A DNA stretch of 64,000 bases from Bryoerythrophyllum caledonicum. Its lineage: Eukaryota > Streptophyta > Bryopsida > Pottiales > Pottiaceae. Below are positions 1 to 64,000 of this stretch, one piece after another. The stretch covers positions 387,001 through 451,000 of the forward strand of contig OZ020518.1 in the NCBI GenBank assembly GCA_963971425.1. Reading direction: 5' to 3'. The notes beneath the pieces are model-generated. The model made no database searches. It was not told where the DNA came from and saw nothing but the letters and a program-made list of their open reading frames with translations. Numbering within the stretch: the stretch's first letter is position 1; every line of letters starts with the position of its first letter. The position numbers were made by a program, and so were the translations under genes.

Positions 1-819
1 CATAGGTTCTAACAATCCCCTAGTAAAAGTATTAACAATCCAAGGTTCAGGCATTCCATGATCACGCCATCGGTTTAACAAATTCCTAAGACGAGTATAA
101 TACCCTGCGATGGTCTCTGTAGGGTACATTTGAAAACTCTGTAATTGGTCTTGCAAAGTATTGTGGTACGCTTGCGGTCTAAACCTAGCTAAAAATGCAT
201 CTTTTAAAGCATCCCAATTAGCAGGTTTAGGATTTAAAGCAACATACCATCTTTGAGCTTCCCCTACTAGATTTCCAGGGAAACTAGTTATGTATTTATC
301 AACAGGTAAGTCATTTGCCGTAGCAACCACCTGAAATCTCTCCAAATATGAGTTTGGATCTTCTCCTAAGTCACCATAAAATATGGGAAAAGGAGCTATA
401 TTTAACATTCTATGATGTGCCATATTAACAAAATTATTTCTAACTGCTTCAGGAGTAGGAGGGGTTGAAGGTGATGAACTCTCGGTAGAACTTGAGGAAG
501 ATGAAAAAGTTGGAGAACTAGTAGAAAAAGGAAGTAATCTACGAGGTGGGGACCATCTAGATGACTCCGACGATGATGATGATTTGTTTTCTTCTTCCTT
601 TCTACTACTACTATTACTAGCACTTCCTCTCGAGGTACTACGGAGTTTTCAGTCTTCATATGGAACTCTATTTTCTAAGTTTCTAGGAGAAGGTGTAACA
701 TTAAAGATGGGATTGATTGTTAAGAATCTGAGTCCTTCCCACCTTTCTGCCCTTCTTCTATAACGTTCCGCTCGTGCTAATTTTTGTTCTTCTACTTTTC
801 CTTTTCCCTTAGGTGACAT
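1..819 (-). pseudogene. Ty3/gypsy-type gag, partial, one in-frame stop
   Basis: The minus strand reads as one gag frame from an ATG at 819 to the window edge. The N-terminus begins MSPKGKGKVEEQKLARAERY. A Ser-rich acidic linker follows, then a retrotransposon gag core with recognisable motifs: YLERFQ near residues 150-155, GEAQRWY, ALKDAFLARF, QLQSFQMYPTETI, LLNRWRDHG and FTRGLLEP. These match the Retrotrans_gag family, which forms the retroelement capsid. A TGA at 649-651 (codon 57) interrupts the frame, and the frame downstream is otherwise open for about 216 codons. A single C-to-T change (CGA to TGA) would explain it, which suggests recent inactivation or methylation-linked decay. Protease, reverse transcriptase and integrase would lie beyond the left edge. 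The gag family assignment is firm. Placing it in a Ty3 rather than Ty1 element rests on the gag type and the PBS-like site. Confidence 0.85.
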
Positions 820-877
820 TGACAGTTGCCATATGTAAAAGGATCTCTAACTCTCTTAAGCTAAAAACTCACTTATG

Positions 878-1162
878 TTAATGAAGACAAAGATATAATC
901 CTTCCTCTGTTAATCCTATTCTCTTGAAATCTTCTTTTTTATTCCTTGGATATTTATACAAAGTTATTATATCACTCATTTCTTGTGCACTTATCCACTC
1001 ATTTGCCACCGCTTCTCCTATCTGTTCATCAATCTCAACCTCTAATTTCTCTAACAAACGAGTGTCATAGGGTGGAACATGCGCGTAGTAATTTAACTTT
1101 CCCTTTAAGTTTACAATCAATTGAGTTCTTCTATGACTAGTATTGGGCCTCACCCTTCTCAT
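878..1162 (-). CDS. Extra ORF before gag (ORF c), unknown function
   Basis: A 94-codon open frame beginning MRRVRPNTSHRRTQLIVNLK and ending about 60 bp before the gag ATG on the same strand. It overlaps the end of the preceding ORF b by 26 bp in a different frame. That arrangement would suit reinitiation or frameshifting in a polycistronic retroelement RNA. Composition is mixed charged and hydrophobic. I see no domain I recognise. It lies between a PBS-like site and gag, where Ogre/Tat-type Ty3 elements are known to carry an additional ORF of unknown function. It could be a chance ORF, but its packing against its neighbours argues against that. Confidence 0.45.
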   Translation of the reverse strand: MRRVRPNTSHRRTQLIVNLKGKLNYYAHVPPYDTRLLEKLEVEIDEQIGEAVANEWISAQEMSDIITLYKYPRNKKEDFKRIGLTEEGLYLCLH

Positions 1163-1451
1163 TGTATAAATATGAATAGTGATGCCATGACGTTATAGTA
1201 AAAGGTTCTACTTTAAGAATAAAAGGTAATGGCTCCACTATTAACTCTCTAGGATATTGAAATCTGGTTAAAAGATGATTAATAATAATGTTTGTTTTTG
1301 GACAATGCTTATGTTCTTCTCTTAAGTGTTCTATTTCTTGACTTAAGAGATTAAACAATTTTAATTCATTGTATTTAATTTTTGAATAAACTATTAGTAA
1401 TCTTTTCAACCTAGTTCGTAATTCTTTTAAAGTTTCAACTGACGATTCCAT
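1137..1451 (-). CDS. Extra ORF before gag (ORF b), coiled-coil-like
   Basis: A 104-codon open frame starting MESSVETLKELRTRLKRLLI. The first 50 residues have a heptad-like spacing of Leu and Ile with many Lys and Glu (ELRTRLKRLLIVYSK, LFNLLSQEIEHLREE), typical of a short coiled coil. The C-terminal half is aromatic-rich (FTITSWHHYSYLY). It shares the strand and the pre-gag position with ORF c, whose ATG lies 26 bp before this stop. I do not recognise the family. The simplest reading is an accessory ORF of the retroelement. Confidence 0.45.
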   Translation of the reverse strand: MESSVETLKELRTRLKRLLIVYSKIKYNELKLFNLLSQEIEHLREEHKHCPKTNIIINHLLTRFQYPRELIVEPLPFILKVEPFTITSWHHYSYLYNEKGEAQY

Positions 1452-1682
1452 TTCTTAAATGCATAATGTCTTTAAATCAATCTCATCAAATTCCTTAGGA
1501 TCCTTTAAAAAGAAAGTAGGTAAAAATAAATGTTAAAGAAATAAAGTTTTTAAAATTAAAATTATTAAAAAAATTATAAATTAATAAATAAATAATTAAA
1601 CACCCTATTCCTTTTGACCCTATGGGTTGAGTTTGGTATTTCAACCTTCCTTTCTGAGCAAATAGAAATTGCAACTGATACT

Positions 1683-1949
1683 TTAAGTATAAATATCATT
1701 CTTGACAATTATCTCATTAAAACCCTCTCCGTTATTCCATACTTTGTTAAGAATGATTTGTTTTAACTCAAGAGGTAATGACTCAAATTTCTCCTTAAAA
1801 GACTTGTCTACTCGAGGATGAGCTCCATAGAATTGGAACCCCTGTCCGTAATAAGCAGTTTTGTAAGTTCTATACAAAGCTCCAAACAAGTATGCCCCAC
1901 CAAAGAAGTCACTCAAATTTCTCCGGTTGAACTCCCATGGAAAGGACAT
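1683..1949 (-). pseudogene. Extra ORF a, copy 1 (truncated duplicate)
   Basis: This 88-codon frame starts MSFPWEFNRRNLSDFFGGAY and is clearly related to the ORF at 2152-2646 (shared MSFPWE, YLFGALYR, AYYGQGFQF, KPF/KSFKEKFE and ILxKVWN blocks). After NDIYT it ends at a stop. Beyond that the nucleotide sequence is still alignable to copy 2 for about 80 bp but in a shifted frame, so copy 1 was shortened by a small indel. It then dissolves into AT-rich sequence near 1600. It lies on the same strand as copy 2, about 200 bp away. The function is unknown and no known domain was recognised. Confidence 0.6.
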
Positions 1950-2151
1950 GATTTCCTCAAGGAATTTTCCATATGCTTGAAATTGGTTAAATTTCTATCA
2001 CCAATTTTTAAGATTTGTTGAGAGAATGATCCTAATTTTTCAATTTTAATTTTAATTTTTCTATTTAGGTTGTGTACTCTCGTAAAGAATCAAAAATCGT
2101 GTGAGACGAGTTAATAATTCTCTTAAAAGTTTCTTTACAAGAATTCATAAT

Positions 2152-2646
2152 CTAAATACATAATAATCCAAAAGAAATAGATTCTGGATGACAAGGATCC
2201 CTACAAATAAAATCCGGAATTAAAACTTGACTTCTTAAGTTTTGCACGCCGTAGGTAAAAACATAAGTTTTTCTATCTACTTTAAAACCATTCCATGCTC
2301 CTAATCCTTTAGAAATTATGGGTTGGATTTGAAATTTCAATCGACCAAGTTGAGCAAACAAAAAGTGCAATTGATATTTTAAGTATAAATCACTATTCTT
2401 AACAATTAACTCGTTAAGTTGTTCACCCTTGTTCCAGACTTTACTTAAAATTATTCCTTTAATCTCTAAAGGCAATTGCTCAAATTTTTCTCTAAAAGGT
2501 TTATCAATCTTCGGATAGTTTCCAAAAAATTGAAAACCTTGACCGTAGTAGGCCGCTCTATAAACACGATATAAAGCTCCAAATAAATACGGCCCGTTGA
2601 AGAAATCACACAAGTTTCCTTCAACTACTTCCCACGGAAAAGACAT
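2152..2646 (-). CDS. Extra ORF a, copy 2, unknown function
   Basis: A 164-codon open frame starting MSFPWEVVEGNLCDFFNGPY. Features are aromatic blocks (YLFGALYRVYRAAYYGQGFQ), a charged middle (EKFEQLPLEIKGIILSKVWN), a hydrophobic stretch (YLKYQLHFLFAQLGRLKF) and a C-terminus with DFICRDPCHPES. It lies about 190 bp after the PBS-like site and is the first ORF of the element. A degenerate tandem duplicate follows at 1683-1949. I do not recognise the family. The two copies have diverged yet keep the same residues in the same blocks, which suggests that protein sequence was under selection before the duplication decayed. The position resembles ORF1 of Ogre/Tat elements, but homology to it is not shown. 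Confidence 0.55.
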   Translation of the reverse strand: MSFPWEVVEGNLCDFFNGPYLFGALYRVYRAAYYGQGFQFFGNYPKIDKPFREKFEQLPLEIKGIILSKVWNKGEQLNELIVKNSDLYLKYQLHFLFAQLGRLKFQIQPIISKGLGAWNGFKVDRKTYVFTYGVQNLRSQVLIPDFICRDPCHPESISFGLLCI

Positions 2647-2834
2647 ACTTCACTTGTATAGTCTCCCATGTACACTCCAATGTTTTAACCAACTTAGTTT
2701 TTTTAAGTTTTTGTTTTAATGAATCACTCATTAAATGCTTTTAATTTTTTCCAATTGATAGCTAATTTAAGCCATCAATATCTTTTTGAAGACACTTTTT
2801 CTAAATTAGAAACTACTTAAAATTGACGATACCA

Positions 2835-2852
2835 TCCCCAGCATGGTCGCCA
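2835..2852 (-). other. Primer-binding-like site
   Basis: On the minus strand this reads TGGCGACCATGCTGGGGA, six A/T bases inside a TG..CA boundary at 2859. TGG start, GC-rich body and this position are typical of plant LTR-element PBSs. From memory, the sequence resembles those of Ty3 Tat/Ogre-type elements (TGGCGACTCxxCTGGGGA). No tRNA search was possible here. Confidence 0.55.
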
Positions 2853-2858
2853 AAAAAA

Positions 2859-4140
2859 TGTAAACCGTAAATTTACACTTACGCAAAACACCCAAGACTC
2901 ACACAAGTTTCCATATGATTCTAAATTCTTCCCGGGATGGTCTGGCGTCTAATGTTTAAGTAATTTTGATCTAATTATCACATAAAAATGTTTTCTATAA
3001 TAAACTTAAAGCTATAATGCATTCTTTTACAGGTTTTGGGTTAAACAATCTACACTCTTTAAGGATTGGGAATTTTTATGTTACCCCAAGAAAAAGAGTG
3101 ATTACGACAAGAGCCTTGCTCTTGTCTTTCTTGTGTGTGTGCCCAAACCTCTAACTATGCCTTGCTAGGCGAATGGAATTTATCCATTCCTTAACTCATT
3201 GCTTTGTTCGTTTATTAATTCTTCTTTATAATTGAAAAGCTTACTTCATGCAATTCGCTCCATCTTTAATCACGTACGTCCACGGCTAATCTCTTAAGCT
3301 CCAAGTGGATTCCACATCAAAACACATTAACTTCAATAATCACACTTGTTAGAAGTTTAGGAATGATCATTTTTGAGATCAATACTCTAACACATACACT
3401 TTCAATCAAATTTAATTCCTTTGATTTAATCCACTATACATTACTCTTAAACTTAAAGTAATTTCATTCTTCTAAAATAACATTACTCTCTTTAACGCAA
3501 TTAATTCCTTAAGATTAATTAATGCACTTCAAATATAAGAACTCTTATCTTGTAATTTAATTATTATTATAAGAATTCTTAGTCACAAATATTTTTAGTT
3601 TTTTGAATATGTTTTATTTTCTTTCAATGTCACTTATTCAATAAGTGCAACATTAAATCTTCTTAAATTGTTTATCCATTTAAGATATTACAATCAATTA
3701 AAATTTGACTTCTTAATTATTAAGACTCACTTTCACAAGTCACATGTGCAAAGTTACTTAATTAATTAGAATCAATGGAATTTTACACAACACAATATGT
3801 ATTAACTTAAAAACTCTTACAACCATCGCAAGAATTTGCTAGCTCCAAGCTAGGACTCACAATTGCTTCTTCAAATGTGGTGAATTCAAAATGAATTCCT
3901 ACTCCACTTAAGCTAAAACTATGAAGAGACACTATTTCTTAAAAGGTTTCTTCCTTTTCCTTCCACCTCTTCAAGTTTTGCTTAAACCCTTTCAACTAAT
4001 TAAAAGGTGTGACTATTCTTTTAAGTCTTTTCTTTAAGTCCTTTCATACTAGCACTATTTTCTTTAAGCTATTTTAAGTTTTTCACTTATTTTTAAAGTT
4101 TCTCTTAACTTTTATCACTAACTATCTACTTTTTGAACTA
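2859..4140 (-). mobile_element. Probable 5' LTR (outer edge unresolved)
   Basis: The inner LTR end is placed at 2859, where the minus strand ends in TTTACA six bases before the PBS-like site. The region beyond it is AT-rich and non-coding, with no long frames, as expected for an LTR. I could not find a matching TG start or target duplication, so the 1.3-kb extent given is a minimum guess. The LTR may continue through the GC-rich tandem repeat to about 5 kb. The second LTR would be outside the window. Confidence 0.35.
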
Positions 4141-4224
4141 TTTCAAATCCTTTAAGCTATTTTTTAAAGAAAAAAGCCCTTTTTCATATATTGGCTCTAC
4201 ATGGCGGTCGGCCGTCAGCCGTCC

Positions 4225-4945
4225 GCCGGGTTGTCCGAATGGCGGACGGCCCTTGGACGTCCGCTGCGCGCTGTATACCATTGGAAGCGCATTTTCAAGA
4301 CGCTTTGAATGGTATATTACACGTTCAAAAAATCCCAAAACTGAGGGAGTTATGGCCAAAAAACCCGTGCGGACGGCTAGGCAGTCAACTGCGCGGACGG
4401 GTGAGGGCCGACCGCCGTGCGGACGGCCCTTGGGCGTCCGCTGCGCGCTATATACCGTTGGAAGCGCATTTTTAAGACGCTTTGAATGGTATATTACACG
4501 TTCAAAAACTCATTAAAATGAGGGAGTTATGGCCAAAAAACCTGTGCGGACGGCTAGGGAGTCAACCGCGCGGACGGGTGAGGGCCGACCGCCGTGCGGA
4601 CGGCCCTTGGGCGTATGCTGCACACTATATACCGTTGAAAGCGCATTTTTAAGACGCTTTGAATGGTATATTACACGTTCAAAAACTCATTAAAATGAGG
4701 GAGTTATGGCCAAAAAACCCGTGCGGACGGCTTGGGAGTCAGCTGCTCCGGCGGACGCCTAAGGCCGACCGCCGGGCGGACGGCCAGGCAATCGGTGGGT
4801 CGGACGGCCAAGAGTCGACCGAGCGGCGGTCGGCGATAGAGTTCGGAGGGCGAACCCTCATGTGTGACAAGTGGTAGTTGGAGATGCGGACAACGGAGGG
4901 AAGCACCCAAATGCCAGAGACGGACGGCGGGGCGGACGGCCATTC
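4225..4945. repeat. 177-bp tandem repeat with GGACGGCC motifs
   Basis: The block containing GAGGGAGTTATGGCC recurs with its first base at 4343, 4520 and 4697, an exact 177-bp period. Each unit has a GC-rich half (CGGACGGCTAGG, GGGCCGACCGCC, GTCCGCTGCGCGC) and an AT-rich half (AAGCGCATTT, GAATGGTATATTACACG). The units are nearly identical, so amplification is recent. After the third unit the GC-rich motif continues irregularly to about 4945. Open frames in all directions here come from the repeat and are not genes. Confidence 0.85.
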
Positions 4946-5924
4946 TAATAGGCTTGTGGTTAGTAAAGGAGAAAAACGAATCTAGATTTCTTGTGTAGTC
5001 TATTTTAAGTTAAATTACTATTCACAAATTCTATTCTTCATATGTTTCCAAGTGCATAGGATATTTGAAATGGAATATTCATATATATTTGCATAATATC
5101 TTTGAGACATTCTTGTGACTAATAATGCACGTAACTCTTTCTCCTAATTTAGAGTGCACATGCAATGTCTATCTACCCAAAAAAATAATGTTCCAAACCG
5201 CTTCCGTGTTGCCAAAGAGTGGAGAGAAGTGGAGGAGAGGGAAGGAAGTTGCTGAAATTTGAGGCTTGGTGGCTTGGTGGCCGTCCGCCAAGCTCTAGGA
5301 GCGGACGTCATGGCGGTCGACTACCAAGTGCCGACCGACTGGCCTTGAGTCGATTGATCAAGGTCATTTTTTAAGATCTCCTAGTCGATGTTTTTTTCCA
5401 CATTGCGGCCATGTCAATGTAAACAAAAAGTATACATTTTATGTTACTTGTTTCTAAATAAACTTGATTACTTCATTTTAAGTATAAGTGGATGTGTGGA
5501 ATGAGAAATTTTTATACATTCCAACGTTTCCAACATAGAATTTGAAAGGAGTAATTATTTTGGCAAGGATGTATGTAGTAAATTTGGAACTTGGAGAGAG
5601 GTGCAAGTGTTAAATGATACTTTCCAAAATCATAATGTCCATAATGTTCTACAAACAATGTAATTACATTAGCAATGTCTTAAAATATTCCCAAACTCTA
5701 CACAATTTTGGGGTGGCAATATATGTGTTCCAAATAGAATTGGAAGTTGGGGGTTTGAACCAAGGTTGAACTTTCTAAACACACTTGGAATAAAAAAAAA
5801 GGAGCATAGAAGTTAAAAGATGAAGTGTTGGACCGGTAGAATCTGACTTCTTTGTTCATATGAAAGTCCATATTTCTAATACACAATGCTCTTGACATTA
5901 TAATTTATATTGCCAATTTCGAAA
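4946..5924. other. AT-rich spacer with one GC patch
   Basis: I see no gene in this stretch. A short island at 5272-5345 again holds GTCCGCC/GGCGGACG motifs like those at 4.2-4.9 kb and 9.4-9.8 kb. The rest is AT-rich and featureless to my reading. Confidence 0.5.
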
Positions 5925-6047
5925 TGGTATGGCATCTGAGAATCCGACAAAGAACCAATGACTTCTAAATGGATGAAGTACTCCATTGAAAGAGTTCATC
6001 CGCATTTAACGCATCCATTAGTTATCCAATGGACTGTTGCCATACCA
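5925..6047. mobile_element. 123-bp foldback MITE, copy 1
   Basis: It begins TGGTATGGCA and ends TGCCATACCA, a perfect 10-bp terminal inverted repeat. A second palindrome sits inside (GGATGAAGTAC...TTCATCC). It is the same length as the copy at 9253-9375 and shares AATCCGACAAAG and TTCATCCGC with it. No target duplication is obvious. Confidence 0.7.
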
Positions 6048-9000
6048 TCTTGGAATGAACATGTCAAAAATAAGATCGTGAAAGCCCTCAAAAGCACTTA
6101 TGATAGAGATCTCAAAACTTAGAAATAGACTACAAGGTTGAGCTCATAAGCTTAAATCATTGCATGTGGACCACTTTTTTATTCTTAGAATGCCATAATA
6201 GAATTAATAGTCCCGCATTTTATTAAAAGGTACGGGTATAGTCGTAGTGGCAAAAGGTAATGGCTAGATCTTCCATAGTTAGGTATGGCAGTGGCACCTA
6301 AACCGAAATTTACATATTAAGCAAGATATATTTCAAGAACCAACCACCATCAAAATTTGTATATATTCATGCTTGAATTGCATATCGATAAACATGTAGT
6401 ATGGAATATCACTCTTGCATCTATTATGCTACTACTATTTATTTAAATAGATTATGTGTTCAAGGAAAAAACAATGATTATTTAGAATAATTATTTTTAT
6501 TGTTTTCCTCAGAAAGACCACAATAATAGTTATTGTTGGAAAAACTATTGGCAACATCTGTAACAAGAATCTAAACTCATCTTACTCTTGCATCATATAA
6601 CTTTAACCCCCGCAAGCCTAATTATGTTTACCTTCACTGCGATCATCTTTCAATTGAAGTGGTTAAATTTCACGAAATTTTGACCACATCATCTCATACA
6701 AGTTGGAAAAACTTTCCTATCGATACATTATCATTAAGTTTTTTTTGCAAGGTGAACCCCTAAAATTCTGAGTATTTGTCATTAAAATGCACTTTTACTT
6801 TAGAATGTACATTTACTTTGTGCAAAAAGAAATGAGGGGAAAAAAAGCTTGAAGCTCTACTTTAACCCTCACATTTAGAATAACATGCTTTCAAAATTTC
6901 ATGAAAGTTGATGGTATGGATTGAGAGATTATATATTTTGAAGCAAAAAACAAGGTTCTTTTTCACTTCCATGTATTTTAAGGATCATCTTCTTTTGAAT
7001 TCTTGTGATGTGAATTTCATGCTTTAGATTAGAATCAAATTTTGTGCAAAAATTTGATATACAATGTTAGGTCCTTGCAAGAAAAATCAAAGTGAAATAT
7101 GAAGGGTGCAAAATATTCAAAAACATTGTGGAAGGGATTGGAGTTCAAATACTATTATGATATATATATTTATTTATTTTTGTGGTGTACCTAATTTGCC
7201 ATAAACTGAGAATCCCAACAGTAAAAAAGATGACATATAACGCATCATATAGTAAAATAAAACCGTAGAGCCGAACCATTAAAAATAGTTCCTTTCAAAA
7301 TTTTAAATGTAGTAAGGGTTGTGTATATATTCAAAAATTAGTAATTAGTGTTAAAAGTTCATATCAATTGGTTAAAATAGCTAAAATACACATTAAGCCA
7401 AGAGTTCATTAAAAGTTAGTTAAGATTTGAAGAGGTGCATCCATTTAATGAACGGTTGTAGAAGTTAAAGTACTTATAATACACACCGCTTTTCAAGAGG
7501 TGTCTTCCCTAAAATTTAGATTATACATAGCATTGGAAAGACAATAATTCCACCACTACCATGTTAAAGATTGGAGTGTGTCCTACCTTTGGAAGCTAGT
7601 TTTTTTGTGAAACTCTTGAGTTTGTAAGAGTAATTGTTGCTATATGTATTGGATTTATGATTGATATATGTAATTATTCATTGTGTAATTATTGTCTTGA
7701 TTTTGTGAATTGAGCCATTTGTAATACATTGAATATTAGTACTTCATTGTAGATTAGAGAAATACTCTAATTTGTCTAACTAATACAATTTTGTGTGTAT
7801 GAAGATTAATTATAAACATTGTGATGAGATGTGAGTGTGATTGAATTAAATTAATGTAAAACTTGAGTGCAAGTAAGAGTATGATTTGATTGAAGCTTTA
7901 AGTGGCATTGTAGATGTTTAAGGAGTAATTTCATGAATGAGATATTCATGTGTGTGTGTTAATGTGTAATCAGTGACCTAATGCAATACTTCCAGGAATG
8001 CATGGGCACTTGTCACTTTATAAAGATTTAAGTTTGAGTGTTGAAAATTAAAAATACATAAGAGTAAGAGTAATTTTTAATACTAATGATAAAAAAATTA
8101 TCAAGAGAGATGCATTCCTTGATGCATAGCATGGTAAGAGTGTTATGTGCATGTAATAAGTTGAATTAAGTCTGACCTAGAAAGGAGAGACTCCTTAAGG
8201 TTGATTAATTGCATTTGTGTTTTATGACAAGTGTAAAGACAAATGAATTTACAATTTCCATTACACTCAATTCCTCAAGGTGGATTAATTGCATTTCGTT
8301 TTGATTTCTAAGAAGAACATAATTAATGATTTGTATTGAAATTCAATGGAATCTTCCATCGGTCTATCTAGGCATGGATTAAGAGTCTTCACAGTTGACC
8401 ACATGCACAATTGATAAAGGAATAATGTTCCTTCTAGGCACTTAGTCCTTGGGTTTAATGAATACTTTGTTCCTTTCGAGGGATGCATAACAACCTTAAA
8501 TTCTTAAAAGTTTGGGTTAAACCTAAGTTTTGTTGATGGAAGAGAGCTTTTGTATAGAAATTAGAGTTAAATTAAAATACAATAGATGCTAGACCATTCG
8601 AGAAATGAGTTTAGAATCAAAAGGAGAATATGTGTGAGTCTTGGTGTTTTGTGAGTTGACCCGTTTTAAACCTTACAAAAATCTAAATCCAAAGATGTAA
8701 AAATGTCCAAAATTATTAGTGGTTCTCTTTATACTACCCAGAAATGTGTGAACATTTTTTACTTTGCTTGAAAATGAGATCTTTCATTGAAGGCATGAAA
8801 TATTTATTGACGCCTTTAACAAACCTAGGTACGATCTAGTAATACAAAGACTCTTAAAATCGATGGAAGCTTCTAGCAAAATGTTTGGAGTTGCGCGGAG
8901 TCAAAGTATGTGTGATTAGAAGAGCATTGCTTTTTCTTTAGGAATCAAAGTGGGACAAAATTAATGTTTCCACTAGGCTTGCATTATGGAAATCTCTGTT

Positions 9001-9252
9001 TAACATTCCGCAATATTCCAATTAAATTCACAATCATAGGAACGTGCACCAAGTGAAAAATTTCTCCCCGGGGGTGATTTGTTCCTTCAAGGATTAGACC
9101 AAGGTCTTGCATGATCAATATATCTCAATAAAAGAAAGATCCATTACTCGAAGGAATTTTTTTGAACCATTATAAATTTGTCTTCGCCATTCACATGGGA
9201 TTCCATAATTTTAATGCTTTACGCTCTGGACATTATGCTGCCAACTCCAGAA
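6048..9252. other. Spacer, no gene seen
   Basis: About 3.2 kb of AT-rich sequence. Only short frames occur, none with recognisable protein content. I see no RNA gene or further repeat here. Confidence 0.5.
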
Positions 9253-9375
9253 TGGTGTGGCAACTGACAATCCGACAAAGGACAAAGCACTTATGAACGG
9301 ATGAAGTATTCCGCTGGAAATGTTCATCCGCTCATAACACATGCAATTTTCATCCGATGAGCGATTGCGACACCA
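9253..9375. mobile_element. 123-bp foldback MITE, copy 2
   Basis: It begins TGGTGTGGCA and ends TGCGACACCA (one mismatch in the 10-bp inverted repeat). It keeps the inner palindrome CGGATGAAGTATTCC...TTCATCCG and has exactly the length of copy 1. It lies immediately before the GGACGG repeat cluster. Confidence 0.7.
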
Positions 9376-9410
9376 ACTTAGAATCAGCAGGTCATAGAGA
9401 AGAGTGTGAT

Positions 9411-9770
9411 GTGCAAAACGACGGCGGGCCGTCCGCCGGTCGGACGGCCAGTCGGACGGCCACTCCGACGGCCGGTGGGCCGTCCGTCGATAGGCCGTCC
9501 GCCGATGGGCCGTCCGTCGATCAGACGGCCACTCCGACGGCCGATGAGCCGTCCGCCGATAGGCCGTCCGCCGATGGGTCGTCCGCCGATCGAACGGCCA
9601 CTCCGACGGCCGGTAAGCCGTCCGCCGATCGGACGGCCACTCCAACAGCCGGTGGGCCGTCCGCTCGATCGGACAGCCGGGTGGCCGTCGACCTGATCAG
9701 ACGGCCATCGCGCGCCCGTGCGATCAAATCGCGGCCGACCGATCAGGCGGACGGCCGAGGTGCCGTCTCA
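9411..9770. repeat. Palindromic GGCCGTCC/GGACGGCC higher-order repeat
   Basis: A dense array of 15-bp units of the type GGCCGTCCGCCGATG, alternating with CGGACGGCCACTCC. The marker CACTCCGACG starts at 9461, 9530 and 9599, a 69-bp higher-order period. A further, slightly diverged copy starts at 9638, 39 bp on, which is 69 minus two 15-bp units. The long frames on both strands here (Pro/Thr/Ala/Asp or Arg-rich) are products of the repeat. The base composition differs sharply from the AT-rich flanks. Confidence 0.85.
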
Positions 9771-10527
9771 TAGCCCCGACGGCAACGACCAATCAGACGG
9801 CCTAGCGCAATTTGACGGCTGCGATCTGGCCGCGTGGCACTTCGTTGAATCCGACGGCCCAGAAAACTTACCAGGGCCTTCCGTAAATGCATTTTACCCC
9901 CCCGGACGCTGCGTCCGACGTGACGTCAGGACGTCCTCGTCTTAAGACGTCCTAGGTCGCTCTCAGACCCCCAAGGACGTCGGATTGGTAACCCTGATGT
10001 GTAGGTCTAGAAAGAGTCCTCTTTGGTAAATTGTAACACTTGCTCTGGAGAATCACAACCGTACTTACTGGAATGTCGTTGTACTTCGGACTTATCTCTG
10101 CGTGACCGCGTCCGGAAGGCCATCCGGATGATGTGAGAGTACAAGTCTAGCAGCAGTAATCAATCACCGGTTAGCGGAGTAGGGAGAGTGGGTGTCCGGC
10201 CACTTAAAGTCACAAGGGAGTGGGGAATCTGGCCACTTACACAAAATAGGATCAGTGGCCTTCCGGTCACTCGTTTAAACCGTCCGGAAGATTCTTGGAG
10301 GAGGAACAAAGATAAATCAAACTACCTTCCGGTTGTCCGGAAACGAGTTTCGGAAGCCATTGTATAATTTCTAGAATATGGAAGGATCCGGATCCGTAGT
10401 AAGTGGGTGAATAGAATAGCTAGCCTAGGAACGAGTGATCGATAGTTTAGTTTTTGTTGGATATTCTGAGAAGAACAATAGATCTCTGTGGGCACGAAAC
10501 TGGAGCGGTATACTTTGGAAGCATTTA
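9771..10527. other. Spacer with TCCGG-rich sequence
   Basis: I see no gene. The first half is rich in GGACGTC and TCCGG words. It ends at the TA dinucleotide (10526-10527) that precedes the mobile element at 10528. Confidence 0.4.
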
Positions 10528-11396
10528 AGGTAAACCCCCCCATAACCGTCAAGTTAAGCAGTTTGCATATATGGAGAACCTAGATAATAATTAAATTATT
10601 TTTCAGTGATAGCCAATAGAATTACAATTTCAACCCAAGTGATTTCATATTTTTCCGATGTGTTATGAATTAGTTATGAATTTTCAAAGGCACATGTGAA
10701 GAAAACCGGGTGAGCGTCAGTAGGTGGGGGCCATGACCCTCCCACAAATGGCCTAAAACCACCAACAAGGAAAGTGGAAACCGGATATTATTCACCCTAA
10801 AACTAAATTCAGAAAATCCTAATTCCCTCTACTTGCGTGCGCAATGACGCATTCACTAATTTTGACAGCTACCCATGCCCATTCATGCCATGATGCAAAA
10901 CTGCCAATAATATTTGGCAACTCCACCCTAGAAAGAGCCGGTTTCTGTGGTAAGAGGAGCCCACAAACTCCATTTGTGGAGCCAATAATTCAGCCCACGT
11001 GGCACAAACGACTATTTCTTCATGGCCTTGTGAAGTATCCGTTTGGGAGTGGATCTTCGTGAGGAGTACGCCTGCTCCGGCATCTCTCCTGCTTTGTGTC
11101 CTCACTCCTCGTGTTCCACTCCGGGATGCAACATCGTCATCTTCCTCTCTGAGAATCTCCTCTTGGCTCCTGGCTCGGTGATCAGCGGCGGACCGTGTGC
11201 AGGGAGGATTGACAATCGAATCAAACGCAAACTTGGGGTGTGAGGGCAGGGTGAGTTGCAATTAGGTCGCATGGCGAGATTGACGTGTCCGAAGTGCGCA
11301 AAGCATGCTTTAAGGTAACAAACTTCTCCCATGCGTGATAGGATGTGAGCAGCTTCGAGGAGGTTTAGAGATGTCAGTTTGTTTGCGTGTGAATCG

Positions 11397-11511
11397 CAAG
11401 TTACGGGGATGGAGTGCGCCGCGTGCGCAGGCTCCATCGAGAAAGCAGTGAAGCGGTTGTCTGGCATCGAGGAAGCCACCGTCGCCGTGCTGCAGAACCG
11501 AGCGCAAGTTG
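11397..11511 (+). pseudogene. Heavy-metal ATPase fragment (HMA domain)
   Basis: The plus frame reads GMECAACAGSIEKAVKRLSG then IEEATVAVLQNRAQV. This is a heavy-metal-associated domain with the metal-binding GMxCxxC motif. It is closest to the N-terminal HMA repeats of plant copper P1B-ATPases (HMA5/RAN1 type). Only about 38 codons are left; the frame then runs into unrelated codons and a stop. There is no ATPase core. It lies inside the pogo-like element, in the same orientation as the other captured pieces, so I read it as transduplicated DNA and not a working gene. Confidence 0.75.
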
Positions 11512-11674
11512 TGTCGAGGCCAAGACGCTCGCTGACAGTGCCCGCTGCCTGAGGAAGTGAGAACGCTAAAGTTGGGTTTGCCAAAGTGGAGACAGGCATC
11601 TTATTTATGTAACGTTTTGGGGGTACGTCGTTCATCAGAATGGCATTTCTTATGCTTCACATGTTGCTTTGCAG

Positions 11675-12664
11675 GGGACTGAAGCTTTTTGCAGTGGAGG
11701 TGATCAAGTGGTGCGTGGGAAACATGGGTATGTCGGAGGCGACAACATTGGGCGCCTCAACATTCTCGATGTTTAGGTAACCAACTGGTTGAGTTCTGCT
11801 TCGTGCACCTGAGTGCTTCTTGATGCCCTCCTCAATTCGTAATTGAACTTGTGTTTCTTTCTTGCAGATTCAAATTCGGAGGCTACCAAAGCCAGTCATT
11901 GCAATGGTGAGTTAGTCTATGATTTTATGGTCTTGAGGTCCATATTAATTTTTCCTGATTTTTAAGAGAGTTATCTTAAGGCCTCGGTTTAATTTTATGC
12001 AACTTTGTGTGTGCAGGTGGCAGGCTATGCAGTTGGTGGAGGGCACGTACTTCACATGGTATGCGACCTCACGATTGCGGCGAAGAATACAGTCTTCGGA
12101 CAGACTGGGCCCAAGGTATACTTTCTATTCATGGAAGTGCAAATCAGAATTCCTAATCGAAATCATCTTCTGAAGTGCTCGTGCTAATAACTCTTTCTCC
12201 AATTTTCAGGTCGGTAGCTTCGATGCTGGCTACGGTTGCAGCATGATGGCACATCTGGTAAGCTTCTCTAACTAAGCTTTGTTTTATTTCAAGTCTGTGT
12301 TTTGTTACATGACTTGCAGCAACCATGTTGCCATTGCGGTTGGTGTTAAAAATTCAGGGATCTTAGTGCCATTTGCCCTTATTCCTCGGATGATCCTTTT
12401 TCAGGTTGGACAGAAGAAGGCACGGGAGATGTGGTTTTTAGCAAGGTTCTACTCTGCAGAAGAGGCAGATAAGATGGGTTTAGTCAACAAAGTCGTTCCT
12501 GTAAGTCTATCTTAATCCATGCTGTATTTTCCACTCAACTTTCAGCTGAAAAGGGCAACGATTTACTGATCATTTGTTGGAGTCTCAAACTGCAGCTGGA
12601 GAAACTAGAAGAGGAGACTGTTGTCTGGAGTCGTGAAATTTTGAGAAACAGCCCCATGGCGGTC
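11675..12664 (+). pseudogene. Naphthoate synthase (menB-like) fragment, six exons
   Basis: Six consecutive exons with GT/AG introns still in place: 11675-11776, 11868-11906, 12017-12115, 12210-12257, 12405-12500 and 12596-12664. Together they read as the crotonase-fold enzyme 1,4-dihydroxy-2-naphthoyl-CoA synthase of phylloquinone synthesis. Markers are [79 protein letters not shown] and LEKLEEETVVWSREILRNSP. The first exon ends in TAG where the family has a Gln codon (CAG), a premature stop at the splice junction. The N-terminal exons and the end of the protein are missing; after NSPMAVR the frame becomes unrelated and stops at 12730. Retained introns show that genomic DNA was captured, not a cDNA. 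Confidence 0.88.
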
Positions 12665-12889
12665 CGGTCCGGATCCGTCTACCACGCATTGTACGCGTTC
12701 TTCGATTGTGATAATGTCGGCCTTCCATGATTTTCCAAGTAAGTTGGTCTCTACGACTAACGGCCATTCCACGACATCTACTAAAGCTTTTCCATTATGC
12801 TCATGCTGAACTTACTCTTCACGATCGAAGAACGCGTACAATGCTTTCCCCTTTCCATTATGCTTATGCTGAACTTACCCTAAACCTAG

Positions 12890-13376
12890 GAGCTTGCTCT
12901 TGCTATGAAAAAACTCGTCAACGAGAAGCAGTTGTCGCTTCATCAGGTAAACTTCCATCTACATTTTTTTCCAGAATCAAATTGCTTGTTCATCCTGGTT
13001 GAGTTCTCAAACGCCGGGGAGTGATGCACAGTATTTTCGTGGATGTAATTCTATCTCTATTTCGGGTTTCTGAGCACTGATTCATTTGTTTTGGTAGCTG
13101 CGGACAACAACGATCCGGAAATGTGTGATTATATCGAAGGAGAAATCTTGAATGAGCAGGTATATCTACTCTTGGTTTTGGTGATAGTTTTTTAAACCTT
13201 ACACCGATCATGTCTTCATTCAAATATACAATTATTAAGCATTCCATAGATGCCCATTTATTGCTATTGTCTAATTCCTCCCACTTCTTCCTTTCTGCTT
13301 TCATCGTTAAATTACTATGTGTTGATTATGTTGTTTGGACATTGCAGGTGTGTATCACTTTGATTTGCTGCTGCAA
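12890..13376 (+). pseudogene. Ferritin fragment
   Basis: Three short blocks in order match plant ferritin, the plastid iron-storage protein. Block 12890-12946 (ELALAMKKLVNEKQLSLHQ) is preceded by AG and followed by GT. Block 13098-13159 (ADNNDPEMCDYIEGEILNEQ) likewise has splice sites. Block 13347-13376 reads GVYHFDLLLQ. The usual sequence between the last two blocks (IKKI...RRVGKGH) is absent, so there is an internal deletion. The phase between the first two blocks is off by one base. I identified the family from the conserved order LALxMEKLVNEK - NNDPxxxDFIExEFLxEQ - GVxHFD. It lies between the naphthoate synthase and DDB1 pieces in the same orientation. Confidence 0.75.
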
Positions 13377-13643
13377 GCGTTAACCGGGTTGGAATTCACG
13401 CCCATGCAAATCACGACTACATTCTCCAGATTCCAATATCTGTAAGCGTTCTTTCTTTGTGGTGATAATCCTATGATTTGAAAATGTTTGGCTTTGATGA
13501 ATATATGCTCTATGTTGCCAATATCTTTATCTTCAGGTACGACATACGTTAAAAGGGCATAGTTATGTGACTTCCATGTTATCAGTTTTGTCATAGTAAT
13601 AGATAACTCCGTGCTCACTTTGAGAGTGGGTATTTTGTCACAG

Positions 13644-14089
13644 GGTTACAGCCTTGAACGTAGAGCCACTTGGGGAGACATCGGCAGCATCGACTTTGAC
13701 CTACCTTGACAATGGTGTTGTCTTTGTTGGTTCCAGCTACGGTGATTCACAAGTCTATTTCTCCTAAACATGTTTTCCGTTTTTATCATGTGAGATTTTT
13801 GTATCATGTGAGATTTTTGTATCCTTTTAGATGAAAAAGCTGGTTTTTGATGATATTTCGGATTTATTCTTCTATTGAATCGATGGAGATCATGCTGTTA
13901 GTTATGTGCTTTCATCCTGTTTTATGTTGGTGGTTTTTATGATTCTTTTACCATATTATATCCTGCATTTCGGAACAGGTCACAGCAGGCTCTTTGCGTC
14001 TTGTTGATGCAAAGACTAGGAGAATTCTCACCGAGTGGAAAGCTCCAGCTGCAATTTCTATAAATGTTGCTACTGCAAATGCATCTCAG
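13644..14089 (+). pseudogene. DDB1 fragment, two exons
   Basis: Two exons match DDB1, the beta-propeller adaptor of CUL4 ubiquitin ligases. The exon at 13644-13751 reads [20 protein letters not shown] then [16 protein letters not shown]. The exon at 13979-14089 reads AGSLRLVDAKTRRILTEWKA then PAAISINVATANASQ. In the full protein these segments are separated by well over 100 residues (end of propeller A to propeller B). The intervening exons are therefore lost, and the 227-bp gap here is a rearranged or shortened intron. AG acceptors are present. It is the last recognisable captured piece before the transposase. Confidence 0.85.
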
Positions 14090-14589
14090 GTCTGCCCTAG
14101 TGCTGTGATACTTAAGGCTACCATTTATAAAGCTAGAATTTTGTGAATTCGGCTACGTGATGTTGCTCAAAGACCTAATATCTTATTTTTTTTGTTTTTT
14201 GTTTATTGGCAATGGTTTTTTTGTTTTCGGTTTTTGTTTTTTTTGTCTTCCTGGTTGTGCTTTCGTTAGAATAGAGTCTGTATCCCAAAGGTTGTGTCTG
14301 ATTCTCTGATGCCACACATTAAGGATCAACATAGGCTTTTAACACCACATTTGTGTACGTGCATGATAGATTCACTACATGAGTAAAGAGGTTCACAGAT
14401 TGGTTGAGGAGAGATCAACTAGCACAATTGTGAAAGATAACATGTCCGATTCAGTCTCTCTCTCATTAAGCACCTAAAAACATCAAGAGCCACGATGATC
14501 AAGTTCAAAGCAGACTGCAATTTCTGTATTCACAACAGACTACACTACCTTACTGTCGCTGCCCCTTTCCTCTCTTTCCTCCATAACTA

Positions 14590-17289
14590 CTATTGTCCTT
14601 GTTCATTTCTTGAATAGAATGTTGTCCTTGTCCATTTGTTTAGCTGTTGTTGATTCATTGACCATGCGTAGCTCCATGGAATATGATGGAATCTTGGAAA
14701 GTTAGGCAGGTCTATGCCATCTTCACTTTTGGCCCTCTTTGCTTTTAGCCTTGCTATAGCAATCTCTTGATTTCGCTTGCAGGAGGGTGGTTGGAATCCA
14801 CAGTGAGGAGCAAATGGTGTAGGAACACCACCTTGTTTAACCAATCTTTGAAGTTTTTCTCCAGCCTCTCTGATTGCTTTAGGACTCCATGCTTCGTTGA
14901 ATATCTTCTTTGCCTTCATGTCTTCTATGCGTTGAATTCTTGCTTGAGCCTTGAGGACTTTGTCCTCCATCCTCCTCCCTTTGGCAAGTGCTGCCGCTTC
15001 TCTTTTCCTTTCTTTTTCTTCCATTGCCTCAGCTCTTTTTTCTGCAATATACTCTAGAGTTTCACAATGTTGCTCTGAAGTTAGGATGTGTGATTTGGAA
15101 TAGTCAACCAATGGTTGTGCTCTTGTCCTTGGTGGTCGTACTACTTGTTGAGGTAAACGTAAGAAATTGCTAACATGCTCTTGTCCTAGTTGTGCAAAGT
15201 CCATGTCCTGGCTAGATGGCGGAGTGCAAAGATCTCCTTCTCCTTCCACATCAACATAATAATGTGTCATGTTTTCCTGGGTGGAAGGCCCTTCCTCGGC
15301 GAGGATCTCAGATATGGCAACATCCACGGTAATGTTTCTAAATCCTTGACTAGGCCCCATTTTTTTTTCCATTGCATGCCCATCTAAAGGCCATATTCCT
15401 GTGGCTCGAAATCCTGATTTGATGTTGTCTGTTGTCATGGCTTTTTTCATTGCAAGTGATACCCACTGTGCAATATCTTCCTTCCTTGTTTTAAGTCCCT
15501 TATTTGTCATACTCCATATATCCCGATATGCCCTGAATGCTGTCTTGAAAGGTTTGAAAACCGCCACATCAAGTGGCTGTAATGCATGTGAAGTGTGGGA
15601 GGGTAAGGTTAACATATCTAACCCTGCATCTCTTGCTTTCAAAATCACTTCCATTGTAACATGAGAGTTGTGGCCATCTAAAATCATTAGATGTCTTCTT
15701 TCAGGTGAAATACCTCCTTTCTGCTCCATGGCCTTGATGAAGTGGTCCATCCACTTGTTGAAGAGGTATGATGTCATCCAGGCATTTTCTTGCATTGCCA
15801 TCGTTGCTCCATGTTCGCATTTGCTGATGTAATCTCTTTTTCTCCTCATTCCTTTGAAAATGTAGAAGTTAGGAATGCTCCCCCCTGCTGCGTTTATACT
15901 TGATAATACCGTTAGACCTTCTCTTTCACCTGGTACTATAGTATGCACTGATCTAGTCCCTTTTTTTGCTAGCACTCTTGCTTGTCCATTGCGATATTCT
16001 TGACATCCGCTCTCATCCACGTTCCATACTCTTTCAGATGTGTAGCCATTTTCAGCATATAATTGAGCCAAGTTTTGATAAAAACTTTCGACATTTGATG
16101 GTGTCAAGGCCCTGGCTCTATCCATCTCTAATGCTTGTGGCGTTCTCATTGTGAATTCAGGATGTCTTTGCTTGAACCATTGTAACCAGCTCTTTCCGGG
16201 AATTCCATTCTTGAACGCAGTGACACAGTTCTGGGTCATCTCCGCCACTTTCAATTTCAGTTGTTGCACGGTTAAAGGATGGCCCCATTCGGTCATTTGT
16301 TCAAGGTAATGTACTAAAGCTGCCTCTTCCTCTTGTGATAATACTCCTTGAGGTCCTTTCTTTCTACTTCTTGTTTTCCCAATGAGATGATCTCTTAGAG
16401 ATGTCCTTGGAATACCATAGAAATCACCTGCTGATTGCAAACTCCACCCGTTGTCCACTGCCTCAATTGCCTTAGATAGAGCTTCATTAGACCAATTTCC
16501 AGTGATGTTTTTGCTTACCTTACAATGTTTGTCCTTCTTTTGCAAGGGCTCCATGATGTTGATATGTGCTAGAGCTGGCCGCTTCCTTGGATGCCCGCCA
16601 CTCCGGTTGTTGCCATGTTTGGTTAGATCTCCTTCCTCTCCAATGGTCTTGTTGTTTTCATCATCCGCCCATGTATGTATATGCTCTTCTTTTGAAGAAG
16701 TGTCTTCTCTATCTTGTGTCGGCCAATCATGTGTTTTGTCTCCATCCTCCATGTCTGCAATCCCACTATCAGCTCTTACATGATCCTCTTGATGTCCTTG
16801 GATCACTGCTGTGTGCTCAATATAATGCTGCGCCTTTCCTTTCCATCCTTGTGCTTGTCTACTTAGCATTTGTTGTGAATTCTTGCTCCCCTTGCCAAGT
16901 ATCTTTGCTCCCCTTTGCTCCAACATCCAGTATGCATCGTTGTCATTGTCTTTGCTTGAAGGTTCCTCATCTTCTTCTTGATATTGTGTGTCTTCCTTTG
17001 CAGGATCTTCTTCTTCATCGCTTGTGTGGCTCCAATCCTCCATGGTCCTTTGATGGGTTGATCTTGATGATTGTCTTTGTGAGAAGAAATGACCGTCATC
17101 ACAATCATCATCACTAGCTTCTTCATCTGCACGATCAAACAAAACTTGGTGGATTAGTTTCTTGCTCAAGTTGCAATATTCACTTCCAATTGCTCTACTT
17201 CTATCTAGTTGACCTCTCTCCTCCCTCTTTCCTACTCTTCCCTCCATTACTTTGTCTCTCAAGATTTGAGCACCATAGGAAGTCCTCAC
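14590..17289 (-). CDS. Pogo/jerky-like DDE transposase, intact
   Basis: An uninterrupted 899-codon frame. Residues 1-250 are acidic and low complexity (EEDPAKEDTQYQEEDEEPSS) and probably disordered. A CENP-B/psq-type helix-turn-helix follows (NWSNEALSKAIEAVDNGWSL, YGIPRTSLRDHL), then a second Tc5-type DNA-binding region (LVHYLEQMTEWGHPLTVQQL). The DDE_1 catalytic core follows, with WNVDESG (first Asp), LMILDGHNSH (second Asp) and LQPLDVAVFKPFK (third Asp). The spacing between the last two Asp is 35 residues, a DD35D arrangement. The C-terminus is Lys/Glu-rich and helical. Members cut and paste DNA at TA sites, which fits the TA-flanked ends at 10528 and 17746. No stops or frameshifts are seen, so it may be active. 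The start codon within the acidic region is uncertain, because ATGs nearer the HTH (for example at MEPLQKKDK) are also possible. Confidence 0.88.
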   Translation of the reverse strand: MRTSYGAQILRDKVMEGRVGKREERGQLDRSRAIGSEYCNLSKKLIHQVLFDRADEEASDDDCDDGHFFSQRQSSRSTHQRTMEDWSHTSDEEEDPAKEDTQYQEEDEEPSSKDNDNDAYWMLEQRGAKILGKGSKNSQQMLSRQAQGWKGKAQHYIEHTAVIQGHQEDHVRADSGIADMEDGDKTHDWPTQDREDTSSKEEHIHTWADDENNKTIGEEGDLTKHGNNRSGGHPRKRPALAHINIMEPLQKKDKHCKVSKNITGNWSNEALSKAIEAVDNGWSLQSAGDFYGIPRTSLRDHLIGKTRSRKKGPQGVLSQEEEAALVHYLEQMTEWGHPLTVQQLKLKVAEMTQNCVTAFKNGIPGKSWLQWFKQRHPEFTMRTPQALEMDRARALTPSNVESFYQNLAQLYAENGYTSERVWNVDESGCQEYRNGQARVLAKKGTRSVHTIVPGEREGLTVLSSINAAGGSIPNFYIFKGMRRKRDYISKCEHGATMAMQENAWMTSYLFNKWMDHFIKAMEQKGGISPERRHLMILDGHNSHVTMEVILKARDAGLDMLTLPSHTSHALQPLDVAVFKPFKTAFRAYRDIWSMTNKGLKTRKEDIAQWVSLAMKKAMTTDNIKSGFRATGIWPLDGHAMEKKMGPSQGFRNITVDVAISEILAEEGPSTQENMTHYYVDVEGEGDLCTPPSSQDMDFAQLGQEHVSNFLRLPQQVVRPPRTRAQPLVDYSKSHILTSEQHCETLEYIAEKRAEAMEEKERKREAAALAKGRRMEDKVLKAQARIQRIEDMKAKKIFNEAWSPKAIREAGEKLQRLVKQGGVPTPFAPHCGFQPPSCKRNQEIAIARLKAKRAKSEDGIDLPNFPRFHHIPWSYAWSMNQQQLNKWTRTTFYSRNEQGQ

Positions 17290-17802
17290 AAACTAATATT
17301 TTGGAATCCAAAATTCCATTGCAAACTGTGTTGTACATTGCAAACTGTGTGATGGGTTTGGAGGCTCATGCTTCATTAAAGCTTCTCTTTAGGTGGCCAA
17401 CTACCTTTGTAATATGCTTTTTTAGGCCTAAAACCAACTTTGCCATCTACTTAAAGCTGTTGTAATAACCACATGTAGGCGTTGGTTGCCAGCCCTATTT
17501 CCGCCACCTTGTTCTCCATTGTTGTCATGAATGTCTTTCGTTACCAAATTCATTTTTTGCAATAAAAAATGTATCTTCTATTCAATTACCCCTAAAACCA
17601 TCAGCTTAGAAATCAACTGCCGCTACTCATGCCTTTTGCTACCGGCGCTAAATTAGGATGTTGGTTACTTGTGCAATTATTGACGGTTTCTAGTGAAAAA
17701 CTAGCTGTCGGTCTTGGGATATTGCCGGTTTTAGGGTTGACTACCTTAGTGACGAAAAAGTGCAATCCGGAGGAATACTGATCCTACGAACTGCAACACC
17801 CC

Positions 17803-18125
17803 TCAATGAAGGATTCTCGAAGTGAGCACATACCTTCTCCCCGCGTCGAAAATCCGTATACATCGCTCCACATCGTCGAAGTCCACTTCTACAGCCTTCC
17901 CTGGATGGTGCCATTGCACTCGTTGGAGACTCCGTCTAGTAGCTCCTGGACCATCACGTCGTCTCTGAAACCCCATGTCTGATCCCGGAATCCGAAACAA
18001 CTCATCCTCTTTAGATCCGCATCCAGCGCTTTCCAGTTGCTCTCGGATTCGGGAATCACCGGAACCACATTCCGGAGGTTCACGATCGATTTAGCCCTGC
18101 TTTTGGTCGCCTTCTTCAACGTCAT
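17803..18125 (-). CDS. Unrecognised ORF pair, possibly first exon of a lost gene
   Basis: An ATG at 18125 opens a 78-codon frame (MTLKKATKSRAKSIVNLRNV, VPVIPESESNWKALDADLKR, FRDQTWGFRDDVMVQELLDG) ending at 17889. A second frame overlaps from 18000 to 17803. Codon use looks coding-like (higher GC than the flanks), and GGTATGTG after the second frame could be a splice donor, so one frameshift or intron could join them. I do not recognise the protein. It lies just outside the right end of the pogo-like element. Confidence 0.3.
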
Positions 18126-18631
18126 CGCAACAAACCCTCAACTAGATTCAGACCCGGATTCTTCCCAAGAGATCCGCGGAAGAACCCGCACTCAAACCTT
18201 AATCCACAATTCATGATTTCCAATCTGCAAAGACAGCAATATTGGCTTGCAACGCTCACACACACGACCCTCAGCTGCCCACGCTCGCTCGCTTACCGCT
18301 AACCAATCCCAAACTCACTAAGAAAGATGAGAGGAAGAACCCTGGGATTAACTATTTATTCCCAGTCCGGTAATCATTACTTGAATCCGAACCCGTGGTC
18401 GGTTATGACCATTAAATCCCGTTACGGTTCTGACCATTAGATCCTGATCTTGGTGATAACCTATCGAGACTGGAATCTGGTCATTGATACCCGAATTTCT
18501 TCTTATCGTTTTTAGGGTTTCTAATTTTAGGCAAATTAGTAAAACTATCTATTTACAATGGGGGTCTTCCTAATTTCCAAAAAATCACCACCCATTTGCC
18601 CTTTACTTATACTAAGACAACAATTCCTTAA

Positions 18632-19592
18632 AAACTAGGTTCCGACAAGCGCACTCACAAATGCTTCATATTGAAGTGCTATGTGAGGAAGTTCGAGCCA
18701 ACAATCCCTTTTTCTTTCAATGACATGATGGAGTTGTTGTTGGAGGGGATCCAATTGTCTTCAGATGGTCGTTTGACCAATCTGATCACACAAGAGACGT
18801 TGACGATGAGGGGTACCACTAGCCAGCCATGGCGTGGAGCGTGGGAGAAGTCCTCCAATCTCATGGAGGCCCTTATTGACCTTTGCATTGAGGAGAATGA
18901 CATCGTCCTTGACCTCACAACATCTACCGGTTTGATTTCTTACTACTTCCAATTCTATCATTTTTTTCTTACGTTTGAATGCAAATATCAGTTTAAAAGT
19001 TTATATTGTATAGGAGCATCTATCAAGGCTTGCAAGGTCCTCAAGCGCAACATCTTGGCGTTAGAGGAGGACTCTGATTTGGTAGAAGAGGTCCTGCGGC
19101 CTTTGATTCCTTGCACTTTAGAGGTGGAGTCCACATTAGCACTGCGAGTGTAGGAAGACTCTCGCAAGCGCCCATTGGAACTTGATGACGACGAGCCGGA
19201 GGTGAAGACCGCTCGGAAGAGAACTTGTAAGTAAGTTATCTTCCTCTTTGATAAATGATTTTGCATTCTAGTATAAAAAGTTTAATTATTTTTTGAGTTA
19301 AAAATGATGTGACACTTCATTTACGCAGTCGGTCAACATCATTGATGGCCTTCTCATCAACAATTCGGGCGGGGTGCTATCACGCTTCTTGAAAGAGGTG
19401 AAGAGTCCGCCGCGCTCATTTCATATGAATCCTTAGGATAGACGTGTTGCAGATGCGATGGTTGCACTTCTATCTCCTCTACGTGTTTCACAGGTAGCCC
19501 GATGTAGGTTTGCCACAGAGCAGTAATTCATAAATGGAGAGGCAGCCGCTAGTGGTTCGGATAGTAGTTTGCCTCTTATCCACGAGGATAGC
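18632..19592 (+). pseudogene. Methyltransferase-like gene remnant
   Basis: The frame is open from 18632 (KCFILKCYVRKFEPTIPFSF) through SQPWRGAWEKSSNLMEALID and ENDIVLDLTTST to a donor at 18930. Removing an 84-bp GT-AG intron (18930-19013) gives DLTTSTGASIKACKVLKRNI followed by LALEEDSD. The layout resembles motif I and its flanks in SAM-dependent N4/N6-type DNA methyltransferases (DxFxGxG...AC..L.R...GIE.D), but the DPPY/PPW catalytic motif was not seen. A TAG at 19151 interrupts the frame. The same coding style continues to about 19592 with a further intron-like gap and more stops. Start and 5' exons are missing. It is probably a decayed, transposon-associated methylase-like gene. The family call is tentative. 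Confidence 0.45.
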
Positions 19593-20905
19593 TAGAATGA
19601 CTTTTCAGTAGAGGAATCTAGATCTCTCTACTTTGATTGTTGTTTTGTTTTTTCATGAAGCGTTTGGTTTCTTAACAGTTTCATTACAATTGTCAATCTA
19701 CTATGTCTTATTCGGGATTGCGACAGCCTTTTACCTATTTTACTCCAATGTAATTACCAAATCGTTACTCTTGTTTTGTTCATTGTTCGATCCATGCAAT
19801 TTCCACAACATCTAACTACATGTATTATACTACATGCATTTTCACAATATTTAATCTTTCCAATTCAAAGTAGTTTGGATACAATGGATATCACCTAGGT
19901 ATTATATAGATATTGCCTAGATATTACATGGATATCACCTATGAATTATAAGGGTATGAGCTTGGCATTAGATGGGTATCATCTATCTTAAATCCTATTA
20001 ACTCTCCAAAAAATTCTAGATAGTCCATCGTTAATTAATTATGTACTAAACCGACTTACTTGTATCATAATTCCATAGGTCCATATTTTTTTTCTCTATC
20101 TATGTATTTATTTTTGTAAAGACATGTTAACGTACCCTAAACTAATCCCACGGCCATAGGCATTTTCCTTCAATTTTTAGAAGAATTGTTGCAATTAAAA
20201 CTTTAACAAGTCAGAATTCCATATGTCCAAATATCTTATTATTGTATGTTTTACATGTATTTTTTTTATGTCTAAAAAATGTATATATAACCTACGGTCA
20301 TAGGTATTCCTTTCAAATTTTGAAATTTTTTGTTGCTAATGAAACTCTAATAATGAATGCTCGCTGCTCACTGCTCGCCGCTCACCGCTCACAAGATGGC
20401 ATATGATTATAATATATGATATATATTTTAATGATACACGATAGAGATAACTCCAAGATAGCAAAATCATATTGCTTTGGTTTTAAAGGCAATTTTAACA
20501 CGTATGTTCACTTGATTTAAACGTGTTAATTTGGAGTTTGCAACAGTGCCCAGGCTTTTTCATTCCATGATGCCCAGACTTAAACTATATATGCCCACTG
20601 CCTAGGCATTTTCATTCCATATAATGAAATCCTACATTGCATGAGTGCATGAGGTCGTTTGCCTTGGTGTTTGTCTAGACTATTGCCTTGATGTTTAACT
20701 TGAACAAGCTATTGCCTTGGTGATTATTACTGCCTTAGTGCATTAACAAACCATTGCCAAAAATTGTCCATTACCAAATTGCAAACTTTCCTTTGACATC
20801 ATCATTTGCATGGGTTGAACGTCTTTCTAGCTGTTGAATGATCTTTTATAGTAAGTCATTGTGTTTTGGAGTTTGTGCATCTCGGTTTAGTCGTCACCTG
20901 CCTTA
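19593..20905. other. Spacer, no gene seen
   Basis: AT-rich. Irregular short repeats of TAGATATTRC and ATGGATATCACC occur at 19870-19985, and GCTCRCYGCTCAC words at 20355-20392. I see no coding or RNA feature. Confidence 0.4.
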
Positions 20906-21046
20906 CTTGCAACATTCTCAAGCTTCCGACAGGCTTGCAACATTCCCACGCTTGCAACATTCCCACGCTTGCAACATTCTCACGCTTCCAACATTCTCAC
21001 GCTTCCAACATTCTCAGGCTTCCGACAGGCTTGCAACATTCTCAGA
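20906..21046. repeat. 17-bp minisatellite with 11-bp spacer units
   Basis: Units of CTTGCAACATTCCCACG (17 bp) start at 20906, 20934, 20951, 20968, 20985, 21002 and 21030. An 11-bp variant CTTCCGACAGG is inserted at 20923 and 21019. The pattern is 17-11-17x5-11-17, which is symmetrical. The frames overlapping it are repeat products. Confidence 0.85.
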
Positions 21047-21196
21047 CAATTACACCTTTGTCTCACAATTCGCTTACATCGTCATTATAGAGTTGGTTTA
21101 TATGTTTTTTTTAGAGAGTCAACTTACATTCATGGCATTGCTTGTTTGCAATAGATTGTGGTAGCTTTATTGCCTCTTCACACCAACAAGTGATAG

Positions 21197-21470
21197 GGTG
21201 GTCTACATAGACGGACAGGGGCCCAAAGACAGCGGACGAACGGACAGTAGGACGGACGGACAGGACGGACAACACTTTTTGGCGGACAGTTGCGAGTAAA
21301 AAATAATTACAAACCCTATATCAAATTTTCAACTTACCCCCTACTAAAACACGTGTGCACGACACGTCAGATGGCTTTCTACGTGACTTCAAGGGGCGGG
21401 CGCGTGCCTTCCGACCCCACGCGCAACATTTGGGGTCAGGCCCGTACCAATCTGGAGACTGGACCGGGCG
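21197..21470 (+). repeat. Left terminal inverted repeat
   Basis: It pairs with 30296-30568. The outer 90 bp are GGACGG-rich, the middle is AT-rich (TCAAATTTTCAACTTACCCC), and the inner part begins the GGCCGGGCGCG cluster. Frames crossing it on the two ends encode matching peptides (KHVCTTRQ, VTSRGGRVPSD), which only reflects the repeat. Confidence 0.8.
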
Positions 21471-21473
21471 CGT

Positions 21474-22504
21474 TCATGCAAGGCCGGGCTCGTTCCAATT
21501 AGGGCCAGACGCAAATATGTCTTCCTTCCCCCAATCCTCGAGGAGGAGGTCCAAAATATGTGCACAACACCCTTGAGTATATATGTGCGGGTACTCATCG
21601 TTGACCTTCTTCATTGCCCCCAACATGTTTGAAGCATTATCGGTGCACACTTGGACCACATTCAAATGTCCAACCTTACGGATAAAACTTTTCAATTGGT
21701 CCCCTATATATGCCATAGATATCTTCATACCCGTGGTGTCTATAGACCCCAAGAAGATATAACCCATTGGACATACGAGCATGATATTCATGAGAGGGCG
21801 ACGTGTAACATTGTCCCACCCGTCCGAGCATATTGTTGCCCCATACTTGGCAATATCTACGCCGGTCTTCTTGTCCACAAGGTCTTTCACTTTTTTTTTA
21901 GAGGCTCAATGTATGTCGTCCTCATGGCATTGTACGATGGCGGTGTATAATCGAAACCCGCCTTTGACGTTGCGAGGGTGGCCTTGATGAAGGCCGGATG
22001 TCTAACCACGTTGAATGCAACGTTTGCTTCATAAAAAAAATGTGCCCATAATTTGTCCAACTCTTTTCGTTTTTCTATTTGGTAAGCCTCTGGAAAGCTC
22101 CGTTGTCGTACAAATCTTGGTGTTAATGATGCAGCTTGGCTTAGAGGATTTGTGGACTACGTGTTCTCCTCATTTTGAGTTTCCAAGAAACTACCTTGTT
22201 GGATGGATTGGCTAGAACAAGGTTCAATGGAACATGTTGCTAGTGCGCTAGGAAGGCCAACGATCTCCGCCTCGGTCATCCTAGTAGGAATAATATTCCC
22301 GCATCTTTTAAAACGGGCCTTAATAGCTGTTGGGGCCTTAGTGCACGAAGTCTTCGTCCATTGTGGATACCCATAGTGTGACATGCACCTCCCACGTTTG
22401 TATGCGAACGTGTAATTGCACCAAACACATGTCACTTGATCCTTCTTGTTTAATGTGTACCATGGGGCCCACTCCTTTGCTTGAGCCCTTTGTTGAGACG
22501 ACAT
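21474..22504 (-). pseudogene. BED zinc-finger/DUF659 hAT-like transposase, broken
   Basis: The ATG at 22504 opens MSSQQRAQAKEWAPWYTLNK with a BED-type finger (CVWCNYTFAYKRGRCMSHYG). A TAG near 22157 interrupts it. The same frame continues with ELDKLWAHFFYEANVAFNVV, HPAFIKATLATSKAGFDYTP and PSYNAMRTTYIEPLKKK, the start of DUF659. Within an A-run at 21892-21900 the frame slips by one base. The remainder reads DIAKYGATICSDGWDNVTRR, MNIMLVCPMGYIFLGSIDTT and VCTDNASNMLGAMKKV, then CCAHILDLLLEDWGK, and runs directly into the terminal repeat. The C-terminal hAT dimerisation region is missing. With a stop, a frameshift and a truncation it cannot make active transposase. Confidence 0.85.
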
Positions 22505-22714
22505 CACAATAAAATCGGCGCGCAATGTTGTGCCAAAGAGAATCTGCCAGAAGTAATAGAAAATTGTGTGTGCATAGAAAATGTTGACCCAAAGGTCACT
22601 CACAAACTTGTAGATTCATGCAAGGAGACCAATAAGGAGTTCCAGGACACGAAGCCAAGGATGTGAGGTGAGTCAAGCACATCGCATATGGTTCTTATAT
22701 AGTACTCGAGTAGG

Positions 22715-22945
22715 AGCATCTGGGGCCGGGCGCGCACAAAGGGGGCCGGGCGCATACTCTATGTGGCCAGACGCGCACGCTGTGGGCCAGGCGCGCACGT
22801 TGTAGGTCGGGCGCGCACAATGTGGACCGAACGCGCACGCTTCCAATCAAAAGCGCACGCTCTGGGCCGGGCGCACACACTGTGGGGCCGTGGGCGTACG
22901 CTCTAGGGCCGGGCGTGCACAATGTTTGGGCGTGCGCACTAATTC
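22715..22945. repeat. GGCCGGGCGCGCAC repeat cluster
   Basis: About nine loose units of GGCCGGGCGCGCACnnTGTG spaced 20-25 bp apart, in an otherwise AT-rich stretch. Related units lie in both terminal repeats and at 24262-24345 and 26375-26705, always within the 21197-30568 element. Confidence 0.75.
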
Positions 22946-23120
22946 GACGGTATATTGAAACATTGCAACCCTTAACATTTTGATATGTAAAACATCTCAT
23001 AAAAATCCACTACATATAGATGATGCCACTCAATTTACAAGGTTTTATTCAATATACAAAATATCGCTCAATATTAAATGGCAGTTACAGAATTGTAGAA
23101 AGCTCTTGTTCCAGAACAAT

Positions 23121-24086
23121 TCAACATTGCACTATGTACATTTCTCGCACTGTTGTAGTTCTAAACTCCCCTAAAGCCAGTAAAAATGAAAGAAGATTGT
23201 CTTTCTCCCGAACTTGTGCCTTCAAGTCTTGAATTTCTTCAAGACATTTCGCAACTTCATTATCCTTCTCATCGAGATCTTCTCCTAGATCCTCAATTAC
23301 GTTCAAGCTTTCATTTAGTCGCTTCTTTACTTGAAGATAATCGTCATGACTCACCCAGTCACCCTCCGTAGACTTTTTTTTATTATCCACGCCCTCCTCA
23401 GGTACCGCATCCGTCTTCGTGGCATCTCCGTCTTGTTGTGAAATCAACGGTTTAGGATTCAAGCCTGATATAATGGACAATTCTTCTTGCCTACGCACAG
23501 ACTGATGACATCCAGTATCCGAGTCCTCAGATGAAGACGCGGACCACTTGATTGTTTGATTCGAAGGTTCAACTTCGATGGTTTTTCCGAGACCTTCTCC
23601 TGGAAACTTCCGCACAAACGGTATTGTTAATCCAATGACTAGCGCCATCTTGGAGTGTGTTTGGATTTCCATTGTCCTCCAATCAACCGGTACGCCAAGT
23701 ACCACCTCCGCGTAAACCATCCGTAAAATTGAAATATTTCCCGAGTTGCGGCACACTTTTGCCTCGTCATAAATGTGCTAGTACGCTTGGATGCAACGCT
23801 CCTTGAAGAACTCATTGGTGCAGTACCCCAAGTTGGCCCTGTTTGTACGTCACATTAGAGAATACCGCGAGTATGGCCAGAGGTGCCGCAAATGACACCA
23901 TCCAATGTATTTTACATATTGTGCAAATGTCCATGGAGTTGGAAGTGCCTCCCAAGCAGAAAATGCCTTCATCTTCTCATCCATCAACACGTGAAGGCGC
24001 TTCTTCTGCTTTGAGCGTGCGTGCCGAAAATCACATTGTCGTTTTTCGTGGGGACTGCTACTGGTAGATGGTTGTCCAGAATCCAT
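23121..24086 (-). pseudogene. Accessory gene of long-TIR element, copy A (broken)
   Basis: The ATG at 24086 starts MDSGQPSTSSSPHEKRQCDF, then KKRLHVLMDEKMKAFSAWEA and PTPWTFAQYVKYIGWCHLRH. A TGA and then a TAG interrupt the middle (around YSLM and CIQAY). The frame resumes as ILRMVYAEVVLGVPVDWRTM, an acidic Ser/Asp stretch (SASSSEDSDTGCHQS) and a C-terminal coiled coil (VKKRLNESLNVIEDLGEDLD, EVAKCLEEIQDLKAQVREKD). It aligns along its whole length with copy B at 25318-26210, including about 90 bp upstream of the ATG. The function is unknown. The basic N-terminus, compact middle domain and coiled coil would suit a DNA-binding or scaffold protein, but that is inference. Confidence 0.65.
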
Positions 24087-24127
24087 GGTGACGAGGTGGA
24101 GGAATACGAAGGTGGCGAAATACAAAG

Positions 24128-24216
24128 GTGTCAATAGACACCGTAAAAAACTTCCCAAAAGTGCCAAGCAAGCAGCCGCCACGTGGCAGTTGCAGGCCAA
24201 AGCGCCTAGGAAGTGG
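24128..24216 (-). promoter_or_regulatory. Conserved upstream block of accessory copy A (G-box)
   Basis: It lies just upstream of the copy A ATG. It shares GTGTCAATAGACACC, AAGCAGCCGCCACGTGGCAG and AAAGCGCCT with the block at 26250-26340 before copy B. The palindromic G-box core CACGTG is at 24180-24185. Conservation between the copies suggests promoter elements. Confidence 0.5.
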
Positions 24217-24261
24217 GGTCCGTAACTTTGAAATCTAATATTTATAGTAAATTAGTGACCT

Positions 24262-24345
24262 TCAACGGGCGCATACGACCAAGAGGCGCGCGTACGCAAG
24301 GGGGCTGCGCGCGTACGCCAGAGGGCTGCGCGGGTAAGCGAGAGG
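24262..24345. repeat. GCGCGCGTACGC repeat cluster
   Basis: Four irregular units of GGCTGCGCGCGTACGC type lie upstream of accessory copy A. They correspond to the larger cluster at 26375-26705 upstream of copy B, so the duplication included this block. Confidence 0.6.
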
Positions 24346-24348
24346 GGT

Positions 24349-24520
24349 GTGCCTTGAACTCGTGCCTTGAACTCGTGCCTTGAACTCGTGCCTTGAACTT
24401 GACATACAATACTTATACTTACTTATAACCTTGTGCCTTGAATTTGACATACAATACTTATACTTACTTATAACCTAGTGCCTTGAACTTATACCTACTT
24501 ATACAATACTTTTACTTATA
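24349..24520. repeat. Nested tandem repeats (13-bp and ~50-bp units)
   Basis: Four copies of GTGCCTTGAACTC (13 bp) run from 24349 to 24400. Two copies follow of a longer unit holding GACATACAATACTTATACTT and ACTTATAACCT joined to the same 13-mer. A looser TACTTATAC-rich tail continues to about 24570. Confidence 0.75.
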
Positions 24521-25430
24521 AATACACTACTTAATACTTATATTTACTTATACAATACTTATACTTACTTAATGATTTTTGGGGAGAGTTAGTACCTTCA
24601 ATTAGCATGGGAAATGATTTGTTCCGCAAACTTATACTCATATTAAGATATAATATGGATAATTTGTATGGTTGAATGCCATCTCTTATCATTTGGAAGG
24701 TGTTGCAATTAGTTACATATAATTCAACCAAGAATAATAATGTTGCATTAATATTGGGGATTTTGTTACATCCCAAATCATTTATTATGCAAGAAATTAA
24801 CATGATTTTTATTTTTTAGTCTTATGATTGACATGTTTGAGACAAAAATTTAAGTTTTATTCTTCAACACATGATATAAATTCCACTACAAAAAAATTCT
24901 CGATGATACTATAGACTATTGTAGTCGGTTATCAAATATTAGAGAAAAGTGAATTTAATTTATTGATTGGAGTGCATGAAGTTGTACAATCATGGAAGAT
25001 CATAACACATTCATCAAATATATAATTTAAACGTATACAAGACTGTATAGAACATTCACTCTATTACATCTAGCCAAATTATAAAACATGTTGAACCATA
25101 CAAACTTGATTAACGTAAGAGATAAACAATATTGTTTCGAACTAAAGCCATTTATAAATGAAGTGCAATTTACAAAATTCACAAGGTCTATGATTTCAAA
25201 ATGTTACAAAATTGCCCGTTTATCATTCATGGCACTACTTCCATTGCTATCAAATTCTACGACTTTAATGTAAACACCAACCTTGCGTATTTCTGGATTT
25301 GATTGTCCTTTTCTTAGAGTACTACGCGTAATTTTTGAAGTTCTTCTTTGTTGCGGTTGGCTTCTTCTACCAGATTCTTGTTTTGTTGTAAACTCTGTTG
25401 ATATTTAGCAGGAAGTTGAAGACGAGCCTC

Positions 25431-26210
25431 TCATCCAATTGGAACATCATCAGAAGATTCTAGGTTTTCATTGATGTTCTCATATGCAACCGCGTCCATC
25501 TCAGTTGGATCTTCTTCCTTGCCGGAATCTTCTCCAATTGTCGGTGTTTCTTGGAGGGCAGAATCTAGCCAATGGCATTTAATAAAGCGCTCAATCTCCT
25601 TGCGAATAGATGGGTCGCATCCAGTGTTCGAGTCGTCACTGGAAGTGTCAGACCACACGACTTCCTCGTTTGGAACTTCAACCTCCTTCGCCTTTTTTCC
25701 CAGAGCTTCGCACGGAAACTTGCGCTCTATCGGTAGTGTCCCCGTCGATACTGGTGTCATCTTGGAGTTTGGTTGTATTTCCATCGTCCTCCAATCGACT
25801 ACTACTCCGAGTATAATTTCTACATACACCATACGTAAAATGGATAGATTGACCTCGTTCCGGTGAACCTTTGCCGTGTTGTAGATGTGCTGGTACGCTT
25901 GGATGCACAGTTCTTTGAATACTTCATTGGTGCAGTAATTTAAATTACCCTTGTCGTATTTCCGAAGTTGCGAATACCGCGAATGCGGCCACATTCGTCC
26001 CAAATGACACCAGGCAATGTACTTTGCACACTGTGTAAATGTCCATGGACTTGGTACATCTCCCCAGCCTCGAAATGCCTTTAGCTCACCATCGATGAAT
26101 ATGTGAATGCGTTTCTTCTGCTTGTGGTTGTGTACTCGTCCCGCATCACGCTGTTGTTTCTTCAATTTCTTCTCGGAAGCCCAAATCTCAGAAGGCCCAC
26201 TTGAGTCCAT
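25431..26210 (-). CDS. Accessory gene of long-TIR element, copy B
   Basis: The ATG at 26210 is chosen because it aligns with the copy A start; the frame is also open further upstream. The protein is about 259 aa: MDSSGPSEIWASEKKLKKQQ, a basic stretch (RVHNHKQKKRIHIFIDGELK), a conserved core (PSPWTFTQCAKYIAWCHLGR, YCTNEVFKELCIQAYQHIYN, ILRMVYVEIILGVVVDWRTM), then acidic WSDTSSDDSNTGCDPS and a Glu-rich tail. A TGA after SSDDVPIG ends it, but copy-A-like coiled-coil codons (YQQSLQQNKNLVEEANRNKE) continue in frame to about 25318. The ancestral protein was therefore longer and this copy is also shortened. No known domain was recognised. It is intact across the core. Confidence 0.6.
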   Translation of the reverse strand: MDSSGPSEIWASEKKLKKQQRDAGRVHNHKQKKRIHIFIDGELKAFRGWGDVPSPWTFTQCAKYIAWCHLGRMWPHSRYSQLRKYDKGNLNYCTNEVFKELCIQAYQHIYNTAKVHRNEVNLSILRMVYVEIILGVVVDWRTMEIQPNSKMTPVSTGTLPIERKFPCEALGKKAKEVEVPNEEVVWSDTSSDDSNTGCDPSIRKEIERFIKCHWLDSALQETPTIGEDSGKEEDPTEMDAVAYENINENLESSDDVPIG

Positions 26211-26249
26211 GCTTGAAACTAGCGTGAAGGGGCACCGGGAGTAAAAAGG

Positions 26250-26340
26250 TGTCAATAGACACCGGGACCGACTTCCCAATAGTGCTTAGCAAGCAGCCGC
26301 CACGTGGCAGTTGGAGGCAAAAGCGCCTGAGAAGTGGGCC
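26250..26340 (-). promoter_or_regulatory. Conserved upstream block of accessory copy B (G-box)
   Basis: It corresponds to 24128-24216: GTGTCAATAGACACC, CACGTG at 26301-26306 within GCAGCCGCCACGTGGCAGTT, and AAAGCGCCTGAGAAGTGGG. It sits immediately upstream of the copy B ATG. Confidence 0.5.
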
Positions 26341-26374
26341 CATCGTGCTACGATTCTCAAACTTATAGTGAGGC

Positions 26375-26705
26375 GCGCATGCCCCCTGTAGGCCGCGCGC
26401 GTACGAGATGGGACGGTCTCGCGCGTACCAATCATGGTCTTGCGCGTACGAACTAAGTGGCCGGGCGCATGAGTTTTGAGGCCCAGAGCGCGCGAATGGG
26501 GGCCGGTCGCGTTGGAACATTGGCCTCGAACACGCGAATGAGGGTCGAGCGCGTGCGCTTTGAGGCCGGGCGCACGCGAATGGGGGTCCGGCGCGTGCCT
26601 TTAGAGGCCTCTCGCGCGCGCTTTGGTGCCGGGCGCGCGCGAATGAAGGCCGGGCGCGCACGAACAGTGGCTGGGCCAACAGTGGCCGGGCACGCGCGAA
26701 CAGTG
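26375..26705. repeat. GGCCGGGCGCGCGCGAA repeat cluster
   Basis: At least ten units of GCCGGGCGCRYGCGAATGGG type, strongly CpG-rich, lie upstream of accessory copy B. Repeat-derived open frames occur on both strands and are ignored. Confidence 0.75.
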
Positions 26706-27708
26706 TTGTTAAAATGTATTTTAACAACAAAGAAAATACTTTGTTTTTTGGAATCTTAGAAGAAGGTAATACGCTTTATATTTAAGTATTCTACAATTGA
26801 ATCCAATGTTAAGAAGGGGCATGGAAAGATAAACAAAAAAGTTAAGGAACATATAAATAGTTTACACGTGTTAGAGGAAATGTAATAGTTTCCATTTGAA
26901 CATAAAGAAATTGACATTCCCAATTTATAAATACGGCATATATATAGTACATCACAACGTCAAAATTATATTTATTTAGGAAAAGAATTTCATGCAAACC
27001 ATACAAAGTTCTATCATTATTGTATATAGACATGAGTTCAAGAAAGAAGTTAATAGTTATGTCCTATATTGCTAGAAATTTTACTAGAGCTTCTATTGAC
27101 ATTTATATTTTTTGTACATCTATATGTATACTAAAAAACATTTGGTCGTGTGTCTCTCCCCTACATCCATAGCTTTTACAATAGACATGTTTAATGTGAC
27201 CTTTTGAAGGTGTCACCCTTAGTTGCAAAGCCTTTTGGAGTTTCATCTAATTTTTGCACGGTTTAATCAATTTAAAATTAAATTGACACCATTTAGTAAG
27301 AAGTGTTGTGAGAGAACCACTTTGACTTTGGAACATTGTGGCCTTTAGAGAATGCTTTTATTTGCATCATCTTTCTTTATGATTGAATAAAGCGATAAAT
27401 AATCATAACCTCAACAATTTAAAGATAGATATTTCATCGACCCTACGGTTATGAAGAGTAATTCGTGGATTGTTCCAAAGGGGTTGTTACACATTGGATG
27501 ATTCGACATTATGCTTCATAAATTTGAATATGACCTCAAGATGAGCCATTTAAGAACACATCTTTACATTAAAATCACATTGCTCAATGGTATTTGTCCG
27601 TCGATAATAAAGGAGGTTTCACTTGTGCAAAGAATATTACCTTCTTTGAAAATGTCAAAAAGAATTTGTTGTTTACGACGTAATACAACATTCTAATTCA
27701 AGTACCAC
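26706..27708. other. AT-rich interior of long-TIR element
   Basis: No gene is recognised. Short frames only, and no internal repeat noticed. Confidence 0.4.
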
Positions 27709-27980
27709 CATAGTCCACCCAATTATGGTGGGAGATCCCACGGCCTCATTGTATGGGGACCCACAAAGCCCTTGGGGGAGATGACATGTCGGTTATCTTT
27801 AATGCAATTAGTGTAGGGAAGCACTTAGTGTGGAAAAGTGTTTACCCTCGAGAGGGAAAAGTAGTTCTTTATACACTAGCCTATGTCCCGTGGCCATATG
27901 CTTAGTGAAGAGAATGAACAAACACTACATTCACGCCGGTCCCATTGGAAGACCGTAGTTCTTCTTCTTCTCCTAATTCA
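27709..27980 (+). repeat. Dispersed SINE-like repeat, copy 1 (no head)
   Basis: It shares CTTGGGGGAGATGACATGTC, AAGCACTTAGTGTGGAAAAG, AAGAGAATGAACAAACACTA and a TTCTTCTTCTTCTCC tail with 61650-61905. The tRNA-like head present in the other copy is missing here. It is inserted inside the long-TIR element. Confidence 0.6.
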
Positions 27981-28438
27981 AGTCCAATAGAATCATTTAG
28001 AACAAAAAACCGCTATATTTGGTTCCGACAAGATCTTTGCATTCCCCAATCATCACGGCAATTATGTCATTCCCTAGAAGTTGGAAAGAAAACTAAATTT
28101 ACATTAAAAATATCGTTTCTCTAATGCATGGGAAGGAGGAAGGCCTTTGCCAAGGCGAGAATGGAGTTTGCCCAACTTTGTTCCTCTACAACCTTCAAAG
28201 GGTTGAGTCCTCGCCCTCACGTCCCCGCCTCTAACGTCCCCGCCACTTCCCCGCCTAAATTTGGAGTTAAAATGTTTGAATGGGCATAACTCACTAAAAA
28301 ACAGCCCAAATTAAGCGTTTGAGGTGTGATTTAACATCTAAATTTTGCGTAGATGCCAAGAAATATATCACACGCTTAATTAGGACTATTTTTGAGTGAG
28401 ATATGGCCGTTCAAAGATCCTGATTCCAAAATTGGGCG

Positions 28439-28638
28439 NNNNNNNNNNNNNNNNNNNNNNNNNNNNNNNNNNNNNNNNNNNNNNNNNNNNNNNNNNNNNN
28501 NNNNNNNNNNNNNNNNNNNNNNNNNNNNNNNNNNNNNNNNNNNNNNNNNNNNNNNNNNNNNNNNNNNNNNNNNNNNNNNNNNNNNNNNNNNNNNNNNNNN
28601 NNNNNNNNNNNNNNNNNNNNNNNNNNNNNNNNNNNNNN
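28439..28638. other. Assembly gap (200 N)
   Basis: Exactly 200 undetermined bases, the usual placeholder for a gap of unknown size. The protein frame at 28639 enters directly from the gap, so its start is unknown. Confidence 0.99.
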
Positions 28639-29390
28639 TGCCGGTGACAAACAACCCCGTGTCTGATCATAGCCCACCTAGGGACAACTCTGCAAACAAC
28701 GAGCACGGTGGAGATGCACTACATGACCATTTTCACAACGTCCACGGTGACCCAGTGGATCTTTTTGTGTTTGATGATGTCGACGCAGCAGCAGTCCATA
28801 CTATAGTAGAATTATCGGGTGTAGACCGTGCCCAAGAAGCTAGGGCAGACGAAGATGGGTCGACATTGGGGGGCAATCTTGATGGAGATGACAACATCTC
28901 GGAGAATCAGTCTCTGAATTCAAACGGCTCTAGCGCCTCGGGCCCTTCTAGTGGCGATGGCCCTCAACTCGACGGTCATGGCATTGGCATTGCAATGCAC
29001 AATACATTTCCTCACGATGGAAACGAACTGAGCACTAGTGGAAACAATAATGAATCCATGAGCCAATGGCCACCACGAAGTCCATTGAAGTTGTGAGAAG
29101 CACTGCGGTTTTTACCTCAAGCAATAGAACCGGACTCAGAGGAAGACATGCCACTACAAGATTTGTTTCGGCGGCCACGTGCTCAAAGTACTGCATCGAT
29201 CGGAAGAACTCTTTTACGTGTAAAGAAAAAGACCTCTTCAACAATAGCTCGGCCACCCGTCCACCATAGCGCACTCGGCCCAAATGGTGGTGTGGAGCGC
29301 GCGATACTAACCCCACAACTTCCCTCCGCGAGGGTTGGGTCCTCTACTATCAGCAGCCATTTAGGGACACGGAGGGGCAAGAACCAATGA
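28639..29390 (+). pseudogene. Acidic Asn/Asp-rich protein remnant, start lost in gap
   Basis: The frame leaving the gap reads NNEHGGDALHDHFHNVHGDP, DPVDLFVFDDVDAAAVHTIV and SENQSLNSNGSSASGPSSGD up to a TGA at 29094. The same frame then continues (EALRFLPQAIEPDSEEDMPL, QDLFRRP) to a stop at 29390, so one stop interrupts a single protein. Acidic tails ending in DSEEDxPLxxLF-like motifs occur at the C-terminus of some hAT-type transposases, but I cannot confirm this. A further acidic stretch at 29567-29785 (ENFSSSGDDADDEDCDEVPG) may be a frameshifted continuation. The strand is opposite to the other genes of the element. Confidence 0.35.
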
Positions 29391-29994
29391 TACTCTCCCT
29401 TTCTTCACGAGACCTTGGCAAAGCGGAACCTCGGAGAGAGTCATTGGGGCCCAAAGGCAACCGCTCCAAAAACATGGATGGAGTAACAGACAAAAGGAAG
29501 AATATCCGAGTAAAACGACTTGTGAAGGCCGCATCAACTACTAGAGCCGAGCTATAACTACGAAACTTGGCCTCGGAGATTGAGGAATACGTGGCACCAG
29601 TCTTGGAAAATTCAGCGGAGAACTTCTCATCATCGGGCGATGATGCAGACGATGAGGATTGCGATGAGGTACCTGGCGACAATACGATGGTGCTTCGCGG
29701 GCTTTCTCTTCCCCAAATGTTCGCCGATCAAAACGGAAGCGGAAACACAATAAAGAATCCTCAAGCTCAGATGATTAAAAGATGACGGACACGAGGGTAC
29801 TACAAGTTAAAAGTGTCTTTAGTGGGTGGTGTTAGCATGGTACAATAGTACCGCCGTTTTAAAATATGTACTTGATGTTGAGAGTGCCCATTCATGAAAG
29901 CACCACATTGAAATAAATAATTTTAATGTTAGAGCACCCTGGTACAATTGTATTCTTTCAAATTCTCTAAACCTCACCCCTTTTGAGGGGCAAA

Positions 29995-30380
29995 CGCAGT
30001 ATTCGACCGCGCGCCCCCGGCCCCTAACCGCGCGCGCCCGATAGGCAGGTGCGCGGGCGACCCACAATGGTACGCGCCAGGCCCGTAACGCTGCGCGCCC
30101 GGCCCTAAACCGCGCGCGCACGATAGGCAGGTGCACGTATGACCCACAGTGGTATGCGCCAGGCCTGTGACGCTGCGCGCCCGGCCCTGAGTGCTACGCG
30201 CCCGGCCCTGATGCGGACGCGCCCGGCCCTTAGGGGTACGCGCCCGACCGTGTATGTATGCGCCCGGCCCTAAATCGTACGCGTCCGGCCCTACATGAAC
30301 GCGCCCGGTCCAGATTGGTACGCGCGCGGCCCCAAATGCTGCGCGCGCGGTCCGAAGGCACGCGCCCGCCCCTTGATGTG
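29995..30380. repeat. GGCCGGGCGCGTAC repeat cluster by right end
   Basis: About fifteen units of RGGCCGGGCGCGYA (minus orientation) spaced 20-30 bp, merging into the right terminal inverted repeat. Two copies of a longer unit (GCGCGCGCRCGATAGGCAGG, TGCGC...GACCCACARTGGTA) lie at 30016-30075 and 30110-30165. Confidence 0.75.
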
Positions 30381-30568
30381 ACGTGGAAAGCCGTCTGACG
30401 TGTCGTGCACACGTGTTTTACCAAGGGGTAAGTTGAAAATTTGATTTAGGGCTTGTAATTTTTTTTTACACGCAACTGTCCGCCAAAAAGTGTTGTCCGT
30501 CCTATCCGTCAGTCCTATTGTCTGTCCGTCCGCTGTCTTTGGGCCCCTGTCCGTCTATATAGACAACC
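30296..30568 (-). repeat. Right terminal inverted repeat
   Basis: It is the inverted partner of the left end at 21197-21470, with small substitutions and indels. The copies have therefore diverged and the element is not a fresh insertion. Confidence 0.8.
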
Positions 30569-31178
30569 TTGTTTCTATTTGATCGGTGTCCTTAGTTAAG
30601 TTGTGAAGATCCGTGCACTTCCAACAAATGTGGTGAGAATGTGTTCCAAAGTCTGACAAGCAAACTACAGTGATTTCCGTTACTACCAGCCGAGATGAAA
30701 TGTAACCACTATGTAGATGATCGATGTTCTACACAATCTATTACATTGTTTCTTCTAGGCCTGGTCACTCTCATACGCCTTAAAGGATAATAAATAGCTC
30801 TTATCTTACTACCAACCCATGACTATATTTTTCATCAAATCTCAACTATATTTCATTTGGACCATCTCAATTCCATTTCCCAATTCCAAATCTATGAAAT
30901 CTTTTATACATAGCGAGAAGCAATAGATGATCCAAATGATGATCGTAGAAGGACTTGAACTAATCTATGACATTACAAAATTTGAACCCATCAAGGACAA
31001 GGTTGAAGGACAAAATGTATCCGCTGCCTTGATGATGGTCAACATAACCTACAACCCTCGTCCTTAAAGGGTTAACCAGCCTCTAACAATATTATCCATG
31101 TTCTGAATTCTCACTATTTGTGCATACTGCATCCTCTCCCTCTCTAGACCTAAAAGCCTAGCATATTAAAAGCCTAAA
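30569..31178. other. Spacer downstream of the ABCC gene
   Basis: AT-rich sequence between the long-TIR element and the ABCC stop codon. It probably holds the ABCC 3' UTR. I see no other feature. Confidence 0.4.
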
Positions 31179-34100
31179 CTACTCAAAATCTTGTGCGTTT
31201 TTCCAATATTCCTTCACAAGTTTTGTAAACAGGGATTGTGGATCCTCCAGAAGTCGAAGTGGTGAGTTGAACTCTGCCAATGTACCTGCACAACCACCAC
31301 CAAATCACAGCTCTGACCTTCAATCAAAGCCTCATTGGAAGAGGTCTCACCTTTATACAAGATCCATGAGAAAATGGAAGACAATGTTGATAGGAAGCAG
31401 GGGACGTTACCGTCGGTGAGGGCGAGCACCATGTCGCTGTCGACAACGGTGGGGATGCGGTGGGCGACGGTGACGACCGTGCAGTCGTGGAAGTCGCAGC
31501 GGATGAGCTTCTGGATGATGGCGTCGGTGGTGGAGTCGATGGACGCCGTGGCCTCGTCCAGCACCAGGATGCGGCTGTGCTTCAGCAGCGCCCGCCCCAG
31601 ACAGAACAGCTGCCTCTGCCCCACGCTCCAGTTCCCACCCTCGTCCGCCACTGCAGTTCGGGACACGATACTAAACGGTTTGCCACAACAATCCCCATGA
31701 AGTGCATGAGGTGATCATCTGATACAAAATGGTATTGAAAACACACTTGAGCTCTTAAACCGGTGGTCATAATGTTACCTGGGGCATCAAGTTTCTCAGG
31801 CATGGACTGGACAATATCAGCCAGTTGACACTTCTTCAAGGCCTGTAACGTACATATCAAATTTAAGAAAACTCGATACATGATCCACATGTGAAGGCAT
31901 CACCATTGGCATTTACGGAAGGACAAGACTCATGATAAAAATGGTTGTGATCAAGCGGCAGCAACTCACCTCCCAGATCTGGCTGTCGTGGTGTTCGCCG
32001 AGAGGGTCAAGGTTTGATCTCACAGTTCCCCGGAAGAGGGTGGGCTCCTGTGGGATGATGCCCAAACGAGACCGCAAGTCCCGAAGTCCAATGGTGGTGA
32101 TGTCGAGCCCGTCGATGAGAATGCGGCCTCCAGCAGGCTCCACCAGACGGAACAGGGCGTTGATCAGAGTGGTCTGAAGCTCAATCACAGTCACGTGATA
32201 AGGAGATAAATATTTATTAACTTGAATGAACTAGATTGTCTCCTATGCCAGAATAACACAGCGTGATTGATGTACCTTTCCAGAACCAGTTCGTCCCACA
32301 ACCCCAACTCGCTGGCTTCCTTCAAAGGTACATGTGATGCCTCTCAAAACAAGCGGAGCTCCAGGTCTGTACCGTATCTGTACCCGAGAGATGACACCCA
32401 ATCTAACGTCAATGCAGCCTGCCTTGATGAAGTTTGGCAGATCCAATATCATTGACGTTACGTCCAGTAGTTATTTTCAAGCAACGGTCCTTGATTCTGG
32501 AACATGGAGTGAAGTCCACAATATAGGTCTTGTTCTCATAACTTGCACAAAGATACCTAGTCCATAATGAATTACCGTCGTAAGTAATCTGGTCAATGTC
32601 GAAGTATGCGTTACCTGCAGGTTTTGTAGCTCCACCTTGCCTTTCATAGGCCAAGTTGGCGATGGACGGTTTGTTTTAATGATAGCGGGGCTCTCGCTCT
32701 TGACTTTCATGTACTGTTGTACACGCTCCACAGAGACAATATTGTTTGCCAGCTGACAAACAAACTGCGTAAAGAATACTAAGACACCATTTAATGACAA
32801 GCCGTATATCAGAGACAGGCCCGCGTATGATCCTGCAAAACAACATCAAAGTTAATCCTTTCTTTGCAACACGAACGCGGTGAAATGGTTTTTGCACGAG
32901 ACTGGTGTCAGATATTTCGGAAAACCTCACCGCCACTGCTATTATCTGAAGGCAAGACCACCATGAGGAGGGCAGAGGACGCCAAAATGATGGCGCACAC
33001 TGTTTCCAACCGCAGCAACAGCCACTCATACGCCACAAAGGTGTGGAAAAACAGGCCTGCATCAGCATCCACAAGATCCAGGTTCTTCCTTTGAAACTGT
33101 GGTATCTTCTCAAACGCACGGATTGTCATGGCTCCGCTGATTGTCTCGCTGAAGTTGTTGAGAATTGGTGCCTTTGTGGTGCCGTTCATCCGCATCAGCT
33201 CCCGAGCAGAAGCCAAGTAGTACTTCTACACGGTTCACAACATTAGATCCAGAAAGTCGCCTACAACAGTAATTTGGGAGTCATGTGAAACAATTACCTG
33301 TAGCCATCTGACCACAATGAGCAACGGGATGACAACGAGCAGCACTTGGTATGTGACACCTGCAATGATCACAACGACACCTACAATTTCGAGGCAGATT
33401 TGGGAGACGAACGCAAACGCCACGGGAACATCAATATCCAGCAATTGCATATCAGATGATATCTGGAGAGCATCCAAACAACCAGTCAGGATGATCACAT
33501 TTGCTTGGAGAAAGGCAACAGAGTGGATCTACGCCTTACCCTGCTGATTATTCTCCCCATGGGAGTTGAATCAAAGAATGACATGGGAGCTTTGAACAAG
33601 CGCGTGGTCAAGAGATGGAAGAAGTTGGTTGATGCGCGTGAGCCCAGCAGAACACTGAACCGTGACCTCAGGAACACAAAGACTCCACTCGTGATGGACA
33701 GGCTTGCAAAGACGCCAATCAGGACAGCGTCGCTTGTGCCTGGATCGGTCACTTTGGTTGCCATCCAGAAGTTGGCTGCAATATTCGCCACGACGAAGAT
33801 GGCTTGAGAGATAAAGCCTGCCCACCACAATATCCAGCCATTTGCCACTCGGATGTACTGGAGATAGATCGACCACCCGTGGTCGCCGACCTCACGCTCT
33901 TCCTGCTGCGTCAGCTGCGTTGCGGGGAGTGCTACACCTGGTTCCTTCCTAGACAAGTTTGATTGACTCAGCGCAACCAGCACTTTCTGAGTTTCAGACT
34001 CTGTCCTGTCTATCTTCTCAAGCTTCTCCCTCACTATGTTATGATGGTGGACAGTGCCCATGGCATCTTCATGGGCGTTTATGAGTTGCTTGAACCCGCG

Positions 34101-37100
34101 GCCTTCTTGCAGGAGTGCATTGTACGTCCCTGATTCTGCTATCTCTCCTCCTTCCATCACCTACACTTAAGTTCCAGATGTTAAAGGATTTCGAGCATAA
34201 AAGCCAAAATAGTATAGAATTGGATATTAAATCTTGAATCATTGAAGCGTACCAGAATGTTGTCTACAGCATGAAGAAAATCAACTTGGTGTGTCACCAG
34301 GATGACCGTCTTCTCTTTCAGGGCGCCGATCACACAGTCCTGAGGTGTTTTCAATGAACTGCATAAGAAATTTTGTGCAATGCTGGGTGAATGTAAGGAT
34401 GACGTGAAGCCAAATTGCTGAGTTTTACCTTGAAGAGTGTGGCAGCGGTGTGTGCATCAAGTGCGCTGAACGGGTCGTCCAGCAAGTAAACATCGGCATC
34501 GGCATACACGGCCCTTGCGAGCTGAAGGCGCTGCTTCTGGCCTCCGCTCATGTTAATGCCCCTTTCTCCGATCTCTGTCTGGTCCCCAAACGGAAACTGA
34601 GAAATGTCCTGCTCCAATGCGCATGCCTTCAGCACTGAACCATAGCGTGTGTATTCCAAGGGAAGTCCGAAGAGGATATTTTCCTGGATGGTGCCGCCTT
34701 GGATCCAAGCACTCTGGGCTACATATGCAAGCCTCCCTGATACAGTTATCTGGAAGATTGAAAAGACAATGGAGTCACCATACAGTTCAATTGTGAACAC
34801 TTCTAGATGTGACGTTAAAGACACAACATTGGTGCTTACCTTCCCAGAGACTTTTGGAATCTCACCCATGATGGAATACAAGAGCGTGGACTTTCCGGAC
34901 CCAACTGCTCCACACACAGCCACATGGTCACCGTGCTTGACATCCAGGTTGATGCCCCGAAGAGAAGGCTTCCCCTTCTCGCCAGGCTGCCAACTTAGAG
35001 TTGCATCCTGCATTCTGACTGCGCAGTCCTCGTCGTGGGCGCGCTCCACACATTTGTCGAGGTCGTCATCCTTGAGGAACCTTCCAATTCGACCGAGCGA
35101 TACTCCGACCTGTATAGTGGCTGCAAGGAGATCAGGGACTATGCGGACGGGCTCCTGGATGAGGCGGAACGCCGAGAGCGCGGTGAAGACCACTGCAGGG
35201 GAGAGCCGGTGGCCGAGCAGGACGTAGACACCGAAGGTGATGGAGGAGATGAACACCGGCGTCGTCCAGAATAAGATTGTGCCGAAGGACCGTGTCTTGT
35301 TGAAATTCGACAGCCAGTGGAACTCATTCTCTCGCAGCTTCATCATCCGCTCTTGGAACTCATCCTCCCATGCCTGCGTACACACAGTTTTGGTTTTTAC
35401 GGTCTAGTCATTGCCAAAGGACTTGTTACAGAGAGACAGCGACAGGCAAACCTGGAGCTTGATGATCTTGATGCTGTTGAGTATTTCAGTTGAGGCTCGA
35501 ACACGCTCATCCTGAGCTCCCATCAACTTGCCTTGATACCGCTGCAGAGCTTGGGCAAAGGGGATATTCACCAGCACTGTCACGCCCACCATGGCCAGCC
35601 CTGCGAAGGTGGCCACTCCGAGCGTGTAGAACAGGACGGCAGACGCAATGATCAGCGAAAGTGGGGCTGTCCAGATCTGGTGGAAAAACCACGCGTATTC
35701 ACCAAGGCGGTAGCAATCCACCGCCACATAGTTCACAATCTCTCCAGCTGCATGCCGTGCCCGAGCTCCACTTGATAATCTGGACAGAAACTCGTATTCA
35801 GTCCACCGATCGAATCTGAAGTGATTTCCGCATTGAAATGTTGATGGATCCCTGTGCATAGTACCTGAGTTGTTTTTGGTAGATGGTGGCGATGAGGCCT
35901 GTCCGCACCTTCATACCAACCGCCCTGGATCCCGCATACCAGTGCCGCTGCAGCAGCGACTCCAGGATCTTGCACGTGAACAGAGCTGCCGCGAGGGCAT
36001 ACCCTTCGTGGTGAAAGAGCTGCTCCCCGCTCTCGTACCTGATGAACAGCTGCAGGATCAGTGGCCCAAATGCGAGCGCCAGGGTCTTTCCCAGAGCGCA
36101 AAACGCGTTCAGCGCCATGGGCTTCCAGTACACCGCAGCCATCGCCCGGAACACGGATTTCTCCTCCGTCTGCTCTTCCCATGCCTGCTGGAACTTGGCA
36201 GCGGCCGCCTCCGCCTGGAGCTCCTCGCTCAAGGGGGGCACATCATCCATCTGCAGAGGGCGCTTGTTGCCGAGGGCGAGGAGGGGGTCTAGCCACGTGA
36301 AGAGCAGAGTGCTCACGTGACCTGCACTTCCATACGACGATTCCGTTGCAGCTCTCTTCTCGCCCTGGAGGAGAGGCTCGGTAAGCTCCCCTTTGTGTTG
36401 CGCATCCCGAATCGCACATGCAAGGAGCAGGCATGCCGCAGGCCACGAAGCAAAATTGAGGACAACCTCCAGAGGATTCTCGATCATGCCGAGGTTGGTG
36501 AGGGAGAGAACGGCAGCTAGTGTTGAGAGGAGGAACGTGAATGTCCACCATGTGTAAGCCAGTTTCTGTGAAGGATTCTGCAGCCTGGAGAGTGCATGTC
36601 AAGAATCCACGGCTATTCAAGCCCCTGCTTATGTTACAGTGTCAAAAGCTGGAGTAACGTTGGATCTTTTAGCGGCTTTACGCAAGATAGCCAAAGTACG
36701 TTTAACCAATCGAAATGAGATAATTGCTTACATTCCCGGTGAAGGCCATAATTTGCAAGAGCATTCTGTGGTTATGGTTAGAGGGGGCAGAGCGAAAGAT
36801 TTGCCAGGTGTAAAATACCATTGTATTCGAGGAATTAAAGATTTGCAGGGAATACCGGGTCGTCGAGGCAGATCTAAATATGGTACAAAAAAACCCAAAG
36901 CATTCTAGTTTTCGTACGTACCTGATTCTTAAGGAAATGGCGATTGTGATCCAAGCCACTGCATGCACCAAGTAGTACAGAAACTGACCCTCCTGTGATG
37001 GAATGAAGTAGAGGTGTACCACTGCAACCACCATGTTTGCCAGTCCAACGAGTCCACAGAGCACGGCAGTCGCCTTGGGCCATGTCGGGGAAGGAATTCT

Positions 37101-37435
37101 CTTGGACATCGACAGAAAAATAAGGAAGATGACAAGGAAGAGAAGGTGGCCAATAGATGCTATGGAATGCTGAATATCTGCGTTGCAGACAGGATCATTT
37201 TTCTTTTAAAAAACTTGCATGTACTCAATGACATAAAGTGTCAGACTGGTTTTAAGGTTCAACTGCCTAGTTTCTCAAAAGATTGCAACTGCTTTCAGAC
37301 TGAATCGAGAAGTAAAATGATCCTTTGGCCTCTATGATAGCTTCTATATTCCCACATACATTCAACAAATGAAGAACAGTAAGGCTTCTCGAATTACTTA
37401 CCTCTAAGAGTAGGAGATAATGCCATTGCTGCCAT
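31179..37435 (-). CDS. ABCC (MRP-type) transporter, 16 exons
   Basis: Hand-built exons (high to low): 37402-37435, 36922-37177, 35865-36584, 35452-35779, 34840-35373, 34429-34749, 34253-34339, 34160-33540, 33462-33298, 33225-32931, 32832-32615, 32377-32276, 32173-31970, 31842-31779, 31650-31411, 31285-31179. All phases agree, giving 1431 aa, a normal ABCC length. An N-terminal TMD0 of about five helices ([25 protein letters not shown]) is followed by TMD1. NBD1 has Walker [10 protein letters not shown] near residue 600, signature MSGGQKQR and Walker [19 protein letters not shown]2 is followed by NBD2: GRTGSGKTT near 1225, Q-loop [12 protein letters not shown], signature WSVGQRQLF, Walker [14 protein letters not shown] and H-loop VAHRIPT. 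The family exports glutathione and other conjugates using ATP, mostly at the tonoplast in plants. Both NBDs look catalytically complete. The 34-bp first exon ([11 protein letters not shown]) is the least certain; the frame is open upstream of it. Intron 2 holds mitochondrial DNA. Confidence 0.93.
36675..36908 (+). pseudogene. rps12: Mitochondrial rps12 fragment in an ABCC intron (NUMT)
   Basis: The plus frame reads [40 protein letters not shown] and [20 protein letters not shown], ending [13 protein letters not shown] and TAG at 36906-36908. This is the C-terminal 60 percent of ribosomal protein S12. [13 protein letters not shown] and KKPK fit the plant mitochondrial form; the plastid form reads HIVRGTLDAVGV there. 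The first half of the gene is missing and no ATG precedes the homology in frame. One Arg of the usual RRRGRSKYG run is missing. It lies antisense in ABCC intron 2 (36585-36921, 337 bp), filling about 70 percent of it. The rps12 stop codon is 13 bp from the ABCC splice donor. It is probably a nuclear insertion of mitochondrial DNA, without a function of its own. Confidence 0.9.
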
Positions 37436-38147
37436 ACTCTTCAATGCTTTTACACTTGGACCTCCCTTGTGGACCAGCTGCTTCGCATGACGTTTACCAG
37501 AATAAGTTCACAACGAAGACTTCAAGCCCATCACCAGCGCAGACACTTTATATCAAAAGCCCCAGATTCTAATCTCTAACCTGTGAAGTTGTGGCAACCA
37601 ACGTTGACAGTCGTTTATGACACTCTAAGTGGTAATTCCAACTCCATCACGGCCTCGCACTTGTGAAGATCTAGAAACCAATGGAAGCCTGGCGGAAGAT
37701 CAGGTACAGGCACAATCTAGTTAGCTCAAGCACCTCCAGGAAGAGTAAGTGTGCATCATGTACCTTTAGGCGGTATTCTGGAGTTATCCTTTTGCGGAAC
37801 CATTCTCTGCAACAATTGCCATAGTTCTCCGCATGCAAGCTCTCCTCCCACCACTCTTTCGTCACCAAGACTTGCATCACCCCTGAAAGCTGTGCTTAAA
37901 GCAACATACCCCCTACAAAGCCCACAGGACACACAAAACTACATCACGTAGTTGACCATACATATTGGAGAGCTCATAGACACAATGCGAGTACTATGAG
38001 AGACCATTCTCGACTTGCAACTCATGTTGTTCCCCACCAACCTTTGCATTTCGTTCGTTTTAGAACGTTCCCAGTAAGGCCCCAGACTAGTTTCCTCCAA
38101 CCTGGTCCACGTTTAGATCATATCACTTTGAGTGTCATATTGCTCAT
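37436..38147. promoter_or_regulatory. Upstream region of the ABCC gene
   Basis: Presumed promoter and 5' leader of the ABCC gene on the minus strand. A 69-codon frame at 37671-37880 (MMQVLVTKEWWEESLHAENY) with a possible donor (CTAAAGGTACATG) could be an alternative first exon. Its phase does not fit exon 2 directly. No TATA box was chosen. Confidence 0.3.
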
Positions 38148-38193
38148 CAGGGAGATTGCTCTCATCTCTTAATGGATGAGAGCAATCTCCCTG
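38148..38193. repeat. Perfect 19-bp hairpin, 8-nt loop
   Basis: CAGGGAGATTGCTCTCATC (38148-38166), loop TCTTAATG, then the exact inverse GATGAGAGCAATCTCCCTG (38175-38193). It lies about 0.7 kb upstream of the ABCC start. The stem is shorter than a normal plant miRNA precursor. Confidence 0.85.
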
Positions 38194-39955
38194 CTTTTGA
38201 GGACAATGTGTACTGTATACTACTTTTAGGATCACGCTGTTGAATCTCGTACATGTGATATCCAACTTCATCTCGTTTTTCCGCGTCAGGCCGTTGGATA
38301 TCAATGTCATCACCTCCATACGTTCTCAAAAGTTCAAATGATCACCTGACACACTCTCGTTGCCAGCTCTGAGACGACCTTCAGTTAAGTTTATGCAGTA
38401 GTAAAATCCAAGGCAATTCTGTCGCTGATTGTGCACATTAAATTCTGACAGTGGCCGGAGATAACTTGTCCACATCCACCGTTTCATATATATATATATA
38501 AAGTAATTATCTGGCACTTCTATTGTCAGAAATTTGTTAATTTTTATGGACATTAGCACTGCCAAGGAAAGTGATCAATGTGCAATTTATGTTTGAGGTG
38601 TTTTTTTCCAAGCCGCTAAACGAAGCCTAAACCGGCGCAGTAGATACACTGTGTCTATGTCTTGCACATGCATGAGTTAACTTATTCTTCTAACTTGTTA
38701 CGGTTGACACTTAATCAAAGTGCTAAAAAAGAATTAAGTTCACTTGAATTTGTGATTCCAATCATCTTTGAACCCAGAATGGAACATTGAGATGGAAATT
38801 TTCTGATATAATTAGGTTGCATTTCATCAAAGCTTGTAACTTTCTGGACGAGACTAAAACCGGTCCCCACTAAATTAGTCTCAAAGCTCATTCTCGGTTC
38901 AACAAAGTTAAAAAGTCGGAAAGTAGCCAGTTATGAACGCAGGGCAATCAAACATGGATCTTGCTTGCGTAGCCACTTGCAGGATACATCCAAGCCCAAG
39001 CTCAATTTGTCTAGTGTGCTTCGGACAAAAAGGCGGCATCTCTTTACATCACTTTATACATAATTACCACGCGACAATAATGCTCTGAAGCTGCCGCTAG
39101 GCTGTTGCTGGAGCACGACTACGTGCGCACTTCAAGCCCCATGTGCACTACTCATGTGATAGTGCGCAAGAGACAGTTCTAGTGATCGGAATGACGTTGC
39201 TGCGATATTGCAATCATCCGACGAGAAAATGGTGATGGTGAGGATCGTCCTGCAGCACTTAGGGCTAAGACTATAAACCCCAAGGGTTGGTGTCTTAAAT
39301 GGAGAGTTGTTGCGAATTTCATAACATTTTTTGCACACCAGTAAAGTTTAGGATAAGAGTGGGATCAAACTTGGTTTAAGGAGTTCTGGTGAATGCTGTT
39401 GCGACATTGTTGAGGGAGTGGCAATATATATCTGGCAACTGACCAGAAGCCGCGCACGCCGAACTTGCTACTTGGTGCGATTTTCTGCATGTTTGTCAGC
39501 TTACGTTTGCACTTGTAACTGGTTCTTTTTGTAGATTTGAACTGCATTGGAGATATTGGATTTTCGACCTATCAAGGAGAGCACTTCCTTCCAATTGCAT
39601 TTTTGTCCTTCATGGATCTTTTGTTATGATGTAAAATCACCCTAGCATACTTAATTGGTTTATTCACAACACAACACATGTTATTAACCCTTCAAGGCTG
39701 GGTTGGCTCTGGCGCGGCCACCATCTACGAGACTAATAGATTTTGAAATGTATTATCTACTACAGTCTTAGGTTGATGGCCACATCGTAGCCAGCCCAGC
39801 GTTATAGGGTACAAGCGATCTTCCTATCTTGCATGTTTTAGGGGCTTGTAAACAATACATGCTACTAGAAGTAATCTCATACATTTTTGTTCTTTTTATG
39901 TTCATTTGATGGTCATGTTTCTATGTAATTATTTGTGAAAACATTCGTTAGCATT
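38194..39955. other. Spacer, no gene seen
   Basis: Low-complexity TATATATATATATA at about 38490. Short frames without recognisable content. No RNA gene noticed. Confidence 0.4.
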
Positions 39956-40295
39956 ACACTAAACATCGCATTAAGTGTAGTCACACAAATAGTGTAATTA
40001 CCCTACTACACTATTTGCAAACAATTTCACAATTAGTGTTAGCTGCGGCAAGCTTTTTCACACACTAATAGTGATTTTATTCACTACGCCAAGCTTTTTC
40101 ATACACTAATTGTGCACAAGTAAAAAAAAAACCCCCCATTTTTACTACCATTCACATATATTTTTACTGCCATTCACATATAGTGTAATGTTTTACATTT
40201 AATGTAATGTTGTATCATTACACTAATTGTAATTCTTACATTTCGTGTAAGGGTTTGTATTTAGTGTAGACGACACTAAATGCGATGTTTAGTGT
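39956..40295. mobile_element. CACTA-ended MITE, about 340 bp
   Basis: The left end TACACTAAACATCGCAT and the right end ATGCGATGTTTAGTGTA are perfect 17-bp inverses. Internal ACACTA/TAGTGT words are frequent, and a 30-bp segment (CAAGCTTTTTCA.ACACTAAT) is repeated in tandem at 40047-40110. The ends start CACTA after two bases, as in the CACTA (En/Spm) superfamily. GTTAG lies close to both ends but not at the exact junctions, so the target duplication is unclear. Confidence 0.7.
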
Positions 40296-41204
40296 AGTTA
40301 GTTTTCATTTACCATGCAACGTTCTAACAATTTTGTTCAAAACATATTAAATAAATTATTTGTTCGACTTCTGTAGATATACAATTTAGAGGTGGCTATA
40401 ATCATAATACTAAGTCATTGCCTCCCAAGGTCGAACCAAACTCGACCTGGCTAAGTTGCCGGATTATTCTTTTTACCCTTAAAATGTCCACAATGACCGC
40501 TTGAGTGATCATTAGAGTATATTTTGCAAGGCGATGGGATGTTTGAAGACAAAGCAACAATCAAAACAAAATATTAAAACAAAAAATAAAATACCACGAT
40601 ATGAGCATGTCTGTGATTAGAATCAAAGTTCTAGAAAACAAACCATCTGATCTAAGCCTTTCCATTTTACGGACTCTCACACTGCCATCGTAAGTTCTCG
40701 ATTCAATGAGAAGATGTGACAATGAATGATCTAATACAGGACCTTGTCTCCATCAATACGCCATCAGGTGATTGCACCCAAGGCTGAGATAGACTTGGAA
40801 GACCTTGCAGAAAATCTTTCGTTAAACTACTACTTTACCCCAGGCTTCGGGCAGGTTCACAACCACGCCCATGTGCTAGCAAGTAGCAAGCAGCTTCAGA
40901 CGCCAAAATGAAATCGATTTCCATCGTTGAAAATGCAGCAAGCCAACTGCGCAATTCACATTTCTGTCAAATATTTTCGCTGATCATGCCTCGTTAGATC
41001 ACCCCCAAAACGTGAAGGTTTAGTGTCGAGTATAATACATCTATTTCCCATCGGTTTCATTCTGGGATTTGAGAGATGAAGTACTGGCTCATGTGGAAAC
41101 AGGAGCTTCAGCTGATGTAATCTGCGAAAGGTTTTCCGAGATAGGCGCCATTCGTACTAGACTGTGGCATGCCAGTTACTTCACTTGACGAGGCGTACCG
41201 TGCT
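40296..41204. other. Spacer downstream of the kinase gene
   Basis: No gene seen. It probably includes the kinase 3' UTR near 41100-41204. Confidence 0.4.
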
Positions 41205-44200
41205 TCAGTTGGCGTAATAAGCAACTTCTCGACCTGGACAACCAAGTCACGAATCAGAAAAGACACAAGAGAAAGTGCGGTTCCAGCCACACGCAACTAC
41301 ACCGGTAATATATATAAAGCCCCGGATTCGTCATCTCAGACCATAAGTAATTATTTCGCCCCATGTTCACATTTCTTTCTTAGGAAGAATGGACATGAAC
41401 ATTACAAAAGATCATGTATATAACTTGGTACTGATTAAATTTCATAATGGAATATCAACTTCCCGCCACATGCATAGAAAGACATGCAAATTTAGCATGA
41501 GAAAGGGATATTTCACCAACCCTTGAGAGTGTCTCTCGCTGTTGTGCAGAGAATTCCTGTCCTCGCTGTATAGAAGCCTCCAGGGAAACTAGTTGAGCCT
41601 CCATAGCTAATACAGCTGCTGAAAGCCCAGTCTTAAACCGTACTGTACCACGCTCTCTGCCTGCAGGAAGAAGCTTCACCTGATCGTGTACTGGAGAATC
41701 AGGGCGGACGATTTCAACCGGTGCTAATCCCTCTGCTTCTAATATGTAGTCCACCTCCCTCTTCCTACTGCTTGCCATTTCCTGCTCTTCCAACCATGGC
41801 CTACAAACCAAACAAATTGAACGCTATTACAAATAATCAAACTCAGAACATGATATATGGAAGACAAGCGTGCCCCGGACATCTTCCGCATCAAACTTGA
41901 ACAGAAATCATGCACAACAGATGACCTTAGCTTACTTGATAAAGAGGAAGTATGCTAAACACGCCGATCCACTTAAACCCATGGATTGCATCATCCATCG
42001 GCCCATGTCGTAAGACACATGTGCCGAGCTTTTCAGTGTTGTCAGGGCCTGCATGCCATGTAAAGCTGACCAACATCAGTAACTTTGACTACCACGTTCA
42101 CTGTGGGCTTGCTAATATTTGAAACCCATAAAAGCACTTGCCAAGACAGACTTGATCAATACCATGATTTAATAAAGCAGCTAGAAGAACGAAACAGTTA
42201 TTGCGGCTATCATCTCAAACAAACAAACTATCATTACGCTTTCAACTTACCATCCAGCCTGTAGCTAAAACAAAAGCACTCGTGGCGGCTGTGGGAAACG
42301 CTGTTTTAAAGGCAGTTTGTACGCGCTCCATATCAATATTCTCTGCTGCTTCTTGTATATTGCTGAGTTGACGAACAGCTGACTCCACCGCACTTTTGCC
42401 AGAGAAGGCAGGAGCTTGCAAATGATCCAAAGATGGAAGAGAAGGAAGAGATGGAAATGATGTGAAGTCCGGTACAAGCTTGGGAATATTGGCAGGTCGG
42501 GGCAAAAGAGTGCCTCGGATGAAGCGATGACGCAAGGTAGCTGCAGCTGAAGGGCGGCTGCTACCAAGCCCTGCAGCTGAAACAAGGAACTCTGCTTTCA
42601 AAAAATTGATAGTTTCCTAGTAACTGCTAGCCACTAACACTAACAGGGCCCAAAAAAAATGCAGAGGTAATCAATTTGAGAAGATATCCATTTCAAGCTC
42701 ACATCCGCAAGTATTTGCAAAATTTATCCGAAGCTTAAAGTAAATTTGAAATCTATAATAAAACATAGGGCACAGAAATGTGACAAACTAGACAAAATAC
42801 ATACATGGCCAGATGGAGGACGACTTGTCATGTCTAGGTTGAAGCATAGCCTTCGCAAGATCCCATCCAGCACCACCTGGGTAGTAACATAGAAGCTCTC
42901 GGTTATTAAAGCCCAACATGCTCGACAAGGAAGTTGAAACCTCAGAAACTGCATATAAACCAAAGGACCTCACCTACGGATATATATACAAGAGTAGACT
43001 TGGACTCAAATATGATACGGAATGTACACTCAAAAGCAGGAGTTGATAAGCCTTACCTTCAGCGTCCAGTATTGCGAATTCTTCATTACTGATGGCGCAT
43101 CGTTTCCTCCAAACATTCAAGTTGTAACCGGCCCGCTTAAATTGTGTATTGAAAGTTTGCTGCAAGGTGGGTAATTGAACGATCAAATGAGAATATGGTG
43201 AATAAGACATTTAATGGAAACTCAAAATGCTGTAAGAGATACAAAAACATTCATTGGTTTGAATGGGATGTCTGGGCAGCATCCATTCTATCGGCTCAAA
43301 AAACGAACATGCGCCTTGTATTCAACAACTGCAGAGGGAACACACTTGTGCATTAAAGCAAGAAAGGTATAAAGACGTATTACCAATCCCACGTCCTGGC
43401 GTAGCTGCTTGACACTAAGCTGCATTAAAAGGAGGCCCTGCATGTAGGATTCTTTTGATTCAGAATCTAAAGTACCATGTGATCAACACAAAATCACCCA
43501 ATACGACAGACAATATGACAAAACGAAAATTTAATAAGGAAATAGTCACGTGTTGGAAGAAAACTGCTTTCAACTGCACAAAAGGCCATGATTCAAAATT
43601 ATACAGTACTTACAGCGGAATAAAGATCAAATCGATCTGGAGTGTTGAGAAGCCAGACAATGGGAGAGATTATGGAACACAAAGGATCTGGAGGCAAGGT
43701 AGGAGTGCATGTAGGCATCACGTAATGCTCAGGAGCAGCGTATGTTGGGTCTATCACTGTCTCATCTGGAGTCTGAGACACACGATGAAGAAACCAGATC
43801 AATTCCGTTAGTTTCAGAAAGTGCTCTACATTACTACCCACTTGAGAATGATTGTAAAAAACTTTTCATAAAAGATTGGTTGAAAAGAGATCAGGAATCG
43901 AAACATCAGAAATCTGATATCAACGAGGAACGGCAAGCTCCATACATAATTGAATCCTGATCGGATGTCGACGCAGGCACCCAAGTCAATGAGCTTGAAA
44001 GATCCAGAATCTTCACATAGGACCAAGTTAAGAGGCTTCAGGTCTCGATGCACGACTCCTGCAACCACGTGTCAGTCATTTTCTAGCATGAGACCATTGA
44101 TTATCAACAATAGTTTCTTGATTACGGACTCCAAACTCTCTTCACCAAAGAGACCCAAGCTTGCCTGATCGATGTAAATCATGTAGGTTGGTGAGAATTT

Positions 44201-47200
44201 GCTGCATGATTTTCTTAATAACGAGCACATCCTGACTTTTCGGAGCTGCTTTAGAACCACGGCTTACAATCTGAGAAAAGTATAGCACGGCACATTAGGA
44301 CGCGTAAAGCTACCCAGATAGAGTACTGAAATTAAAAGCCATACAATATCTGAGCTACACGACCAAACATCAGATGCCAAAAAACATACATAAAAGTGCA
44401 AGGAAATTCTGTAAAGTTCTCTAGAACCCTTCGGTACGTGTTTCATCAATTTGTTCTCTCACAGAAGCAAAAAATGCAACAGTTGTTCAAACAACTCACC
44501 TTTTTTCCAAGAACAGCTTCAGCAATGTTCTCTGGAAAGTTCTTCTGCTTCATGCAGTAGTCCAGTGTCTTGTAACCTTGATATTTCCAAATCAACCAAA
44601 CTCCCTGCAAATCGACAAAAACTAGAATTAGGGAAGACACCACCCCAAGAAAACACCGACAGAGAGAAACCCTTCTACAATGTCTAGTGACCGACGTCAT
44701 CGTGAACAATGTCTAGATACAAGCATGAGACGTTTTTTGCGTAATCACCTTCCAGGTGCATCAAACTCAGGTATCACAATCACAATGTGCATGCAACTAG
44801 GATTTTATATGTAGAACACAAACCTCTGTCAGCTTGCCTCGTGCTAGAGTGCTGGAGACGTTCACTGTGCCCAGGAACTCAGCACATGCTTCAGGTGCGG
44901 TTCTCTGAGACCCACAAATTCCACATCGATCAATTAGTATCGCAGGAAAAGTTACCTGCATACTCTCTGAATACCTCGCTACCGGAGCTGTTGATTCTCT
45001 AACGTCTGAACTTGTCCCTCAACAACAGATGTAACATCGCCCTAAAAACATGGACGAGAGTCAAACACCTGAAGACGCCGATTCATGTGAATCTCAGCGT
45101 TGCGCATGTCATCGCCACCCGATACTCCAGCCTTACTTCTTTTCAATACCACGCGCACTGGCTGCTTTCCCGGCCTCTTTCCCCCTGTAAAACAAAAGGC
45201 GGTATGGCTCAGGATACAAACCAAGAATGCTCGCTCGGGTCATGGTCAGGTGACCAGATACAAATCCCTTACACCGTTAATCAATCAACACTGAAACTCC
45301 CAAAGTTCATCATTCCCACTATAGCTGGGCAACTTTGCTGAAACTCAAATTATTAGAGCTACCTTTGTATACGAGGCCCTCATAGACGATCCCAAATGAT
45401 CCCTCACCCATCTGACGTCCAATTTCAACTTCATATGCCCGAAAAACACTGCAAATAAACACATAACCAATATCGTACCAATGTTAGGTGAGTCTACTTC
45501 CTAATATCAAATTCAAGAAAATTAAATTGATGACCTGTTTGAAAACAACGTCTCTGAAAGAAGGCCAATGGCAAACAACTCGTAAAACGAAGTGAGATTG
45601 TTGAATAAAGCACTTACAGAGGAGAATTGATATGGCCTTGTAAAAAATCCGCAAGACCTGCGATTGGTCCAGGAGTTGCCGTAGAGTACAACAATGCAGC
45701 GGGAAGAATCACGGCGCAGAAAGCCAGTGCCTAAATCATGATTATCATAAATCCTTCCATCAGTTAACTTCGCTTTGTGTTTTAAACTTGGCAGCTTAGA
45801 AATTTACAATCCCTTGCAGAAAATAGATTTCCAAGAAAATCGAACATTCTCAGGAAAATATGCCACATGTAGCTATACAAATTTCTCAAAACTAGATTCA
45901 AGCAGCTGGACACTAAGAAGAATTCAGGTTCATGTACAGCACTGATCAGGGTCGTGGAAATCCATGTCCGATACAAATGTATCAAACTAGGCCAAAAAAA
46001 ACGAAGTGAAATCTCGTCGCGACTAAAAACACATACATTCTCATCGACAGGAACGGGGACGCCAAGATTAACAGCGCTATGGAGAACATCATGATAAAAT
46101 TGAACCATGAATTCATGCGCTTCCGGTCCCATCCTGCGTGAAAATCACAAAATCACTGGTTCAGAAAAACCGACAATGCGCCGCTTAGGAAAATTAATGG
46201 CAGCAGCAACAAGCCCAACTCTCACCTCCAAAACCAAAATCCTCCACATCATCACAACTACACTTCGAAACATCTTCATAACAACAACCTCCCCTAAACG
46301 CCATAAAATTTCTCTTTCTTTATAATATCGACCCCGTGGTGAACAAAAAAGGAACGTAAAATGCAACGCTTATAGTAGATATTTTCATCATCTACGCAGC
46401 AGCATATCCGTATCACTCATTTCCGTGACAGACATAAAACATGAAGTATGCCGATGACGATCAAACCCACTGGTAAGTGAACTCTGACTTGCTTATAACT
46501 ACAACATCACTATACTCGATCCCTGAGCAATCAAGTTCAAGAACCGAAGTCTCTATCGAGGAGAATCACAACTGCAACTAACTCCCAACTCCTTCACACA
46601 ATCCTCAACCATTGCACATCACCTCCAACGACTAAAATCTCAAACATGAACTATTACAACAACAACAACAATAACACTCGACAGCTCAATGTTGAGCAAA
46701 AAGAGTCAAGAACAACATGCCATCCACAGCGGCGGACCACAGACGCAACTAATGCAGGAGTTCAGGCGATCCTCAGCCATTGTGCATCCCTTCCATCACC
46801 TGCACTCTAAAAGAAACTTCTAACAACATTAATCGACTCAATCCTGAGCAATAAAATTCAGAAACAAAGCAGTTTTTCACGGATGACTGCAGTGCTCAGC
46901 AACAAAAGGATTCTATACTAGTACTCTGTACTAATAATGCATGATCGCCTCCATCACCTACACTCTCAAATATAACATCTCGATCGTGAGCAACTAGATT
47001 CAAGAACAAAGCCATCCATCACGGCGGAAATTACTCCTACCAAATGCAAGGCCCTCACCCGTTGCACATCTCAAAATCAACACTGGATCCTGAGCAATCA
47101 AATTCAAAAACAGAGCCATCATCCGTCACGACTGCAGAGAAAAAAAAATTGGTCCTATCAAAAACAAGAACTCGCACGACACTCACCGCTGCTGCATAGC

Positions 47201-47368
47201 CTCGACGAGCTCCGGCACAGCCATCCGCGCCACGCATCGTCCCCGATCGAACCGAGAGAAGTGACTCGTCTTCTTCCCGCCGCTTGAGCTCCAAGCCGAG
47301 CAAGGACGGAGGAGAGACGATGATCGCAGAGAAGAGCTGGAGAGTGAGAGCGACGCCATCGCCGCCAT
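41205..47368 (-). CDS. Plastid STN7/STN8-like membrane Ser/Thr kinase, 17 exons
   Basis: Exons (high to low): 47187-47368, 46037-46133, 45618-45730, 45363-45448, 45069-45184, 44824-44904, 44500-44604, 44165-44270, 43946-44058, 43614-43772, 43384-43437, 43057-43159, 42805-42876, 42251-42570, 41936-42048, 41517-41800, 41205-41233. Phases agree, giving 710 aa. A Ser/Arg-rich chloroplast transit peptide (MAAMASLSLSSSSLRSSSLL) precedes a hydrophobic segment (ALAFCAVILPAALLYS). The kinase domain follows, with glycine loop GRQMGEGSFGIVYEG near 145, candidate Lys in VRVVLKRSK, VVHRDLKPLNLVL near 300, DLG in place of DFG (as in STN7), and YAAPEHYVM with PDRFDLYSAGLL. The last 240 residues are Pro/Leu-rich with a second hydrophobic segment and a coiled coil (AMEAQLVSLEASIQRGQEFS). 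STN kinases phosphorylate thylakoid antenna or photosystem II proteins; this long C-terminus is not typical of them, so the exact subfamily is open. Intron 8 uses a GC donor (TCAG/GCAAGC). Confidence 0.88.
46515..47130. repeat. Diverged tandem repeat in kinase intron 1
   Basis: Five imperfect copies share CGATCCTGAGCAATCAAATT and CAAGAACAGAGCCATCCATC; GAGCAA starts at 46525, 46694, 46846, 46988 and 47092. Units of about 100-170 bp also share CCATTGCACATC and CATCACCTACACTCT. They fill most of the 1.05-kb first intron. Confidence 0.65.
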
Positions 47369-49670
47369 GGTCTGGAGGTTCGCCTCCCTCTCTCTCTCCC
47401 TACGTGCCTTCCTCCTACTCCTTGTGATTCCTGGCTATGGCGACGGAGCTCGCTCCGGTCGTTGCGAAGCGGCTCTAGCTTTTCTGTTACCGGCTCGACG
47501 CGATTCTGTTCTCTAGCTTTTCACTATTTTATATCTTTATATCTACAACAGAGGGAATTGCGGGAAAAGAGAGTTGGCCACTTGCTTGTCGAAATCAGGC
47601 GTGTTTGTAGATTTTGGGATGAGATTTTTAATTGAGGCGGTTGATAGTTGACACCATTTCCATTTGGAGAGAGCACACTTGGAATAATGATTCTTCTTGA
47701 GAAATGTACAAGTAGTTAGAAATAACCGTGAAATATTCTAATCTATTTTTTAATTCTATAACTACAAATGTGTGGTTTTTCTATGACTTGTTTTTTTGTT
47801 TTTTTTTTATATTTCATTCTAATAGAAATGCTATTTGTCTAACATCTGCTATTTATAATACTTATATTCTAAGTATCAAGTAAACTTGATCAAGCATTGA
47901 TAAATTAGACACACAGACACATGAGAAGTATTCTCATAACACCTAATTATTTTTATTTGTTAAATAGCAAACTTCTTATTAACAATGTATGTGCCAATAC
48001 TACCATTATAAATAAATTTCCTGATAGTAACCATCTCTGTTATTTAATCAATGGTGGGAAATAAATATCTCTACACATGCCCTCGATTATTTTCATTTTA
48101 CCCACTGTACCAAGAGTGGACTACATTATCAATATCTTCTCTTCTCTCTATATTAATTGTTGTTTTGAAATAATAAAAAAGGTAGGGGTAAGCCTCGTGG
48201 TGACATGTGGCGATATCCCTCTCAGTGTTATGTGCAAGTATATATAGTAAGTGACGGATATCTAAAGTAAAAAGCGGATATCAAAAGAAAATAAAGTATC
48301 TAAAGAAAATAATAATTGGAGATGCGCATCCCAAAGCCGTGGCGTGAGGCCACGTCAACCTTTGGGAGTGCAGAGATGGAGGCACGTCACCCTCTGGGAA
48401 GAAGACGGGAATGGGGTTGAATAAGGACAAAAGGTGACCCCATGATCGAAGTCACGCGATACCTCCCAGGTCTCCCAAGGGTATCCCCGAGATACAATAT
48501 TACCCTCTAATGGCTTCTAATCTCAATTCATATGCAATTCTTTTGCAAACCAGTGATCTTAAGGTAAATCTCTTCAGACGTTGTAGATGTCTTCAATTTA
48601 TGGAGACTTGTAGAGGTTTTTTTAATATTTCTAATGGTTTGTAGAGGTTTTCAATTTTGAGTGATGGAGTGTCCGGGAGTTGGAGGTGACGGTTCTTTGT
48701 GTATTGCTCATGTGGAGGGCATCGTCCATGATTTTGGCAAGAGTGATTTAATCCTTGATTTAAGCCGCACTTGCAATGCCGAATTAGCCATGATTTTTTT
48801 GATCTTGACTTAAACCTTAACTCTTGAGAGAATTACGATTTGTAGTTGCGTAAGGGCTCTAGAAAGGTGTGGGGAGTGGTGAACCATGATGTGAAGGTGG
48901 AAGCAATTGTGAAATCAAAAGAGCAGAAAGCACTGAGAGATGGGCCGATTTGGAGAGATTTATGTTCCGAGCTGGTGATGGTGTCTTTGAAGAACCAATT
49001 GGATTGTTGTCCAAATGTACATTTGGGGCTCAAAAGCAAAATTTCGCTTGCAACGTGTTTTTCCTGTATTTGATGTACAATGTGTAAAAATTGATGTATA
49101 CAACAGTTACAAAAGCTGGTATTTGTGTCAAGCCCGATTCAATGATACATGGCATTTGAAAAATGAGATCATGTATGGTGTTGAAGTTGAAAAGGTGCAT
49201 GTATTGAAAGATGGTAGATGGAGAATCTTCAATCTAAAGGTGTGTATTTTGCTAAATATTAATGCATTTTTGTATTCTAAGAGGAAAATATATGGTCCGC
49301 TATTGACCTATAAAGTATCTCACAAATCCATTGGCAACAACATGTCAGTATACTAATAATATAATAAATGCGTAAATGGACATCATCGATACCATGGTGA
49401 AACCCGCTACTGGATTGGAAGATAACTGAGAGATATTTCCAAGGAGCATGACGAGGACTTTACTTTTACTTTTACAATTTTAGTTACCTTACCTAAACTT
49501 ACATTACATGTTGGGGACAATGGGCCAGTATACTAGTTTTATAATAAAATGATTGAAGATGGAAATTCAAATTTAAAAGCAACAACTTTTGTATTTTTTT
49601 TTGCAAGGTAGTAAAAACTAGAGTAAAGTTAACATATCAACTTACTTTCACGTCATTAAAATATATATTA
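47369..49670. other. Kinase promoter region and spacer
   Basis: TATTTTATATCTTTATATCT at about 47527-47546 could supply a TATA box for the kinase. Beyond it the sequence is AT-rich. Frames at 48846-49073 and 49015-49356 have no recognisable content. I see no RNA gene. Confidence 0.35.
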
Positions 49671-49817
49671 GGGTTTGTTTACACCTGAAGGTTTGGGTTG
49701 GATCCCATAGACACAAGTGGTACTCCGCTCGAAGGTTGAAACCATTGTAAGCGGGGTACCTTCCACCAAACAAGGAAGTTCTAAGTGGGTTGTGGCCCAA
49801 AGTTTAGGTGTAAACCC
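49671..49817. mobile_element. Possible small foldback element
   Basis: It begins GGGTTTGTTTACACCTGAAG and ends TTTAGGTGTAAACCC, an imperfect inverted repeat of about 15-25 bp around 147 bp of non-coding DNA. No target duplication is clear. Confidence 0.4.
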
Positions 49818-49989
49818 GAACAGAAGGGTTGTGGCCCATTGTGTACTTGGGCTAAATTTCTAAGTAGTTATATGAAAATGGGCTCTTTTGAGAACTACCC
49901 CATAGTGAAAGAATTTGTAGTACGGTTAGATTACATCTTCAAAAGAAATTTGTGAAGTTTCCAAATGAATTTAAATTACAAAAATGTAC

Positions 49990-50205
49990 ATGTAACTTTA
50001 GTAGTAAATGTCAGCAGTAAATATAAACTTCAGCAGTAAATGTTAGCAGTAAATATAAACTTCAACAATAAATGTCAGCAATAAATGTAAACTTCAGCAG
50101 TGAATGTCAGCAATAAATGTAAACTTCAGCAGTGATTGTCAGCAGTAAATGTCAGCAGTAAATGTCAGTAGTAAATGTCAACAGTAAATTTCAGTAGTAA
50201 AAATA
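49990..50205. repeat. AGCAGTAAATGT minisatellite
   Basis: Tandem 12-bp units of AGTAAATGTCAGC type, interleaved with ATAAACTTCAGCAG to form a longer period of about 30 bp in the first half. About 16 units in all. Confidence 0.75.
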
Positions 50206-51525
50206 TTATAAATGATTGGCTAAAATAGGTTCTGAAAAATACTCTCATGGCCTTCAGGAAATACAACCTCCGAGAGGTTGTAAGAAATAAGTCTCCTTAA
50301 GTTCTGTAAAACACTATTCAAATTTGCCAAAGGGATTCCAACTAGATTTCTCATCCACGAAAAAAACTTTGGGCCACAGCCCGCATTTTGCTTGATGTAA
50401 ACCCATTTCCGGGGTACCAATTCTCTACTCCAATCAGAACTCGGGAATTCTTTGGGCTCCAGCCCTAACCATCTAGATGCAAACATCCAAATAAATCATA
50501 GAGAAAGAATGTAGGGTCAATCTCGGATACTTCGACGCTGCTACCCTTGGTCGGTACCCACGTCCCTTGGTCGGTGACGGACGCATTCCTCCGACCTGCC
50601 AAAATCCTCCGCAATCAACGTCCAATACGTTCCCAACTCTATTTCGCGCTCCCATAAATCGTTCTCTCCACATAGAACTCCAAGTCCCACATTCCCTTAC
50701 CGTCCCCTCCTCAGGGAACTGTTCCCGTCCTGTTCCCTCCTTCAGGGAACTTCGTCTCGCTCCTGAAGAGGGAGTAAACTACGGTGAAGTGGAGAGCAAG
50801 CCCTAAGCTCGCAGCTTGGTCCATCGTCACGAGCTCACGCGCTCTGCGTCGCTTTTCTAGCTCCGGGCATGACCTGGTCTCCTGCTACCACCGCCCGCGT
50901 CCTCGCGCGCCTCTGGCGCTTCTGACGAGCTACTTGAAGCCCACGCTTTTTCGGATTATCGATTGGACGGCTGACTTGGCTAGAACGGTTGGGTTGAGCC
51001 TTGCGAGGTTGGTGATACTGTTTCCGGAGGCTTTTTTTTTTTAGGGTGTTTGTATAGGTTGGTTATGAGGTTTGGTTTTTGAGGTGTTGGGAGCGGTGGC
51101 GTGGGAGTTGAATTTGGGGTTTCTGTTTGCATTTAGGGGAATTGGTGAGATGTGCAATGATTTCTATTTAATTCTGTGGGATTCTCTTTTGTATTAAAAT
51201 AGTAAGTTCTTTCTTCGTTAGGTTTGGTGGTACTATGATGATGCTCTGCGATGGAAATGTTTATATTTTTAATTTTATTTTGCTTTTTAGTGTCGGAACT
51301 TCGTGGCGAACTGATTAGATCGTTATGGTGCTTTCGAGTTTTGAGTTTGGTGCGATTGGTCGGAGACGATGACTCTGGTTTTGAGAGTTTTGTGTTGTTG
51401 TTTGTAGGGTAATGATGAGGTTTGTACGCTGTGAGCTGAAATTATGACGTATTGTGCAGCTTCGTAGAGGTGGGGTTTTTTTTTAAGAGCCTGCGTGAAC
51501 TACAATCAGCAAAATGTGGGATTCA
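50206..51525 (+). promoter_or_regulatory. Upstream region and leader of the IST1-like gene
   Basis: GC content rises at 50500-50950 (TCTCTCCACATAGAAC, CTTCGTCTCGCTCCTGAAGA), as expected for a plant 5' UTR or first non-coding exon. CCCTTGGTCGGTA is repeated at 50545 and 50568. A further intron may lie in 51000-51470. No single TATA box was chosen. Confidence 0.35.
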
Positions 51526-54479
51526 ATGCTCGGGAAGGGTTTTAAAGCCCAGAAATGGTGAGCATGGCATGGGAAGGGTTTTTTCATTGCGTGACTGGAA
51601 TTTCTCGTGGTTTTTGCTGTCCAGTCCTGTTGTCAAAGTTTTCCAATTTGGAAAGATTGAGGCGATAGTAATCACTTGAGTTGTATCCAAGTTGCTTCTC
51701 ATCGTCTCATGAATTTAGGGTTTTGTCGATTCGATAATGATAGTAATCACGTTTTTATGGTTTTCGGCTTCGCAGTAAGACGTTGCTAAGGCTGGCAATG
51801 GCACGCATCAAGCTACTTCGTAACAAGAGAGAAATCCAGGTCAAGCAGATGCGCAAGGAGATTTCTCAACTACTCACCACTGGCCAAGAGCCCAGTGCAA
51901 GGATTCGTGTGAGTACTCTTTTTCTTCGCTCTACTTGTTACAGCTTATCATTAGAGGATTTCTTACAGACCTGCAAAGCTTATGCTGGTTGAGTGAGTTT
52001 GCTATCATTATTGCACTCTCTTTTACTGCCATATTTGAGTTGTTTTGGCTTTGGACTTCTAGGTTTTCTTCATCTGTCTTAACAAAATGAACTATCTTGA
52101 CATCAGGTCGAGCATATCATTCGAGAGCAGAACATTTTGGCAGCATACGACATTCTTGAACTATTTTGTGAACTCGTGGCCGTTCGCCTCCCTATTATAG
52201 AGTCGCAGAAGTAAGTCATACGTTTATTCACTCTTTTGCCACATTGAATTTGACGAGGGTGAGAAATTTTGAGCTGAGATATTGTTCTACCATCCTTCGT
52301 TTAGCTAGCCTACTCAACCATTTCTAGTAGAAGTTTAGAAACAAAGTAAACATTATGAGTGATTTTTTCAAAATATCTATCTGGTTTCTGATTTAGCCTC
52401 ATGAGTGATCTGTTTCAATTGCAGGAATTGCCCTTTAGATTTGAAAGAGGCCATCGCTAGTTTGATATTTGCCTCACCACGATGTTCAGATCTTCCTGAA
52501 CTTCTCCAAATTCGCCAACTTTTTGCTGCCAAATACGGGAAAGAGTTTGCAGCAGCTGCAGCAGAGTTGCGTCCCGAATGTGGAGTCAATCGCCGGGTAA
52601 GTTATATGTTCGGCCGCTCTGTAAATGCGTCTGCATTACCTTAACAATGGTGACAGCTGAGATCCCAGTTCTTCAATGGACCCAACTTAGTTTCAGTTCT
52701 CTACCCCCTGAATGCCTGTAATGAAGCCTTTGTGCATTGATATTCTTTCACATCATTTGCTGTGTGGCTTTCCCGTTACACCATTCACTATTTTGGTTGG
52801 ATTCCTGTAGACTCTTCATTGTTCAGCCGAGGTAGTAATGTTGGAGTTGCCTGCACAGATATTTCAACGTTGATGTTAGACTTTTCTCACTCGGATGCTG
52901 AGTATATCTGTTTGAATGATCGTCCAGATAATTGAGAAGCTCTCGGTACGTGCCCCACCTGGAGAGGTAAAGCTGAAATTGATGAAGGAGATCGCTGCCG
53001 AGCACGACATCGCCTGGGATCCTACAGATACTGAAGCAGAGCTCTCGAAATCTCACGAAGATTTACTTGTAAGACCGAAATCCAACCTCATTGTTCATCA
53101 ACCTCCTAGTGCTGCTTTTTACACGTGGCATCTAGGTGTCCGTATATCAGCGGCTAGTGCCAGCAGCTTGCTCAATATCTTTCCACAGTAAATTTTTTTG
53201 GCTAAATAGTGCCTTAAATGCACAGGATGGATCGAGCCAATTCTCTGGAGCGGATGAGCTATCGTCTTCCGAACTGAGCCGCCCCCAGTCTGATACTGCA
53301 ACAAACGTCCCAACCATAACCATGTCCCAGATGCCTTCGGACTTTGCTGGAGGATTATCTTCTTCTGCTGAGGACGAGAGGAAACAACCTGCCTCGCCGA
53401 CGAACATCCCGCCACCGACGAAGTACGAAGCTCCGTCACCTGTACGTTACGGTCCTTCTTCACCCACACGGTACGCCCCTCTTTCGCCTCCTGCTCGAAG
53501 AAGACCAGACACGAAAGAAGACTCTTATATGTCTACAAAGAAGGAAGCACACGGCGACTACTTAGACGTGGCTTCCGCCGCGCAAGCTGCAGCTGAGTCG
53601 GCCAACCGCGCAGTGGCAGCAGCAAGAGCCGCAGCAGAACTCGCCAGAACCCACAGCGGCGAGTATGGCTCCAGGTTACCGAGGCAGAACCCAAGCCCAC
53701 CTGATGAGGAGGAGGACGAGGAGGAAGAGGAAAGCGCCACAGATTTGGACAGTGACGAGGAAGAGGTGCCGGTGAAAAGAGCACCTCCACAAAGAAGACA
53801 CTTCCATGAGGCCAAGCCAGCTCCGGCGAAATTCATCGATGACAGTGACAGCGATGGTGGAGAGTATGATGTGCCTCGCGGCCGAGGCGCAGGTGGAACG
53901 AAATCCAGGTATAAATCTGAAGCCCCGGAAAGTCAGAAGCCGTCTTTGAAGGCCACCAAGCTCGACTTTGCAGACACGTCCAGCAAGCCAGCGTTTGATG
54001 ACGATGATGAAGACTCCGGTGAAGGCTCTGGAGTGTTTTCAAGGCCGGGAAAGCAAGGGTCCAACAAGGGAGGCGGTCTTAAGTGGGTGTCTAGAGAACA
54101 CGAAGCTGAGAGGTACGACATCTTTGACATCAACAGGGACAAGAGCAAGCTTCGGTACAGCGCCTTCGATTCCGATAGGCCAGATGACTCTTCTTCCTAC
54201 GACCAACCTTTCGCTGCAAAGCAGTACAGTTCCAAGCTCGGCAACCGTGAAAGCTCTCCGTTGTTTGATGAAGACGAAGGGTCGGTTGGGAGAGGAGGAG
54301 CTCGTGAGCCTTCACGTCTGGGAAGTTCAAAAGCTCAGTTTGATGACGAAGATGACAATCCTTTCTCGAAGTATGGATCGAATGAGTATAACGCGATTGA
54401 TTATAGCTCTGCGAAGACGGTTGAGGAGGATGATTTGACTAAGCGGTTTGAGGCTCTGAAGCTGCCGAGGCGCTATTAA
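51526..54479 (+). CDS. IST1-like ESCRT-III regulator, 6 exons
   Basis: Exons 51526-51557, 51776-51908, 52107-52210, 52425-52596, 52928-53068 and 53226-54479 join in phase to 611 aa. The start MLGKGFKAQKCKTLLRLAMA matches the plant IST1 pattern (Fxx.KCKTxLxLAxxRIKLL). The IST1/Ist1 fold covers residues 1 to about 190 (KREIQVKQMRKEISQLLTTG, FCELVAVRLPIIESQK, FASPRCSDLPELLQIRQLFA, ELRPECGVNR). A long disordered tail follows with Pro/Ser, Ala-rich helix (AAQAAAESANRAVAAARAAA) and acidic runs. The protein ends EEDDLTKRFEALKLPRRY, an MIT-interacting motif that in this family binds VPS4/LIP5-type MIT domains. IST1 proteins act in the cytosol on endosomes, regulating VPS4-driven ESCRT-III disassembly during multivesicular-body formation. 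The ATG is fixed by the 10-codon first exon, whose split Cys codon completes CKT. No defects seen. Confidence 0.92.
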
Positions 54480-55558
54480 GGTATCCAATTGTTCTCTGGT
54501 TGTGAATTTTTGTGTAACCTTCGTTTGATGTTGTCATTGTAATAGACAGTTAGCTTGTCCAGGATAGTTTCCAGGCTTTGTATCTAGGTGACCTGCAGTC
54601 CTGTGTTAATATGAGTTGGAAGTGGCAAATATTATCTTCTCTTGTTGTAGGCTTTTAGGTTTCAGTTCGTGTACAAGGGGTGTTAGATTCGGAGTGCGTA
54701 ATGAGCACTCTCTACAAGAATTTGTTGTACATGTATTTCATGAGGGAGGATGTGCCCTTTATTTATGATAGCAATGGATTTTCCCATCACCTTTTTGCCT
54801 CCTCTGATGCGTGTGATAGTTGCAAGTCTATTGGACAAAAAGAAATTCACTCTATTAAACTCTTCACACAAATAGTGTGGAAGTTTCATCCGCGCTGGAA
54901 GTTCATCACCGGAGGAGTCTTGGCCATAGTTTATATTCCTGCTAAATTAGAATCCCACTTTGAACCAACATATTCTACTTCAATTCCCCTAAAATTCTTG
55001 AGTCTAACACTTCATACATTGAGAACAAGGATTTGAATGAGAAACGAAAAGGTTACATGTATCATTCAATGTAATAATAAGTAACGATGACAATATTTAT
55101 ATATGTCACATAAAGTACCTTGTTGGATCAATCAATACATTATTGACATTTAGTGTTGGTGAGACTTGTACACCAATCAGCAATTAAATTTGTGCAAGAC
55201 AGTCAGAATCGTGACACTATTTATTATTTTTAGTGCAGTCAATCCCAAAATCAATTTTTGAAAATTGGCAGAAACGCTACAACTTGCACCTTGGTAAGCT
55301 ATTCAAACATATAGTGCGTGGAGATAGCTAGACAATACCCTGTGATATCAGCGATATATCTATGTGAGACCTATGGATATCATCTTTGAAGGTGGCTAAA
55401 TATTTATAATGATGGTCAACATAATGACTAAATTTCATTATTTAAAAAAAAATCCCACTGTGTACTAGCAACAATCAAGTTTTTCCTATAGCTTTTCAAC
55501 TAATTTTAGCCAGTTTGGGAATAGCTGATGTAGAGTGTGAGTGATGTTCACATGATTA
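54480..55558. other. IST1 3' region and spacer
   Basis: The first 150 bp are likely 3' UTR. A 118-codon frame at 54680-55036 has no recognisable content. Nothing else seen. Confidence 0.35.
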
Positions 55559-55727
55559 AGGTAAGTGGCTCTTGAACCGACCCTGTTTCTTAAACCGACC
55601 CTGTTTCTTAAACCGACCCTGTTTCTTAAACCAACCCCCTCTTGAAATGTACACTGTAGGTACACTGTAGGTACTCTGAGTTAGAGGACGGTTTAAGAAA
55701 CAGGGTCGGTTCAAGAGCCACTTACCT
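55559..55727. mobile_element. 169-bp MITE with perfect 39-bp inverted repeats, TA-flanked
   Basis: Both ends read inward as AGGTAAGTGGCTCTTGAACC then GACCCTGTTTCTTAAACCG without a mismatch, and TA flanks both sides. The left arm carries three copies of the 18-mer CCGACCCTGTTTCTTAAA. The middle holds GTACACTGTAG twice. Identical arms suggest recent movement. The AGGTAAG start, TA site and AACCGAC about 16 bp in resemble the ends at 10528, 17746, 61936 and 63365. Confidence 0.88.
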
Positions 55728-58067
55728 TAGTGCAGATTAGCTTTACGGGGACTTGTACGCAGTGCAGGACTGATTGCTGTTTGTGACGTAGAGAATACGT
55801 CTCTTTTGTACATGAACGTATTCAGCTTATGTTTGTGCGTACTACAAAAATGGACATTTGGGAGCATCAGCTATCACGTTCCTTAGCATCAACCGTCGTT
55901 TATTTTCATTGGAGCTCACTGTGATGATGTCAAGTCATAGGACAATCCTCCCAGTATGGTGTATAAAGGTTGTACTGTTTTGTGTATGCCAGAGTATGGG
56001 ATCCTTGCAGATGTGTGACAAGTACATGCGGCTTGGACTGAGTACTGTGCAAGTGGGAATGAGACGTCGAGTTGCCACTATTTCGGTTGTTTGCCAAGTT
56101 TTTATTTGCAGCAACTGACTTGTGCTGCCCATGAGTGTCTGGTACAAATAAACATAGCCTGTGGTTTAGATTGTATGCATTGGAAATGGAAGAATTGTCC
56201 TATTGTGTTATAGGGTCATTTTTGGGACAAACATGGGGACCACAGTGTCATTCTAGATGCTATAGGCTGTAGCAAATCAATTGACGTGGATTTGGCATGG
56301 ACGTACGTGCACAAGATAGGTTTGTAGTGTAGAACTAGACTAAAATTTACGGTATCTACTCCAAGGGCCACAATTAGTCTAGTTTTTCATCACAATGAGT
56401 TAAAATCTATTATAAAATTAAGGACATATCAATTAAACGGGGAAGCCGTTCCTAGTAACCAACAATCAAGGATTTGACAAAGGTGGAATTGAATGGAATT
56501 TTCTGAAAGTGAAAGCTAGAAATGTCCTTGTATGTCCCTCCTTACTTAATGATCTCATGTTAGGAATCAAGACCACATGGAGAGGCTTCAAAAAGGTTTG
56601 GGGAACTATCAGTCAAATCTTTAGGAACTTGGAACACTATGAGGAGCTTTAGTTTGCATTGGGTAGGGACCAAGGATATTGATTGTCATTACTACTCTTG
56701 CATTTCATTGGTGGAAAAGAAGAGAACAACAACAACTCACCCCAATATCCATGTACAAAAAACCCATTAAGAGACTCAATGTTGAAAGAAATCCTTAAAA
56801 TATTTGTTTTTAATCATCCATTGGCATTAATTATCATCTATTATACAAAGGTTCATGATATACTATAATTCCAGTTTGTATACTTTACTTTCTTGCTTTG
56901 CAATTGTCATTTGAAACAAGTGAAAAATAAATGAGTAGATTTTAAAAGTGGATGAAAAACATCAAAGTGGATGAAAAGTGACGATAAGAATAAAGAAATT
57001 GGAGCAGGTTGTTGACAATGGGTATGGACCCCACCGGAGTGATTAGTGCTAGATTAGATTCATTAGGCTTAGACTAGATTCATTTGCTAACACCACCCCT
57101 CACACCAAAAATGGACCCCACCAGAGTTATGGTGCAGTTTTATTTTTTAAATTAAAAAAATTGTCCAATCTAAAATCTAAACGGTGGATAGAATCAATAT
57201 GCTTTCTTCTACTAGTGAAAAAGTGAAATCCATAATTTCTCCTCCGTTTCAAGTAAAAACAATGAGGGTTGCAAAAAACTTTCCTTCACTGCTACCTAAA
57301 AAAGTGCACTATTCAGCTTTATAGTACTTTTATTTGTCTTTATAGTACCTTCCCTAACTGCCCCAAACTTAAGCTTTTGATGTTCAAAGCACCATAGTTT
57401 TTTTCTTACAAGTCCATTTTTAAAATAAAAATAACCCCACATTGAAAATCCGTATTCCTTTCCTTTAAAAAAATTCCAAAAAAATATAATAAAAAATTAG
57501 ATATCCTAGGTTTATACCCGTACATGTACAAATCATCCTTTCGGGGCTATAGTCGCACCAAAATTCATTATGCTAACACCATATCTAAAATGTGTAGCAA
57601 CCATCTGTAATCTAAGTGGAAGAACAAAGGTGCGGACATGGAGCTCCTTGCGAGGGCCAATGAGAGCATATGGAGAGTCTGCCTACTGTAAACATTGAAA
57701 ATATGCAATTGAGCAATATTGCCCTTGTAGTTTAAAAGAGCACTTCTCCGCGGCAGCGGCCATAGCACACAAAAATACCAAATGAGTGGATTTTTCAAAA
57801 AACTGTTTCCAAAAAATCACCACATGAAGAATTAAAACTTCTGCACCTTGTGGATGCTAGAACATATATGATTTGCAATATAATTATTAAAGATTTTTTA
57901 GTATTAAAAAATAAGTATCTGGCTTATTTAATTATGCTTTCAAAAACTTAGGCAAGTAATCAATATAGTCTCACTTTTCCAATTTAATATCATAAATATC
58001 AATGTACGTAGCCGCTGAAAATTCATTTTTAGGAAGAAACAAGGTTTGCTAAGCCGTTCATTTTTTT
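55728..58067. other. Spacer, no gene seen
   Basis: AT-rich. Frames at 55858-56118 and elsewhere show no recognisable protein. GGACCCCACC.GAGT occurs twice (57028, 57112). Confidence 0.4.
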
Positions 58068-60932
58068 AGGACTAGAGTAGTTCGAGTTTCTACACTAATC
58101 GGAAAATACATGCAATCCTTGATTGACACACACTTGCTTGAAAACAAATACGCAATGAGAACTTGACATGCATGCGTTTGATCTAAAATTACTCCACACA
58201 ATAAACGATGTAGTTTGGCTGCCTGGCCTTCACATCCAAAATACCGGATGATAATATTTGCAATTGTAAATGGATGCCAATCAAAATGCTATCAATGTTG
58301 GTGTGAGGGTGAGGATAATCTCGGACAGAGGTCACATAAATATGCCCAAATATAACAAAATTGATGCTAGAAGAGGAAATGCTACCGCATGTTCTTGGAG
58401 TATGAATCTGAAACCGAGGTTACAAGAAACATGTCTGGTGGTAGAGCAACATGGGACATCTCACATGGGTGAAAGGTCAAAGAAAACCTCAGTTTGGACA
58501 TGAAAGAGGGAGGGATGAGCAAGGGACGCCGTTGTTGGTACGTGGACATGACAAGGAACTCATCAACGTGCGCAAGGCCGGGCCTATGGTCGGTGTGAAT
58601 CATGTGGAGTGTGGACCTTCATCACCAAGACGAGCAATAGCGAGGAAGGCAGACTCTCAAAAGACGAAGAACCATCAAATCCTATCACCTTTCGTCCCAA
58701 ACATGACTTTGTGGTTTGAAGGGAAACCTCAACGCTCACATCCGGACCGTCCAATGGGTCCATCGACGGCTGAGAATATCCTCACATCGCAGATTTCATC
58801 CGGAAGTCATCCTGAAGTCATCGTAATTTCCTCAGATTAGCGTTTCTTGGCCGCAACCATCCCTTAACCCTTGTATGCTGGAGCAGCCTGAAATTGGCTT
58901 TTTGGATGACATTGTTGGATGATAATCGATGTAAACAACCGTTCCGCATCCAATTTTTTCTGGGGAGAGTTCATTGAATGTATGAGTATTAGATGATGAT
59001 GAAAGTGGCCTCATTGAGGTGATCATGTTTTATCTAAAGAAGAAAATGTTTGTGACACGGATCTCGGTACAGTGAATTTAAGAAACTTCCAGCTATAGCA
59101 CTAGATTTGAATTTGATCCATCAAAAAGATATTTTTTGAATTTGAGTCCAACTAATGAAATGAAGCTAATGATGTCTAGTTTCCATACCATTTTGAAAAT
59201 TAAAAATACCTAGAACTGAATAAGTTATTGCATATTAAACATGGACCTATAACCGTGGCTCAAATTTAGCTGAACACGGAATTTTCATTTACACCACAAA
59301 TTTTGGCACTTTAATGTCCACCTTTGGTGAAAACTTCACAATTTCTTAACATAATTTGTACTTAATATGAATTTTCTTCACTTTCTCTTCAAAAAATCAC
59401 AGTAAATTTAAATTTTCAAAAAAAAAATATGTGATTTTTGTAACATAATTGAGACATGTGGTCTCATCTCTAAAAAATTAAATAAAAAAATTCACTCATA
59501 TTTGATGAGAAACTAGAGCATACATTAGATTGGAAATTTAGATTGATGCCACGGTCATAGGCTCCGCCGTTTAAGGGTTAATTGAGTTTGAGGGGTTATC
59601 TGAGGTTGAAGGATTCTCGGGATTTAGAGAGATTGTCTTCAGTTTGAGGGGCCGTCTATGACCAACATCTGAGTAGAATTTGGGAGTTGATGAGCTTTCA
59701 GATTTGAGATGAGATTTTTGCATCAATGTTTTTGAGAGATCTGCACTAACCTCCATGTTGCTTGAGATTTATACGATGAGTGAGACATTTGGAGCTGTAA
59801 ATGTGCGATGTGGGCTTTTCTTTCGGCAATTAACAAATTAGCAATTGCAAGTGGGGTCATAATTGGTCAAATGCGAGGCGACCCCAATTCGCACGGCTTT
59901 GTGCTAATGTACGTGGACAATTCAGTGACTATGTGATTCTCTTGGTCTTCTCTTGTTGGAATGCAATCTAGCACTCATGAATTTGCAATTTGCATCAAAA
60001 CCTACAATTTATTTTCTGAATTCAGAGCATCCTCCATACATTTCCTGGATAAGTCCCTAGCATTGAACTTTTCAGGGTTAAAACTAGACCCTGCCGCAAC
60101 CCACCCGTAAACAAACTCTAAACATTTTAGGGCTTGTTAAGTTTGGCCTCCCACATGCTACATTTGCCACCCTTTCAGAGCCATGAACATCCCTTTGAAA
60201 ACAAAAGAGCCAAAACTTTAGGCATTGACTCTGTTCCTTGTTGTGTGGTCTTATTCCCGCAGCGGAAGTGAAGCAGCTATTTAGGGTGTGAAGCACCTCT
60301 ACAGGGTCGTGCTCCGTTGAGGCATTGTTCCCTCCATCCCTCTCCAAATTTTGCTCGTGCTTGCTATACCTGTTGAAATGTTATGGTTCAAGGTCGATAT
60401 TGCGTGTGTGCATTGAGGATGCCTTTTGAAGAGGAGAATGAACTCTTACTGTTGCAAGAAACCTCACGTAGGTCACTCTTGTGCAAGTCTTTATGGTACT
60501 TCAATAGCTTCTTCATACATATTTGATACCCAAGCAATAATAAACACCCGGCAACTCACCCGGTCAACTTGAACAACTCGCTCTCAGGGTGTACGAGCGC
60601 ACACCCCACCCAAACCCCAAACCTAATTCATGAATGTCGGTCTAGCTTGCATCCATCTCAACACCTACAATATTTATTGGACTCAATGGAAATCAGTTGG
60701 CATCCATTTTCAATTGCAAATATTATCATCCAGTATTTTGGATGTGAAGGCCAGGCAACCAAACTACACCGTTTATTCTGTGGAATAATTTTAGATGTGG
60801 ATCACCTACACAAATTTACATCAAACACATGCATGTCAAGATCTCATCGCGTATTTATTTTCCAACAAGTGTGTGCCAATCAAGGATTGCATGTATTTTC
60901 CGATTAGTGTAGAAACTCAAACTACTATGGTC
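58068..60932. mobile_element. 2.9-kb element with ~220-bp terminal inverted repeats
   Basis: The left end (58068-58290) and inverted right end (60690-60932) match along about 220 bp. Shared blocks are GAGTTTCTACACTAATCGGA, AAATACATGCAATCCTTGAT, ATAAACGATGTAGTTTGGCT (ACGGTG on the right) and GCCTGGCCTTCACATCC, followed by GGATGATAATATTTGCAATT. Such long inverted repeats are typical of Mutator-like elements. No transposase is recognised inside, only a short ORF, so it is non-autonomous or decayed. I could not settle the exact ends or a 9-bp target duplication. Confidence 0.75.
58451..58840 (+). CDS. Short ORF inside long-TIR element, SIM-like C-terminus
   Basis: A frame of up to 130 codons, with internal Met candidates, reads ERGRDEQGTPLLVRGHDKEL, KAGPMVGVNHVECGPSSPRR and NILTSQISSGSHPEVIVISSD, then TAG. 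The last residues, VIVISSD, fit the consensus of a SUMO-interacting motif (V/I-V/I-x-V/I followed by Ser/Asp). An overlapping frame at 58270-58503 could be an upstream exon or a chance ORF. I do not recognise the family. The position next to the left terminal repeat suggests an element-borne or captured fragment. Function unknown. Confidence 0.3.
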   Translation: MGHLTWVKGQRKPQFGHERGRDEQGTPLLVRGHDKELINVRKAGPMVGVNHVECGPSSPRRAIARKADSQKTKNHQILSPFVPNMTLWFEGKPQRSHPDRPMGPSTAENILTSQISSGSHPEVIVISSD

Positions 60933-61559
60933 CACACTATGTTCAATGCTCATGGGACGGCGTAGCAATTCTCCAAAGGTGCTCGCAATTACAAGGTTCA
61001 GATTGCAATGAACGCATCTATGATTTACTCCTTGAACAAAGAAAGGAAATAGTCAAATGCATGTATGGCCTTACAATTCATTTCGAATAATAATTAAGTA
61101 TGTTTTGTACAACAAATTCACTTGCGTAATAACATATGACAACATTCAAGGTGCCTTTTTCAAAGTAAAATAGAGAAAATACGTCACTTTTGTACACATG
61201 AAGAGGCCAATGTTGAATGCAAGAAACAAGCAAATCACTACAAAAAGATATCAAAATCTTGCCATTTATTTTTTAGTTTTTAGTTTTTTTAGTTTTTGAG
61301 CATATACAATCATTTTTTTACCATTGATCAATGCACTTGGCGAAGTGTATAATTTCTTAATTGTGTGTTTGAGTTGCTAGCGGAACTCAACCGGAGCGGT
61401 GGATTCGGCGTGTGTTAGAGAAGAAGGCACTGCGTGAGGTGGACAACTGAGCAACACTTACTTCCCGCTTTGTATTATGGAGTATTATTGACAAGCATGA
61501 ATGCTCCGCTTTGATTAACCTACAAGGTTGGTATCAATGGACCACCTTTTTAAAAGAAT
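60933..61559. other. Spacer, no gene seen
   Basis: AT-rich, with TTTTTAGTTTTTAGTTTTTTTAG at about 61270. Nothing else recognised. Confidence 0.4.
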
Positions 61560-61905
61560 ATAGGCACTACAACCTTCATGTGGTGGTTTTGATCATGGTA
61601 CACTGGTGAGGTGGTTGTAAGTTCAAATCCCAATGTCAGTGTGGTGCTTACCATCATTATCCATCCAACTATGGTCAGCGGTTTCAAGACCTCGTTGTAT
61701 GGGTACCCAAAAGACCCTTGAGGAGATGACATGTCGGTTGTCTTCAAAATTTAGGAAAGCACTTAGTGTAGAAAAGTTTTCATCCTTGAAAGAGGGGAGT
61801 AGTTCCATTACGCTAACCTATGTCTGGTGAAGAGAATTAACAAACACTATATTCATGCTGGTCCTCTCCAAGTACAAAATTTCTTCTTCTTCTCCTTACA
61901 CCACT
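61560..61905 (+). repeat. SINE-like repeat with tRNA-like head, copy 2
   Basis: The head contains TGGTACACTGG (61596-61606, fits the pol III A box) and GTTCAAATC (61621-61629, fits the B box). The spacing is shorter than in a normal tRNA. The body (GAGGAGATGACATGTCGGTT, AAGCACTTAGTGTAGAAAAG, ACAAACACTATATTCATGCT) and the TTCTTCTTCTTCTCC tail match 27709-27980. A tRNA-derived SINE is the best explanation. Confidence 0.55.
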
Positions 61906-61935
61906 CTAACTCTAAGTGCTAGCAGACAATCACAA

Positions 61936-62281
61936 AGGTAGTCATGCCCATCATTGCCATTCTATATTTAGTGCCAATTCCACCCCATATATGGCCCATT
62001 TCCACCCATTCACTCTTTGTCAGCTCTAAAATAAGACTTACTATTGGTCAAGACCCCTAACTTTTGGTCGGTGCTAATAGGGGGTACGTAGTGGCAAAAA
62101 TAGGTCAAACATGGCAGCACACTTTGAAAATTCATAACTACTTCAATTTTCATCGTAAAAATATATAATCACTTGGGTTGAGTTTGAAATTCTATTGGCT
62201 ATCACTCAAAAATAAATGTATTATTAATTGGGTTCTCCTTATATGCACACTACTTAATCTCTCGGCGATGGGGGTATACCT
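61936..62281 (-). mobile_element. MITE related to pogo-like element, inverted copy
   Basis: Read on the minus strand it starts AGGTATACCCCCATCGCC after TA. It then shares GTGATAGCCAATAGAATT, AACCCAAGTGATT and AGTTATGAATTTTCAAAG with the left end at 10528, and ends ATGACTACCT as the 17746 end does (TTGACTACCT). It is about 346 bp. The flank at 61934-61935 is AA rather than TA, a likely point change. Confidence 0.75.
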
Positions 62282-63364
62282 TAACCCTAAAGGGTCAAGT
62301 GTCAAAAATGGGTTTTTAAAAAAAAATTGGTCAGGTTCCTATCGTGTCAACTTCCAACATTCTACTTTGAAATTTTTATTGTGGGACATTACTAAGACCT
62401 GAGTGGAAGAACAATTTTTTCCTTAATTTTTCACCAAAGACAAGAACATTTTCACACATTGTCACACATTGTCAGGCAAGGTACAAAAAAAACTTCTTAT
62501 TTTCCACATAAAACTTAGAGATCTCCATATTTTTTACCTTTTTCCCCCACAACAGTACGTAGTGTAAATCTTCTTATTGACCATTTGGATTTCAATCTAA
62601 AACATATTAAGTTCACAAAAAATTAAAACGTGAATTGGCAACATTTGAACCTCCACTCCTTGCACAATTGTTTTGAATATGCTACACCCCTCCTCTACCT
62701 CTACCTCTAAATTTTGGTGTTTAAGCAACTAACATCATGCTTAACACGATGGTAATGGATTTAGACCTTGTGTAGTGCAAAAGTTTGACACCAAGTGAAG
62801 TCAAAGTCTGCTGATCCACTGAATGCAGGGAAGAATATGAACCATTGTTTGACTTTAAAACACTATAATCTTTCAATCCGTGCGGTCAAATTCTATAAAA
62901 TTTTACGAGTGTGTTAATTAATAAGTCGTCTCTGAGATCCTACGGTCAAAAATAGAAATCAAAGTTTTTGTTTCCTTCTTTAATAATTGCACTAGAATCC
63001 AACAATTTTGAAGTGTTTTTGGTGTGAAACTGTCACTTAGGGGTAAGTTACTGCAGTTCGAAGTGGGGGAAATAGCAAGGGCGAGGTCGCCGCACTGATT
63101 GACGTGAATCCGGGGCTGCCAACCTCCAAATACACACAAGAGACACTGGCATGGCCCTCAAATAAAGCCCTCCTCTATAATGCAGCAGCTCCTCTTGGCC
63201 CAGCCCTCCCATGCATTATAGAAACCAACAACCAGGCGCCCACCTCAACAGATTCCATGTCAAAGCCGGGCCCATCACTCGCATCTATTCAGCATGAGAG
63301 ATTTCATGCTCTCCTTTCCTGCACCAATGAAATGCATAATGCCAATCAATGCTCCTAGGCACTA
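62282..63364. other. Spacer with a possible coding fragment
   Basis: Mostly AT-rich. From about 63050 to 63358 a GC-richer plus frame (KGEVAALIDVNPGLPTSKYT, ETLAWPSNKALLYNAAAPLG) may be a gene fragment. I do not recognise it. It ends 6 bp before the MITE at 63365. Confidence 0.3.
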
Positions 63365-63719
63365 AGGTAAGCCCCCCCTAAAACCGACAAGTTACGGAAT
63401 GAGCATATGTGGAGAGAGGAGATAATTATTCTATTATTTTTTAGTGATAGCCAATAGAATTACAAATCCGACCCAAGTGATTTCATATTTTTCCAATGAA
63501 AATTGAATTAGTTATGAATTTTTGAACTGTGCAGCCATGTTTGGTGGGTGGCCAGCAATAGGTACCCCCCATAACTAACGACCAAAAGTAAGGGTCTTGA
63601 CTATTAGCAAACCTCCATTTGGAGTTGAATTGGTGGTAATGGGATGGAAGAGGGTTGGATATACCCCAATTTTATAGGTCTTGGCTATGGATTTTGGTTG
63701 GTTATAGGCGGGCTTACCT
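63365..63719 (+). mobile_element. MITE related to pogo-like element, TA-flanked
   Basis: It starts AGGTAAGCC and ends GGCTTACCT, with TA on both sides. Its left 170 bp match the left end of the 10528 element (CCCCCCCTAAAACCGACAAG, GTGATAGCCAATAGAATTAC, GTGATTTCATATTTTTCCAA). Near its right end GGTCTTGG and GGTTGGTTATAGG parallel the 17746 end. At 355 bp it is a deletion derivative. Confidence 0.82.
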
Positions 63720-64000
63720 TACCCAATGAGGAGACGCTCTTTATTTCCTAAGAGCTGACCAATTGTTTGCCCACACCTATGTTAAGTTAAGTCTGGGTCT
63801 CCATTTGCTCTTGTCATAGTACAAAGTAGGGGATATATCTTCCAACTTGCAAGAATACTCCATTACCGCTTTAACGCCTATGAGAGCCTGGGAGAATATA
63901 CGAGCATAATAGATTAGGCGGAACATCATCTACATAGAGGGTACATTTTTTATGCATGTATTGGAGATTGGAGAGATCCATTGGAAAGCAAACAAGAAGG
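63720..64000. other. Spacer at window edge
   Basis: Nothing recognised in the last 280 bp. Confidence 0.4.

Follow-up and report, generated by a model that had tools for sequence, protein, structure and literature searches.

Nested host gene pieces in a transposase-bearing pogo-type element suggest repeated overwriting of its middle by DNA repair

Positions 10528-17746 of the window, the whole 64,000-nucleotide stretch of DNA that was analysed, constitute a single 7,219-bp pogo-type (DD35D) element flanked by TA on each side. Inside it are pieces that derive from five or more donor loci, namely a locus at 17.2 Mb on contig C3, an HMA-domain gene, and the loci of ferritin, naphthoate synthase and DDB1. 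The mosaic suggests that the middle of the element has been repeatedly overwritten by DNA repair. The features are as follows, with strand after the coordinates.

10526-10527, no strand: left TA target-site copy, from the empty site in L035 and the TA on each side in the window
10528-11109, +: left arm including the left terminal inverted repeat, common to long sister elements at 86-88%
11108-11274, +: two pieces of the C3:17.2 Mb locus (11108-11191, 96%; 11195-11274, 86%)
11266-11514, +: HMA-domain gene piece, donor C15:1391217-1391466
11519-11606, +: ferritin locus piece 1, donor C7:7719797-7719884
11605-12667, +: naphthoate synthase piece, between ferritin pieces, donor C14:6933214-6934289
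12673-12811, +: ferritin locus piece 2, donor C7:7720211-7720349
12812-12888, +: scrambled filler, an inverted copy and a near-copy of nearby sequence
12889-13446, +: ferritin locus pieces 3 and 4, donors C7:7720776-7721085 and C7:7721389-7721627
13437-14159, +: two DDB1 pieces (13437-13801 and 13817-14159), donor C3:7176852-7178503
14160-14559, no strand: older captured block, found whole in no other element than L035/L050
14560-17746, -: arm carrying the transposase and the right terminal inverted repeat, 94.8-95.6% to four long sisters
14590-17289, -: unbroken pogo-type transposase ORF, DD35D
17747-17748, no strand: right TA target-site copy, from the empty-site comparison

An empty counterpart of the insertion site is kept in a related repeat of the same genome, L035 (GCATT-TA-GTGACGA), against which the joined flanks align through the insertion point over 383 bases (327 left, 56 right; BLAST pieces of 68% and 83%). 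This is direct evidence for one insertion, and bears out an earlier, sequence-only reading, which had proposed one pogo-like element with TA-flanked ends at exactly these coordinates and had pointed to an empty site as something to be sought. In the window, TA at 10526-10527 precedes the element start AGGTAAACCC at 10528, and the element end ...GGGTTGACTACCT at 17746 is followed by TA at 17747-17748; the terminal inverted repeats are about 26 bp long and imperfect, as judged by eye. Such repeats, and a TA target-site duplication, evident here from the empty site, are defining features of the pogo superfamily. Among 18 copies, TA was present on the left in 13, on the right in 16 and on both sides in 11. 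Whether the two ends occur together elsewhere had been set beforehand as a test of a single element; they do so in 17 of the 20 other copies examined (with the right end within the fetched stretch), 13 of the 17 being short and four having lengths of 7.05-7.48 kb.

The captured pieces sit between a left arm of 582 bp, the first ~390 bp of which are also present in short copies of ~560 bp, and a transposase arm of 3.19 kb. The best left-arm match is 91% (40 of 2,157 candidates scored), against about 95% for the right arm (40 of 86 long-copy candidates scored), and so the window element may also have arisen, judging by these identities, through recombination among element lineages. In a similarity search of the 64-kb window, element arms were found only at the two element ends and at 62.1-63.5 kb. 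A candidate right-end remnant at 14546, inside the element, was treated as a chance match, since its 7-base motif turns up 14 times across both strands of the 64 kb.

The transposase ORF comprises 899 codons from a GTG, or 885 from the first ATG, without an internal stop, and matches the Pfam families DDE_1 (PF03184), HTH_Tnp_Tc5 (PF03221) and HTH_psq (PF05225), all above their curated cut-offs; it hence has both the DDE_1 catalytic domain and the CENP-B/Tc5/psq-type DNA-binding domains that mark the pogo superfamily. Its catalytic triad is D425, D538 and D574, and as 35 residues separate the last two, the DD35D label given to an intact transposase from the sequence alone is right, and falls within the published DD29 to DD59 range for the superfamily. 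The third aspartate is replaced by histidine in one of 13 aligned transposase sequences (P0008). The ORF is open in the window copy, and at least one stop or frameshift is present in each of the four long sisters checked. The best homologue is a protein without a name (55%), the nearest named homologues being from the moss Sphagnum and the fern Adiantum, and a search against PDB sequences gave no match for the transposase.

Each captured piece is also found at its own locus, on one of four contigs (C3, C7, C14 and C15), and the named pieces match their donor places with E-values of 1e-25 to 0, beyond chance. Host gene fragments thus lie within an element bounded by terminal inverted repeats, which is the mark of Pack-TYPE and Pack-TIR elements. 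As had been claimed, the four named genes are all in sense on the + strand, opposite to the transposase, with their introns kept. As to their identities, the HMA domain of the putative copper ATPase, as the earlier reading named it, was confirmed by Pfam; naphthoate synthase has dihydroxynaphthoic acid synthetase as its best PDB match (E 1e-54); DDB1 was identified through its donor locus, its pieces also matching a place on C12 (85%); and ferritin is identified through donor locus C7 only, the window stretch 12889-13446 having no Pfam match. The naphthoate synthase piece retains five exons, counted by eye, together with introns, and its 702 aligned non-exon columns are 95.9% identical to the donor, in agreement with the earlier argument from retained introns for capture at the DNA level. 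A Pfam search of the C3:17.2 Mb locus gave no match. The piece at 11195-11274 is also 86% identical to C4:14009380, which lies 2.2 kb from transposase fragments. All five donors identified to family (HMA, naphthoate synthase, ferritin, DDB1 and, from sister elements, the filament-like protein FPP) are in sense, a bias that is only suggestive because the two-sided chance is 0.06; a sub-threshold PAP2_C match agrees with this bias, and a sub-threshold RING match in L035 is on the other strand.

The pieces are nested, with naphthoate synthase lying between the first ferritin piece and the other three, the ferritin pieces all being collinear with C7. This nest is flanked on each side by a piece from C15, the right one being only 67 bp long (88%). 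Three donor loci (C3:17.2, C7:7.72 and C15:1.39 Mb) have given more than one piece. Substitutions number 39 in 1056 for naphthoate synthase and 56 in 775 for the surrounding ferritin (Fisher p 0.0009), and the age order implied by the lower divergence of the inner piece fits the nesting. Between the ferritin pieces and those from C15 there is no difference in divergence (p 1.0), so the outermost layer gives no sign of greater age. At ferritin sites compared three ways, the window agrees with L035, an element on C2 that the ferritin pieces match at 93%, at 19, the window with C7 at 12, and C7 with L035 at 20. These counts speak neither for nor against a common ancestry of the ferritin pieces in the window and L035; some ferritin indels are common to the window and L035, but could be changes in C7.

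The joins carry local inverted and direct duplications. Between the two DDB1 pieces, 943 bp of the donor are omitted and there is an 18-bp tandem duplication, whilst in the filler 12819-12844 is a 26-bp inverted copy of C7:7720224-7720249 and 12852-12881 is a 93% near-copy of 12789-12818. Eight junctions scored by exact runs, one of them spanning the omitted second C3 piece, comprise one with a 2-bp overlap, one that is blunt and six with 3-77 bp between; strict microhomology is scarce. The block at 14160-14559 has short matches to C12:9281727, C10:14099666 and C15:1388807. This block, the filler, the interleaving of donors and the C3:17.2 Mb donor had been missed by the sequence-only reading.

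Sister elements hold other donors in the same slot, at places defined by location only (C7:9.81, C7:16.79, C8:22.10, C11:22.90, C3:14.47 and C6:2.93 Mb). In L030 the FPP locus at C7:16.79 Mb runs without interruption for 1,040 bp; it is broken by C3:14468602-14468729 in L024 and by C6:2928925-2930057 in L040. L023, L024 and L026 share a whole mosaic at 97%, at three sites with different flanks, and this mosaic must therefore have moved after capture. Donor searches did not find the window's own set of pieces in other copies, except for the ferritin pieces and 14160-14559 in L035/L050, and hence its exact mosaic gives no sign of movement. The expectation that gene pieces would recur in other copies accordingly held for the slot, and not for this particular set. 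Some of the donors may themselves be carried by elements, such as C4:14009380 and the sister-element donor places known by location alone.

These mosaics probably reflect serial gap filling in break repair and further transposition afterwards, and not the fusion of neighbouring elements. After a break in, or excision of, the element, a sister or homologous copy would serve as template for restoring the ends; near the middle this copying would fail, and the strand would switch to genomic DNA from an unrelated place before the join is made, so that a host fragment and short filler stay behind. Later breaks inside earlier filler would generate nested layers and, with both ends preserved, the altered copy could move again. 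The scarcity of strict microhomology counts against this reading. As to repair specifically following excision, scars of much the same kind would be expected from breaks in a resident element. Given that the window mosaic is a single copy, its most recent captures may have taken place at its present site, and an animal study favours capture in place for single-copy Pack-TIRs (PMC8277862). That ectopic patching of a resident element is the whole explanation, with no subsequent movement of the window mosaic as a unit, nevertheless seems unlikely, as at least the mosaic of L023, L024 and L026 did move.

Fusion, in which two nearby insertions are mobilised as a unit with the DNA between them (the Pack-CACTA model), has been put forward in the literature for Pack-TYPE elements including rice Pack-Mariner, and L027 and L026 have further arm-like copies nearby. 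However, the window pieces trace to five or more places spread over four contigs, each also present at its own locus, and are interleaved and nested, with no element arm found between them by similarity search; fusion is hence very improbable. Even less credible is that host gene debris beside a transposon, or an assembly artefact, mimics one element: the assembly does contain exact duplicates, none involving the window copy as far as was seen, but the empty site, the TA on each side, the recurrent paired ends and the different fillings of the same slot oppose this. Retro-copies of spliced RNA pasted into the element might account for the sense orientation of all four named genes, yet the kept introns and splice sites, and the near-identity of the non-exon columns, make this source extremely unlikely; unspliced RNA could conceivably have served as template.

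Rather speculatively, gap filling followed by transposition might make a self-mobile pogo element a serial exon collector, in which excision-repair overwrites the middle whilst the ends and transposase survive, such that the lineage gains and drops sense exons and spreads chimeric gene candidates. The similarity of an older piece to its donor may then guide later repair to that locus again, as the three donor loci giving several pieces would indicate; erosion of one longer capture would equally explain these.

The route by which TIR transposons capture genes is unsettled, and this family appears to offer successive stages that can be read in order: one uninterrupted capture, a pair of sister lineages in which different donors break into it, and a window copy with another nested set. 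The matching donor loci are still in the genome, and the gap-filling model is therefore directly testable here. Multi-gene capture is also extended to pogo elements that carry a transposase, in a genome that is plant-like.

In the Pack-MULEs of rice, which belong to the Mutator superfamily, pieces of unrelated genes, exons and introns included, likewise lie within one TIR element. The soybean element Tgm-Express1 holds five such pieces, but is a CACTA element (PMC1947982). Lemi, the land-plant pogo, shares by description the pogo-type transposase, TA target sites and short TIRs; the survey describing it records no pogo of land plants other than Lemi, from 23 eudicots, and gives 1.20-5.20 kb as the range of pogo lengths, against 7.2 kb for the window element (PMC7386202). 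Models proposed for capture by TIR transposons comprise neighbour fusion, gap filling while breaks are repaired, and template switching at stalled forks (PMC8903248, PMC8277862). Pack-TYPE elements are defined as non-autonomous (PMC8903248), whereas the window element contains an 899-codon transposase ORF. In the open-access literature covered, no element of pogo type was found to combine a transposase of its own with several captured genes, and the main text of PMC13317346, in the parts consulted, does not mention mariner, Tc1 or pogo. Capture by Tc1/mariner-pogo elements is better documented than the sequence-only reading had supposed. Pack-Mariner elements with Stowaway-type ends are reported in rice and, like the window element, are plant Tc1/mariner-type TIR elements with host gene pieces; the example described has one piece of 260-280 bp, compared with nested pieces of at least five donors here, and neighbour-element fusion was proposed for it, whereas the window element has a pogo-type transposase ORF inside (PMC8903248). 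In animals, 115 TcMariner Pack-TIRs are known, such as Pack-Tigger1 in gibbons (PMC8277862), Tigger being a family of the pogo superfamily (PMC7386202). As here, these contain ectopic filler, ascribed to template switching under a gap-filling model; nearly all are single-copy and were placed by the authors in resident elements (PMC8277862), in contrast to the serial capture from several donors, and the sister mosaic that moved after capture, described here. Gene capture by Tc1/mariner-type elements is hence already published, and what appears new is an element that is at once transposase-bearing, multi-donor and nested.

The pogo-type element lies in a window at G000:C6:387001-451000, in a genome of 437 Mb. 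Its edges (a slash marking each boundary) and its captured pieces, the latter from left to right with identity to the donor, are as follows.

10528-17746: pogo-type element; left edge TTTA/AGGTAAACCC, right edge GGGTTGACTACCT/TAGTGACG
piece 1: donor C3:17199188-17199271, 96%
piece 2, short: like C3:17197756 and C4:14009380, 86%
piece 3, HMA-domain gene: donor C15:1391217-1391466, 94%
piece 4, ferritin locus: donor C7:7719797-7719884, 94%
piece 5, naphthoate synthase: donor C14:6933214-6934289, 94%
piece 6, ferritin locus: donor C7:7720211-7720349, 96%
scrambled filler, between the pieces from C7:7720211-7720349 and C7:7720776-7721085
ferritin locus piece: donor C7:7720776-7721085, 92%
ferritin locus piece: donor C7:7721389-7721627, 87%
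DDB1 pieces: donors C3:7178139-7178503 and C3:7176852-7177195, 97% and 98%
older block, right of DDB1: common to this element and the stretches L035 and L050

The flanks of the element (10055-10527 and 17747-17804) are a diverged repeat, another member of which, inside the L035 element on C2, is the source of an empty site. This reads GGAAGCATTTAGTGACGA; the window sequence at that point is GGAAGCATTTA, followed by the element and then TAGTGACGA. The 7,219 bp are a single insertion with TA at either side, because this site aligns across the joined flanks (383 bases, 327 left and 56 right of the insertion point; BLAST pieces at 68% and 83% identity). The sequence-only reading, which took fragments, transposase and ends for one element, is thereby upheld; the empty site it sought in a relative exists, located in a related repeat of the same genome.

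Its claim of pieces from at least four host genes, with introns, also stands: the HMA-domain, naphthoate synthase, ferritin and DDB1 pieces each match a donor locus, and splice sites are kept. For the captured naphthoate synthase, identity to the donor is 97.2% over 354 exon columns and 95.9% over the 702 other columns. Donor coding sequence between the two captured DDB1 pieces is absent from the captured copy. At the naphthoate synthase donor place (L022), a DDE_3 transposase fragment lies at bases ~21-221, ~1.3 kb from the captured part.

Both ends occur together elsewhere. Searching with the initial 373 bp of the element gave at least 41 matches, a lower bound, with 40 of 2,157 candidates scored. 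The window copy and 20 fetched stretches were examined, and the right end is present in 18 of these 21; L025 lacks it because the contig ends there, and the fetched stretches of L030 and L035 stop short of the right part. Eleven of the 18 copies measure 550-583 bp, others 759 bp and 975 bp, and five, including the window copy, 7,051-7,482 bp; TA flanks 13 on the left, 16 on the right and 11 on both sides. At least one pair of the matches is an exact duplicate: L005 and L006, both on C2, are identical over 3,373 bases including flanks. The first 940 bases of contig C552 (L025) are also the same as the final 940 of L026; these identities are either recent duplications or assembly duplicates. The four long sisters match the window copy at 86.7-87.7% over the left 582 bp and 94.8-95.6% over the right 3,187 bp, and differ from it in the middle. 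The 961 bp fetched from the middle of a shorter C12 copy match neither the C3 locus nor offsets 626-4021 of the sister copy L024.

Elsewhere in the window, 63365-63719 holds a related 355-bp short inverted-repeat element (ends TA-AGGTAAGCCC and GGGCTTACCT-TA) with relatives in L007 and L010, and 62122-62284 an inverted left-arm-like stretch, ~81% identical to the element's first 162 bp. GC-rich tandem repeats of GGCCGTCCG-type units lie immediately left of the element (9435-9706), with further GC-rich arrays at 22724-22915, 26549-26705 and 30011-30373. Minus-strand ORFs at 33495-35385, with matches to the membrane region and the ATPase domain of ABC transporters, are possibly a host gene.

The transposase is intact, as first read: a minus-strand ORF of 899 codons with a DD35D triad, matching DDE_1, HTH_Tnp_Tc5 and HTH_psq. 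Among the five long copies checked, it is open throughout in the window copy only. Third codon positions account for 44-54% of mismatches with the four sisters (24, 24 and 53 by position for L023), but in every comparison more codon changes are non-synonymous than synonymous; taken together, this hints at past constraint weakly at best.

Captured pieces are nested. The naphthoate synthase piece sits between ferritin pieces that keep donor order, and C15 sequence lies at either side of this set, the right-hand piece being just 67 bp. Substitutions against donors number 23/316 for C15, 56/775 for ferritin, 39/1056 for naphthoate synthase and 18/708 for DDB1. Divergence differs between naphthoate synthase and both ferritin (p 0.0009) and C15 (p 0.013), and between DDB1 and ferritin (p 0.00004), but not between C15 and ferritin (p 1.0) or between naphthoate synthase and DDB1 (p 0.22). 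These counts support the capture order without proving it, since donor genes differ in evolutionary rate.

Sister elements have a similar nested layout with other genes. In L030, 1,040 bp derive without interruption from the locus of a filament-like plant protein (FPP), at C7:16787765-16788804. Sequence of this locus is split by 127 bp from C3:14.47 Mb in L024 and by 1.13 kb matching C6:2.93 Mb in L040; FPP family matches exceed the curated cut-off in L035 only. Left of FPP, L024 has further pieces matching C11:22.90, C8:22.10 and C7:9.81 Mb, the C8 piece being longer in L040. Donor loci of the family number 11 (C3:7.18, C3:14.47, C3:17.2, C6:2.93, C7:7.72, C7:9.81, C7:16.79, C8:22.10, C11:22.90, C14:6.93 and C15:1.39 Mb), six placed by similarity search alone, and uncertain older-block matches at C12:9.28 and C10:14.10 Mb left out.

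We favour serial gap filling, in which breaks from excision, or from damage within a resident copy, would be repaired with the ends retained and the middle replaced, new filler being inserted within older filler. This is the arrangement found, and a similarity search detected no element arm between the captured pieces of the window element; hence the preference. Scored by exact matching runs, eight junctions comprise a single 2-bp overlap, a single blunt join and six with 3-77 bp of intervening sequence; the second C3 piece, omitted from scoring owing to its gapped alignment, falls within one of these (74 bp). Strict microhomology is rare. Within one gap are 26 bp copied locally in inverted orientation, along with an imperfect copy of a 30-bp stretch that lies before it. 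In another gap, 18 bp are tandemly duplicated. These features resemble the outcome of error-prone, template-switching end repair, as known from filler DNA in plants.

At least one sister mosaic moved after capture: it is present, at 97% identity, in L023, L024 and L026, whose flanks differ. The count excludes a further place on C2 that duplicates one of these three exactly, with its flanks. The window mosaic was found once.

A 2020 survey places land-plant pogo elements in 23 eudicots, with pogo lengths of 1.20-5.20 kb (PMC7386202), and another lists two Selaginella sequences (PMC7325037). A pogo-type element with its own transposase and nested pieces of at least five genes was not found in the open-access literature searched. 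The view that little is known of gene capture by Tc1/mariner-type elements has to be qualified: published work describes host gene capture by rice Pack-Mariner (PMC8903248) and, in animals, 115 TcMariner Pack-TIRs, Pack-Tigger1 among them (PMC8277862).
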